This document shows, piece after piece, positions 1 through 45,084 of a stretch of 45,084 nucleotides of DNA. The notes beneath the pieces are model-generated. The model was not told the DNA's origin and made no database searches. It saw nothing but the letters and a program-made list of their open reading frames with translations. The position numbers and the translations under genes were made by a program. This DNA is from Winogradskyella sp. Its GTDB lineage: Bacteria; Bacteroidota; Bacteroidia; Flavobacteriales; Flavobacteriaceae. Positions within the stretch are counted from its first letter, which is position 1. Each line of letters starts with the position of its first letter. The stretch lies in the NCBI RefSeq assembly GCF_025210595.1, contig NZ_JAOARH010000066.1:1-45084 (forward strand), written 5' to 3'.

Positions 1-93
1 ATACAAAATACTTGAGATAGTTTTGATAAAGTTGATCTTATAGTTTCAGTTCTATAAATTTTTGATTAAAAATAACAAATAATATACAAAACA

Positions 94-125
94 AAAAAGC
101 CTCACTATTTCTAGTAAGGCTTTTT
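94..125. terminator. Bidirectional hairpin terminator at the left island border
   Basis: Imperfect hairpin with arms 94-107 and 112-125 (core AGCCT/AGGCT, one mismatch) ending in A and T runs, so it can act in both directions. It directly abuts the 16-bp repeat at 126-141. If the island is removed in thought, this hairpin lies just behind the 3' end of the tRNA-Arg gene, so it is probably the original terminator of the tRNA operon, now separated by the insertion. Positions 1-93 hold no gene that I can support. Confidence 0.7.
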
Positions 126-141
126 GTGATCGCGACAGGAT
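126..141. repeat. attL: 16-bp direct repeat of the tRNA-Arg 3' end
   Basis: The sequence gtgatcgcgacaggat is identical to 18021-18036, which covers the acceptor stem, discriminator and start of the T-arm of the tRNA-Arg gene. Similarity fades right after the repeat (atcgaa here, tcgaac at the other copy). A short tRNA 3' fragment on the far side of an integrase gene is the usual mark of a tyrosine-recombinase island; attL is the inferred role. Confidence 0.9.
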
Positions 142-272
142 ATCGAATTTATTTATTAGTATTTATTCTATTTTACTCAATTATACATCAAACACCTTTT
201 AAATATGCCATATATAATACATCTATGCAATGAAAGCACCTTTTTTATTAGCCCTATCAATTTACTAATATA

Positions 273-330
273 AAACAAAAAGTGACACATAAAATGACAT
301 GTATTTTTTATATTGTGTCACTTTTTGTTT
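273..330. repeat. 17-bp perfect inverted repeat upstream of the integrase gene
   Basis: Arms 273-289 (aaacaaaaagtgacaca) and 314-330 are perfect inverse complements separated by 24 bp. The right arm ends 20 bp before the integrase start codon. The same AAAGTGACAC word occurs as an inverted pair near the other island end (17941-17964). Likely roles are arm-type recombinase or excisionase binding sites, or an operator for the integrase gene. Termination of leftward transcription is a less likely alternative. Confidence 0.75.
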
Positions 331-350
331 AACTTTATAAAAAATACTTT

Positions 351-1652
351 ATGGCAAAGCTTTCATACAATATCCGAGAAACAAAAGATGGTGGAGGCAC
401 TATTCAGTTATATTTTAACTATGGAACAAACAAAAGACTCCGGTACTCAACAAAGTTCAAAGTTAAGAAGCTCAAAAATTGGGATAAAGATAATTCGAGG
501 GTCAGAAATGTAGCTGATGAACTAGACAGACATTTGATAAACAATAAACTAAATGATCTTAAAACAACTCTTGAAAACAAGTATACTGAATTGCTTGTAA
601 ACAAAGAAATCATCAATAATGACATTTTAACTGAGATATGTGACCTTTGTTTAGGAAGAGTAATAGCTGAAAACAAAATTGAATTTTTAGAACTTCTTCC
701 ATTTTATAAATGGTTCACTGAAAACTATTCCCAAAATCCTTTAATGTCTACAGGACGACCATTAAAAAAAGGAACAGCTAAAACATACAAAAATGCCTAT
801 ACCATTCTTAAGAGATTCAATGATGAAGTTTACAAGATAAGTTACAGAAAAATCAATATGGCTTTTTATCAAGATTTTTTAAACTGGTTGTATCTTCAAA
901 ACTATTCAAACAATTACATTGGGACGCAAATAAAAATTTTAAAAACGATGTTGAATGCTAGTTTAGAATTTGAACATCACAACAATCTTGAACATAAAAG
1001 AAGGTATTTTAAAAAGCCTGTTGAGGAAATTGACCATATTTATCTAAATAATGAAGAACTAAATAAAATTTTTAGTTTGGATTTTACGAATACGAAGCCT
1101 ATTAGAATAAGTAAATCCCTTTATTTAACACCTGATAAGTTAAATAATGCAAGGGACTTATTCTTAATTTCAGCAAATACAGGCTTAAGAGTTAGTGATT
1201 TTCATAAGTTAAATTCTAGAATAGAAAAGGACGGAAAATCCTTCTTTAAATTGATTACAAAAAAGAACAGTAAACCATTATTTATTCCTATAAACTCAAC
1301 TGTCCAAGCTATTTTAAATAAATATGACAATAATCCTCCAAGTAATATGCCAGACCAACATATAAATTATGCTTTGAAAGAAATAGGTAAACTTGCAAAA
1401 ATTGATGATCGTGTAACAATTGAAAGAACTATTGGAGGTAAACTTATTAAAAAAGACTATAAGAAACATGAACTTATTTCAAATCACACTGGTCGCAGGA
1501 GTTTTTGTACCAATGCCTATATGTCTGGCATACCAGAATCAGAAGTTATGACAATAAGTGGACATTCAACTATTGCAGTCTTTAGAAACTACATCAAGGT
1601 AGGAAAACTTGAAAGAGTACAAAAAATAAGTGACTATGAGTTTTTTAATTAA
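351..1652 (+). CDS. Tyrosine recombinase / phage integrase family protein
   Basis: Site-specific recombinase of 433 residues, expected to integrate and excise the island at the tRNA-Arg 3' end. The N-terminus is an arm-binding-type domain common in Bacteroidota integrases. A SAM-like core-binding domain follows (about 110-215) and then the catalytic domain (about 230-430). The catalytic set is visible: Arg280 in GLRVSDF, Lys304/305, His379-x-x-Arg382, His405 in SGHST and the nucleophile Tyr414. The ATG at 351 has an A/T-rich leader without Shine-Dalgarno, normal for this phylum. The gene lies 210 bp inside attL, in the usual place. It is followed 24 bp later by a hypothetical gene on the same strand. 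All catalytic residues are present, so it appears functional. Confidence 0.95.
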   Translation: MAKLSYNIRETKDGGGTIQLYFNYGTNKRLRYSTKFKVKKLKNWDKDNSRVRNVADELDRHLINNKLNDLKTTLENKYTELLVNKEIINNDILTEICDLCLGRVIAENKIEFLELLPFYKWFTENYSQNPLMSTGRPLKKGTAKTYKNAYTILKRFNDEVYKISYRKINMAFYQDFLNWLYLQNYSNNYIGTQIKILKTMLNASLEFEHHNNLEHKRRYFKKPVEEIDHIYLNNEELNKIFSLDFTNTKPIRISKSLYLTPDKLNNARDLFLISANTGLRVSDFHKLNSRIEKDGKSFFKLITKKNSKPLFIPINSTVQAILNKYDNNPPSNMPDQHINYALKEIGKLAKIDDRVTIERTIGGKLIKKDYKKHELISNHTGRRSFCTNAYMSGIPESEVMTISGHSTIAVFRNYIKVGKLERVQKISDYEFFN

Positions 1653-1676
1653 GTTTAATTATATAAAAAGATACGA

Positions 1677-2330
1677 ATGTATATAAAATTTGATTTTAAC
1701 GATCTTCCAATTAATTATTCTGGAAAAGATTATTTAGATAACTACAAAAACTATTTTGAAAAGTTTAAAAAGAAATATCCAAAAGCCACAATTGATGACT
1801 TTCTTGAAAATGAGTTATCCCGATATTTAAAATACTTAAACAATGTTGAGGAACTATATGAAAAGAAAGAACTAATAAACCCGAAAGCTTCTAGAGATTA
1901 TTTTTTTGACCCCAAACCTGAAGACTTTACAAGGGAAATTATTGATAAGATTAGCAAAAATGAAGAAGAAAGAACCAATATTTATCTTGGCCTTAAGGAA
2001 ACCTTCACAACAATTAATGATCTGCGAAAAACCCAATCAACTGAAAGTTCTTTTTTGGATTTAAGTGAATCAGACATAGCTTCTAAAATAATTTATTTAT
2101 ATGAATTAGGTATTCTTGAATTCTTGCAAAAAGAATACAAAAACTATAGTGTTAATGCATTAGCCTCCATCATCAGCGGTATTACTGGCGAAAAGCAAAC
2201 ATCTATTCAGTCATACTTAAATCCACTGTTAAACAAAAATGATATTGATGACCCAAAATCACCATATCGAAAGAGTGGAAAAGTTGAAAGCATTAGAAGC
2301 AAAATAGTTACAAGAGGCTTTTCCAAATAA
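1677..2330 (+). CDS. Hypothetical protein, island mobility module
   Basis: A 217-residue, charged, soluble protein with no signal peptide or membrane segment. I do not recognise it with confidence. The C-terminal 90 residues (KIIYLYELGILEFLQ..., ending in a basic tail) resemble a segment I associate with hypothetical proteins of Bacteroidota mobile elements, sometimes near RteC-type excision regulators; this is a weak impression, not an assignment. It starts 24 bp after the integrase stop and precedes the excisionase-like HTH gene, so a role in integration, excision control or replication is plausible from position only. Confidence 0.75.
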   Translation: MYIKFDFNDLPINYSGKDYLDNYKNYFEKFKKKYPKATIDDFLENELSRYLKYLNNVEELYEKKELINPKASRDYFFDPKPEDFTREIIDKISKNEEERTNIYLGLKETFTTINDLRKTQSTESSFLDLSESDIASKIIYLYELGILEFLQKEYKNYSVNALASIISGITGEKQTSIQSYLNPLLNKNDIDDPKSPYRKSGKVESIRSKIVTRGFSK

Positions 2331-2404
2331 TTATAGAATTTAAACTTCTAGGGACTCCCTAATTTTTCCCTAAACCAGTTTTGTGGTCATTAACAATATT
2401 CGTT

Positions 2405-2725
2405 ATGGCTACAAACAAAATAATACAAATTGAAAGCACAAATTCAAGTGAATTAGTTTCACAGGTAGTTGATGCTATAATACCTTACATTGATAAACTT
2501 ACCAACAAAGAGCTTCCAATAGATGATCATCTAAATCTCCTTACAAGAGAAGAAACGGCTACAATTTTGAAGGTTACACTTCAAACACTTCATAATTGGT
2601 CAAAAAAAGGGATTTTAGTCCCCTTTTCCATCGGTAATCGAATTTATTATAGGAAAAGTGATGTGATTTCAGCTTTGAGACCTTGTAATGACTTAAAACA
2701 GATAGGAGGTTCTTATGAAAGCTAA
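2405..2725 (+). CDS. Excisionase-like helix-turn-helix DNA-binding protein
   Basis: A 106-residue protein. The C-terminal half (about 48-95) is a MerR/excisionase-type winged helix: LLTREETATILKVTLQTLHN, then WSKKGILVPFSIGNRIYYRKSDVI split by the wing. This is the HTH_17 pattern of Xis-like and plasmid-type regulators. The N-terminal half looks like a short helical oligomerisation region. I chose the ATG at 2405; an in-frame TTG at 2381 would add eight residues and is less likely. The end overlaps the next gene by 11 bp and contains that gene's AGGAGG site. The position after the integrase suggests an excision directionality factor or a regulator of the downstream replication-like gene. Confidence 0.85.
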   Translation: MATNKIIQIESTNSSELVSQVVDAIIPYIDKLTNKELPIDDHLNLLTREETATILKVTLQTLHNWSKKGILVPFSIGNRIYYRKSDVISALRPCNDLKQIGGSYES

Positions 2726-4130
2726 ATTAAACAATCGCTATTATTATTTCCTAATTAACAAAGAACTTTATAAAAAATTAAAATTCCAGGTTCATGCCAA
2801 TAATACAATTCACCAAAAAGGCAAATATCATATTAAGCTAGATATAGCTGCTTACTTTATTCATCTTATTTGCCACAAATCTCTACAAAGAAAGGATAAA
2901 TTAAAAAACGGCTATGTAAACCTAAAAGCTGAATACCTAAAGAAATATCATGCTAACTATACAGTTTATTTCAAATTTTTAGAAAAAATAGAACTCGTTG
3001 AATCTACTAGATCTTATAGACCGAAGCATTATTCTAAAGGATATAGAATAAAGCATGAACTAGATTGCAGTGATTTTGATTGCTATGAAGTTAAAGATTT
3101 CTCATTTAGAAAGAAACTAACTAAACTAAATTTAAAAAGAATGCAAACGGCTGATAAAACAACTTATCATTTAACTAAATGGCTAAATATTGACCATTTA
3201 TCAATAGACTATGACAATGCTATACAATATTTAAAAAACTATAAAGGTCTTCCTAAACAAAAGCAAATACGAAAATTTGCTGTAGAAATAATAAGAACTG
3301 GATTAATAGACTATTCTAGAGAAGGCAGAGATAATAGATTGCATTCAATCTTAACCCACTTGCCCAAAGACATGAGAAAGTTCATAAAAACATCCAATAA
3401 TGAAGAATTAATGGCTTTAGATATAAAGTCTTCTCAACCTTATTTATTTGCAGCCTTGCTTAAATTGATTTTCATAGATAAAGACTTAATTAAAATAGAG
3501 GGGCTATATAAATTAATTAAAGATAAGAATATTAGGCAGAGGGTGTCTTCTATTATATCTATTATGATTCATAAAAATCTTGAATACACGGATATACTTG
3601 AGATTTCAGAGTTTATAAATTTAGTTGAAACAAAAGACATTTATAATTATATTTCTTCAAATTTCACGGAAAAACTCAAATATGAAATAGAAACTCCGAT
3701 TGGAATTGGTGATTATTTTTATTGTAAGAATGTAAAAAAAAATAAATACAAACACTTTGACAACTTAAGGGACTACTCAAAGGCTATAATGCTAGAATAC
3801 TTGTATTGTTCTCCATCCAAAAAAAGAAAACGAAGACAGAAAGAAATCCGAAATATGTTTCCAGCATTAGTTAATGAAATTATTGATTTATTTAAATCTA
3901 AGTACAAAGAAGATTTTGCAATTCTTTTACAAAACATTGAAGCCGGTTTAATTCTTGATATCATTACAAAGAATATTTCTCTTATTGATAAGAATATACA
4001 ACTTTATACAATTCACGATAGTATAGTTACACTTTCAAAGCATGAAGAAATAGTCCTAAGCGAGATCAAAAATATTTATCTCAATTTTTTTGATTGGTTA
4101 CCTAAAATAAAATCTGAGGTTTGGGTTTGA
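2715..4130 (+). CDS. Putative replication protein with a family A DNA polymerase-like palm
   Basis: A 471-residue protein, probably auto-labelled hypothetical. The C-terminal half shows, in order, the hallmarks of the family A / single-subunit polymerase palm and fingers: a GRxxRLHSxxxxLPxxxR-like stretch (204-221), motif A LDIKSSQP (Asp236, Gln241), motif B R352-x3-K356-x7-Y364, and motif C IHDS (His434, Asp435). The two carboxylates and the motif B Arg/Lys/Tyr spacing match the family. There is no 3'-5' exonuclease domain; the N-terminal 150 residues are basic and may bind DNA. Translation probably uses the strong AGGAGG at 2704-2709, rare in this phylum. Inferred role: replication of the excised island. 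Function is not proven. Confidence 0.7.
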   Translation: MKAKLNNRYYYFLINKELYKKLKFQVHANNTIHQKGKYHIKLDIAAYFIHLICHKSLQRKDKLKNGYVNLKAEYLKKYHANYTVYFKFLEKIELVESTRSYRPKHYSKGYRIKHELDCSDFDCYEVKDFSFRKKLTKLNLKRMQTADKTTYHLTKWLNIDHLSIDYDNAIQYLKNYKGLPKQKQIRKFAVEIIRTGLIDYSREGRDNRLHSILTHLPKDMRKFIKTSNNEELMALDIKSSQPYLFAALLKLIFIDKDLIKIEGLYKLIKDKNIRQRVSSIISIMIHKNLEYTDILEISEFINLVETKDIYNYISSNFTEKLKYEIETPIGIGDYFYCKNVKKNKYKHFDNLRDYSKAIMLEYLYCSPSKKRKRRQKEIRNMFPALVNEIIDLFKSKYKEDFAILLQNIEAGLILDIITKNISLIDKNIQLYTIHDSIVTLSKHEEIVLSEIKNIYLNFFDWLPKIKSEVWV

Positions 4131-4281
4131 GTATTTGACAAACGCTCCCTGTCCATAATCCAGGTTTTTAGCCTTAAAATGTTAAAAGATTTTTTCTCTA
4201 TACGCGATAAATATATTACTAAACCTTGTATTTTTTAAATGTTAAAATTTAGATGATTTTTTAAGGTTTTGCACATTTTAG

Positions 4282-5289
4282 CTAATATCTTTCTCTAATT
4301 ATATCATGATATGTAGTCTTGTTTAAGTATTGAGTATTGTCAGAATTTGCATTATGATACACATGAACATTTTTCAATTCCCTATCTATTACGATTAAAT
4401 TTTCCCATCCATCGTAAAAAGCAAAAGCTCCATTTTTAATTCCTTCATACCTTAAAGCTCTTTTTACAAGTTTATCGCTATCTGCTCTTTTGTATACAAT
4501 GACATGTTCATATAAAATAATAAACGATTTTTCATTTAATGTCTCAGAAAGATCATATTCTTTTGATTCAGAATTATATTCATAATCGGCAATTTTATTT
4601 GTTTTATAGATTCCCTTAATGAGGTTGTTAGGTCTATCTAAATAGTAATTAACAACGTTGTTAGCCTGCTCCATTAGAGATTTAATTTTTTTACTATTTG
4701 TAATTAATTCTTTTATTAATTTTTCAGCTTGATCGTATGATAAATTATCAGGATACTTTTCTGTTATTTTAAACGGAATGAGTGATTCTACATAAATTTC
4801 AAAGGCTTTAAAATCTCTTATTATGTCTTTATGCTCACTTGCATACTCAATAGCTTCGTTATAATAAGTAAAGGCTTCTTCTCTTACTCTTTTAACTTCA
4901 GTTTTATAATATGTGGTTAAACTCTTTTTTTTAGCCTCATATTGTTTTTGTTTCGCTTCTAGAGCTTTGTATAATAAATTAAAGTCATAAGGCTCTACAT
5001 ATTCAGGGTATTCTCTTGGTTTATTTACATAGTTATTTGCCGTACTTTTATTTCCTTTTTTAACAGACCTTCCATCTATAAAACCACGTTGATAACCATC
5101 TTTATAGCTATTTGAACTTTCATTAATTGTTGGTAGTGGGCTTATTGGTGGGATTGGTGGGATACAACCATAATCTTGATAACAATATCCCTCCTCATAT
5201 CCTTTTTGATAACCTATATCGAATTTAGATGTTTGAGCTATCGTCGTAATTGATAATAATAATATTATAACTTGAAAAAAATTCTTCAT
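4282..5289 (-). CDS. Secreted hypothetical protein with GY-x-x-G repeats
   Basis: A 335-residue protein with a clear signal peptide (hydrophobic stretch in the first 18 residues, likely cleavage after IAQ). Two GY/GF-x-x-G repeat blocks (about 25-35 and 63-73) flank a short proline-rich stretch CIPPIPPISPLP with two nearby cysteines. A charged helical, possibly coiled-coil segment follows (about 105-215) and then a beta-rich C-terminus. I recall similar N-termini in flavobacterial proteins of unknown function but cannot name a family. It is the last minus-strand gene of the cargo, separated from the PIN gene by a 304-bp gap with a large hairpin, so it probably has its own expression. The 151-bp gap to the convergent polymerase-like gene holds nothing I can name. 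Confidence 0.8.
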   Translation of the reverse strand: MKNFFQVIILLLSITTIAQTSKFDIGYQKGYEEGYCYQDYGCIPPIPPISPLPTINESSNSYKDGYQRGFIDGRSVKKGNKSTANNYVNKPREYPEYVEPYDFNLLYKALEAKQKQYEAKKKSLTTYYKTEVKRVREEAFTYYNEAIEYASEHKDIIRDFKAFEIYVESLIPFKITEKYPDNLSYDQAEKLIKELITNSKKIKSLMEQANNVVNYYLDRPNNLIKGIYKTNKIADYEYNSESKEYDLSETLNEKSFIILYEHVIVYKRADSDKLVKRALRYEGIKNGAFAFYDGWENLIVIDRELKNVHVYHNANSDNTQYLNKTTYHDIIRERY

Positions 5290-5337
5290 TTGGGTAATTT
5301 TTGCTCACCCAGCTCCAAAGTGAATATTATCAAAAAA

Positions 5338-5489
5338 TAAGCGTGGAACTGAAGCTTATCGTTCAAGAGGTACTGGTATACCTGTCCACAAATAAACTCA
5401 GCCCACGCCATTGCATGAGCATTAAGTCTATTTACCTTGTGGACTAAAAATTACCAGTTTTCTTGAACAAGTTAAATAGCTAACGCTTA
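5338..5489. repeat. Large imperfect hairpin of four consecutive stems (about 150 bp)
   Basis: Four nested perfect stems occur in register: 5338-5344 with 5483-5489 (7 bp), 5361-5368 with 5461-5468 (8 bp), 5372-5378 with 5452-5458 (7 bp) and 5384-5391 with 5437-5444 (8 bp). They are separated by unequal internal loops and close on a loop of about 45 nt. The arrangement recalls a structured RNA, a folded recombination site such as an integron attC, or a dispersed palindromic repeat. The R-box consensus of attC sites (RYYYAAC/GTTRRRY) is not met at the outer ends, so I leave the class open. It fills most of the 304-bp gap between two minus-strand genes. Confidence 0.6.
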
Positions 5490-5593
5490 ATTATATTTTA
5501 AAAATTGTTTTTCCTTATAGATTTATTTTAACAATCATTTTTATTGACTAACAAAAATAAGTTTAATTCTCATTCATAGTTAAATATAATCTT

Positions 5594-7270
5594 TTATTCT
5601 TCATTATATTTTTCCTCACATTTTTCACAAATTTCAATATTTGATTTATCTACAAATTCCGTCCCACACGATGAGCACTCTTTGATTCTAAGATCCACTA
5701 ATTTTAATTCAAACTCACCCAGACCTTCTATATCATTACTTGTGTCTATTTTAAAAGTTAAACCGCACCCTCCTTCGCATTCAATATTTTCATTATATGA
5801 ATGTGAGTCCATTAAGGTAATACTCAAACAATCAGGGCACTCAATATGCAAACTGTTACACCAGTCACAATTGCCACTTGTAACTGAATTATATTCACCA
5901 TTAGGTTTGTCATCAGGCTTAAATTCATTTGTTAAATCAAGACTACGATCAAATCTAACAAAATTCCCCATTCCCTCTTTGTTTCCATCACAGATATGAC
6001 AAGTAATAAAGTCTGGCATATCATCATAAAAGTCAACCGTAAAATAAAAAGATTCCATTAATTCAGCTCCATCTATTTTTACACTATCGTAATTATGTAT
6101 TCCCTCTGGATATTCCCAAACTTCAAATTTTACATTTATATCATTCCCACAATCACACTTAAAATACTCCTCTGCTAAGTACTGATTTTCAGCCCCCATT
6201 TTTCTTTCCGAACCACCTACACAATCAAAATCCAAATTGATAGAGGATTCATGGTATCTGTGAATTTCCTCGCAATTACTACACTTAAAACTTAAATACT
6301 TACTTTTTGAATTCTTATTATTAATAAATTGATATAAATTCTGAATAGTTTCTTCTTGGATGGAAGAATTAATACGTTTATTAGCCTGGTATAGAAACTG
6401 AGGCAGGTTATACATCCAGAAATCAACGGAAGAGTGATCTTTAATTTCCTTTATAAGTTCTTCTCTAGGACTATAAATTCTTGATTCAGTTGCTTTTTCA
6501 TCTAAATAACACCAATCATTATCCTTTTTAATATCATTTGTTATGAATACAATTGGTTTTTTCCTCTCTTTTGAATATTCTAATATCTGTTTCCAGATTA
6601 TTAGGTCTCCAAAAATCTGAGTTCCTTGCTTTTCTTTTTTATTAAGATCTCCATATCCCGGTGGGATTTTAAATTCATAACGGTGCTTTCCTTCTTTAGT
6701 AATTTCAATAACCTCATCAAATGTAAACTCCCTGCCAACTCCAAAATAAGCCTCTAAAGATTTTAAAACATCATCGTCATCTTCAACACTTATTATTTCT
6801 TTTTCAACTTTAGAAACCTCTTTAAGTATTTCTTTTTCAAAAGTTTTATTTTGCTCAATAAAATCTTCAATTTGTTTTTTGAAACCATCTAATAAGTCTT
6901 GTCGCAAATGGGGATGTTTATCTCCTTTACTAGTTTCACGTGTGATTTCCTCAACCCTTTTTAAAACCTCTGATTTAACAGTATTCTCAATTTTCTTAAT
7001 TTTTACCTTTAATGGTTCATATTTTTCTTTTATAGGCTTTTTGATAGTTTTTTCTCTATTTTTCAAATATTCATATTGCACATGAAACGGAAGCCACAAC
7101 CTCCCGGTTAACTTTTTAAAAATTTCTTCTGATATTTTTTCCCGTTCAGGTTTTGGTGAAAAATACAAGTCCAGTAAAGCTGAGGAGTCAAATACAAAAT
7201 CGGCATTCTCCCATAAATAAGTTTCTTTCGGCTCATCTATGCGGTATAGCTTAATTGATTCTTTATCCAT
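5594..7270 (-). CDS. PIN-like domain nuclease with C-terminal multi-zinc-ribbon region
   Basis: A 558-residue protein. The N-terminal 290 residues look like the PIN_8-type fold (PIN-like domain of large proteins): VFDSSALLDLY with Asp28, a conserved glutamate region near 68, GDLIIWKQIL (Asp222) and FITNDIKKDNDW (Asp246), with a coiled-coil insertion around 80-165. The C-terminal part is rich in cysteine pairs: 330/333, 372/374, 424/427, 468/471, 478/481, 498/502, 532/535 and 548/551, implying several zinc ribbons. PIN enzymes are metal-dependent RNases or DNases. The gene starts 35 bp after the JetD-like gene on the same strand, so it may be an accessory effector of the Wadjet-like set; it could also be an independent defence gene. 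Confidence 0.75.
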   Translation of the reverse strand: MDKESIKLYRIDEPKETYLWENADFVFDSSALLDLYFSPKPEREKISEEIFKKLTGRLWLPFHVQYEYLKNREKTIKKPIKEKYEPLKVKIKKIENTVKSEVLKRVEEITRETSKGDKHPHLRQDLLDGFKKQIEDFIEQNKTFEKEILKEVSKVEKEIISVEDDDDVLKSLEAYFGVGREFTFDEVIEITKEGKHRYEFKIPPGYGDLNKKEKQGTQIFGDLIIWKQILEYSKERKKPIVFITNDIKKDNDWCYLDEKATESRIYSPREELIKEIKDHSSVDFWMYNLPQFLYQANKRINSSIQEETIQNLYQFINNKNSKSKYLSFKCSNCEEIHRYHESSINLDFDCVGGSERKMGAENQYLAEEYFKCDCGNDINVKFEVWEYPEGIHNYDSVKIDGAELMESFYFTVDFYDDMPDFITCHICDGNKEGMGNFVRFDRSLDLTNEFKPDDKPNGEYNSVTSGNCDWCNSLHIECPDCLSITLMDSHSYNENIECEGGCGLTFKIDTSNDIEGLGEFELKLVDLRIKECSSCGTEFVDKSNIEICEKCEEKYNEE

Positions 7271-7305
7271 TTTCTTTATTTTATATAATTAGTTAGAACT
7301 TTAAA

Positions 7306-8262
7306 CTATCTTGAATTAATACTAAATTCAACAATTTCAGGTATCGGTTTAATCGTTTGTTCTTCTATCCATTTATTCTCTTTGATTAATAACTCAATCA
7401 AATCTTGTGCTTCATCAGAAAATAATTCTCGTTCTAAATTTGTAAATTTTTCTTTTCTCCATTCACTATTATGTTTACCAGATTTCATTGGCTTAAGCAT
7501 TGGGTTTTTAGGTATTATTAATTTAATCTTCTTGCCTTTTCCCTTTAGTATTTTTTTAATCCTTGCATATATATCTAACCCATGATAGTCCCAATCACAA
7601 ACATAAAATACTGGATACAAGATTTTCTCTGGGGGAAGTTCTTCAAGTTTTTTTGTATTACTACCTCCCAAATACCATAGTTCTATATGATTTTCTCTAA
7701 AAAGCCATGGATCTTTTAGAAAATCGATATTTTCACATAATAAAACATACTTAGGAGTTTTACAGTCAACAACTAATCTCCATTGTTGAGATTTCGGAGA
7801 CTGCATTGGAAATTTATCTACTCCTAAAATTGTTAAAATATCATTTCGTAGTCGTTTATTATCATCTAAAAACTTTGAATCTTTTTCTTTAAAAAAATTA
7901 CTTGAAAACATATGTGGTGTTGACAGTGTATCCTTTAATTCTTCCTTATTTTTATGAATAAGTATTAGAGATTTTAAAATATCCTCAGGATATTTGCGCA
8001 AAGCAGATATCTCAATACCTACTTTTTCAAAAAAACTAGCATAATATAAATAATGATCTAGTAATTTTTGTTCAAAAAACACATCAAAACCATCTTGCTT
8101 TTCAATAATTTTTAGGTTTCCATTTTTGTAATCTATTACCCTTTCTATCTCGTACAAAACCTTTTTAACATACACATTATTCATCAGTCTTAAACGCGTA
8201 GTTTTACCCTTATACAGCCTATAAAGTCCTTCTAATTCTCTCCAGGTTAGTTCTTCTCTCAT
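7306..8262 (-). CDS. jetD: Wadjet JetD-like TOPRIM nuclease
   Basis: A 318-residue protein with a C-terminal TOPRIM region of the topoisomerase VI A / JetD type. Visible motifs are LLCENIDF (Glu177, Asn178), LWYLGGSN (198-202) and the acidic motif CDWDYHGLDIY (Asp223, Asp225, Gly228, Asp230). In Wadjet (MksG in the MksBEFG naming) this subunit cuts closed circular DNA after loop extrusion by the SMC motor. At 318 residues it is shorter than the type I JetD I know (roughly 390), with a reduced N-terminal part. It begins 2 bp after the JetC-like stop codon, indicating translational coupling. The identification rests on TOPRIM motifs plus gene order; I cannot fix the subtype. Confidence 0.85.
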   Translation of the reverse strand: MREELTWRELEGLYRLYKGKTTRLRLMNNVYVKKVLYEIERVIDYKNGNLKIIEKQDGFDVFFEQKLLDHYLYYASFFEKVGIEISALRKYPEDILKSLILIHKNKEELKDTLSTPHMFSSNFFKEKDSKFLDDNKRLRNDILTILGVDKFPMQSPKSQQWRLVVDCKTPKYVLLCENIDFLKDPWLFRENHIELWYLGGSNTKKLEELPPEKILYPVFYVCDWDYHGLDIYARIKKILKGKGKKIKLIIPKNPMLKPMKSGKHNSEWRKEKFTNLERELFSDEAQDLIELLIKENKWIEEQTIKPIPEIVEFSINSR

Positions 8263-8264
8263 AT

Positions 8265-11200
8265 TTAAGTGAATATTACTGACGGATGGTGATTGGCTCT
8301 TTCTTCATCTGCTATTTTGGTAAGCCTATAGACATATTGATTCTCTTTTTTAAGCTTGTTAGGGCTTATAGACAAGGAAATTATCTGATAATCGAAACGC
8401 TCGGCTATTTTGCTTAACATATCAAAATTAGAACCTATACCTTCTGCTTCATCGATACCCATAAAACGTAGTCCTGGAATTAATTTTGTATTCGTGTAAC
8501 TTTCATTCTTTAGAGATAATTTAGCAATACACAATAATGCAATGGAGGTATAGGTTTGCCCTGTACTCCCAGAGTTTCGTTTTCCACTTTTGGTCACGAT
8601 GCTATAATCTAGTTCATAATAAGAAAATGGGTTTAAGAGTCTTCTTAGTGAGATATTAGGCTCAGGTGTTTTGCTAAACTCTTGATAAGCATATAATAGT
8701 TTATCTTCTAAAGAGGGTAATTTTTCATTTTTTGCATTTAAACTTTCCTGATAATCAAACAAACCTATATCGACAGTTGCCAATTTTTTTAAATATTCTC
8801 CAATCCATTGTAATGAGACAGTAGTGCTTTGTTTTATCATTAATGAAGCATTGTTATCTCCTGTTATTCTAGTATAGTCTTCCTTAAAAAAACGCTTAAT
8901 AGATTTATTAATTTCTATCTGATTACTAACTTCTACTTTTAAGGCATCAAGTATATCTTTTATAGCAATTAGTTTATTTTGGTTGATTTTGGCGTTAATC
9001 TCAATTATTTTTTCCAAGTAATTCTCTATTCCGTCTAATATTGCTACTTCATTAAATGATATACTTTTAAAAATTTCTGAAGGGAATAACAACTTAGCCA
9101 ATTGCACAAAAGATTGATCACCTTTTAACTGTTCTTCTTTATCTGTTAATTTGTAAGCAATTAATATAGCCTTCAATTCTTCCCAATAATTTCTATTAGC
9201 TTTATTGTAAATTTCATAACTATTATTATAATCTTCATCACTCAATTTTTCAACCAAATCCACTTCCTTTACATAAGGATATCTCAGTTCTAAGGTTTCT
9301 AATTCTGTTTTGTATGCATCTCTTTTTCGTATAACTTCTTCTATTTCATTTACAGCTTTTAAATTATCGTTTGCTTTTCTATATTTTTCTGTAAAGTCTA
9401 TAATAAATTTATTATTGTCGACTGAAATATTTGCTATAGGTTCAATCTCTATCTTTTCCTCTTTAGCTATTTCTACAATACGAGTTTTATTCCCTTGTAT
9501 GGACTTAGTTTCAAAAACACTTAAATTTTCTTGTAGATTTTCATACTGTCTTATTTTTTTACGCACATCATTTAATTCTTTCTCCTTTCTTGCAAACATT
9601 AAAAGGACACTTTCTTTTTTAGCATATTTTTCTATTTCTATATTGAAATTGAAACCTTCAAAAGAAAGAAACACTTCCTTTCCTAATTCTACTTCTTGCT
9701 GTAAGTTATTTCGATTATGCCATACCTTTAAATCTATTTCTGGTTCTCTTAAATGCTTCAAAAGAAAATCACAAAGATGTTTTTGAATTTTTAAAGCCTT
9801 TTCTTTCTCTTTCAGTTTTAAACTTAGATTTCTATTGTTAGACTGAAATATTTCTTTTAATTCATCAATATTAGCCGTATTAAAAATTGGAGGCTTTTTT
9901 CTCTCTATAAAGATTTGAAGACCAGAAAGATCTATCCAAAAACCAGCTTCATCAGAATTACCCCCTTCATCTTTTAGTGTTTTTAGAATCTCATTAGGAT
10001 CTGGCAAATACTTACTATCTGAATTAATTTCTTCTGGCCTACTAGTTTCAACATCAAAAAAATACCTTAGAATACTCTCTTCTCGTATATTGAAGTTTCT
10101 TTTTTGATTCAATACCCAATATGCCATTGATTTTGGGTTTTCGTAATCATTAAAATTTATCAACTCTTTGTACTGCTTTATCTGAGCTGTGTTATCTAAA
10201 ATTTCCTTATTTAAAGTATCTACTATTTCCTTAAATGTTTTTTGGTGATCGAGTGTATTAAAATCGTCTTCTAACCCCTGTAATTGTAGTTGGTTCTTTA
10301 TTTCTTGATACCTGGATATTTGGTCTTTATTCTCTATATACTTTAAATAAACAGTTTTTAATTCTGTTTCATTTTTAAGTGTTAACTTTTCTAAGGCATT
10401 ATCAACGTGATTAATGAAGTCTATAGTAATTTGCAAATTATCACTTCCTATCTTAAGTGGTTTTTCTTGTATTGTGACTTCAGTAAGTTTAGAATCACAC
10501 TCCAGAAGTGTAGTTTCTTTTAGCTTGTTTAAAGCATTTATACTCTCTTTAGCTATAAAATAATTATTTAAGGCTTGTTTTATATTTCTATTTAGTTCTT
10601 TTAGTCTATTAGTTTTAAAGTTATATTCTACATTATGAAATTTTATTGCAGTATTGTCTTTAACAACTTTGAGGTCTCTTAATTTTTTTAATAATGCATT
10701 TTTTTCTTTTATATCTAGATATTCCTGATGATTTTTTCGGTGGCTTGTTATGGAGTCTTCCATCTGCTTTTCTGCTTCCCGAAATTGATAGTAAAACTTT
10801 GTTCCAGTATGCTTTCCATGTAAAAACTCTTGCAAATCCACATCATTTTTCACATTGATTCCTCTACGAGCAAATGCTTGTAATATTTTTGCATAATCTT
10901 CTAAATCACCATTATTACTAAATAGATCTATTGGTAGTATCTTGCTCTTATAAAGGACTTCGTGATAGTCTTTAAATAAGTTAAATATCTTACATCCTAA
11001 ATTATCACTTGTGTTTATGTGTCTATTAAACTCTGGTAAAGTGAGCCATTTATTATCTTTTTCAAAAGTTGCTACTGTTATTGGTTGATCAAATGGTGTG
11101 AGCATATCTTGTTCAAAATCTAAACTTTTCTGAACAATAAATGCTTGTGTTTTTTTAGACCTCCTTTCTATATAACAGCCTACTAATACAAATTTTTCTT

Positions 11201-11477
11201 TAGCCACTTCTACATTAAGATAGGCATAACCATATTCTCCTTTATCGGGTGTTTCTATAATAAGGCTAGTATAAGGTCTATCATCCTGCCCTTGTGTTGA
11301 AGATTGATATTTTGTAGAGCCTATAAGAATAAGTTGTATCAAATCGGTAATAATACTTTTACCAACACCGCTTTCTCCTGTAAAATCGGTTCTAAAAGGA
11401 TGAAATTTATAATCAAATTCTTGATGATGTATAATATTAATGGCTCCTAAACTGTATATACGTGGGTATTTTTTCAT
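8265..11477 (-). CDS. jetC: Wadjet JetC-like SMC/MukB-type ATPase
   Basis: A 1070-residue SMC-like motor. The Walker A GESGVGKS lies at 34-41, followed by about 900 residues rich in predicted coiled coil. The C-terminal ATPase half carries a signature-like NSGSTGQT (around 968-975) and the Walker B region MGIDEAEG with Asp1009-Glu1010. This layout, with few residues before Walker A and none of the long arms of chromosomal SMC, fits JetC/MksB. Such motors extrude DNA loops on plasmids and hand them to the JetD nuclease. The gene overlaps the JetB-like gene by 4 bp (ATGA) and is followed 2 bp later by the JetD-like gene. Both ATPase halves look intact. Confidence 0.9.
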   Translation of the reverse strand: MKKYPRIYSLGAINIIHHQEFDYKFHPFRTDFTGESGVGKSIITDLIQLILIGSTKYQSSTQGQDDRPYTSLIIETPDKGEYGYAYLNVEVAKEKFVLVGCYIERRSKKTQAFIVQKSLDFEQDMLTPFDQPITVATFEKDNKWLTLPEFNRHINTSDNLGCKIFNLFKDYHEVLYKSKILPIDLFSNNGDLEDYAKILQAFARRGINVKNDVDLQEFLHGKHTGTKFYYQFREAEKQMEDSITSHRKNHQEYLDIKEKNALLKKLRDLKVVKDNTAIKFHNVEYNFKTNRLKELNRNIKQALNNYFIAKESINALNKLKETTLLECDSKLTEVTIQEKPLKIGSDNLQITIDFINHVDNALEKLTLKNETELKTVYLKYIENKDQISRYQEIKNQLQLQGLEDDFNTLDHQKTFKEIVDTLNKEILDNTAQIKQYKELINFNDYENPKSMAYWVLNQKRNFNIREESILRYFFDVETSRPEEINSDSKYLPDPNEILKTLKDEGGNSDEAGFWIDLSGLQIFIERKKPPIFNTANIDELKEIFQSNNRNLSLKLKEKEKALKIQKHLCDFLLKHLREPEIDLKVWHNRNNLQQEVELGKEVFLSFEGFNFNIEIEKYAKKESVLLMFARKEKELNDVRKKIRQYENLQENLSVFETKSIQGNKTRIVEIAKEEKIEIEPIANISVDNNKFIIDFTEKYRKANDNLKAVNEIEEVIRKRDAYKTELETLELRYPYVKEVDLVEKLSDEDYNNSYEIYNKANRNYWEELKAILIAYKLTDKEEQLKGDQSFVQLAKLLFPSEIFKSISFNEVAILDGIENYLEKIIEINAKINQNKLIAIKDILDALKVEVSNQIEINKSIKRFFKEDYTRITGDNNASLMIKQSTTVSLQWIGEYLKKLATVDIGLFDYQESLNAKNEKLPSLEDKLLYAYQEFSKTPEPNISLRRLLNPFSYYELDYSIVTKSGKRNSGSTGQTYTSIALLCIAKLSLKNESYTNTKLIPGLRFMGIDEAEGIGSNFDMLSKIAERFDYQIISLSISPNKLKKENQYVYRLTKIADEERANHHPSVIFT

Positions 11478-12124
11478 TGATAACTTTCTATTATTGTGTC
11501 AATTTTAGGGATCACATCTTCATACAGGTTTATAATTCTATGAAAGGAGACTCTGAGTTCAAATTCATCCCCTTTATAATCCAACCAAGCCAATTTTCTA
11601 AAATGCTTTAAAGCTCTATCTATAGTATTATCAATAGCTTCGTCATCTTCAAAATTATCTTTATCGGCAGAAGATTGAGCAATAAGCTTTCTTAAACCAG
11701 GTTTAAACTCATCATAATCATTCCTTATAGTTTGTTTTAATTTTTGAATAGAACTTAATTCTAAGTTTCCTTCAAGAAATAAGATTTTGTACATAATCAA
11801 CCCGATAATGATAAACTCATTTTTTAGGTGGTCTCTAAATGCTTGTGATATACTCCCTCTACTCGAATCATTAAAATCTAGAAAAAAGAAAGAGTCTGCT
11901 TGCATATTTTCTTCTTTTAAACTTATTCCATAGAAACGTTCATAATATGAGTTTATAGAGTTCTTATGCTTCTTTAAAAATCGGTAATACGGTATTTGGC
12001 TTCCATAATTTTGAAAATGTTCCCCATCTTTTAAAGCATAATCTAGTTTCCCAAAGTATTGCATTGCATCTTCATCTCTTAAAAATGTTAGATATTTTAT
12101 TTCTGAACTATCATTGTTTTCCAT
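11474..12124 (-). CDS. jetB: Wadjet JetB-like KITE (MukE/MksE-type) subunit
   Basis: A 216-residue soluble, mostly helical protein without catalytic motifs. By size, position and a winged-helix-like C-terminus (about 160-210, ALKHFRKLAWLDYKGDEFE) it fits the MukE/JetB accessory subunit, which binds the kleisin and stabilises the motor complex. The start ATG lies 28 bp inside the end of the JetA-like gene, and its stop overlaps the JetC-like start by 4 bp, so the three are likely translated together. I identify it mainly by context between the kleisin-like and SMC-like genes. Confidence 0.8.
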   Translation of the reverse strand: MENNDSSEIKYLTFLRDEDAMQYFGKLDYALKDGEHFQNYGSQIPYYRFLKKHKNSINSYYERFYGISLKEENMQADSFFFLDFNDSSRGSISQAFRDHLKNEFIIIGLIMYKILFLEGNLELSSIQKLKQTIRNDYDEFKPGLRKLIAQSSADKDNFEDDEAIDNTIDRALKHFRKLAWLDYKGDEFELRVSFHRIINLYEDVIPKIDTIIESYQ

Positions 12125-13416
12125 AATGCTGTGTTTGCTTTTTCTACCAAATTAGTGTTATCAATGTTTACACTATATTTATTGCTATTATGTGCTTCTT
12201 CTATTACTCTAAAAGTCACTTTTGTAGCTATCGTAAAATTATTGGTCTCGTCTAATACTGAAAAAAATCCTTTAGAAATGTCTAATTCCTTACGTTGTTG
12301 TAGTTGCGCAAAAAACAATTGTACCCAATCTTCGATAACCTGTGTTTCTCGGAATGCCGCTTCAAGAATATCTTTATTTTGTGTCTCTATTTTTGGGTTT
12401 CTTTCATATTTCTTTCTTGGCTTTGCTTGCGTTGGAAATAAACTACGATCCCTGTCAATTACAATGTATTTACAACGTTTGTAATTTGTAGTTTTAGCTT
12501 CTATTTCTTTTGGTAATATTATCTTTTTATCATTTACCTCTAATGTTGAATATTTTAGTAAAAAACGTATGAATCTGTCTATTTTCGCACTATATTCTGG
12601 TTGACTTAGTATAAAGAAAAGTTGCTTTATCTTTGGCTGTATTTTATCCAATCTCCTATTTGTATTTCTCAACCTACTTTGTACATTATCAAAAAACCGA
12701 GTAGTATTTTTTATGTAATCTAATATTGTTTTTTGATCTGTCTCTATTTCTATTAATAGAGTGCTAATGGAATAGGTTTCTGAAAATGCAGCACGTAATT
12801 CTTCATTTTTTTTCTGTATATCTTCGAGATCATCACTTACTGTTTGTAATAATTGTATTGGTAATTGTTTTTCGGCAAGTGTATCATTTCTAAGTTTCTG
12901 AACTGCTTCATCAATTTGTCTATCTAGAAAATCTATTTGCTGTTTAAGGTTTGGGTGAAAATTTTTAAAATCTATTGTAAACCATTCTTCTATTTTAATA
13001 TCATCTCCAAGACATTCCTTCAATTTATGCTTTAGCTGAGAGCATATTATCTTTATTTCTGTAGGCTTTAAGGAACCTTTCAAAGTCTCTTCTGCTATTC
13101 TACAAAATTTCACACCGTATTCTTGAAAAGAATAAAGCTGCGTTTCATCATCATACTTAATAAAAAATTTTTGAAGTTTATTGATACGTTCTTTTAAATG
13201 AAACACCCTTTTTTCTCCTTCATTTAGAGTAGATTCAAATATATTACGAATCTCATTGGCACTAAAAGCATCATTCTCATAGTTTCCGGCTTTTACACTC
13301 TCGTATAAATGAGCGATTACAATACCTTCCTTTTCATCCGGGTACAACTGCTTGTATATCTCTGGCTTTGATATTTCATCAATAAAATTAAAAATTTGTG
13401 ATTCTTCTTCCTTCAA
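12097..13416 (-). CDS. jetA: Wadjet JetA-like kleisin (MukF/MksF-type) subunit
   Basis: A 439-residue protein with a helical N-terminal region, a central coiled coil (about 165-270, including EDIQKKNEELRAAFSE) and a basic linker near 330-345 (RKKYERNPK). A winged-helix-like C-terminal domain follows. This is the plan of MukF/JetA kleisins, which bridge the SMC heads and bind the KITE dimer. It lies 35 bp after the UvrD-like helicase gene and overlaps the JetB-like gene by 28 bp. There are no enzymatic motifs, as expected. Assignment rests on architecture and gene order (kleisin, KITE, SMC, TOPRIM). Confidence 0.8.
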   Translation of the reverse strand: MKEEESQIFNFIDEISKPEIYKQLYPDEKEGIVIAHLYESVKAGNYENDAFSANEIRNIFESTLNEGEKRVFHLKERINKLQKFFIKYDDETQLYSFQEYGVKFCRIAEETLKGSLKPTEIKIICSQLKHKLKECLGDDIKIEEWFTIDFKNFHPNLKQQIDFLDRQIDEAVQKLRNDTLAEKQLPIQLLQTVSDDLEDIQKKNEELRAAFSETYSISTLLIEIETDQKTILDYIKNTTRFFDNVQSRLRNTNRRLDKIQPKIKQLFFILSQPEYSAKIDRFIRFLLKYSTLEVNDKKIILPKEIEAKTTNYKRCKYIVIDRDRSLFPTQAKPRKKYERNPKIETQNKDILEAAFRETQVIEDWVQLFFAQLQQRKELDISKGFFSVLDETNNFTIATKVTFRVIEEAHNSNKYSVNIDNTNLVEKANTALWKTMIVQK

Positions 13417-13451
13417 AACCTACTTGATTATTTGTATTTGACTTTTATTCA

Positions 13452-15455
13452 TCATAAAGTATCTATATCAATAATATTTGCTTTACCAAACCAATTGGAG
13501 GCTTTATTAATTGCTTCTTTAGAATACGCTTCATTGTAGAAAACAATTAGATTTTCCATAGCTCTTGTACAGCTTACATAAAATAACTTTTGAGTTCTTT
13601 TGACTATTTCCACCTTACCAATAGTATCTTCAAATAAATACTTGTAGCTTAATTTTTTATCTCCACTTGGATCCAAACTTATTAGCACATTCGTAAATTC
13701 TGCCCCTTTTACACCATGTTGGGTTGAATAAATTGTATAACCTTCCACATAGTTATATAGATTTTCAATTTCACTGAATTTTACTTTTTTAACTCTCTCA
13801 AACAAATATTCATTTTTTTGTATGAATTCTTCAAGTTTGTCACTCATAAAGCAAATTCCGAGTTCATCGGCTTTATCTATAACATCTTCTATATTTGAAT
13901 CTTTAATTGAATTTAATTCAATTAGTTTCCCCTTCAGCTCAATCTTATTCCTAGCGAAAAGAATCTTGAAGTCCACTAAATCCTTTAGCTCATAAAACCT
14001 TTCTTGGTTAAATAAAAAAAGTATCTCCTGTATCTTAAGTAGATGTCTGATTAAAATATCCCTTTCATCACTTCTCCTATTTGATTCTTCATTACTACTT
14101 TTCTTTTTTCCAATTAGCTTACTCCTATCTAAATAAATTCTTTTTATATTCTCAAATGATGATTTTAAAGCTTTTTCGAAAATATTATTATTCTCATTGA
14201 TAAAATTAAATAGGCTCTCTGTAGGCAATACTTCTTTTATTTTTGGGTACTCCTTATTCAATAAATTAGCAGCTTTTAAAAATGTTAAATTCTCTTCATC
14301 TTTAATTTTTAATAGCTTACCTATTGCTTTTTCATATGATAACTGATTATCTATACCTTTTATTAATGACTCTATAACCTGACCGAAAGTATATTCATCA
14401 TAGTTTTCTATTATTTCATATTTCTTGATATAGTCTTTAATTCTTTTTAAATAACTACTACTACCTACAATTTTATCTTTGGAGTAAATATCCATTAAGG
14501 ATTGAAAATCAGCTTGCTTTGCTATCAAACTATGAGACAAATACAATTCCTTTGTTTCCTCATAATTTTTAAAATCCCAATTATCAAAAAAGGATAAACT
14601 TTTAACGTCTTCAATTTTCTTAGAATTACTGCCTGAATAAAGAAATAATATCTTTCCTTCCTTTATATTACCGTTTTCTTCATTATTAGGAGCATTACTA
14701 TTCTTTTCAGCCTTTTGCTCAAGCCCATCTAACCTAATTTTATTTGCTAATTGAATCACACTCTGTGGGTTTCTCCTATTAACAATTTTCTGAACTTCAA
14801 CTGGTAAAGATATTTTTACTCCCGTTTCTTCTTTAATTCCTAGGTAATCAGATAAATCCCCAATACCTTTCTCAAAAATTGATTGCATACTATCTCCAAA
14901 AAGGCCAACAATAGTGTTTTTTGTTAACTTATCTGATGACTTAAGAAGTATATCCAATACTTCTTCAAACGTATCTTGATATTCATCAACAAGTATAAGG
15001 TCATATCTATCATCCAGGATCTTGTTTAACAAAGGGTATTTTTCGAATAAATGTTTCGAAAGGCTAATAACTTCATCATGCGATATTACTCCCTTTTTAA
15101 AGCTTTTATATTCTCTGTATTCAATCTTTGTAATATCATCAGACCTAACAACTTTTTCTTTATACAAATCGAAAAATGCTTCAACTAAATTTATTTGATA
15201 ATTGCCAATGTTAAACCATAAAAAATCGTGTATTGTTGAGACATATAGATTCTCGTGATTTGCCCGTTCTTTAATTTCATCTGCTGCAATATTTGTAAAG
15301 GTTATACATGCGATATTTGCGTGAGGCTTTTCTTTGTAAACTTGATTTAATAAGGCAATCAATGTATGAGTCTTACCACTCCCCGCGCCTCCACTTAATA
15401 GAAAATTACTTTTACCTTTTACAAGTTTTGTTATTGAGTCTATTTCTGAAGCCAT
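13452..15455 (-). CDS. gajB: Gabija GajB-like UvrD/PcrA-type helicase
   Basis: A 667-residue SF1A helicase. Motif I GGAGSGKT is at 22-29, motif Ia ITFTNIAADE at 51-60, motif II DEYQDT at 157-162, motif III GDSMQS at 187-192, motif V QHGVKGAEF at 579-587 and motif VI SCTRA with Arg631. A large, poorly recognisable insertion (about 230-560) separates the two cores and makes it longer than the GajB prototype I know (about 500 residues). In Gabija, GajB partners the OLD-type nuclease GajA and hydrolyses nucleotides or senses DNA ends. The start overlaps the GajA-like gene by 16 bp. All helicase motifs appear intact. A class 2 OLD-UvrD pair not yet shown to act as Gabija is the alternative. Confidence 0.88.
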   Translation of the reverse strand: MASEIDSITKLVKGKSNFLLSGGAGSGKTHTLIALLNQVYKEKPHANIACITFTNIAADEIKERANHENLYVSTIHDFLWFNIGNYQINLVEAFFDLYKEKVVRSDDITKIEYREYKSFKKGVISHDEVISLSKHLFEKYPLLNKILDDRYDLILVDEYQDTFEEVLDILLKSSDKLTKNTIVGLFGDSMQSIFEKGIGDLSDYLGIKEETGVKISLPVEVQKIVNRRNPQSVIQLANKIRLDGLEQKAEKNSNAPNNEENGNIKEGKILFLYSGSNSKKIEDVKSLSFFDNWDFKNYEETKELYLSHSLIAKQADFQSLMDIYSKDKIVGSSSYLKRIKDYIKKYEIIENYDEYTFGQVIESLIKGIDNQLSYEKAIGKLLKIKDEENLTFLKAANLLNKEYPKIKEVLPTESLFNFINENNNIFEKALKSSFENIKRIYLDRSKLIGKKKSSNEESNRRSDERDILIRHLLKIQEILFLFNQERFYELKDLVDFKILFARNKIELKGKLIELNSIKDSNIEDVIDKADELGICFMSDKLEEFIQKNEYLFERVKKVKFSEIENLYNYVEGYTIYSTQHGVKGAEFTNVLISLDPSGDKKLSYKYLFEDTIGKVEIVKRTQKLFYVSCTRAMENLIVFYNEAYSKEAINKASNWFGKANIIDIDTL

Positions 15456-17518
15456 AACAAACCTTCTTTAATATATGACGGAATTCCCCAATTACTATAA
15501 CTTTCATTACTATGATATACAATATCTAATGCAAAATGAGTCTTCTTTTTTATACAATCCTCTGCTAAAGAATAAGCATCCTTTTTTTCTTCTCCCTCTA
15601 AGTCAAAATTTGATTCTTTTTTAAGTCCTTGAAACGTAGTCTTATTTTTTGTAATAAATTCTCTATTAAGATGAATAAAAGCATCTTCAAAACTTCTAGC
15701 ATGATACCCCTTCTCCATATGCTGATATGACACGCATAAACTGCCTTTTTTTATAATATAATTGTTTACAGAATTCTTAAGGTCATCAAATTTATATGAG
15801 CTTAAAAAGTGAGTTAATGAATTGTTCGAAGTTCCCGAAGCTTCTTTATCTCCAACTCTGCATTTCTCTCTTTCTAATATAGGATTATCTTGCTTATCAG
15901 TTTTTCCATTATCCACAAGTTTAAAAGTATCAAAATCAGTTACTAGAAGTGATTTAATTCCTATAAAATCTATAAACTTTTCGAAAATGTGTGAATAAGC
16001 CCCAACTTCAACTATAGATATATTTTGGGATAATAACGCAGGAGATAATTTTTCATTTAAATCTAACTTCCTCATCATAACTGGCAGTAAAATACGTTCC
16101 GTATCTCCTTCAATTAAGATTGCTTTATCAGCAAAAAATAGCTCTGCTCTATTTATTGTTAAATATTGTTTTAAAAAAGCATATTGATCAGTTTCTACAC
16201 TATATGCTTTTTTAAGGTCTTTTAAATTCTTAGAAATTATATTATTCTCCTTCTCTTCTTTTAAAAAATACTTTATATCATCAAAATTACTCTCAGCCGT
16301 TATATGAGATGAATGTGTGGTAATAATACTTTGAAGTATAAAAGTTTTTTTACCATCTACTTTTTCACCCTTAGAATCGAGTCCATTTTTCTCATTCTCA
16401 AGTATTCTAGTTATATTTTTTATGAATACATGCTGCATTTGAGGATGGGTATGCGCTTCAGGCTCTTCAATAAAGAGTAAATTTATATCTGCCGGAATCT
16501 GATTTTCAAGAATCTCCTTTTCCTTTCTAAACTCTCTACATTTTAATTCTATATCAAAGATCATGGCAAATAAATTCAAATAACCAAGACCATGGTAGTC
16601 TTCAGGTAAATGATGATCAATATGCTTATAAACTACTGAAGTATTCTCTTTTAATATATTTTTACTCTGTAGTGAAGATATTACTCCAATTATTGACTCA
16701 CCTTCTTCCTTACCTCCAAATATTTCTACCTTTTTTAATACTTCTTCAAATACTTCAGGATAAATTTTATTTAATTCGTCATCAGTATTTTCTAATTCTT
16801 TCTTTAATTTCTTAATTGTCTTTTCCTCTTTTGGTGTATTCTCAATACTCTCATAATAATCTGCTGACAATTTTGATAATGTATTATCTGATCTATTAGT
16901 GTCTGAATTGTTTACTTCTCTTTTGGCCTTTATATTTTGGAAGTTTATAATTCTAGTTAAAGTTTTCTTATCCTTTATGAGTTGAGATATACCATAAGTA
17001 CCATCAGCTTTATATTCTATAGTCTTTACTTGATTAATAAAAAAGCGTCCATTGTGATCTATTTTTAGAAAATCAATAATATTCTTATTCTTATTATCAG
17101 CTTTAAATTTTCTAAACTCTTCTTGAAGCAACTCATATAAGTTCGAATTCAACGAATGTTCAAAACCTATAACAACTACATTTTCTTCTTCTAAATTCAG
17201 AATCAAAGGAGAAATATTCTTTAGATTATCATTATTGTCATAATGTATTTCTAGTAAAAGCTTAATAGTAAAATCCAAATCCTCAGGAATCGCGATAGAG
17301 TTCTTATTCTCAAGCTTACTTAGTTCTAATTGTTTATCTATTGTGAAGTCATTAATGCTAAATTGACTTTTTTCATTGATGAATTTTTCCATCACCGATA
17401 ATAATGAAGTCTTTCCAGTATTATTTTTTCCAATTATTAGTGACAAATTTTCCTCAAGATCTATTGAGAAGTCATTGAGCAATCTAAAGTTCTCAACTTT
17501 AATTTTCTTAATTATCAT
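15440..17518 (-). CDS. gajA: Gabija GajA-like OLD-family ATPase/TOPRIM endonuclease
   Basis: A 692-residue protein with an ABC-type ATPase half followed by a TOPRIM nuclease. Walker A GKNNTGKTS is at 30-38, signature-like HGLGYLNLF at 309-317, Walker B LLFIEEPEAHTHP at 347-359 and the switch histidine region TTHSSH at 400-405. TOPRIM motifs follow: ILIEGDTER (Glu470) and LVTDFDT (Asp528, Asp530). Class 2 OLD proteins with an adjoining UvrD-like gene are the Gabija arrangement. GajA nicks DNA and is held off by nucleotides until phage infection lowers them. It is longer than the about 580-residue prototype, with a lysine/glutamate-rich insertion near 200-290. It is first in the possible seven-gene transcript; no consensus promoter is obvious upstream. 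Confidence 0.9.
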   Translation of the reverse strand: MIIKKIKVENFRLLNDFSIDLEENLSLIIGKNNTGKTSLLSVMEKFINEKSQFSINDFTIDKQLELSKLENKNSIAIPEDLDFTIKLLLEIHYDNNDNLKNISPLILNLEEENVVVIGFEHSLNSNLYELLQEEFRKFKADNKNKNIIDFLKIDHNGRFFINQVKTIEYKADGTYGISQLIKDKKTLTRIINFQNIKAKREVNNSDTNRSDNTLSKLSADYYESIENTPKEEKTIKKLKKELENTDDELNKIYPEVFEEVLKKVEIFGGKEEGESIIGVISSLQSKNILKENTSVVYKHIDHHLPEDYHGLGYLNLFAMIFDIELKCREFRKEKEILENQIPADINLLFIEEPEAHTHPQMQHVFIKNITRILENEKNGLDSKGEKVDGKKTFILQSIITTHSSHITAESNFDDIKYFLKEEKENNIISKNLKDLKKAYSVETDQYAFLKQYLTINRAELFFADKAILIEGDTERILLPVMMRKLDLNEKLSPALLSQNISIVEVGAYSHIFEKFIDFIGIKSLLVTDFDTFKLVDNGKTDKQDNPILEREKCRVGDKEASGTSNNSLTHFLSSYKFDDLKNSVNNYIIKKGSLCVSYQHMEKGYHARSFEDAFIHLNREFITKNKTTFQGLKKESNFDLEGEEKKDAYSLAEDCIKKKTHFALDIVYHSNESYSNWGIPSYIKEGLLWLQK

Positions 17519-17935
17519 AAATAGGTTATATCGTTCATATTAATATTTTGACCTTTAAAAAGTATCTTACTTTTAGGCTTAATAAGCTGCTATTAATCAT
17601 TATAAGGGAGAGAGGTCTAAAGATACTACTTTTCACTTTTATAAGAAATAAATTACATAGTTTTAAATCATTTAGAGACTTTAATAATAAGTATTTCATA
17701 TACAAGACTACCACCTCGTATAAAGGGTACCCCGTAATGTTTTTTTTGGGATACCCCCCCATTTATAAGCATCTAACAAAAGCTATAAATGAATATCTTT
17801 ATAGTCTATAAAAGAAACGTATAATTATATATAAGAAATTTTTGAGAATTTTTTGGGAATAAAATATTTTCTTAATTCTACAACATTATAAAACTTTACT
17901 AAACCTGAAAATAAATAAGAGCTTGGGGAAGTAAA
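17519..17935. other. Non-coding region upstream of the defence genes
   Basis: A 417-bp AT-rich stretch without a credible gene. It must hold the promoter for the minus-strand defence block, but I see only a one-mismatch TAnnTTTG box (minus strand, near 17704-17711). Around 17724-17760 two similar GC-rich words, gggtacccc and ggatacccc, flank a T-rich loop; they can pair with small bulges to give a hairpin in a region otherwise almost free of G and C. A second small inverted repeat (ctataaa/tttatag, around 17782-17804) lies nearby. Roles are unknown. Confidence 0.5.
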
Positions 17936-17940
17936 ACAAA

Positions 17941-17964
17941 AAAGTGACACAAAAAGTGGCACTT
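17941..17964. repeat. Subterminal inverted repeat matching the left island end
   Basis: Arms 17941-17950 (aaagtgacac) and 17955-17964 (gtggcacttt) are inverse complements with one mismatch. The left arm with its neighbours repeats the acaaaaagtgacaca word of the 273-289 arm at the other end. Matching sites inside both att ends suggest shared binding of the integrase or an excisionase. Confidence 0.65.
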
Positions 17965-17974
17965 TTACAAAAAC

Positions 17975-18011
17975 AAAAAACCCAACCAATTGATTAACAA
18001 TTAGTTGAGTT
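17975..18011 (-). terminator. Island-borne terminator for the tRNA operon
   Basis: Read on the minus strand, arms 18011-17998 and 17992-17979 form a 14-bp stem (two of the pairs are G-U) with a 5-nt loop, followed by a run of at least six U. It begins 10 nt past the 3' end of the tRNA-Arg gene. Because the insertion removed the original terminator to position 94-125, this hairpin provides the tRNA operon with a new one. Confidence 0.8.
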
Positions 18012-18020
18012 TTCAACTCA

Positions 18021-18036
18021 GTGATCGCGACAGGAT
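18021..18036. repeat. attR: 16-bp direct repeat inside the tRNA-Arg gene
   Basis: The same 16 bp as at 126-141, here forming the 3' part of an intact tRNA-Arg gene plus one base beyond it. The tRNA therefore stays functional after integration. The crossover lies somewhere within these 16 bp. Confidence 0.9.
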
Positions 18037-18095
18037 TCGAACCTGTGACCGTCTGCTTAGAAGGCAGATGCTCTATCCAGCTGAGCTACGCGACC
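18022..18095 (-). tRNA. tRNA-Arg (anticodon TCT)
   Basis: A 74-nt gene with full cloverleaf: acceptor stem GGTCGCG/CGCGATC with one G-U pair, D-arm GCTC/GAGC, anticodon stem TCTGC/GCAGA with loop CTTCTAA, T-arm ACAGG-TTCGAAT-CCTGT and discriminator A. The CCA end is not encoded. It reads AGA codons (and AGG by wobble). It is the last gene of a Ser-Pro-Arg operon and the attachment site of the island: its last 15 nt lie in the repeat. Confidence 0.97.
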
Positions 18096-18102
18096 AATAA
18101 AG

Positions 18103-18177
18103 TCGGGGTGGCAGGATTCGAACCTGCGACCTCCGCGTCCCAAACGCGGCGCGATAACCGGGCTACGCTACACCCCG
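18103..18177 (-). tRNA. tRNA-Pro (anticodon TGG)
   Basis: A 75-nt gene: acceptor stem CGGGGTG/CACCCCG, anticodon stem CCGCG/CGCGG around loop TTTGGGA, T-arm GCAGG-TTCGAAT-CCTGC, discriminator A, no encoded CCA. It is the middle gene of the operon, 7 bp from tRNA-Arg and 26 bp from tRNA-Ser. Confidence 0.97.
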
Positions 18178-18203
18178 AAAATTGGTTATCAATTTGTTTT
18201 TTG

Positions 18204-18287
18204 CGGAGAGACCGGGATTCGAACCCGGGCAACACTTACGCGTTGACAGATTAGCAATCTGCTCCATTACCACTCTGGCACCTCTCC
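18204..18287 (-). tRNA. tRNA-Ser (anticodon GCT)
   Basis: An 84-nt class II tRNA with acceptor stem GGAGAGG/TCTCTCC, anticodon stem CAGAT/ATCTG around loop TGCTAAT-type sequence (anticodon GCT), a variable arm (CAACGCGTAAGTGTTG), T-arm CCGGG-TTCGAAT-CCCGG and discriminator G. It reads AGC/AGU serine codons and is the first gene of the operon. Confidence 0.96.
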
Positions 18288-18320
18288 AATAAATTAAGAA
18301 CGTATCCTAAATTGCGGATG

Positions 18321-18354
18321 CAAATGTAACTTTTCATATTAAAGAACGCAACAA
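18321..18354 (-). promoter_or_regulatory. Promoter of the tRNA-Ser-Pro-Arg operon
   Basis: On the minus strand a perfect Bacteroidota -7 box TACATTTG (18328-18321) follows TTG (18351-18349) with a 20-bp spacer. Transcription should start near 18314, about 27 nt before tRNA-Ser. Confidence 0.85.
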
Positions 18355-18388
18355 TTTTTTGAGTTTTTTACATCTTATTTCATATTCC

Positions 18389-18419
18389 TTTGATAGACAT
18401 AAATATATGGTTACATTTA
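18389..18419 (+). promoter_or_regulatory. Possible promoter just before the 18427 gene
   Basis: TTTG (18389-18392), a 19-bp spacer and TACATTTA (18412-18419), one base off the TAnnTTTG box. The predicted start would fall at or next to the ATG at 18427, which implies a leaderless or very short-leader message, or a later true start codon. Confidence 0.4.
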
Positions 18420-18426
18420 TTAGATA

Positions 18427-19020
18427 ATGTCTAAGTATTCAAAAGATAGAGCCTTTACTGATTATGTACACCAAAATCTAGCTATTCCGTTGATTTATCA
18501 GTCTTTAAATTGGACACAAGTACAATTACGAAAAGATTATGCAAAATATATAGATATGATGAATGGTATTGATTATGTCTTTAGAAAAGGTGATAATATA
18601 ATGACTGTTCAAGAACGATTTAGAGAAAAACAGTATGAAGACTTTAATGATTTTACGATAAGATATAGACGAGATTCAAATAAAATAAAATCGCGTCATG
18701 AGTCTGAATACTATAAAATGAAAGCGCATTATTTTACTTATGGGGTAATAGATAGTTCTAAATCTCAAATAAAAAAAGCAAATGATTTTATAAAGTATGC
18801 TGTCATAGATTTGAAAAAAGTATATCATAAGCTAGATTCTGAGCAAATAATCATTGTAGATAATAACGAGAATACATGCAAAATCATAGATGGAAAACGC
18901 ATACAGTGCCCTGTTAAATATAATACAGATGGTTCCTCATCTTTCTTTCCTATAGATATTTCATATTTGGTAAAACTTTGGGGTGATGATATGCTTATTG
19001 CACAGAAGGGATATTTATAA
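18427..19020 (+). CDS. Hypothetical protein, possible PD-(D/E)XK-like fold
   Basis: A 197-residue soluble protein rich in lysine, tyrosine and aspartate. I do not recognise a named family. The stretch GIDYVF (Asp49) followed twelve residues later by TVQERFREKQY (60-70), and then DFTIRYRRD, resembles the D...(E/Q)xK strand-hairpin pattern of PD-(D/E)XK nucleases, here with Q-E-R in place of E-x-K. This is a motif-level guess. It stands alone on the plus strand right behind the divergent tRNA operon and outside the island repeat, with no partner gene, so context gives little help. Confidence 0.75.
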   Translation: MSKYSKDRAFTDYVHQNLAIPLIYQSLNWTQVQLRKDYAKYIDMMNGIDYVFRKGDNIMTVQERFREKQYEDFNDFTIRYRRDSNKIKSRHESEYYKMKAHYFTYGVIDSSKSQIKKANDFIKYAVIDLKKVYHKLDSEQIIIVDNNENTCKIIDGKRIQCPVKYNTDGSSSFFPIDISYLVKLWGDDMLIAQKGYL

Positions 19021-19061
19021 ATGATTCAAAATCATGTATTTCGTCGAATAATTAAAACTTT

Positions 19062-19094
19062 TTGTCGGTGCTGAAAATCTGTTTCGTAACTTTG
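19062..19094 (+). promoter_or_regulatory. Promoter of the lipoprotein gene
   Basis: A perfect TAACTTTG -7 box (19087-19094) with TTG at 19062-19064, spacer 22 bp, slightly longer than ideal. Start of transcription near 19101 gives a leader of about 47 nt before the ATG at 19148. Confidence 0.65.
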
Positions 19095-19147
19095 TAGTCC
19101 CAAATTGATTGTTATTGAATTTTCAATGACAACGAAACTATTAACCG

Positions 19148-19561
19148 ATGAAAAACCTACTTAAATTTGCACCTGTAATGGGTCTTGCTATGTCATTATT
19201 AAGCTGTACTTCAGAATCTTTAGAAAATGATATTTCGTCACAGCCAACATCAAATGAATTAAACGAACCTTGTATTGACCAAAATCCTATTACCAGAGTG
19301 GTTAACAATGGTACAATTGCTTTTGATTTTAAAGTAGTTGATAGTGATGGTATTGTTATAATTGATATTCCTAATATTCCGGCTAATACCACAACATCTT
19401 GGGCTAGTTTTAATGAAGGAGAAGTATTATTTTCATTAGACAGCAATCAAGCATCTGTGAGAGATGATAAGGTTGTATTACTTATGGATAATTGTATGGC
19501 TTACGAGATAGAGATTAATAGCAATAATCAAATTGTATCTTATACGCCTACTTCGCTTTAG
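19148..19561 (+). CDS. Small lipoprotein of unknown function
   Basis: A 137-residue protein with an N-terminal lipoprotein signal: hydrophobic segment then lipobox LLSC with Cys20, followed by a serine/glutamate-rich linker. The rest is predicted beta-rich (DFKVVDSDGIVIIDIP and later strands) with two cysteines, 42 and about 115. Likely anchored to the inner or outer membrane on the periplasmic side. It has its own promoter and converges with the next gene; the two 3' ends overlap by 14 bp. No family name is claimed. Confidence 0.85.
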   Translation: MKNLLKFAPVMGLAMSLLSCTSESLENDISSQPTSNELNEPCIDQNPITRVVNNGTIAFDFKVVDSDGIVIIDIPNIPANTTTSWASFNEGEVLFSLDSNQASVRDDKVVLLMDNCMAYEIEINSNNQIVSYTPTSL

Positions 19562-20729
19562 AGCACAATAGAATAATTTTAGAATTGTTAACATCTGTTG
19601 TAAAGAACAGGTAAATGTTGCCACCGTCCTTTATTTTAAGTTTTTTCCTTATCTCATTTACAGATAACGGAAAGTTACGAGTGGTTACATTTGCTTTAGT
19701 TATACGTTTTTTAGCAAACTCTTTTTTGTTAAAAGGAATAACTTTTTCTATAACAAATTGTCTACCAGGGAAATCAATAGGTTTTTCGGTAGTATATAAA
19801 TGTGAATGTTTGTGAAGTTTAAAACTATTGAGTTTACGGCTTAGTATATTAAATGCGCCTGCCTTTAAAATGGCTGAATTTGGCTCGTATAGGTAGGTGA
19901 GTGGCTTTGAATAATCTGCAGGTGAAGATAGTTCCTCATTATAGAAAAACTCAAAAGTTTCATTTTTAGATTTAGTAATATTAACGGACTTTATGAGAAA
20001 ATCATCTTTGTAGTTCTGCTCTAAAATCCAGAGTAATTCTTTTACGTCATTATTGACAGCAACAACATGAAGTTCTTTTACATGTTTTAAATCTTGTTTA
20101 GTTGCAGTTATGTCTAATAGAGGTGATGTTTTTACCATCACGTTTTTGGCATATTTTAGAAATAGATCTTTAAATGTTTTAATATTTGGTGCACAATCCG
20201 AAAGTAGAAATACTTTATTTTTTGAGTTATCTCTACGTGATGGATCAATATATATCCAATCAAATGGTTTGTCTATACGCTTAAGAGCGTCGATTCCATT
20301 TTCATTTAAGCAATTAATATTTTTTGCTTTTAAGACTTGGTAGTTATGCTTTACAATTTCAGAAAGTTCTGTATCAACCTCACAATGGGTCACACTTTCA
20401 GCTTTTTTAGAAAAATGATAAGTATCAACACCAAAGCCTCCCGTAAGATCTATTAAGGATTTTCCAGATATTAAATTAGCTTTGTATTTAGCTGTAATTT
20501 CAGAAGAAGTTTGCTCAATATTCAGTTTGTTTGGGTAGTAGATGTTTTCTGTGTTAAACCAAGTCGGTAGTTTCTTTTCGCAACGCTTTTTGGCTTCAAT
20601 CTGTTCTATAATCGTTTTAGAATCTATGTCTTCAAAATGAATACCTTTTAGTAATAAATTCGAAATATCTGAATTTAAATTTGAGTTTATAAATTCTTGA
20701 ATTTCAGTATGTAGTATGGTTTTGTTCAA
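19548..20729 (-). CDS. THUMP-like / PG_1098-type SAM-dependent methyltransferase
   Basis: A 393-residue protein with a Rossmann methyltransferase core: SAM motif I SLIDLTGGFGVDTYHFS (about 92-107), acidic strand end CEVDTELS, and DWIYIDPSRRD as motif IV-like site. The C-terminal region matches what is annotated in Bacteroidota as a THUMP-like domain after a PG_1098 ferredoxin-like domain, suggesting an RNA substrate. It is known mainly by domain; the exact modified base is not established. It lies 7 bp downstream of the AI-2E family permease gene and probably shares its transcript. Confidence 0.88.
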   Translation of the reverse strand: MNKTILHTEIQEFINSNLNSDISNLLLKGIHFEDIDSKTIIEQIEAKKRCEKKLPTWFNTENIYYPNKLNIEQTSSEITAKYKANLISGKSLIDLTGGFGVDTYHFSKKAESVTHCEVDTELSEIVKHNYQVLKAKNINCLNENGIDALKRIDKPFDWIYIDPSRRDNSKNKVFLLSDCAPNIKTFKDLFLKYAKNVMVKTSPLLDITATKQDLKHVKELHVVAVNNDVKELLWILEQNYKDDFLIKSVNITKSKNETFEFFYNEELSSPADYSKPLTYLYEPNSAILKAGAFNILSRKLNSFKLHKHSHLYTTEKPIDFPGRQFVIEKVIPFNKKEFAKKRITKANVTTRNFPLSVNEIRKKLKIKDGGNIYLFFTTDVNNSKIILLCSKAK

Positions 20730-20736
20730 ATTATTA

Positions 20737-21831
20737 TTATAACCCTTTGGTGAGTTTGTTAACTATTTTATAATCAGATAAAAACTCTTTTAAAATTACT
20801 TTAATTGCTGTGTAAGCAGGTACGGCGACAATCATACCAACAATACCAAATAAAATACCTGCAATGATGATAACTAAGAAGATTTCTAAAGGGTGAGATT
20901 TTACACTTTTCGAAAAAATAAACGGTTGGCTAAAAAAATTATCTACCAATTGCGCAATAATAAAACCAATCATTACATAGGTGGTTTTTGGTAGTATTGA
21001 TGTGCTAAAATCTAATTCTTGAACTAATCCGCTTGTCATACTTAAAAATAACATTAAAAATGCACTAACTAAAGGACCTACATACGGTACCAAATTAAGT
21101 AGTGCGCATAAAAATGCTATGACAATGGCATTTTGAATACCAAATACTAGTAATACTATAGTATAAATGATAAAAAGAATTGAAATCTGAAATATAAGCC
21201 CAACAAAATAGCGAGAAAGTAAATCTTTAATTTTGTTCCATGAGCGTTTAGAACGCATTTCTTTATTGTCTGGCACAAATATCATAACTCCATCTTCAAA
21301 AAGTTTACTGTCTTTTAAAAAGAAAAAACTAATAAAGAGTACCGAAAATAAACCAATACTAATACTTCCAATACCTCCAATAATACTATTTAAAAACGAT
21401 GGTATAGCAGAAAAATCAAACTTAGATAAAAGGCCAGATTTCTTAATCGACTCTTCAATATTTATATTGTTAAATTCAAAATAATCTATCAATTGCTCAT
21501 ATATATAATTGATGTTTTTATTGAACTCTTCAGAGTTTAACAGAGCCAAACTTTTACCTTGATCTTTTATAAGTGGAATAAATAGAGATAATAAGCCTAT
21601 TAGTAATCCTATAAATAGTAACATAGTTACTACTACAGCTAATGTGTTTTTAAATTTAAGTTTGCGTCTTAAAAATAATACAATAGGTCTCCCAATTAAC
21701 GAAATAACACCAGCTACAGCAATATAAACGATTACAGATTGTATTTTGTAAAGAAAAAATAAAATCAATACAATAGCTAAAAGAATACCTAAAGCTCTAA
21801 GAATACCGTTTGCAATGATTTTTGAATTCAT
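20737..21831 (-). CDS. AI-2E family transporter (PerM-like permease)
   Basis: A 364-residue integral membrane protein with about eight hydrophobic segments: two at the N-terminus, a third near 60-90, then a soluble loop (about 90-145), and the remaining helices to 345. The layout and the C-terminal segments LVPYVGPLVSAFLMLFLS and SHPLEIFLVIIIAGILFG are typical of the UPF0118/AI-2E exporter family. Members export autoinducer-2 or act as ion antiporters; the substrate here is unknown. It is followed 7 bp later by the methyltransferase gene. Confidence 0.92.
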   Translation of the reverse strand: MNSKIIANGILRALGILLAIVLILFFLYKIQSVIVYIAVAGVISLIGRPIVLFLRRKLKFKNTLAVVVTMLLFIGLLIGLLSLFIPLIKDQGKSLALLNSEEFNKNINYIYEQLIDYFEFNNINIEESIKKSGLLSKFDFSAIPSFLNSIIGGIGSISIGLFSVLFISFFFLKDSKLFEDGVMIFVPDNKEMRSKRSWNKIKDLLSRYFVGLIFQISILFIIYTIVLLVFGIQNAIVIAFLCALLNLVPYVGPLVSAFLMLFLSMTSGLVQELDFSTSILPKTTYVMIGFIIAQLVDNFFSQPFIFSKSVKSHPLEIFLVIIIAGILFGIVGMIVAVPAYTAIKVILKEFLSDYKIVNKLTKGL

Positions 21832-21860
21832 AACTCAAAGATGCTGAATTTAATTCAGCG

Positions 21861-22370
21861 TTACAAATTTTTAGAATTAAGTTGATTGGTAATTTCGTAA
21901 AGCGCAATACTTGTAGCTTGTACCACATTCATACTACTATTGTTGCCATACATGTTAATATGTATTATGGCATCACATAGCTTTAAAACAGATTCTGAAA
22001 CACCAAAATTTTCATCACCAAGTATTAACGCTATTGGTTTATTATTGCTTAATGAGAATTTGCCCAATTCAATACTGTTCTCAGTAATTTCTAAGGCAAT
22101 AATGTAATGTGTGTTTTTTAATTGTTGTATGGTGTCATTTATATCTTGTTCCGCTTTAAAATTGACATATTTCTCAGTAGAACGCGATGTTTTGCTCATG
22201 CGTTTTCCTATTGGAATATTATTACCACAAAATACTATTTCTTCAATATTAAAAGCATCAGCTGTGCGAAACAGAGAGCCAATATTTGGTGCATTAGTAA
22301 TGTTTTCGCAAACTAATGTAATAGGATGCTTTTGTTTTTTAAAGTTAGAAGTGTAGTGGGTGAGTTGCAA
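21861..22370 (-). CDS. TrmH/SpoU-family RNA methyltransferase
   Basis: A 169-residue SPOUT enzyme that lacks an N-terminal RNA-binding extension. The three family motifs are visible: NAPNIGSLFRTADAF (28-42), IALILGDENFGVSE (about 112-125) and INMYGNNSSMNVVQATSIAL (about 138-157). Such enzymes add 2'-O-methyl groups to tRNA or rRNA. The compact size is close to the TrmL type, but the target cannot be read from the sequence. It lies 29 bp upstream of the AI-2E family gene on the same strand. Confidence 0.92.
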   Translation of the reverse strand: MQLTHYTSNFKKQKHPITLVCENITNAPNIGSLFRTADAFNIEEIVFCGNNIPIGKRMSKTSRSTEKYVNFKAEQDINDTIQQLKNTHYIIALEITENSIELGKFSLSNNKPIALILGDENFGVSESVLKLCDAIIHINMYGNNSSMNVVQATSIALYEITNQLNSKNL

Positions 22371-22436
22371 ATAGATTTTTGATTTAGAATTACAATTTTA
22401 GATTTACATTATTCGACATTAGTCAATCTATAATCG

Positions 22437-23078
22437 TCAATTAGTAAAAGCATACTTCACAATATTAGCACCCATTTTAAGAGCTTTTTCACGTACTTCT
22501 TCTGGGTCATTGTGTACTTCTGCATCTTCCCAACCATCACCTAAATCACTTTCAAAAGTAAATAATAAAACAAGTCTATCTTCATGAAAAATACCAAATG
22601 CTTGTGGTGCTTTTCCATCGTGCTCATGGATTTTTGGTAAACCGTTAGGAAAGTTAAATGCCGTATTGAATATTTCGTGATCTTTAGGGATTTCTCTTAA
22701 TTCATTATTTGGAAATACTTTTTTCAATTCTTTGGTAATATAAGGCTCCATTCCGTAATTATCATCGATATGAAGAAATCCACCAGAAATCAGATAATTC
22801 CTTAGGTTTTCGGCATCATCATCACTAAAAAATACATTGCCATGACCTGTCATATGCAACAACGGAAATTGAAAAATATCTGTACTACCAACTTCTACAG
22901 TCTGTATGTTTTCGTTAATGTTGGTGTCTATATTGTCATTACAATATTTTACCAAATTGGGTAATGCGGTAGGATTACTGTACCAATCACCACCACCTTT
23001 GTATTTTAAAACAGCTACATCTTGGGCTAAAAGTACTGTAGTAGTTAGTATAAAGTAGATTGTAACTATAAATTTCAT
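22437..23078 (-). CDS. DUF4159 domain-containing secreted protein
   Basis: A 213-residue protein with a signal peptide (cleavage likely after LLAQ, residue 19). The DUF4159 pattern is clear: YKGGGDWYSNP, PLLHMTGHGNVFFSDDDAENLRNYLISGG split by its helices, and GGFLHIDDNYGM. The fold is glutamine-amidotransferase-like. In Bacteroidota it often lies near MoxR/DUF58 gene clusters, not seen here. A perfect -7 box TAACTTTG sits on the minus strand at 23112-23105, about 27 bp before the start codon. Exact function unknown. Confidence 0.92.
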   Translation of the reverse strand: MKFIVTIYFILTTTVLLAQDVAVLKYKGGGDWYSNPTALPNLVKYCNDNIDTNINENIQTVEVGSTDIFQFPLLHMTGHGNVFFSDDDAENLRNYLISGGFLHIDDNYGMEPYITKELKKVFPNNELREIPKDHEIFNTAFNFPNGLPKIHEHDGKAPQAFGIFHEDRLVLLFTFESDLGDGWEDAEVHNDPEEVREKALKMGANIVKYAFTN

Positions 23079-23157
23079 ATTACTTGGTGCGTAGGTGTAT
23101 TATTCAAAGTTAAAGGAATATATTTAAACTAAAACGCTTATTTGTTTTCTTTAACAG

Positions 23158-23202
23158 AAAAAATCGCTAGAAGCACATTTTTGTACTGAATAGCGATTTT
23201 AA
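23158..23202 (-). terminator. Hairpin terminator of the small-protein operon
   Basis: Arms 23160-23169 and 23191-23200 (AAAATCGCTA / TAGCGATTTT) form a 10-bp stem with a 21-nt loop. On the minus strand it ends in a run of U and lies 18 bp past the stop codon of the 62-residue protein gene. Confidence 0.7.
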
Positions 23203-23220
23203 TTGATACAATTTAGAGGG

Positions 23221-23409
23221 TTATTCGTCACGAAAAGCAAAGTAACCTTCATCTAAATATTCACCTTCGTCAATAATATCTTGAGGTTTTTCTTTGTGTA
23301 ATTTTAGTTGTTTTTCTCTGTTTATGAGCATTTTTTTATATGTTATATTAGTGCCTGTTGTGCCTTTATTAGGGTTTTTTATATCTGCGTTATGATTTTG
23401 TTTTTTCAT
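23221..23409 (-). CDS. Small conserved flavobacterial protein (62 residues)
   Basis: A short, very polar protein starting MKKQNHNADIKNPNKGT and ending in an acidic tail. It resembles a small protein common in Flavobacteriia, usually unannotated. I start it at the ATG at 23409, which fits that N-terminus; an in-frame ATG at 23493 would give 90 residues overlapping the previous gene. Last gene of a three-gene operon, 16 bp after its neighbour. Function unknown; it has no signal or membrane segment. Confidence 0.75.
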   Translation of the reverse strand: MKKQNHNADIKNPNKGTTGTNITYKKMLINREKQLKLHKEKPQDIIDEGEYLDEGYFAFRDE

Positions 23410-23425
23410 TTTTAAGTTTATATTT

Positions 23426-24217
23426 TTATTTGAGTTTAAAAGTTTTGATAATATATAATCCGAATAAAAAGAATAATTCGTGCTCTTCTCCATAAGTGTC
23501 TTCTTCTAGGTTTATATCTGTTTCGTAACGTAGTTCATTTAGAAAATTGATTACTATTTCTGGTTTTATGAAATCATGAGCTTTGTAATATTCAGTTTTA
23601 GAATATTCTTCATTATAAGTATGATTTGTAATATGTTCGTCTAAGAGTAACTCTAGTTGTTCTTTTTGATAGCTTTTACTGTAATTTTCAAAAAGGCGTT
23701 CACCTAGTTCTTCTTTTGTATAAGCTTGAATACGCCCTTTTTTATCTATGCCTTGCCAAAATTCTAAGAGTTCTAAAATTTCATTTAAAGTAAGCTTACG
23801 CGTCTTAGGGTCTAAAGTTTTTAAATATTTAGAGTGTTCAGTAACGTAGGTTTTGTAAGCTGATGAATCATCGAAATAATTTTTAAAAGTTTCTGAGCTT
23901 TTTATGCCTATCATTTCTCTAAAATCTTTTTTATACATGATTTTTTCATTCCCAATAAGATGTTTTAAAAGCTTTTTTAAAACCTGTTGATTAATCTTAT
24001 CTTTATATACTTTTAATTCTTCATGCTTTATAACATTAGCTATATAAAGAATGTAAATGATGTTTCGTTCTATGCTTTCAATTTTTGAGCAAAAAAACGA
24101 GATAATAACAAATTTTAAAGTAATGCCATGCTGTTTGTAATAGTATGGATTTTTAATTTTTAGATTTAATAAGGACTCATAAACGTCATTTTCCTTTAAA
24201 GATTTTTTTTGAGGCAT
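23426..24217 (-). CDS. Hypothetical protein (263 residues)
   Basis: A soluble, helix-rich, charged protein that I do not recognise. The N-terminus is basic (MPQKKSLKENDVYE). The middle contains FREMIGIKSSETFKNYF (about 99-115), which could be a helix-turn-helix, and a long acidic stretch near the C-terminus (ETDINLEEDTYGEE). It sits between two small conserved proteins, 8 bp after the first and 16 bp before the second, so all three share a transcript. It may be an insertion into an otherwise adjacent pair. Confidence 0.75.
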   Translation of the reverse strand: MPQKKSLKENDVYESLLNLKIKNPYYYKQHGITLKFVIISFFCSKIESIERNIIYILYIANVIKHEELKVYKDKINQQVLKKLLKHLIGNEKIMYKKDFREMIGIKSSETFKNYFDDSSAYKTYVTEHSKYLKTLDPKTRKLTLNEILELLEFWQGIDKKGRIQAYTKEELGERLFENYSKSYQKEQLELLLDEHITNHTYNEEYSKTEYYKAHDFIKPEIVINFLNELRYETDINLEEDTYGEEHELFFLFGLYIIKTFKLK

Positions 24218-24225
24218 AATGTATT

Positions 24226-24333
24226 TTAATTTTCTTCTCTAGAATTCCAATATTCGTCGTTATTAGGATTTAGTTGATTTGCGTGATTGTCTAAATCTGC
24301 TTGTGTGTACTCGTAGTCTTTGTGTAATGCCAT
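24226..24333 (-). CDS. Small conserved flavobacterial protein (35 residues)
   Basis: An acidic micro-protein: MALHKDYEYTQADLDNHANQ, then LNPNNDEYWNSREEN. I recognise the N-x-x-N-P-N-N-D-x-Y-W pattern as a small protein found in many Flavobacteriia next to the MKKQNHNADIKN-type protein, which is also present here at 23221-23409. A -7 box TATTTTTG lies on the minus strand at 24372-24365, giving a short leader. First gene of the operon; function unknown. Confidence 0.75.
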   Translation of the reverse strand: MALHKDYEYTQADLDNHANQLNPNNDEYWNSREEN

Positions 24334-24425
24334 GATTTGTTCATTTTTGTTATTAATATTTTTACAAAAATAAAGAGGCTTTTAAGTAATGGAGTGGAAA
24401 TAATCGACGATAAGATTTTTATTTA

Positions 24426-25130
24426 TTATTCATTAATAAAAGCCACCGAATGACATGCTGTAATTGCAGCTGTTTCTGTACGAAGACGTGTATTTCCTAA
24501 GGTTATTGGTGTGTATTCAGTTGCTAAAGCTATTTCAATTTCTTTAACGCTAAAATCGCCTTCTGGTCCAATGAGTATAATATAATCTTCGTTTGCTCTC
24601 AACTGTGATTTTAAAGATCTTTTGTCTGTGTCTTCGCAATGCGCTATAAACTTATGACTAGAAAAATCTTGACGTATAAAATTCTTAAACGAAATAGGAG
24701 TATTTAGTTTTGGCAAATAACATTGTAAAGATTGTTTCATTGCAGATTGAATGATTTTTTCAAAACGTTCTAATTTCACCATTTTACGCTCGCTATTATC
24801 ACAAATGATTGGTGTAATTTCGTCAATACCTATTTCGGTAGCTTTTTCTAAAAACCATTCGTAACGATCATTCATTTTTGTTGGAGCTACCGCTAAATGT
24901 AAAGTATAATCTTTTTTTGATTGAAGGCTTTTAGATAAAATATTTACAGCACAATGTTTGGTGTCAGCTAAGGTTAATTCAGCGTTAAATAACCAGCCTT
25001 TTCCATTAGTAATGTGTAATTGATCTCCAATTTTTTTACGAAGTACTTTTACAATATGTCTGCTTTCGTCTTTATCGAAGCTGAACATATTGTCATTTTC
25101 TGATATATTTGGGTTGTAGAATAATTGCAT
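24426..25130 (-). CDS. rsmE: 16S rRNA (uracil(1498)-N(3))-methyltransferase
   Basis: A 234-residue SPOUT methyltransferase of the usual RsmE length. A PUA-like N-terminal domain (RHIVKVLRKKIGDQLHITNG) is followed by the knotted catalytic domain with KATEIGIDEITPI, LIGPEGDFSVKEIE (about 190-203) and LGNTRLRTETAAI (about 212-224). It methylates U1498 in the decoding region of 16S rRNA. The ATG shares one base with the stop codon of the upstream parvulin gene (TAATG), indicating coupled translation. Confidence 0.95.
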   Translation of the reverse strand: MQLFYNPNISENDNMFSFDKDESRHIVKVLRKKIGDQLHITNGKGWLFNAELTLADTKHCAVNILSKSLQSKKDYTLHLAVAPTKMNDRYEWFLEKATEIGIDEITPIICDNSERKMVKLERFEKIIQSAMKQSLQCYLPKLNTPISFKNFIRQDFSSHKFIAHCEDTDKRSLKSQLRANEDYIILIGPEGDFSVKEIEIALATEYTPITLGNTRLRTETAAITACHSVAFINE

Positions 25131-25759
25131 TAATCTATGGCTTCAGAATATTGTAAAACTGTAATTTCTTCTATTATTTTTTTTGGCTGTGTTTTAAGAA
25201 TAATATAGTGCCATTTTTTATCTTCTATATCTAGAGTAAAAATAGTGTTTTTGTCATTTTCTTTAACAGCTTCTTCAAATTTTGGATGCATTTTTCCTTC
25301 AGGAAACCAGCCAGAATCTCCGCCTCGTTTAGCGTTTATGTCCATAGAGTGAATTTTTGCTAGTTTACTAAATGTATAGCCTTTTTGGTATTGAGATATA
25401 ATTTTATAGCGTTTAGCATTAATTTCTTCTAAAGTCAATTTGTTACCATCAAAAAAGATATATCGTACTTTGTAATGAGGTGTTTTACTTTTAGCTATAA
25501 CTTTATATACTGTCTTTTTGTTTTCGTTTTTGACAGTTTTTGTGTTTCCTTCAGAGAGCTTAAATAAATCATCTGCCAAGCGTGTTTTATGCTTTTCTTT
25601 GTTAAAAGTAAATACTTTACTCTTGTTAGCTTTTTTATAGGTTTTAGCAAAGGATTTTGCTTCTTCAATAGAGTTTATAGAATCGAGTTCTTTTTCTAAA
25701 GATTCTTGCGAAAAACTTAACAACGGAACTAATAATAATGCTAGTAATAACTGTTTCAT
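25130..25759 (-). CDS. Periplasmic parvulin-type peptidyl-prolyl isomerase
   Basis: A 209-residue protein with a signal peptide (MKQLLLALLLVPLLSFSQ) and a C-terminal rotamase domain (about 95-195). The typical segments are YKVRYIFFDG, FSKLAKIHSMD, GGDSGWFPEGKMHPKFEEAV and the last strands WHYIILKT. It should assist folding of envelope proteins in the periplasm. The N-terminal 90 residues are a charged linker-like region. It is joined to rsmE by a one-base overlap. Confidence 0.85.
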   Translation of the reverse strand: MKQLLLALLLVPLLSFSQESLEKELDSINSIEEAKSFAKTYKKANKSKVFTFNKEKHKTRLADDLFKLSEGNTKTVKNENKKTVYKVIAKSKTPHYKVRYIFFDGNKLTLEEINAKRYKIISQYQKGYTFSKLAKIHSMDINAKRGGDSGWFPEGKMHPKFEEAVKENDKNTIFTLDIEDKKWHYIILKTQPKKIIEEITVLQYSEAID

Positions 25760-25865
25760 AATAAATATATGTGTTTAGTAAGATTTGGAGTACTTACAAA
25801 ACAACTAAATTTTAAAACTGAATTGAACTAAAACCTTAGAGCTTATTAACAGATGTTTTAACAAT

Positions 25866-26888
25866 TTATATCTTCAACCTAGCTGTAGCCATCACATCAA
25901 AATCTGAAAAATCTTTTTCTAAGTATTTTAAATAACCAACAATAGCTATCATAGCAGCATTGTCTGTAGTATATTCAAATTTAGGAATGTAAGTCGTCCA
26001 GCCATGTTTGCTTTCAGCATCTTTAAGGGCTTGTCTTATACCAGAATTGGCAGAAACACCACCACCAATAGCAATGTGTTTTGTGCCTGTTTGCTTTACG
26101 GCAAGTTTTAGTTTATCCATTAAAATACCAATAATAGTATACTGAATGGAAGCACAGATGTCATTTAGGTTTTCTTCCACAAAATTTGGATTGGCTTTAG
26201 TTTCGCGTTGTACAAAATAAAGGATTGCGGTTTTTAATCCTGAAAAACTAAAATTAAGACCATCTACTTTTGGTTTGGTAAATTTATAAGCTTTAGGGTT
26301 TCCTAACTGTGCACGTTTGTCAATTTCTGGACCAGCAGGATAACCCAATCCTAATACTTTTCCGCTTTTATCGTAAGCTTCACCAACAGCATCATCAATG
26401 GTTTCGCCTAAAACTTCCATTTCAAAATGACTGGTAACTTTTACAATTTGTGTGTGTCCACCAGAAATAGTCATTGCTAAAAAAGGAAAGGGTGGTTTTT
26501 TATGGTCTTCTTCTTCAATAAAATGTGCCAAAATATGCGCTTGCATATGGTTAACATCAATCAACGGAATATCCAATCCATAGGCTAAAGATTTAGCAAA
26601 AGAAGTGCCAACTAAAAGCGAACCCATTAAACCAGGACCACGAGTAAAAGCAATAGCACTTAATTGATCTTTAGTAATACCAGCTTTTTCTAATGCCTGA
26701 TGCACAACCGGAACTATGTTTTGCTGATGCGCTCTAGATGCTAGTTCTGGCACAACTCCGCCATACTCTGTATGTATTTTTTGGTCTGCTACAACATTAC
26801 TTAAAATGGTGTCGTTACATAATACAGCAGCCGATGTATCATCGCAAGAAGATTCAATACCAAGAATGTAAATATTTTCTTTTTTCAT
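25866..26888 (-). CDS. tsaD: tRNA N6-adenosine threonylcarbamoyltransferase
   Basis: A 340-residue member of the Kae1/TsaD family. Key elements are GIESSCDDTSAAV at the start, the metal-binding HMQAHILAHF, ISGGHTQIV, FSFSGLKTA and GGGVSANSGIR near 275. It transfers threonylcarbamoyl to A37 of ANN-decoding tRNAs, an essential step together with TsaB, TsaC and TsaE, which are not in the window. A -7 box TACCTTTG is present on the minus strand at 26972-26965; the TTG element at the usual distance is missing. Divergent from the tamB-like gene. Confidence 0.97.
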   Translation of the reverse strand: MKKENIYILGIESSCDDTSAAVLCNDTILSNVVADQKIHTEYGGVVPELASRAHQQNIVPVVHQALEKAGITKDQLSAIAFTRGPGLMGSLLVGTSFAKSLAYGLDIPLIDVNHMQAHILAHFIEEEDHKKPPFPFLAMTISGGHTQIVKVTSHFEMEVLGETIDDAVGEAYDKSGKVLGLGYPAGPEIDKRAQLGNPKAYKFTKPKVDGLNFSFSGLKTAILYFVQRETKANPNFVEENLNDICASIQYTIIGILMDKLKLAVKQTGTKHIAIGGGVSANSGIRQALKDAESKHGWTTYIPKFEYTTDNAAMIAIVGYLKYLEKDFSDFDVMATARLKI

Positions 26889-27054
26889 TAACTAAAAAGG
26901 GCACAATAATTGTTAATTTTACCAGACGTAGTCTAAAACAATACTTGTTAACGTATTGTATAGGCAAAGGTAGTGAAGATTTCATCAATTAATAAGTATA
27001 AATTCTATCAAACGAATACTCAAAATAATAGGTAAAATAGCAGGTATAATTCTG

Positions 27055-30000
27055 TTGTTGTTTCTTATTGTTTTTTTAATTGTTGGGATTCCTGCCGTAC
27101 AAACCAAACTTGGTAAATACGCTACCGAAAGATTAAATGAAGATTTTAAAACCGATATTAATATTGGTAAAGTTGGTCTTCAGCTCAATGGTGATATAGA
27201 GCTCAAAGAAATTTTAATTAGAGATTACAAAAAGGATACTTTAATTAGTATTGGTGAGCTAAACAGTTCTATTATAAGTTTTAAAAACCTTTACAATAGC
27301 AAACTCAACTTTGGCGATATAGATATTCATGATTTGGTTTTCAATTTAAAGACCTATAAAGGAAAAAGAGACACCAATCTAGATGTTTTTGTAGAAAAAT
27401 TCGATGACGATAACCCAAGAGTAGGACCTAGTAAGTTCTTGTTGTCGTCTAGCGATGTGTCTATAGAAGATGGTATTTTTAAGCTCACAGATGAAAATCT
27501 TGAAAATCCTAAAATCTTTGTATTTACAGAGCTCAATGCAAATACAACTAATTTTTTAATTTATGGACCAGACGTAAGTTCTCGTATTAATAAATTCAGT
27601 TTTAAAGATAGTAGAGGTATTGCTGTAGATAATTTAATGGCAAATTTTGAGTACACTTTGCATCATATGAATTTTGGCGATCTTAAGATAAAGACTGAGA
27701 ATTCTGAATTAAAAGGCGACTTAAGATTTGATTATAAACGAGAAGACTTAAAATACTTTACAGATAAGGTAAATGTAACAGCAAGTTTTAAGGATTCTGA
27801 AGTTTCACTCACAGAACTAAATGTGTTTTTTGATGAATTTGGTGTTAATCAGCGTGCAAGTTTTAATGCAGATTTATCAGGTACGTTAAATAATCTTACT
27901 GCCAAAAACCTTAATGTTAGTACTACAAGAAATACAAGAATTATAGGAGATGTTAATTTTAAAGGTTTGTTTAATAGAGAAGAAGATAGTTTTTCTTTAG
28001 ATGGTAATTTTAAAAATTTAGCTTCAAATTATAACGATTTAACAGCGTTGCTTCCTAAAATTTTGGGTAATGCTATACCATCATTTTTTTCTAAGGTAGG
28101 TAATTTTAGAGCTCGAGGAACATCTCATATAACAGCAAATCGTATTGATGCAGATCTAGCAATAGATACAGACTTAGGATTTGTGAAATCTGATTTAAAA
28201 TTAACCGAAATAGATGATATAGATGAAGCAAGTTATATTGGTAATGTTGTTTTTGATCAGTTTGATATTGGTCAGCTTATAAATGATCCTAAGGCAAAAT
28301 TTGTTTCTGCTAACCTCGATGTAGATGGTAAAGGTTTTGTATTAAACAATTTACGTACAGATATTGAAGGTGACGTTTTTAGTTTAGAATATAACGATTA
28401 CACTTATCAAGGTGTGCATGTTTCTGGTAATCTTGGCAATAAGATTTTTAATGGAAAACTATTAGCAGATGATCCTAATCTACAATTAAACTTTAACGGG
28501 TTAGTTGATTTTGTTGAAGCGGAAAAGAAATTCGATTTTAAAGCTAATGTTGGTTATGCAGATTTAAGAGCACTCAATTTTGTAACAAGAGATAGTATAT
28601 CTGAATTTAGAGGACTGGTTAATATAACCGCAACAGGTTCTACTTATAATGATGTAAGTGGTGCAATAAACATAAAGAACACTACCTATAAAAATCAGGA
28701 TAACAGATATAGTTTTCAAGATTTTGATATTGTGTCTTCATTTAAGGGTGATGAACGTACAATCTCTATTAATTCACCAGATATTGTTAACGGAAGTGTA
28801 AAAGGAAAATTTAAGATTGAAGATGTTTTAAAACTCGCTGAAAATTCGATAGGTAGTATCTATGCTAACTATATTCCTTTTGAAGTTGATGAGGGACAGT
28901 ACATTGATTTTAGATTTAATATCTATTCAAAAATTGCTGCTGTATTCTTTAAAGATTTGTATTTGGGTAAGAACACCTTTGTTGAAGGTAGAATAGAAAC
29001 CGACGAAAAAGGATTTGAACTCACCTTTAACTCACCTGAGATAAAATTTCAGGATTATTTTGTAAATGATATTAATGTTAGTGTAGATAATAGCAACCCT
29101 CTGTATAACACATTTATAGAAATAGACAGTTTAAGTGCTGGTGTATATGATGCTTCAGATTTTACACTAATCAATGTAACCAAAAGAGATACACTTCTTA
29201 TAAAAACTGAGTTTAAAGGCGGAAAAAGCAATAAAGACAGATTTGACCTTAATCTTTTTTATACAATAGACGAAGCCAATAAATCTATTTTAGGTTTTAG
29301 AAAATCTGATATGCTTTTTAAAGGGCATGATTGGATGATTAATTCAGAAAAGAATAATTTTAATAAAGTTAGGTTTGATAGGACTCTAACAGCTTTCGAT
29401 ATTTTTCCTATAACCATAAATCAAGGTAATGAAGAAATAGAACTTTCGGGTACTATTACTGATAAAGAAAACAAAAATCTTAAAGTAGATTTTAAAGATG
29501 TGGAGCTAGATAAGATTACACCACATATAGATAGTTTGGCTTTAGATGGTACTGTTAACGGAAAACTAAGCGTTTTACAAAACGATGGAATTTATTTACC
29601 TAAATCTAATATAGAAGTAAATAATCTTAATGTAAATGATTACAATCTTGGAAAATTAAATGCAAAGTTAGAAGGCAACAATTCCATAACAAATTATAAG
29701 GTAGATGTTTCTTTGGTTAATGATAATCTAACCTCTTTTTTAGCCAGAGGAAGCGTTGATGTAGTCAAACAAAACCCTACCATTAATTTAGATGTTGCAT
29801 TCGAAGAATTTTTATTAGACCCATTAAATCCTTTAGGGGAAGGAGTTATTAGTAATATTAGAGGTTTGGTTTCTGGTAATGCTAAAGTAACAGGTAGTCT
29901 TAAAAAGCCAAGTATTGATGGTGAGTTATTGTTAGATAGAGCAGGTTTATCCATACCATATCTTAATGTAGATTATGGTTTCGATTTTGACTCTAAGGTG

Positions 30001-31458
30001 TCATTACGAAACCAGCAGTTTATTTTCAATAATGTAGCCATGACAGATTCTAAGTATTTCTCTAGAGGTTACCTTAATGGATTTATAGAACATAATAATT
30101 TTTCTGACTGGAAATTGGGTTTAGATCTAAGTACAGATCGTTTGTTAGTTTTAAACACAGAAGAATCTGAAGACGAATTATATTACGGAACAGGTTTTAT
30201 ATCTGGTACAGCAGAGATAAAAGGTCCTACAGATCAATTAGTGATTGATGTAGATGATGGTAAAACCGAAGCTGGAACAGAATTTTTTATACCCTTAAAT
30301 GATTCTGAGAGTTTTGGTGATAATTCATTCATCCATTTCCTTACACCTGAAGAAAAAATGGCAAGGATTAATGGAGAAATACAAGAACAAATTTCAGTTA
30401 AAGGATTAGTGTTAGATTTTGATTTAAATGTAACACAAGATGCCGTAATAGAAATTGTTATCGATAAAGATTCAGGAAGTACAATAAAAGGAAAAGGAGA
30501 AGGTAACTTAGGTTTTTTCATTAATACCAATGGTACTTTTGATATGTGGGGAGATTTTACAGTATATGAAGGAACCTATAATTTTAAATATCGTGGACTG
30601 GTTGAAAAAAGATTTAATGTAGAGCCAGGTGGTGTTTTAGAATGGGAAGGTGATCCTATGAAAGCACAAATAGACATTAAAGCGGTTTATCAAGGTTCTG
30701 CAAACCCTTCAGTTTTATTAGATAATCCTATTAATCAAACCATACCAGTTGAAGTAGAAATACACCTTACAGGTCAGTTAGAGCAACCAGATCCTGAGTT
30801 TAATTTTAGGTTCCCAACAGTAAATTCAACTGTGAAATCAGAGCTAGATTACAGATTGTCCTCTAAAGATGAGCGCGATAACCAAGCTTTATATTTTTTA
30901 ACAACAGGGAGTTTCGCTAGTGGTTTAGCAGGTGTTAATTTTTCGGGCACTATAGCCGAACGATTAACAGGTATTGTCAATAATTTATTAGGGAGTGATA
31001 ATGATGGTTTAAAGGTTGGTATTGATGTAGAATTAGGTCAAGACACACCAGAGTTGCAAACCAATAGTAGAGTAGGTCTTACATTACAAACCAAAATATC
31101 AGATAAAATATTAATAAATGGTAAAGTAGGTGTTCCTTTTGGCAGTGCACAACAAACTACAATTAGAGGAGATGTACAAATAGATTGGTTGTTAAATGAA
31201 GATGGTACCTTTAGAGCAAAAGTTTTTAATAGAGAAAATACAATTAGAAACTTTGGGGAAGAAATTGGTTATACACAAGGGGTTGGTTTGTCTTATAATG
31301 TAGAGTTTGATACGTTTAAAGAACTTATCGATATTATTTTCTCTGGAAAAAATAGAAAAGATAAACCGGTAAAGAAAGAAGAAGAAAAAGAAGAGGATGA
31401 TGACCTTATGCCAGACTACATTACAATGAAAAAAAAGAAGACAAAATCTAAGTCTTAA
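27055..31458 (+). CDS. tamB: TamB-like translocation/assembly module (DUF490)
   Basis: A 1467-residue envelope protein with one N-terminal membrane helix, a very long repetitive beta-rich AsmA-like body and a C-terminal DUF490/TamB domain (about 1100-1440) ending in a lysine/glutamate tail. TamB proteins span the periplasm, work with TamA-type barrels and move lipids or help assemble outer-membrane proteins. The start is uncertain: the only usual start codon in the frame is a TTG at 27055, yet the sequence reads on upstream as IKRILKIIGKIAGII, a natural beginning of the membrane helix, with no ATG, GTG or TTG before the stop at 26974. A rare start codon or a small frameshift is possible. Confidence 0.93.
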   Translation: MLFLIVFLIVGIPAVQTKLGKYATERLNEDFKTDINIGKVGLQLNGDIELKEILIRDYKKDTLISIGELNSSIISFKNLYNSKLNFGDIDIHDLVFNLKTYKGKRDTNLDVFVEKFDDDNPRVGPSKFLLSSSDVSIEDGIFKLTDENLENPKIFVFTELNANTTNFLIYGPDVSSRINKFSFKDSRGIAVDNLMANFEYTLHHMNFGDLKIKTENSELKGDLRFDYKREDLKYFTDKVNVTASFKDSEVSLTELNVFFDEFGVNQRASFNADLSGTLNNLTAKNLNVSTTRNTRIIGDVNFKGLFNREEDSFSLDGNFKNLASNYNDLTALLPKILGNAIPSFFSKVGNFRARGTSHITANRIDADLAIDTDLGFVKSDLKLTEIDDIDEASYIGNVVFDQFDIGQLINDPKAKFVSANLDVDGKGFVLNNLRTDIEGDVFSLEYNDYTYQGVHVSGNLGNKIFNGKLLADDPNLQLNFNGLVDFVEAEKKFDFKANVGYADLRALNFVTRDSISEFRGLVNITATGSTYNDVSGAINIKNTTYKNQDNRYSFQDFDIVSSFKGDERTISINSPDIVNGSVKGKFKIEDVLKLAENSIGSIYANYIPFEVDEGQYIDFRFNIYSKIAAVFFKDLYLGKNTFVEGRIETDEKGFELTFNSPEIKFQDYFVNDINVSVDNSNPLYNTFIEIDSLSAGVYDASDFTLINVTKRDTLLIKTEFKGGKSNKDRFDLNLFYTIDEANKSILGFRKSDMLFKGHDWMINSEKNNFNKVRFDRTLTAFDIFPITINQGNEEIELSGTITDKENKNLKVDFKDVELDKITPHIDSLALDGTVNGKLSVLQNDGIYLPKSNIEVNNLNVNDYNLGKLNAKLEGNNSITNYKVDVSLVNDNLTSFLARGSVDVVKQNPTINLDVAFEEFLLDPLNPLGEGVISNIRGLVSGNAKVTGSLKKPSIDGELLLDRAGLSIPYLNVDYGFDFDSKVSLRNQQFIFNNVAMTDSKYFSRGYLNGFIEHNNFSDWKLGLDLSTDRLLVLNTEESEDELYYGTGFISGTAEIKGPTDQLVIDVDDGKTEAGTEFFIPLNDSESFGDNSFIHFLTPEEKMARINGEIQEQISVKGLVLDFDLNVTQDAVIEIVIDKDSGSTIKGKGEGNLGFFINTNGTFDMWGDFTVYEGTYNFKYRGLVEKRFNVEPGGVLEWEGDPMKAQIDIKAVYQGSANPSVLLDNPINQTIPVEVEIHLTGQLEQPDPEFNFRFPTVNSTVKSELDYRLSSKDERDNQALYFLTTGSFASGLAGVNFSGTIAERLTGIVNNLLGSDNDGLKVGIDVELGQDTPELQTNSRVGLTLQTKISDKILINGKVGVPFGSAQQTTIRGDVQIDWLLNEDGTFRAKVFNRENTIRNFGEEIGYTQGVGLSYNVEFDTFKELIDIIFSGKNRKDKPVKKEEEKEEDDDLMPDYITMKKKKTKSKS

Positions 31459-31593
31459 TATCACTTTTTTCAATTTTTCAGAAATAGTTATTAACGAAAA
31501 CGTTTGAGTTTTTGTGAGTCTGTTTTTTTTATGACAATAGTCATTATATTCCGTTTATAGTTTATTAATTTTACTGTATAGAATAAAAAAAAT

Positions 31594-32580
31594 ATGCTAC
31601 GTACAATAAAAAAAATAGGTGTTTTAACATCTGGTGGAGATTCACCAGGCATGAACGCTGCAATAAGGTCTGTGGTAAGGACTTGTGCTTTCCATGGCTT
31701 AGAATGTTACGGTATTTATAGAGGTTATCAGGGAATGATTGAAGGTGATTTTGAAAAAATGGATGCTCGTAGTGTTAAAGGAATTATTAATAAGGGTGGT
31801 ACCATGTTAAAATCTGCACGTTCTAAAGAATTTAGGACAAAAGAAGGTAGACAAAAAGCACATGATGCATTACAAAAAGCAGGTATAGATGCGTTTGTAG
31901 TTATAGGAGGTGATGGAAGTTTTACAGGTGCCATGGTTTTTAACCAAGAGTTTGGTTTTCCTGTAATTGGTATTCCTGGTACAATAGATAATGATATCTA
32001 CGGAACAACACATACGCTTGGGTATGATACAACTTTAAATACAGTTGTAGATGCAATTGATAAAATAAGAGATACAGCCAGTTCGCATAACAGATTATTC
32101 TTTGTTGAAGTTATGGGAAGAGATGCAGGTCATATAGCACTTAATGTTGGTGTAGGTGCTGGTGCTGAAGAAATTTTAATTCCTGAAGAAGATTTGGGTT
32201 TAGATCGATTATTAGAATCTTTACGCCGAAGTAAACAGTCTGGTAAATCTTCGAGTATAGTTGTGGTTGCTGAAGGAGATAAAATTGGTAAAAATGTGTT
32301 TGAGCTAGCAGATTATGTGGAAGAAAATATGTCAGAATATGAAGTTCGTGTTTCTGTACTAGGACATATGCAGAGAGGCGGGAACCCATCTTGTTTCGAT
32401 CGTGTTTTAGCGAGTCGAATGGGAGTTAAAGCGGTAGAAAGCCTTATCATAGGGAAAAGCAACTATATGGTTGGTTTAAAAAATGATACTATGGATTTAA
32501 CACCATTTGAGCAGGCCATAAAAGGACAATCAAAAATTGATATGGAACTACTAAGAGTTTCAGATATAATGACAATATAA
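31594..32580 (+). CDS. pfkA: ATP-dependent 6-phosphofructokinase
   Basis: A 328-residue PfkA. The nucleotide loop GVLTSGGDSPGMNAAIRS (9-26), GGDGSFTGA, the catalytic region GIPGTIDNDIYGT with its aspartates, MGRDAGHIAL and GHMQRGGNPSCFDR near the C-terminus are all standard. It catalyses the committed step of glycolysis (fructose 6-phosphate to fructose 1,6-bisphosphate). It stands 70 bp upstream of gapA on the same strand, so the two may be cotranscribed up to the terminator at 33673-33717. Confidence 0.97.
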   Translation: MLRTIKKIGVLTSGGDSPGMNAAIRSVVRTCAFHGLECYGIYRGYQGMIEGDFEKMDARSVKGIINKGGTMLKSARSKEFRTKEGRQKAHDALQKAGIDAFVVIGGDGSFTGAMVFNQEFGFPVIGIPGTIDNDIYGTTHTLGYDTTLNTVVDAIDKIRDTASSHNRLFFVEVMGRDAGHIALNVGVGAGAEEILIPEEDLGLDRLLESLRRSKQSGKSSSIVVVAEGDKIGKNVFELADYVEENMSEYEVRVSVLGHMQRGGNPSCFDRVLASRMGVKAVESLIIGKSNYMVGLKNDTMDLTPFEQAIKGQSKIDMELLRVSDIMTI

Positions 32581-32617
32581 TTCAAAATTCAAAATTTAAT
32601 GTTTATATCAATTATAA

Positions 32618-33652
<1,035 letters not shown>

Positions 33653-33672
33653 ATCTTATATTATTAATTCAG

Positions 33673-33717
33673 AAATTCCGTAGGATTAACTTTATTAATA
33701 ATCTTACGGAATTTTTA
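33673..33717 (+). terminator. Terminator after gapA
   Basis: Arms 33673-33688 and 33699-33714 form a 16-bp stem (one G-U pair) with a 10-nt loop and a T run. It separates the pfkA-gapA pair from the kinase gene. Confidence 0.85.
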
Positions 33718-33728
33718 ATTTTAACCTT

Positions 33729-34592
33729 ATGATCTTAATTACCGATGGTGGTTCTACAAAATGTGATTGGATTGCAATAAATAAAAATGGCAATCTTGAA
33801 ACCAAAAAGATGAGAACCAAAGGATTAAATCCTGCAATTTTAACCGAAAAAAAGCTTAAAAAAATCATTCGGGATAATGACGAACTCATGTCTATGAGTA
33901 ATGAAGTAGAGCATGTGTTTTTTTATGGGGCTGGTTGTGGTACCGATAAGCCAAAAGCTATGCTTAAGAATATTTTAGAAGAAATATTTCCTAATGCAAA
34001 AGCAGATGTACAAGAAGATACTATGGCTGCGGTAAGAGCAACAATTAATTCTGTTAATGAAGAAGCCGTAGTTTGTATTTTAGGAACAGGCTCTAACTGT
34101 AGTTATTTTGATGGTAATATTTTGTACCAACGTGTTAAGAGCTTGGGCTATACCATAATGGATGAGGCAAGTGGTAATTATTACGGTAAGGAATTGATTC
34201 GTGATTATTATTTTAATGTTATGCCACATACATTAAAGTTAGCATTCGATCATAAGTATAATGTAGATGCAGATTACATAAAATATAATTTATACAAACA
34301 ACCTAATCCTAATGCATATTTAGCGAGTTTTGCTGAGTTTATGTTTCTTAATAAGGATTCCGATTATATTAAAGAATTAATTAAAAAAGGATTGCGTCAA
34401 TTTACTGAGCATATGATACTTCAGTTTAAAGAAGAATTAAGCTCAGGAATACCAGTACATTTTGCAGGTTCTATTGCTTATTTTTCAAAAGAAGAGATTG
34501 AAGAGGTCGCTAAAGAGTATGATTTTAAAGTTGGAAATTTTGTAAGAAGACCTATTGAAGGCTTAGTAGATTATCATATTAACAATTTATAG
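33729..34592 (+). CDS. BadF/BadG-type ATPase, N-acetylglucosamine kinase-like
   Basis: A 287-residue member of the sugar kinase/Hsp70/actin ATPase superfamily. Phosphate loop 1 ILITDGGSTKCDWIAI (2-17), a phosphate 2 region CILGTGSNCSYFDG (about 116-129), GYTIMDEASGNYYGKELI and the adenosine-type loop VHFAGSIAYF near 240 are visible. In flavobacteria this protein is labelled N-acetylglucosamine kinase; the substrate is inferred from the family. Its stop codon directly abuts the mgsA start, so the two are coupled. Confidence 0.88.
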   Translation: MILITDGGSTKCDWIAINKNGNLETKKMRTKGLNPAILTEKKLKKIIRDNDELMSMSNEVEHVFFYGAGCGTDKPKAMLKNILEEIFPNAKADVQEDTMAAVRATINSVNEEAVVCILGTGSNCSYFDGNILYQRVKSLGYTIMDEASGNYYGKELIRDYYFNVMPHTLKLAFDHKYNVDADYIKYNLYKQPNPNAYLASFAEFMFLNKDSDYIKELIKKGLRQFTEHMILQFKEELSSGIPVHFAGSIAYFSKEEIEEVAKEYDFKVGNFVRRPIEGLVDYHINNL

Positions 34593-34955
34593 ATGGAAAT
34601 AGCCATTATTGCTCACGATGGTAAAAAAGCTGAGATGGTTCAGTTTTTAAATTCGCATAGTGAAGTGTTGCATCAAAAAAACATTTCTCTAATAGCTACA
34701 GGTACAACAGGTAAAAAGGTTAAAGAAGCCGGCTTTAAAGTTAATGTTTTATTATCAGGACCTTTAGGAGGAGACGCACAAATAGCAACAAGAGTTGCAG
34801 AAGGGAGTTGTAATATGGTTTTATTCTTTAGAGATCCATTAGATAAGCACCCTCATGAGCCAGATATTCTTATGCTAATGCGTTTATGCGATGTGCATAA
34901 TGTACCGCTAGCAACAAACCCAGCTACTGCTGAGTTATTAATTAAAAGCATTTAA
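34593..34955 (+). CDS. mgsA: Methylglyoxal synthase
   Basis: A 120-residue enzyme turning dihydroxyacetone phosphate into methylglyoxal and phosphate, a bypass of lower glycolysis. Typical segments are AIIAHDGKK at the start, IATGTTGKKV, LSGPLGGDAQI with the catalytic aspartate region, FFRDPLDKHPHEPDI and NVPLATNPATAE. Length is close to the usual 120-150. It follows the kinase gene without a gap, and lies near pfkA and gapA, which fits control of triose phosphate flow. Confidence 0.96.
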   Translation: MEIAIIAHDGKKAEMVQFLNSHSEVLHQKNISLIATGTTGKKVKEAGFKVNVLLSGPLGGDAQIATRVAEGSCNMVLFFRDPLDKHPHEPDILMLMRLCDVHNVPLATNPATAELLIKSI

Positions 34956-34997
34956 ATATTTTGTTCATTTAAATGTTAATAAATCTCAATTTGGCTA

Positions 34998-35028
34998 TTG
35001 TAAAACTTATTATTTGGTTATATCTTTG
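34998..35028 (+). promoter_or_regulatory. Promoter of the 60-residue membrane protein gene
   Basis: TTG (34998-35000), a 20-bp spacer and a perfect TATCTTTG box (35021-35028). Transcription should start near 35035, about 20 nt before the ATG at 35056. Confidence 0.8.
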
Positions 35029-35055
35029 TACAATCTTTAAAAATGACACGTAATT

Positions 35056-35238
35056 ATGTTCGAATTTGACCAGTATTTAGGATTTTTAGCGTTTTTAACC
35101 ATATTAACAATAGGATTTTGGTTAATGATATTCCTTTTAACTTTTGTAATCCCTTATTGGGTTTTTGGATCAGCAATAGAGCGTTTTAAAGAAATTAAAG
35201 CAGAAAAGAAAGCTGAAAGAGAAAGTTTAACACACTAA
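35056..35238 (+). CDS. Small single-span membrane protein (60 residues)
   Basis: A short protein with one or two hydrophobic segments (about 9-40) and a charged lysine/glutamate tail (ERFKEIKAEKKAERES). It has its own well-formed promoter and a terminator right behind it, so it is very likely expressed. I do not know its function. Confidence 0.8.
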   Translation: MFEFDQYLGFLAFLTILTIGFWLMIFLLTFVIPYWVFGSAIERFKEIKAEKKAERESLTH

Positions 35239-35254
35239 TTCAGTTTTATTAGAT

Positions 35255-35289
35255 AAAAAAAAGAGCGCATTATATGCGCTCTTTTTTTT
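35255..35289. terminator. Bidirectional terminator between convergent genes
   Basis: Perfect stem 35255-35270 with 35274-35289 (GAGCGCAT/ATGCGCTC plus A and T runs) with a 3-nt loop. It serves the 35056 gene and, in reverse, the carboxylase gene ending at 35305. Confidence 0.92.
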
Positions 35290-35304
35290 GTTGTTTATGT
35301 TTTG

Positions 35305-36948
35305 TTACACCTGTAACACACCTAAATTAAAAGGTTTTTCAATGGGAGCGTGGTTGGCAGCTTCTATTCCCATGCTAATCCATGTTCTGGTATCTAAAGG
35401 GTCAATCACAGCATCTGTCCAAATTCTAGCAGCAGCATAGTAAGGAGACACTTGGTCATCGTATCTCGATTTTATTTTATTAAAGAGTTCTTCTTCTTTT
35501 TCTTTAGTGATAGTTTCTCCTTTTTTCTTTAGCGAAGCAGTTTCTATTTGTAATAAAACTTTTGCAGCAGATTTACCACTCATAACAGCAAGCTCAGCAC
35601 TTGGCCATGCTGCAATTAATCTAGGATCATAAGCTTTTCCACACATGGCATAGTTACCTGCGCCATAAGAGTTACCAATAACAATAGTAAATTTTGGCAC
35701 TACAGAATTACTAACAGCATTTACCATTTTAGCACCATCTTTAATAATGCCGCCATGTTCAGATTTGCTGCCTACCATAAAGCCTGTAACATCTTGTAAG
35801 AATACTAATGGAATTTTCTTTTGATTACAATTGGCAATAAAACGTGTAGCTTTATCAGCACTATCATTATAAATGACTCCACCAAATTGCATTTCGGCAG
35901 GTTTGGTTTTTGCACCTTTGGTTTTTACAATTTGTCTTTGATTAGCAACAATACCAACAGCCCAACCATCAATACGTGCATAACCTGTAATTATAGTTTG
36001 CCCATAACCAGCTTTGTACTCTTCAAATTCAGAATTATCAACTAATCGCTTAATGATATCATTCATATCATATTGATCAGCTCTACTCTTTGGTAGAATA
36101 CCATAGATATCTTCTTGATTTTCTTTTGGTTTCTTAGATTTTATACGGTTGTAACCAGCTTTGTCAAAATCTCCAATTTTATCTACAATATTTTTGATGG
36201 TATCTAAAGCATCTTTATCATCTTTAGCTTTATAATCGGTTACACCAGAAATTTCGCAATGCGTTGTTGCACCACCAAGTGTTTCGTTATCTATAGTTTC
36301 GCCAATTGCAGCTTTTACAAGGTAACTTCCTGCTAAGAAGATACTACCAGTTTTATCCACAATTAAAGCTTCATCACTCATAATTGGTAAATATGCACCA
36401 CCAGCAACACAACTTCCCATAACGGCAGCAATTTGGGTAATTCCCATACTGCTCATCACGGCATTATTTCTAAATATTCTACCAAAATGTTCTTTGTCTG
36501 GGAAAATTTCGTCTTGCATTGGTAAAAATACACCTGCAGAATCAACCAAATAGATAATAGGAAGTTTGTTTTCTATTGCAATTTCTTGAGCTCTCAAATT
36601 CTTTTTACCAGTAATAGGAAACCAAGCTCCAGCTTTTACAGTAGCGTCATTGGCAACTACGATACATTGTTTCCCTTTTACATAACCAATTTTTACAACC
36701 ACACCACCAGATGGACAACCACCATAATCCTTATACATACCTTCACCAGCAAACGCACCAATTTCTATAGATTTAGATTTTGGGTCTAATAAATAATCTA
36801 TTCGCTCTCTGGCAGTCATTTTTCCTTTGCTATGATGCTTTTCAATGCTTTTTTCACCTCCGCCAAGTTTAACTTTAGCCAAACGTCTTTTTAAATCTGA
36901 AAGTAGAAGTTTATTGTGATCTTCGTTTTTATTGAATTCAATATCCAT
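35305..36948 (-). CDS. Acyl-CoA carboxylase beta subunit (carboxyltransferase)
   Basis: A 547-residue protein of the crotonase-like carboxyltransferase family, with N- and C-terminal halves. Recognisable parts are KMTARERIDYLLD, VVANDATVKAGAWFPITGKK, YLVDSAGVFLP, GSCVAGGAYLPIMSDE and, in the second half, FLQDVTGFMVG and GNSYGAGNYAMCGKAYDP. Length and the KHLRAQEIA-type region fit methylcrotonyl-CoA carboxylase beta better than propionyl-CoA carboxylase, suggesting leucine breakdown. The biotin-carrying alpha subunit is not in the window, so the substrate is not certain. Confidence 0.92.
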   Translation of the reverse strand: MDIEFNKNEDHNKLLLSDLKRRLAKVKLGGGEKSIEKHHSKGKMTARERIDYLLDPKSKSIEIGAFAGEGMYKDYGGCPSGGVVVKIGYVKGKQCIVVANDATVKAGAWFPITGKKNLRAQEIAIENKLPIIYLVDSAGVFLPMQDEIFPDKEHFGRIFRNNAVMSSMGITQIAAVMGSCVAGGAYLPIMSDEALIVDKTGSIFLAGSYLVKAAIGETIDNETLGGATTHCEISGVTDYKAKDDKDALDTIKNIVDKIGDFDKAGYNRIKSKKPKENQEDIYGILPKSRADQYDMNDIIKRLVDNSEFEEYKAGYGQTIITGYARIDGWAVGIVANQRQIVKTKGAKTKPAEMQFGGVIYNDSADKATRFIANCNQKKIPLVFLQDVTGFMVGSKSEHGGIIKDGAKMVNAVSNSVVPKFTIVIGNSYGAGNYAMCGKAYDPRLIAAWPSAELAVMSGKSAAKVLLQIETASLKKKGETITKEKEEELFNKIKSRYDDQVSPYYAAARIWTDAVIDPLDTRTWISMGIEAANHAPIEKPFNLGVLQV

Positions 36949-37070
36949 ACAAATTACCTGTAATCAGGGTGTCTTTTTAAATTTTGATTTATTATTTAAT
37001 CTGCACGAATTTACAAAACATTGTATAAAATATTTGTGCTTAATTTTTCAAAATAAACATTACACGGAAA

Positions 37071-37088
37071 TATATTCCTTGGAATATA
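37071..37088. promoter_or_regulatory. Palindromic operator over the DoxX-operon promoter
   Basis: Perfect 8-bp arms TATATTCC / GGAATATA around TT. The -33 TTG (37079-37081) lies in the centre, so a bound protein would block RNA polymerase. MarR proteins bind such palindromes, and a marR-type gene is third in this operon; autorepression is inferred. Confidence 0.65.
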
Positions 37089-37109
37089 AATTGAATTTCT
37101 ATATATTTG
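37079..37109 (+). promoter_or_regulatory. Promoter of the DoxX / FMN reductase / MarR / pirin operon
   Basis: TTG (37079-37081), a 20-bp spacer and a perfect TATATTTG box (37102-37109). Transcription should start near 37116, giving a leader of about 20 nt. Confidence 0.8.
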
Positions 37110-37134
37110 TACCATAATTTAAAAACAAATTAAA

Positions 37135-37488
37135 ATGAAACGAGACAAAATTATATTTTACGTTGCTACAGGTTTATTGAGTTTATTAATGTTGTTTTCA
37201 GCAGGAATGTATTTTTTTAACCATGAAGAAGTTGTTGGTATGTTCAATAAATTCGGTTATCCATCTTATATCATTTACCCTTATGGTATTGCTAAATTAT
37301 TAGGTGTATTTGCTTTATGGAACTCTAATTTTAAAGTATTAAAAGAATGGGCTTATGCTGGATTTTTCTTCGCTTTTATATTAGCATTTTTCGCACATTA
37401 CATGATTGGAGATGGAGAACAAACAGGTGCAGTTGTAGCTCTAATATTATTGATAGTGTCTTATATTTTTAACAAACGAATAAATTAA
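37135..37488 (+). CDS. DoxX-like family membrane protein
   Basis: A 117-residue protein with four predicted membrane segments (about 8-28, 45-62, 70-90 and 96-113), of the DoxX_2 type. Family members are linked to redox and stress functions, but the reaction is unknown. First gene of an operon with a flavin reductase (6 bp later), a MarR regulator and a pirin, a set that points to a response to oxidants or electrophiles. Confidence 0.88.
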   Translation: MKRDKIIFYVATGLLSLLMLFSAGMYFFNHEEVVGMFNKFGYPSYIIYPYGIAKLLGVFALWNSNFKVLKEWAYAGFFFAFILAFFAHYMIGDGEQTGAVVALILLIVSYIFNKRIN

Positions 37489-37494
37489 TAAATA

Positions 37495-38031
37495 ATGAAT
37501 AAAGTAATAGCTTTTGGCGGAAGTAATAGTAAGAATTCTATAAACAAACAACTCGCTGTTTATGCAGCAAATCAATTAACAAATACTGAGGTAGAAGTTT
37601 TAGATTTAAACGATTTTGAGTTACCAATGTATGGCATTGATTATGAAATGGAATATGGTATTCCAGAGAATGCACAATTGTTTTTAGATAAAATAAAATC
37701 ATCAAATGGTATTGTATTATCATTAGCAGAACATAATGGAGCTTATGCTTCTGCTTTTAAGAATTTATTTGATTGGATGTCTAGAATTGATGGTAAATTA
37801 TGGAGTGATATTCCAATGCTTTTAATGGCAACTTCGCCAGGTGCAAGAGGTGGTGCAACGGTTTTAGAAGTAGCAAAGGGACGTTTCCCTTACATGGGAG
37901 GAAATATTGTAGCGGAATTCTCTTTGCCATCATTTTCAGAGAATTTTTCTGATGAAGGACTCAAAAACACAGACTTGCAAACCAAGTTGTCTAATCAAAT
38001 AAAGACCTTTACGGCAGCAATCAATGGCTAA
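37495..38031 (+). CDS. NADPH-dependent FMN reductase family protein
   Basis: A 178-residue flavodoxin-like protein. The FMN phosphate loop GGSNSKNSINKQLA (8-21), SLAEHNGAYASAFKNLFDW (about 76-94) and ATSPGARGG (about 112-120) are typical of NAD(P)H-dependent FMN or quinone/azo reductases. The 3' end overlaps the marR-type gene by 8 bp. It probably reduces quinones or similar compounds under control of that regulator. Confidence 0.92.
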   Translation: MNKVIAFGGSNSKNSINKQLAVYAANQLTNTEVEVLDLNDFELPMYGIDYEMEYGIPENAQLFLDKIKSSNGIVLSLAEHNGAYASAFKNLFDWMSRIDGKLWSDIPMLLMATSPGARGGATVLEVAKGRFPYMGGNIVAEFSLPSFSENFSDEGLKNTDLQTKLSNQIKTFTAAING

Positions 38032-38470
38032 TTTTTCAGAAGAAATTAATTCTAAATTCCCTAACGATAAGGTTAAAGCGTTTTTAAATATTATTTATAC
38101 CGCAAATTGGATAAATAGTAAGCAAAATGCCTTTTTTAAACCTTTTGGTTTGTCGCCACAGCAATACAATATTTTGCGCATTTTGCGTGGTGCAAAATTA
38201 CCTTTAAAGGTGCAGACGATTAAAGAACGCATGATAGAGCGCTCACCAAATGTTACGCGTTTAATGGATAAATTAATAGATAAACAATTGATTGAGCGTA
38301 TTGCTTGCCCTAATGATAGGCGTGTGGTTCATATTTCTATAACAGATCAAGGTTTAGAACTTTTAAAAACGATAGATACGCATGATGATCAACATGATTT
38401 TTTAAATAACTTAACAGAAACCGAAGGAACGCAACTTAGCAATTTACTAGATAAAATTAGAAGCGTTTAG
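38024..38470 (+). CDS. MarR family transcriptional regulator
   Basis: A 148-residue winged-helix regulator. The recognition region is KVQTIKERMIERSPNVTRLM (about 65-84), followed by the wing CPNDRRVVHISITDQG (about 98-113). A dimerisation helix lies at the N-terminus. Such proteins usually repress their own operon and release DNA on binding a small molecule or on oxidation. The palindrome at 37071-37088 over the operon promoter is the likely site. Confidence 0.93.
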   Translation: MANFSEEINSKFPNDKVKAFLNIIYTANWINSKQNAFFKPFGLSPQQYNILRILRGAKLPLKVQTIKERMIERSPNVTRLMDKLIDKQLIERIACPNDRRVVHISITDQGLELLKTIDTHDDQHDFLNNLTETEGTQLSNLLDKIRSV

Positions 38471-38511
38471 TTGCATTTTAGTAAATGGTTTCTGAAAATA
38501 AAAACATAAAA

Positions 38512-39384
38512 ATGAAACTAAATACTATTAAACGTGCTGGCAAAAGCCATTTTGTAAATATGGGACCAGTGCGCTTACGTCAACCTTTTCCAACGCAGCA
38601 TATTCAAATGGTAGATCCATTTGTGCTACTGCATCATTATGGGCCATATGAGATTTCAGAAACTAATAATCCTTTCGATTTAGGACCACATCCACATAGA
38701 GGATTTGAGCCTGTAACGTTTTTAGTGCAAGGAGAACAATTGCATAGAGATTCTCTAGGAAATGAAAGCATTGTAAAAGCAGGTGATGTACAATGGACAA
38801 CAGCTGGTCGTGGTATCATTCATGCTGAAGGGCCAACAAAAGACTTTGTTGAAAAAGGTGGTACGCTAGAAGGCATTCAATTGTGGTTAAATTTACCTGC
38901 TGATAAAAAAATGATGCAACCCAATTACCAACATGTTGCTAAGGATGAATTTAATACAGTAGTTTCTGAGGATGGAAAAGTTGAAGCGACTATTATAGCT
39001 GGCGAACTTCATAATAGCTTCGGAAAGATTTTAACGCAAACTAGAGTTAATGCCTTTATGATTGATGCTAAAGTTGGAGGTGAATTTAAAATACCATATA
39101 GTAATACACATCAAAGTTTATTGTATTTGCTTAACGGAAAGGTAATTGTTAACACTGTTGAAGCTTTAGAAATCAACAAAAACCAGTTTATGGAGTTTCA
39201 GCAAGATGGTGAAGGCATACACATTAAAGCCGAAGCAAATAGTAAACTACTCTTTTTATCTGGTGAAGCTATAAACGAGCCTGTAGCAACCTATGGACCT
39301 TATGTAATGAACTCACAAACAGAATTGTTAGAAGCTATGCGAGATTACCAAATGGGTAAAATGGGATTTTTGCCAGTTAGTTAA
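38512..39384 (+). CDS. Pirin family protein
   Basis: A 290-residue bicupin. The N-terminal cupin holds the pirin motif GPHPHRGFEPVTFLVQGE and, after about 40 residues, GRGIIHAEGP, which supply the metal-binding histidines and glutamate. Some bacterial pirins have quercetinase activity; others regulate metabolism. The ATG at 38512 (MKLNTIKRAGKSHF) fits the family start; an upstream in-frame ATG at 38485 adds nine residues. It lies about 40 bp after marR and is the last gene of the operon, with a terminator behind it. Confidence 0.94.
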   Translation: MKLNTIKRAGKSHFVNMGPVRLRQPFPTQHIQMVDPFVLLHHYGPYEISETNNPFDLGPHPHRGFEPVTFLVQGEQLHRDSLGNESIVKAGDVQWTTAGRGIIHAEGPTKDFVEKGGTLEGIQLWLNLPADKKMMQPNYQHVAKDEFNTVVSEDGKVEATIIAGELHNSFGKILTQTRVNAFMIDAKVGGEFKIPYSNTHQSLLYLLNGKVIVNTVEALEINKNQFMEFQQDGEGIHIKAEANSKLLFLSGEAINEPVATYGPYVMNSQTELLEAMRDYQMGKMGFLPVS

Positions 39385-39390
39385 TATTTA

Positions 39391-39427
39391 AGAGAAGCAT
39401 TTTATTTTTTAAGATGCTTCTCTTTGT
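39391..39427 (+). terminator. Terminator after the pirin gene
   Basis: Arms 39391-39400 and 39414-39423 (AGAGAAGCAT/ATGCTTCTCT) with a 13-nt loop and a short T-rich tail. Confidence 0.75.
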
Positions 39428-39566
39428 TTAATTCCATTTTTCAATCTTAATTGCAAGATTAAGCTATCAAATTTTTGTGATTTATCTTAAGCTAATATGG
39501 TTTTAAGAAATTCTTTATTTTCACGATATTTGTACAAACTAACTATCTAAAATTAATAATAAGAAA

Positions 39567-39749
39567 ATGGCGATGAATAAAAATACGGTATTGGCATGGG
39601 CTACTACAATTATGATTCTTGTAGGACTAGGACTAATAGCACTTGGTGCTTTTAGGTATGATGATGTTGCAGGCTGGGGATTTGCAGCCGTTGGTGTAGG
39701 CTTTTTTGCAAATGCTTGGGTATTTAATGCTTTAAAGGGAAGAGTATAA
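39567..39749 (+). CDS. CAL67264-type small membrane protein
   Basis: A 60-residue protein with two hydrophobic segments (about 8-27 and 35-54) in the pattern GAFRYDDVAGWGFAAVGVGF and NAWVFNALKGRV. I recognise it as the flavobacterial CAL67264 family, named after a gene locus; its function is unknown. It sits 35 bp upstream of ettA on the same strand, an arrangement I believe is conserved in related genomes. The region before it has only a near-consensus -7 box (GATATTTG). Confidence 0.85.
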   Translation: MAMNKNTVLAWATTIMILVGLGLIALGAFRYDDVAGWGFAAVGVGFFANAWVFNALKGRV

Positions 39750-39784
39750 TTCTTCTCTCTAACAATCAAAAATTTTAACAAAAC

Positions 39785-41476
39785 ATGAGTGACGATAAAC
39801 AAATAATTTTCTCAATGTCTGGTATAACCAAGACATTTCAATCTGCAAATACACCAGTATTAAAAAATATTTACCTAAGTTTTTTCTATGGTGCTAAAAT
39901 TGGAATTCTAGGACTTAATGGTTCTGGTAAATCAACATTGTTAAAAATTATAGCAGGTGTTGATAAGAATTATCAGGGAGATGTGGTGTTTAAGCCAGGT
40001 TATACTGTTGGTTATTTAGAGCAAGAGCCGCAATTAGATGAAGAAAAAACAGTTTTAGAAGTTGTAAAGGAAGGAGCCGCAGAAACGGTTGCTATTCTTG
40101 ATGAATACAACAAAATAAACGATATGTTTGGTCTAGAAGAGGTGTATAGTGATCCTGATAAAATGGAAAAGCTAATGAATCGTCAAGCAGAATTACAAGA
40201 TCAAATAGATGCGTCTAATGCTTGGGAATTAGATACCAAGTTAGAAATTGCTATGGATGCCTTGCGTACGCCAGATGGTGACAAAAAGATTGGCGTACTT
40301 TCTGGAGGTGAGCGTCGTCGTGTAGCTTTATGTCGTTTATTATTACAAGAACCAGATGTACTATTATTAGATGAGCCAACCAACCATTTAGATGCAGAAT
40401 CTGTACATTGGTTAGAGCATCATTTAGCTCAATATAAAGGTACTGTAATTGCAGTAACGCACGATAGATACTTCTTAGATAATGTTGCAGGATGGATTTT
40501 AGAATTAGATAGAGGAGAAGGCATTCCTTGGAAAGGAAACTACTCGTCTTGGTTAGATCAAAAATCTAAACGTTTAGCACAAGAAAGTAAATCAGCTTCA
40601 AAACGTCAAAAAACTTTAGAACGAGAGCTAGAGTGGGTACGTCAAGGTGCAAAAGGTCGTCAAACAAAGCAAAAAGCACGTTTGAAGAACTATGATAAAT
40701 TAATGAGTCAAGACCAAAAACAATTAGATGAGAAGCTAGAAATCTATATTCCAAATGGGCCACGATTAGGTACAAATGTTATTGAAGCCAAAGGTGTTGC
40801 AAAAGGATATGATGATAAATTATTGTATGATGATTTAAACTTCAATTTGCCACAAGCAGGAATTGTAGGTGTTATTGGACCAAATGGTGCTGGTAAAACC
40901 ACAATTTTTAGAATGATAATGGGAGAAGAAACACCAGACAAAGGTGAGTTTAAAGTTGGTGAAACAGCTAAGATAGCATACGTAGATCAAAAGCATGCTA
41001 ATATAGATCCTGAAAAAACCATTTGGCAAAACTTTAGTGATGAGCAAGAGCTAGTAATGATGGGTGGAAAACAAGTAAACTCCAGAGCTTATTTAAGTCG
41101 CTTCAATTTCTCTGGTAGCGAACAAAACAAAAAAGTGAACCTATTATCTGGTGGTGAGCGTAATCGTTTGCATTTAGCAATGACGCTAAAAGAAGAAGGT
41201 AACGTATTGTTATTGGATGAGCCAACCAATGATTTGGACGTAAATACACTACGAGCATTGGAAGAAGGTTTAGAGAACTTTGCAGGTTGTGCAGTTGTAA
41301 TCAGCCACGATAGATGGTTCTTAGATCGTATATGTACACATATTTTGGCATTTGAAGGCGACTCACAAGTTTATTTCTTTGAAGGTGGATTTAGTGATTA
41401 TGAAGAAAATAAAAAGAAACGTTTGGGTGGTGATTTAATGCCAAAACGTATAAAATATAAAAAGTTAGTAAGGTAA
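39785..41476 (+). CDS. ettA: Energy-dependent translational throttle protein (ABC-F)
   Basis: A 563-residue soluble ABC-F protein with two ATPase cassettes. The first has Walker A GLNGSGKS (43-50), signature LSGGERRRVALC and Walker B VLLLDEPTNHLD; the second has GPNGAGKT, LLSGGERNRLHLA and VLLLDEPTNDLD. Between them lies the basic linker with RQTKQKARLKNYDKL that contacts the ribosomal P-site tRNA. EttA gates the first elongation step according to the ATP/ADP ratio. Standard length; no oddities. Confidence 0.97.
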   Translation: MSDDKQIIFSMSGITKTFQSANTPVLKNIYLSFFYGAKIGILGLNGSGKSTLLKIIAGVDKNYQGDVVFKPGYTVGYLEQEPQLDEEKTVLEVVKEGAAETVAILDEYNKINDMFGLEEVYSDPDKMEKLMNRQAELQDQIDASNAWELDTKLEIAMDALRTPDGDKKIGVLSGGERRRVALCRLLLQEPDVLLLDEPTNHLDAESVHWLEHHLAQYKGTVIAVTHDRYFLDNVAGWILELDRGEGIPWKGNYSSWLDQKSKRLAQESKSASKRQKTLERELEWVRQGAKGRQTKQKARLKNYDKLMSQDQKQLDEKLEIYIPNGPRLGTNVIEAKGVAKGYDDKLLYDDLNFNLPQAGIVGVIGPNGAGKTTIFRMIMGEETPDKGEFKVGETAKIAYVDQKHANIDPEKTIWQNFSDEQELVMMGGKQVNSRAYLSRFNFSGSEQNKKVNLLSGGERNRLHLAMTLKEEGNVLLLDEPTNDLDVNTLRALEEGLENFAGCAVVISHDRWFLDRICTHILAFEGDSQVYFFEGGFSDYEENKKKRLGGDLMPKRIKYKKLVR

Positions 41477-41497
41477 TTTTAATGAACTTGTTATATG

Positions 41498-41525
41498 AAA
41501 AAAGCCAGCATTAGCTGGCTTTTTT
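41498..41525. terminator. Terminator between ettA and a convergent small gene
   Basis: Stem AGCCAGC/GCTGGCT (41503-41509 and 41514-41520) with a 4-nt loop and A and T runs on the two sides. Confidence 0.9.
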
Positions 41526-41724
41526 ATTGGTATAAATGATTGTTGTTAATTTTATAGTTGTTTTTGCTAACGTCTAGTTCTTCTAATGCTTTATAATTAG
41601 AATTAAAGTTTTCCAATTCTTTTTTGTGAGCAGCATCGTGTTGATGTGCATATAAATCAGATTTTGAAAAAATGACGAAAACAGCAAATAATATCAAAAA
41701 AATAAATAGAAAAATATATTCCAT
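41524..41724 (-). CDS. Small membrane protein (66 residues)
   Basis: An N-terminal hydrophobic helix (about 3-20, rich in F, I and L) followed by a polar histidine- and asparagine-rich tail. It lies 6 bp after another small membrane protein gene on the same strand and ends at the shared terminator. I do not recognise it. Coding status is supported by position and start codon, not by a family. Confidence 0.6.
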   Translation of the reverse strand: MEYIFLFIFLILFAVFVIFSKSDLYAHQHDAAHKKELENFNSNYKALEELDVSKNNYKINNNHLYQ

Positions 41725-41730
41725 TATTCT

Positions 41731-41952
41731 TTAATTTTCACCATATAGATGACCTGTATATTCTTGGTCATTTTCTTCAAACTCCTTAAATGCATTAGTA
41801 TTCATTAATTTCTTATTCTCAGCTTTTAACTTATACATTTTTATAATAGCGATTATAATGAAAATAATAAAAATAGATGCAACGGCTATAAGTATCATAG
41901 TTAATTGAGTGGTAGTTACTATTAAAGCCTTGGAAAGCAATCTGTTAAGCAT
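41731..41952 (-). CDS. Small membrane protein (73 residues)
   Basis: One strong membrane helix (about 18-39, IVTTTQLTMILIAVASIFII onward) followed by a charged tail (KLKAENKKLMNTNAFKEFEE). The layout resembles small single-span proteins near respiratory complexes, but no such gene is nearby, so I give no function. Likely cotranscribed with the 66-residue gene downstream. Confidence 0.65.
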   Translation of the reverse strand: MLNRLLSKALIVTTTQLTMILIAVASIFIIFIIIAIIKMYKLKAENKKLMNTNAFKEFEENDQEYTGHLYGEN

Positions 41953-42508
41953 GGTTAATATAATTAGATTTGGGTTCTATGATGCTAATATAGAAAAAAA
42001 AATGAAGTTAAAAGCTTAATTTTAAATAAATTACAATTTTGTTTTAAATGAATATTCCGTTTAAATGATTAATATGTTCGGTAAAACGCAGTATTTTAGG
42101 GTGAAAGACAAGGTTTGTTAATTTATAAGTTGCATAAAAATTTAACATATAAACATTGTTAATTCATTATTATATTAATTTTTAGTTTTTGTTAAGTTAT
42201 CTTAAATGTAAATATGAGATTATAACTAGATTAATTACACTAAATGTTAATAGTGGAAGTAACTTTTAAGAAAGTTAGAAATATATAACAGCAGGCTAAG
42301 TAATGAAGTTTAGTAATCCAAAGCAATTATAAAGGATCTACTGCCAAACAATTAGCAATTTTATAACTTGTTTATAAGTGCAATACTATATTGTAACATT
42401 TTTGATGCAAATCATACCTATAATTTACAGACAAAGTTTTTAAAGTCTTAAAAAAATACCGAAATTGCTTATCCGAAAAAATTGTTCAACTAAATAACAC
42501 TATACAAT
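41953..42508. other. 556-bp non-coding region between divergent genes
   Basis: Very AT-rich and without a credible gene. It must contain promoters for the divergent 41952 and 42509 genes. The part 42280-42360 has more G and C than its surroundings and could belong to a long leader or a small RNA, with a weak pairing GCAG (42291-42294) to CTGC (42341-42344). I see no known riboswitch pattern and no perfect TTG-N20-TAnnTTTG promoter. Confidence 0.5.
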
Positions 42509-43846
42509 ATGTCTGATGATTTTGATTTATTAGAAACCAACTCACAAGAAAAAGCAGAAAAAGTTGATGTAAACTGGGGAAAAGCCATAGACCAAATGAA
42601 GTCTAAATTGGCTCAAGAAGATGATCCAGAAAGTCGTCAAAAGATATTAAATGCTACTTTAGATAATGTTGTGGATATGGCAGAGAAGGACAGAACAACA
42701 TTGTTAGATGCTATTAAAGATTTAACAGACTATCAAGATGAAGTGGGTATTATGTTTGAAGGGTTCTCTGCGCTTAATGCAGCTGAGCAAAAAATAATTG
42801 ATGATGCCGTTAAACGATTAGAGCGTGCTAAAGTAGAATTAGAGGATGCAAACGCAAAACCAGACACTTGGTGGAATAATCTTTGGGGAAGAAAATCTAA
42901 AATTAAAAAAGCAGAAGACGAATTAAAAGCTGCACAAAAACAACGCGATGGTGCAGATAATAGAGCAAAAGCTATGTTTCAAGAAAGAATTGAAACTGCT
43001 GATGTGCAAACTTTGTTAAATGAATTGTCTTTTAAAAGTCAGGCCGCAATTAAGCGTTTAAAAGACAGAGAACTAGAAATCAAAGAAGTTGAAGAGAGTC
43101 TTAAAACAGCAATAGTAGAGGCAAGTAATAATCATACTAAAGCACTACAGAAAAAAGAAGAAGTTGAAGCTAGGCTCGAAGAACAGTATGCTTTATTAAA
43201 ACAAGCTAGACAAGCCTTAGAAGAAGTTGCTGATAAGCAATCGCCAGAATATTCTGAAGCACTAGAAAAAGTGACACAACTAGAGCAGAAAGTAGAAGAA
43301 CTAGAAGGACTTAAAAATGCCTATACCACATTAGCAGCCTCTAAAGATAGTTTTGTACACAAGCATAACTTAACGATTAAAGTTTTAACGTCTTTACGCA
43401 GTAATTTACAAACGCATCGTGCCAAGTTAAAATCAGATACAGACGAACGTCTAAAATACTATGATGGTTATGTGGTAGCACTAAAAGCTCGTACAGATCA
43501 AGAGTTTGCAGCAATATTAGAACACTTAGGTGTTAAAACAGATGAACATATTGGCGAAACATTAGCAGCTATGCATACAGCTAGTGCTAAGGCACGTCAA
43601 GAAATGATGGATAATATACCAGTTCACGAAAAAGTGATGCAAGGTATTTACGGAAGCTATGCAGAAGCTTTAAAAGATATTAGATCTAAAGATGCCGAAA
43701 TTCAGAAAAACTTTGCAGATCGTTATGGTATAGATATGAAAGAAATTTTTGACGAATATTATAACGCAGATCCTAATGTGCCTTCTGATGGTGAACCAGC
43801 TAGTGAGCCTAAACCAGAAGCTAATGAAGATGATTTGTTAGGATAG
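42509..43846 (+). CDS. Coiled-coil protein of unknown function
   Basis: A 445-residue acidic, soluble protein dominated by helix and coiled coil (about 60-330), with alanine, glutamate and lysine heptads and a tryptophan-rich turn TWWNNLWGRKSK (119-130). It ends in a proline- and glutamate-rich disordered tail (PSDGEPASEPKPEANEDD). It has neither signal peptide nor membrane helix. Databases may call such proteins microtubule-binding on coiled-coil grounds only, which I do not accept as function. It starts a run of three plus-strand genes spaced 3 and 18 bp, so a joint role with the next two is likely. Confidence 0.85.
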   Translation: MSDDFDLLETNSQEKAEKVDVNWGKAIDQMKSKLAQEDDPESRQKILNATLDNVVDMAEKDRTTLLDAIKDLTDYQDEVGIMFEGFSALNAAEQKIIDDAVKRLERAKVELEDANAKPDTWWNNLWGRKSKIKKAEDELKAAQKQRDGADNRAKAMFQERIETADVQTLLNELSFKSQAAIKRLKDRELEIKEVEESLKTAIVEASNNHTKALQKKEEVEARLEEQYALLKQARQALEEVADKQSPEYSEALEKVTQLEQKVEELEGLKNAYTTLAASKDSFVHKHNLTIKVLTSLRSNLQTHRAKLKSDTDERLKYYDGYVVALKARTDQEFAAILEHLGVKTDEHIGETLAAMHTASAKARQEMMDNIPVHEKVMQGIYGSYAEALKDIRSKDAEIQKNFADRYGIDMKEIFDEYYNADPNVPSDGEPASEPKPEANEDDLLG

Positions 43847-43849
43847 TAA

Positions 43850-44032
43850 ATGAAAAGTACAATATTCTTTGTGTTAGCAATAATAAGCATTACCCTTACT
43901 ATAGTTTTGTTTATTAATAATTCAAATGACCATTCTGAATGTAGTAATATTATTGAAAACACAATTTCAAAAGATGGACTAACCAAGGTTAATACCCAAA
44001 GACATATCTGTAAAGAAAAATTTAATCTTTAA
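43850..44032 (+). CDS. Small membrane-anchored protein (60 residues)
   Basis: A hydrophobic N-terminal helix (about 4-23) serves as a signal anchor or signal peptide; the 35-residue outside part is polar with two cysteines (31 and 54) that could form a disulfide. It starts 3 bp after the coiled-coil gene and ends 18 bp before the next gene. No family recognised. Confidence 0.65.
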   Translation: MKSTIFFVLAIISITLTIVLFINNSNDHSECSNIIENTISKDGLTKVNTQRHICKEKFNL

Positions 44033-44050
44033 AGCAAATAATCAGAATCA

Positions 44051-45084
44051 ATGATTGTAACTCCATTAGATTCCGCAATATTAGATTCTAAAGATCAGTA
44101 TATTTTCTATCATAAAATGATAGACTTTTCACTCAAGGAGCTAATCACTGCTGTACAGCAAAAACAAATACTTAATCAACAAGAAATTTTATTGTTTAAG
44201 CAATATACAGACTTGTTATTATATTCAATAGAAGCTATGCGTGTTAAGTATATGTATGATGATGAGGAGAATATGAAAATAGATCTTACAGATTCTGGTT
44301 TTCCTAATTATTTAGAATTTCGCTATTTATTTAATGATTTAGAACTTAGAGAAGAATTTTTAAGCAGACTTACAGATATAGATGTTTTAAAAGATGAGTT
44401 TTTAGATACGCTAATGCGTAAAAAAGAATCTATTTCTAAGCGCAAATTGTTTCAGGCTTCATCGATAGTATATTACACTTCTGCTAAGAAAGAATACATT
44501 TTTAATCGATTTGTACAGGGCAAAATTATAAATGCTCCCAATGGATCACCAGCAGAGCATTTGGTGAGTTGGAGTTTTTATGATGTAACACATAACAGAC
44601 CATTTATTTGTTACATGTATTTTAATTATGACGGAAGAGATGTACAAGCTTATAAAGACGAAATCTATACAGTTTTAAAAAACACGTCAGATCGTGAAAT
44701 GGATTTAGGTACTATGGCTTATGGTATAGACAAGCGTTTACCTAAAGTATTCCCTAAGTTAATTAAGCGAATAGATTTAGGACCAATTCATAATGTGTTC
44801 GCAAAAGATGAAAATGAAATAACACATGCTATTTTAGATGGAATTACCAGGAAAACAATTCCTTTAGAATCTTTTGTAGTATCATTTAAAATAGATGAAT
44901 TAAAGTCTCAAAGCGAGTTTAAGGAAGGTGGCTTTTTTAATAAGAAAACCTTTCAAAAATGGGCTAGCCCTTTTAGACAACGCTATGTGTTTGCGCCACA
45001 CAGAATTATACAATTGCTATATAATAAAACACCAGAGGTTATGAATAAGTTGGCAATTCCACCTGTTCAGATTTCTGATTTAAA
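44051..45084 (+). CDS. Hypothetical protein, partial (runs past the window end)
   Basis: An open frame from the ATG at 44051 with no stop up to the end of the window, at least 344 residues. The N-terminus reads MIVTPLDSAILDSKDQYIFY; inside are helical stretches and FYDVTHNRPFICYMYFNYDG (about 176-195). It is soluble with no signal peptide. I do not recognise a family. It follows the coiled-coil and small membrane protein genes closely and seems to belong with them. The frame and codon use are those of a real gene, so only the 3' end is missing. Confidence 0.8.
   Translation, partial: MIVTPLDSAILDSKDQYIFYHKMIDFSLKELITAVQQKQILNQQEILLFKQYTDLLLYSIEAMRVKYMYDDEENMKIDLTDSGFPNYLEFRYLFNDLELREEFLSRLTDIDVLKDEFLDTLMRKKESISKRKLFQASSIVYYTSAKKEYIFNRFVQGKIINAPNGSPAEHLVSWSFYDVTHNRPFICYMYFNYDGRDVQAYKDEIYTVLKNTSDREMDLGTMAYGIDKRLPKVFPKLIKRIDLGPIHNVFAKDENEITHAILDGITRKTIPLESFVVSFKIDELKSQSEFKEGGFFNKKTFQKWASPFRQRYVFAPHRIIQLLYNKTPEVMNKLAIPPVQISDL

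Follow-up and report, generated by a model that had tools for sequence, protein, structure and literature searches.

The analyzed window, 45,084 nucleotides of a contig from the marine bacterium Winogradskyella sp., contains a 17.9-kb mobile island at a tRNA gene (positions 126 to 18036) with defined ends (Table 1). The island length follows from the 16-bp repeat pair together with the layout of the unoccupied site in relatives. In all 8 relatives fetched (40 searched), the sequence at ∼83/93 to 147 (terminator-like at 94 to 125) abuts tRNA-Arg, as at an unoccupied site, and no integrase, excisionase, or polymerase gene was found within 7 kb on that side, with coverage of 0.2 and 1.6 kb for L244 and L249. 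The inverted pair AAAAAGTGACAC lies just ahead of the integrase gene. Exact copies of AAAAAGTGRCAC start at 277 (+), 315 (-), 17939 (+), and 17951 (+) and, outside the island, once at 43266; allowing at most one mismatch, the window holds 7 matches against 0.79 expected. The copy beyond the island, at 43266 to 43277, is a lone exact arm-site-like occurrence of AAAAAGTGACAC.

Table 1. Features of the island in the window
Feature	Position	Strand	Remarks
attL	126-141		Copy of tRNA-Arg 3' end, 16-bp core; exact repeat of 18021-18036
Inverted pair AAAAAGTGACAC	277-326		Candidate arm sites for the integrase; further exact copies near the right end, 17939-17950 and 17951-17962
Tyrosine integrase	351-1652	+	Pfam Phage_integrase 7.8e-9, Phage_int_SAM_5 6.4e-10
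217-aa gene	1677-2330	+	No Pfam match above cut-off
Excisionase-like HTH_17 protein	2381-2725	+	Pfam HTH_17 3.3e-10; phrog_66 "excisionase and transcriptional regulator" 1e-6
TV-Pol-like polymerase	2715-4130	+	471 aa, ATG start, no internal stop
Domains of the 471-aa polymerase			N-terminal part, residues ∼1-125, with predicted winged helix ∼42-112; family A polymerase core ∼141-471
Cargo block	4282-17518	-	335-aa protein, PIN_8 protein, Wadjet/MksBEF-like genes, Gabija-like GajB and GajA
PIN_8 domain protein	5594-7270	-	Pfam 2.3e-46; adjoins Wadjet-like genes
Wadjet/MksBEF-like genes	7306-13416	-	Four genes, apparently divergent system
Gabija-like pair	13452-17518	-	GajB PADLOC 1.1e-180; GajA-like OLD/AAA_15
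tRNA-Arg(tct)	18021-18095	-	3' end is attR (18021-18036)

The integrase gene, the 217-aa gene, the excisionase-like gene, and the polymerase gene follow one another on the plus strand, with the cargo on the opposite strand. The polymerase gene thus sits directly behind the integrase and excisionase genes, as the first-pass annotation had placed it, and its first 11 bases are shared with the excisionase-like gene. A gene of ∼190 to 500 aa often lies between integrase and excisionase in sister loci; we rejected the idea that the 217-aa gene encodes an RteC-type regulator, finding no such Pfam match for it or for its counterpart in L098. Within the Wadjet-like set, JetD-like similarity appears as weak PADLOC hits (best, 6.4e-5), accompanied by an MksE match (3.9e-14), a 1,070-aa MukB-like ATPase whose match falls below the cut-off, and a 439-aa first gene; PADLOC named none of these last three. 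We recognized no iteron family near the polymerase gene, no replicative helicase in the island, and, in the general annotation, no relaxase among the island open reading frames (ORFs). The sole helicase-type gene among the island ORFs searched is the GajB-like cargo gene.

The polymerase gene is conserved and under selection. Its antisense strand, read in the same register, contains many stops, and dN/dS is 0.08 to 0.14 in the 14 most similar family pairs between 70 and 97% identity. The family A motifs originally read from the sequence are present as described, with D236 in ALDIKSSQPY, R352-x3-K356-x7-Y364, and H434-D435 in TIHDSIV. We aligned the window protein with 102 of 106 loci, dropping 4 in which the ORF was cut or shorter than 380 aa; the resulting 103 rows include some near copies. 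D236 and Q241 are invariant (103/103), and R208 is found in 102 rows, with a single K; motif A of the window protein has the form D-x4-Q. K356, E409, H434, and D435 each occur in 102 of 103 rows, the sole gap being the split ORF of L043. At position 352, 90 rows have R and 11 have K; at position 364, 62 have F and 39 have Y. The proposal that this protein is a polymerase would have been undermined by variable catalytic residues or by a fold lacking a palm. D236, K356, and D435 proved conserved, and a palm is predicted.

Alignment of the predicted structure with VIA gave a family A polymerase fold, and we regard the identity of the polymerase core as nearly certain, as a matter of judgement rather than computation. 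No exonuclease was expected from the first reading, and indeed there is no Pfam match to one and the VIA rows show nothing beyond the polymerase core. R208 precedes a predicted strand at 209 to 211, with another strand at 200 to 202 ahead of it. Predicted helices 129 to 154 and 180 to 195 lie ahead of the palm and may correspond to the two-helix thumb of TV-Pols. In the fingers, where TV-Pols have a conserved aspartate, the candidate stretch D308-I-Y310 combines a variable column 308 with a Y310 present in 102 of 103 rows. Profile alignment with PolA alone recovered motif C only. Adding T7 DNA polymerase at a lower threshold made the motifs collinear (E, 3e-4), and we do not rely on this alignment because its probability was just 40%.

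The N terminus is basic, as noted in the first-pass annotation (31 K+R versus 13 D+E in residues 1 to 140). In the predicted structure, this domain may be compared with the plasmid initiator domains of PDB entries 4pql, 4pt7, and 5kbj, which we take to be RepA-type initiators (root mean square deviation, 4.5 to 4.9). It has no sequence similarity to these three, and its profile found nothing of note among PDB sequences and did not align with the DnaD-like proteins described below. Because comparable scores are reached by a Fur protein (8.0) and by an ORC subunit (7.5), the support is limited to a winged-helix fold, and the comparison covers the winged-helix families listed by VIA-align.

Searches of Pfam, PHROGs, and PADLOC, at the limits applied, and of PDB sequences gave no match for the polymerase, and 50 family members searched against Pfam, PHROGs, and NCBIfam fell into no named family, with phrog_4756 (unknown function) matching 9 of the 50. 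Scanning genome and viral contigs with one protein as the query returned no relative, whereas alignment-based searches succeeded. Counting its own genome, the polymerase is present in 13 of 197 related genomes (the others at 26 to 35% identity), and an alignment search across the phylum matched 15 of 395 genomes. With a narrower alignment, 147 stretches of genome contigs were confirmed, and 80 of them were retained for analysis; all 80 are named as Bacteroidota except one titled merely "bacterium." One member is carried by a Hymenobacter plasmid. In viral contigs, the alignment search found 26 polymerase loci, including members in large contigs of 187 to 345 kb (L038, L039, and L049). The window polymerase had no tblastn match in phages; a viral-contig member used as the query matched 6 uncultured huge-phage records of 595 to 735 kb (LR756511, LR756501, LR756503, LR745206, LR756502, and LR756504). 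Members in huge phages and large viral contigs are shorter, ∼390 to 410 aa. At L082 (9523 to 11580, plus strand; same as L164), the polymerase C terminus runs into a GIY-YIG/NUMOD1 homing-endonuclease-like part (residues 477 to 669). In L010/L025 (G024) and L043, the ORF is in two pieces, probably through decay or misassembly.

An integrase cluster occurs within 6 genes of the polymerase at 57 of 80 genome-contig loci, and an excisionase cluster occurs at 46, directly before the polymerase in 36. In a quickly built tree with 119 rows, the label "integrase plus excisionase" has to change 8 times, and well-supported branches force at least 4 of these changes, compared with 37.7 in shuffles; the label is clustered on the polymerase tree, yet does not form one block. 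A tRNA 3'-end repeat of at least 15 bp flanks the polymerase in 13 of 97 loci, window included, as an uncontrolled raw count; the examined stretch contains a tRNA at 56 of these 97 loci. An AAA_24 gene is found at 10 of the 80 loci, 8 of which also carry DUF3871, and integrase, excisionase, and AAA_24 are all absent at 14. The AAA_24 ATPase and DUF3871 define a second neighborhood (L112, L143, L158, L167, L171, L173, L174, and others), in which the ATPase has a weak Sak4-like PHROG match and, at some loci, a 113- to 130-aa protein (cluster C19) might be a candidate SSB-type partner.

TV-Pols, defined in 2008, are family A-like polymerases that stand alone in mobile elements; some members are from Bacteroidetes, some lie in integrase neighborhoods, and primase-polymerase activity was predicted for them (PMC2579912). 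In our judgement, which is not a computed value, the window protein very likely belongs to this group. It shares with TV-Pols, which are 400 to 600 aa long, a stand-alone family A-like core without a nuclease, encoded on a mobile element with an integrase. We found five TV-Pol features: a hairpin arginine (R208), two metal-binding aspartates in a palm fold (D236 and D435), the fingers RxxxK (R or K at 352 in 101 of 103 rows, followed by K356), no Pol I-type nuclease domain fused or linked, and a mobile element with a recombinase, here and at the integrase-bearing loci counted above. Neither of the two PolA-SSB features tested was found. Unlike in TV-Pols, no D5 helicase was recognized with the window gene, and the N terminus is a predicted winged helix rather than the all-helical extra domain of the recombinase-linked subset (PMC2579912). 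The family profile A2, run with filters off against 195 ORFs of phage Ma-LMM01, gave a weak best match (E, 0.0045) to an ORF beside transposases, which we infer to be the TV-Pol of PMC2579912; with default filters there was no match.

The protein also resembles CcPol-MP of SCCmec, demonstrated as a primase in 2020 (PMC7581432), in that a family A core lies in the replication module of a site-specifically integrated island with defense-type cargo. The authors of that paper knew of no further TV-Pol with biochemical characterization (PMC7581432). PMC10061031 extends PolA-SSB to 17 pairs from Bacillota, of which 16 include an OB-fold partner, and describes CcPol as retaining part of a 3'-5' exonuclease domain; none was seen here. 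In contrast to CcPol-MP, no same-strand gene follows the window polymerase in the place of an OB-fold partner, its next genes lie on the opposite strand, and a Pfam search of island ORFs recognized no D5 or DUF927 helicase. Palm, fingers, and collinear motifs are shared with bacterial DNA polymerase I, but the protein lacks a Pfam DNA_pol_A match and exonuclease domains, and its motif A differs in the D-x4-Q form. PF00476 occurs in a single place in the same genome, on a different contig (C77). We found nothing on helicase-less Bacteroidota TV-Pol islands in one open-licence literature library, which is no proof of absence.

The window integrase has matches (E ≤ 1e-40) in 20 of 119 genomes, its own counted, and we fetched sister islands from 12 of the 19 others. 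Integrase, one gene, and excisionase occur in this order in 10 of the 12; L223 and L233 lack an excisionase match. Five islands (L224 to L228) encode DnaD-like and DnaC-like proteins after the excisionase, the former identified by PHROGs in L224 (6.5e-29) and L226 (1.7e-20) and by BLAST (34 to 62%) in the remaining three. Three more (L229, L230, and L232) encode a rolling-circle Rep there, behind a small ORF, based on a REP_ORF2-G2P match in L229 (4.9e-13) and on BLAST in the other two. In L231 the slot holds DUF3987 (9.3e-37) and DUF6371, and in L222, which has the nearest integrase (56%), it gave a REP_ORF2-G2P match below the cut-off. The 193-aa slot protein of L222 (11740 to 12321, minus strand) has an HVH stretch as in HUH nucleases. 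None of the 12 sister-island stretches examined contains the polymerase. An argument of this kind, from the exchange of a replication module for unrelated ones, was used for TV-Pols and prim-pols (PMC2579912); here it is made with islands that share integrase and excisionase.

Because the same slot in sister islands holds other replication genes, we assign the window protein a replication role, and we consider it probable that it is the replication protein of the 17.9-kb island. The first-pass annotation had proposed an uncharacterized replicase or initiator. As a new kind of protein this does not stand, TV-Pols having been known since 2008 (PMC2579912), but the guess at replicase or initiator is supported by slot replacement and, weakly, by the predicted winged helix. 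The integrase and excisionase would release the island in circular form, the winged helix would bind island DNA, and the palm would start and extend DNA in the primase-polymerase manner suggested for TV-Pols, with D236 and D435 as metal ligands and K356 on an O-like helix of the fingers. We infer this primase-polymerase action from the family. Since no replicative helicase was recognized in the island, the host helicase and replisome would supply the remaining steps, and an excised or newly arrived island could multiply before integrating. More tentatively, as a reading we hold possible and less probable than the replication role itself, the gene would be a one-gene replication module, joining an origin-binding winged helix to a self-priming family A polymerase without dedicated helicase or SSB partner. 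This module would be swapped, within a shared chassis of integrase, intervening gene, and excisionase in Bacteroidota defense islands, for rolling-circle Rep, DnaD/DnaC loaders, or DUF3987 modules.

Alternatively, the polymerase may only synthesize the second strand on island DNA that enters single-stranded by conjugation or uptake, or fill gaps, without starting replication of the circle. In the absence of MP, CcPol activity is limited to primer extension (PMC10061031). No helicase was recognized with the polymerase, and at 40 of 97 loci no ORF of 180 aa or more with a Walker A motif lies within 8 genes (some stretches end early at contig ends). We consider this explanation unlikely, given that the slot in sister islands holds initiators or helicase loaders and not primases alone, and that the lack of a relaxase recognized in the general annotation of the island ORFs speaks against entry through the island's own conjugation. 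Still less likely, the polymerase could be defense cargo, an anti-phage gene comparable in idea to reverse-transcriptase defense systems. The Gabija-like and Wadjet-like genes fit this idea, as does the restriction-modification cargo often found near other polymerase loci (one survey covered 73 of 106 candidate cargo ORFs), but the polymerase has no PADLOC match and is transcribed with integrase and excisionase rather than with the opposite-strand cargo. Moreover, the gene order recurs with differing cargo, as in L125, L126, and L129, from three genera, where polymerases are 95 to 96% identical and downstream genes largely different. That the protein is a single-subunit RNA polymerase transcribing the island is very improbable: the E409-H434 distance (25) equals that of Q786-H811 in T7 RNA polymerase, TIHDSIVT resembles its LIHDSFGT, and mitochondrial RNA polymerases rank 18, 20, and 26 in the Foldseek list, but the 50 VIA-align rows listed were all DNA polymerases and a profile alignment with T7 RNA polymerase (single sequence, a weak test) gave nothing collinear.

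CcPol primes only with its partner protein, and the family branch described here is widespread in Bacteroidota without a recognized partner or helicase. Such a partnerless branch would test whether a minimal family A core starts DNA alone, a question raised in 2008 with regard to how Pol I and T7 RNA polymerase arose (PMC2579912). The interchangeable slot after the excisionase gene offers a simple route to further replication genes of defense islands.
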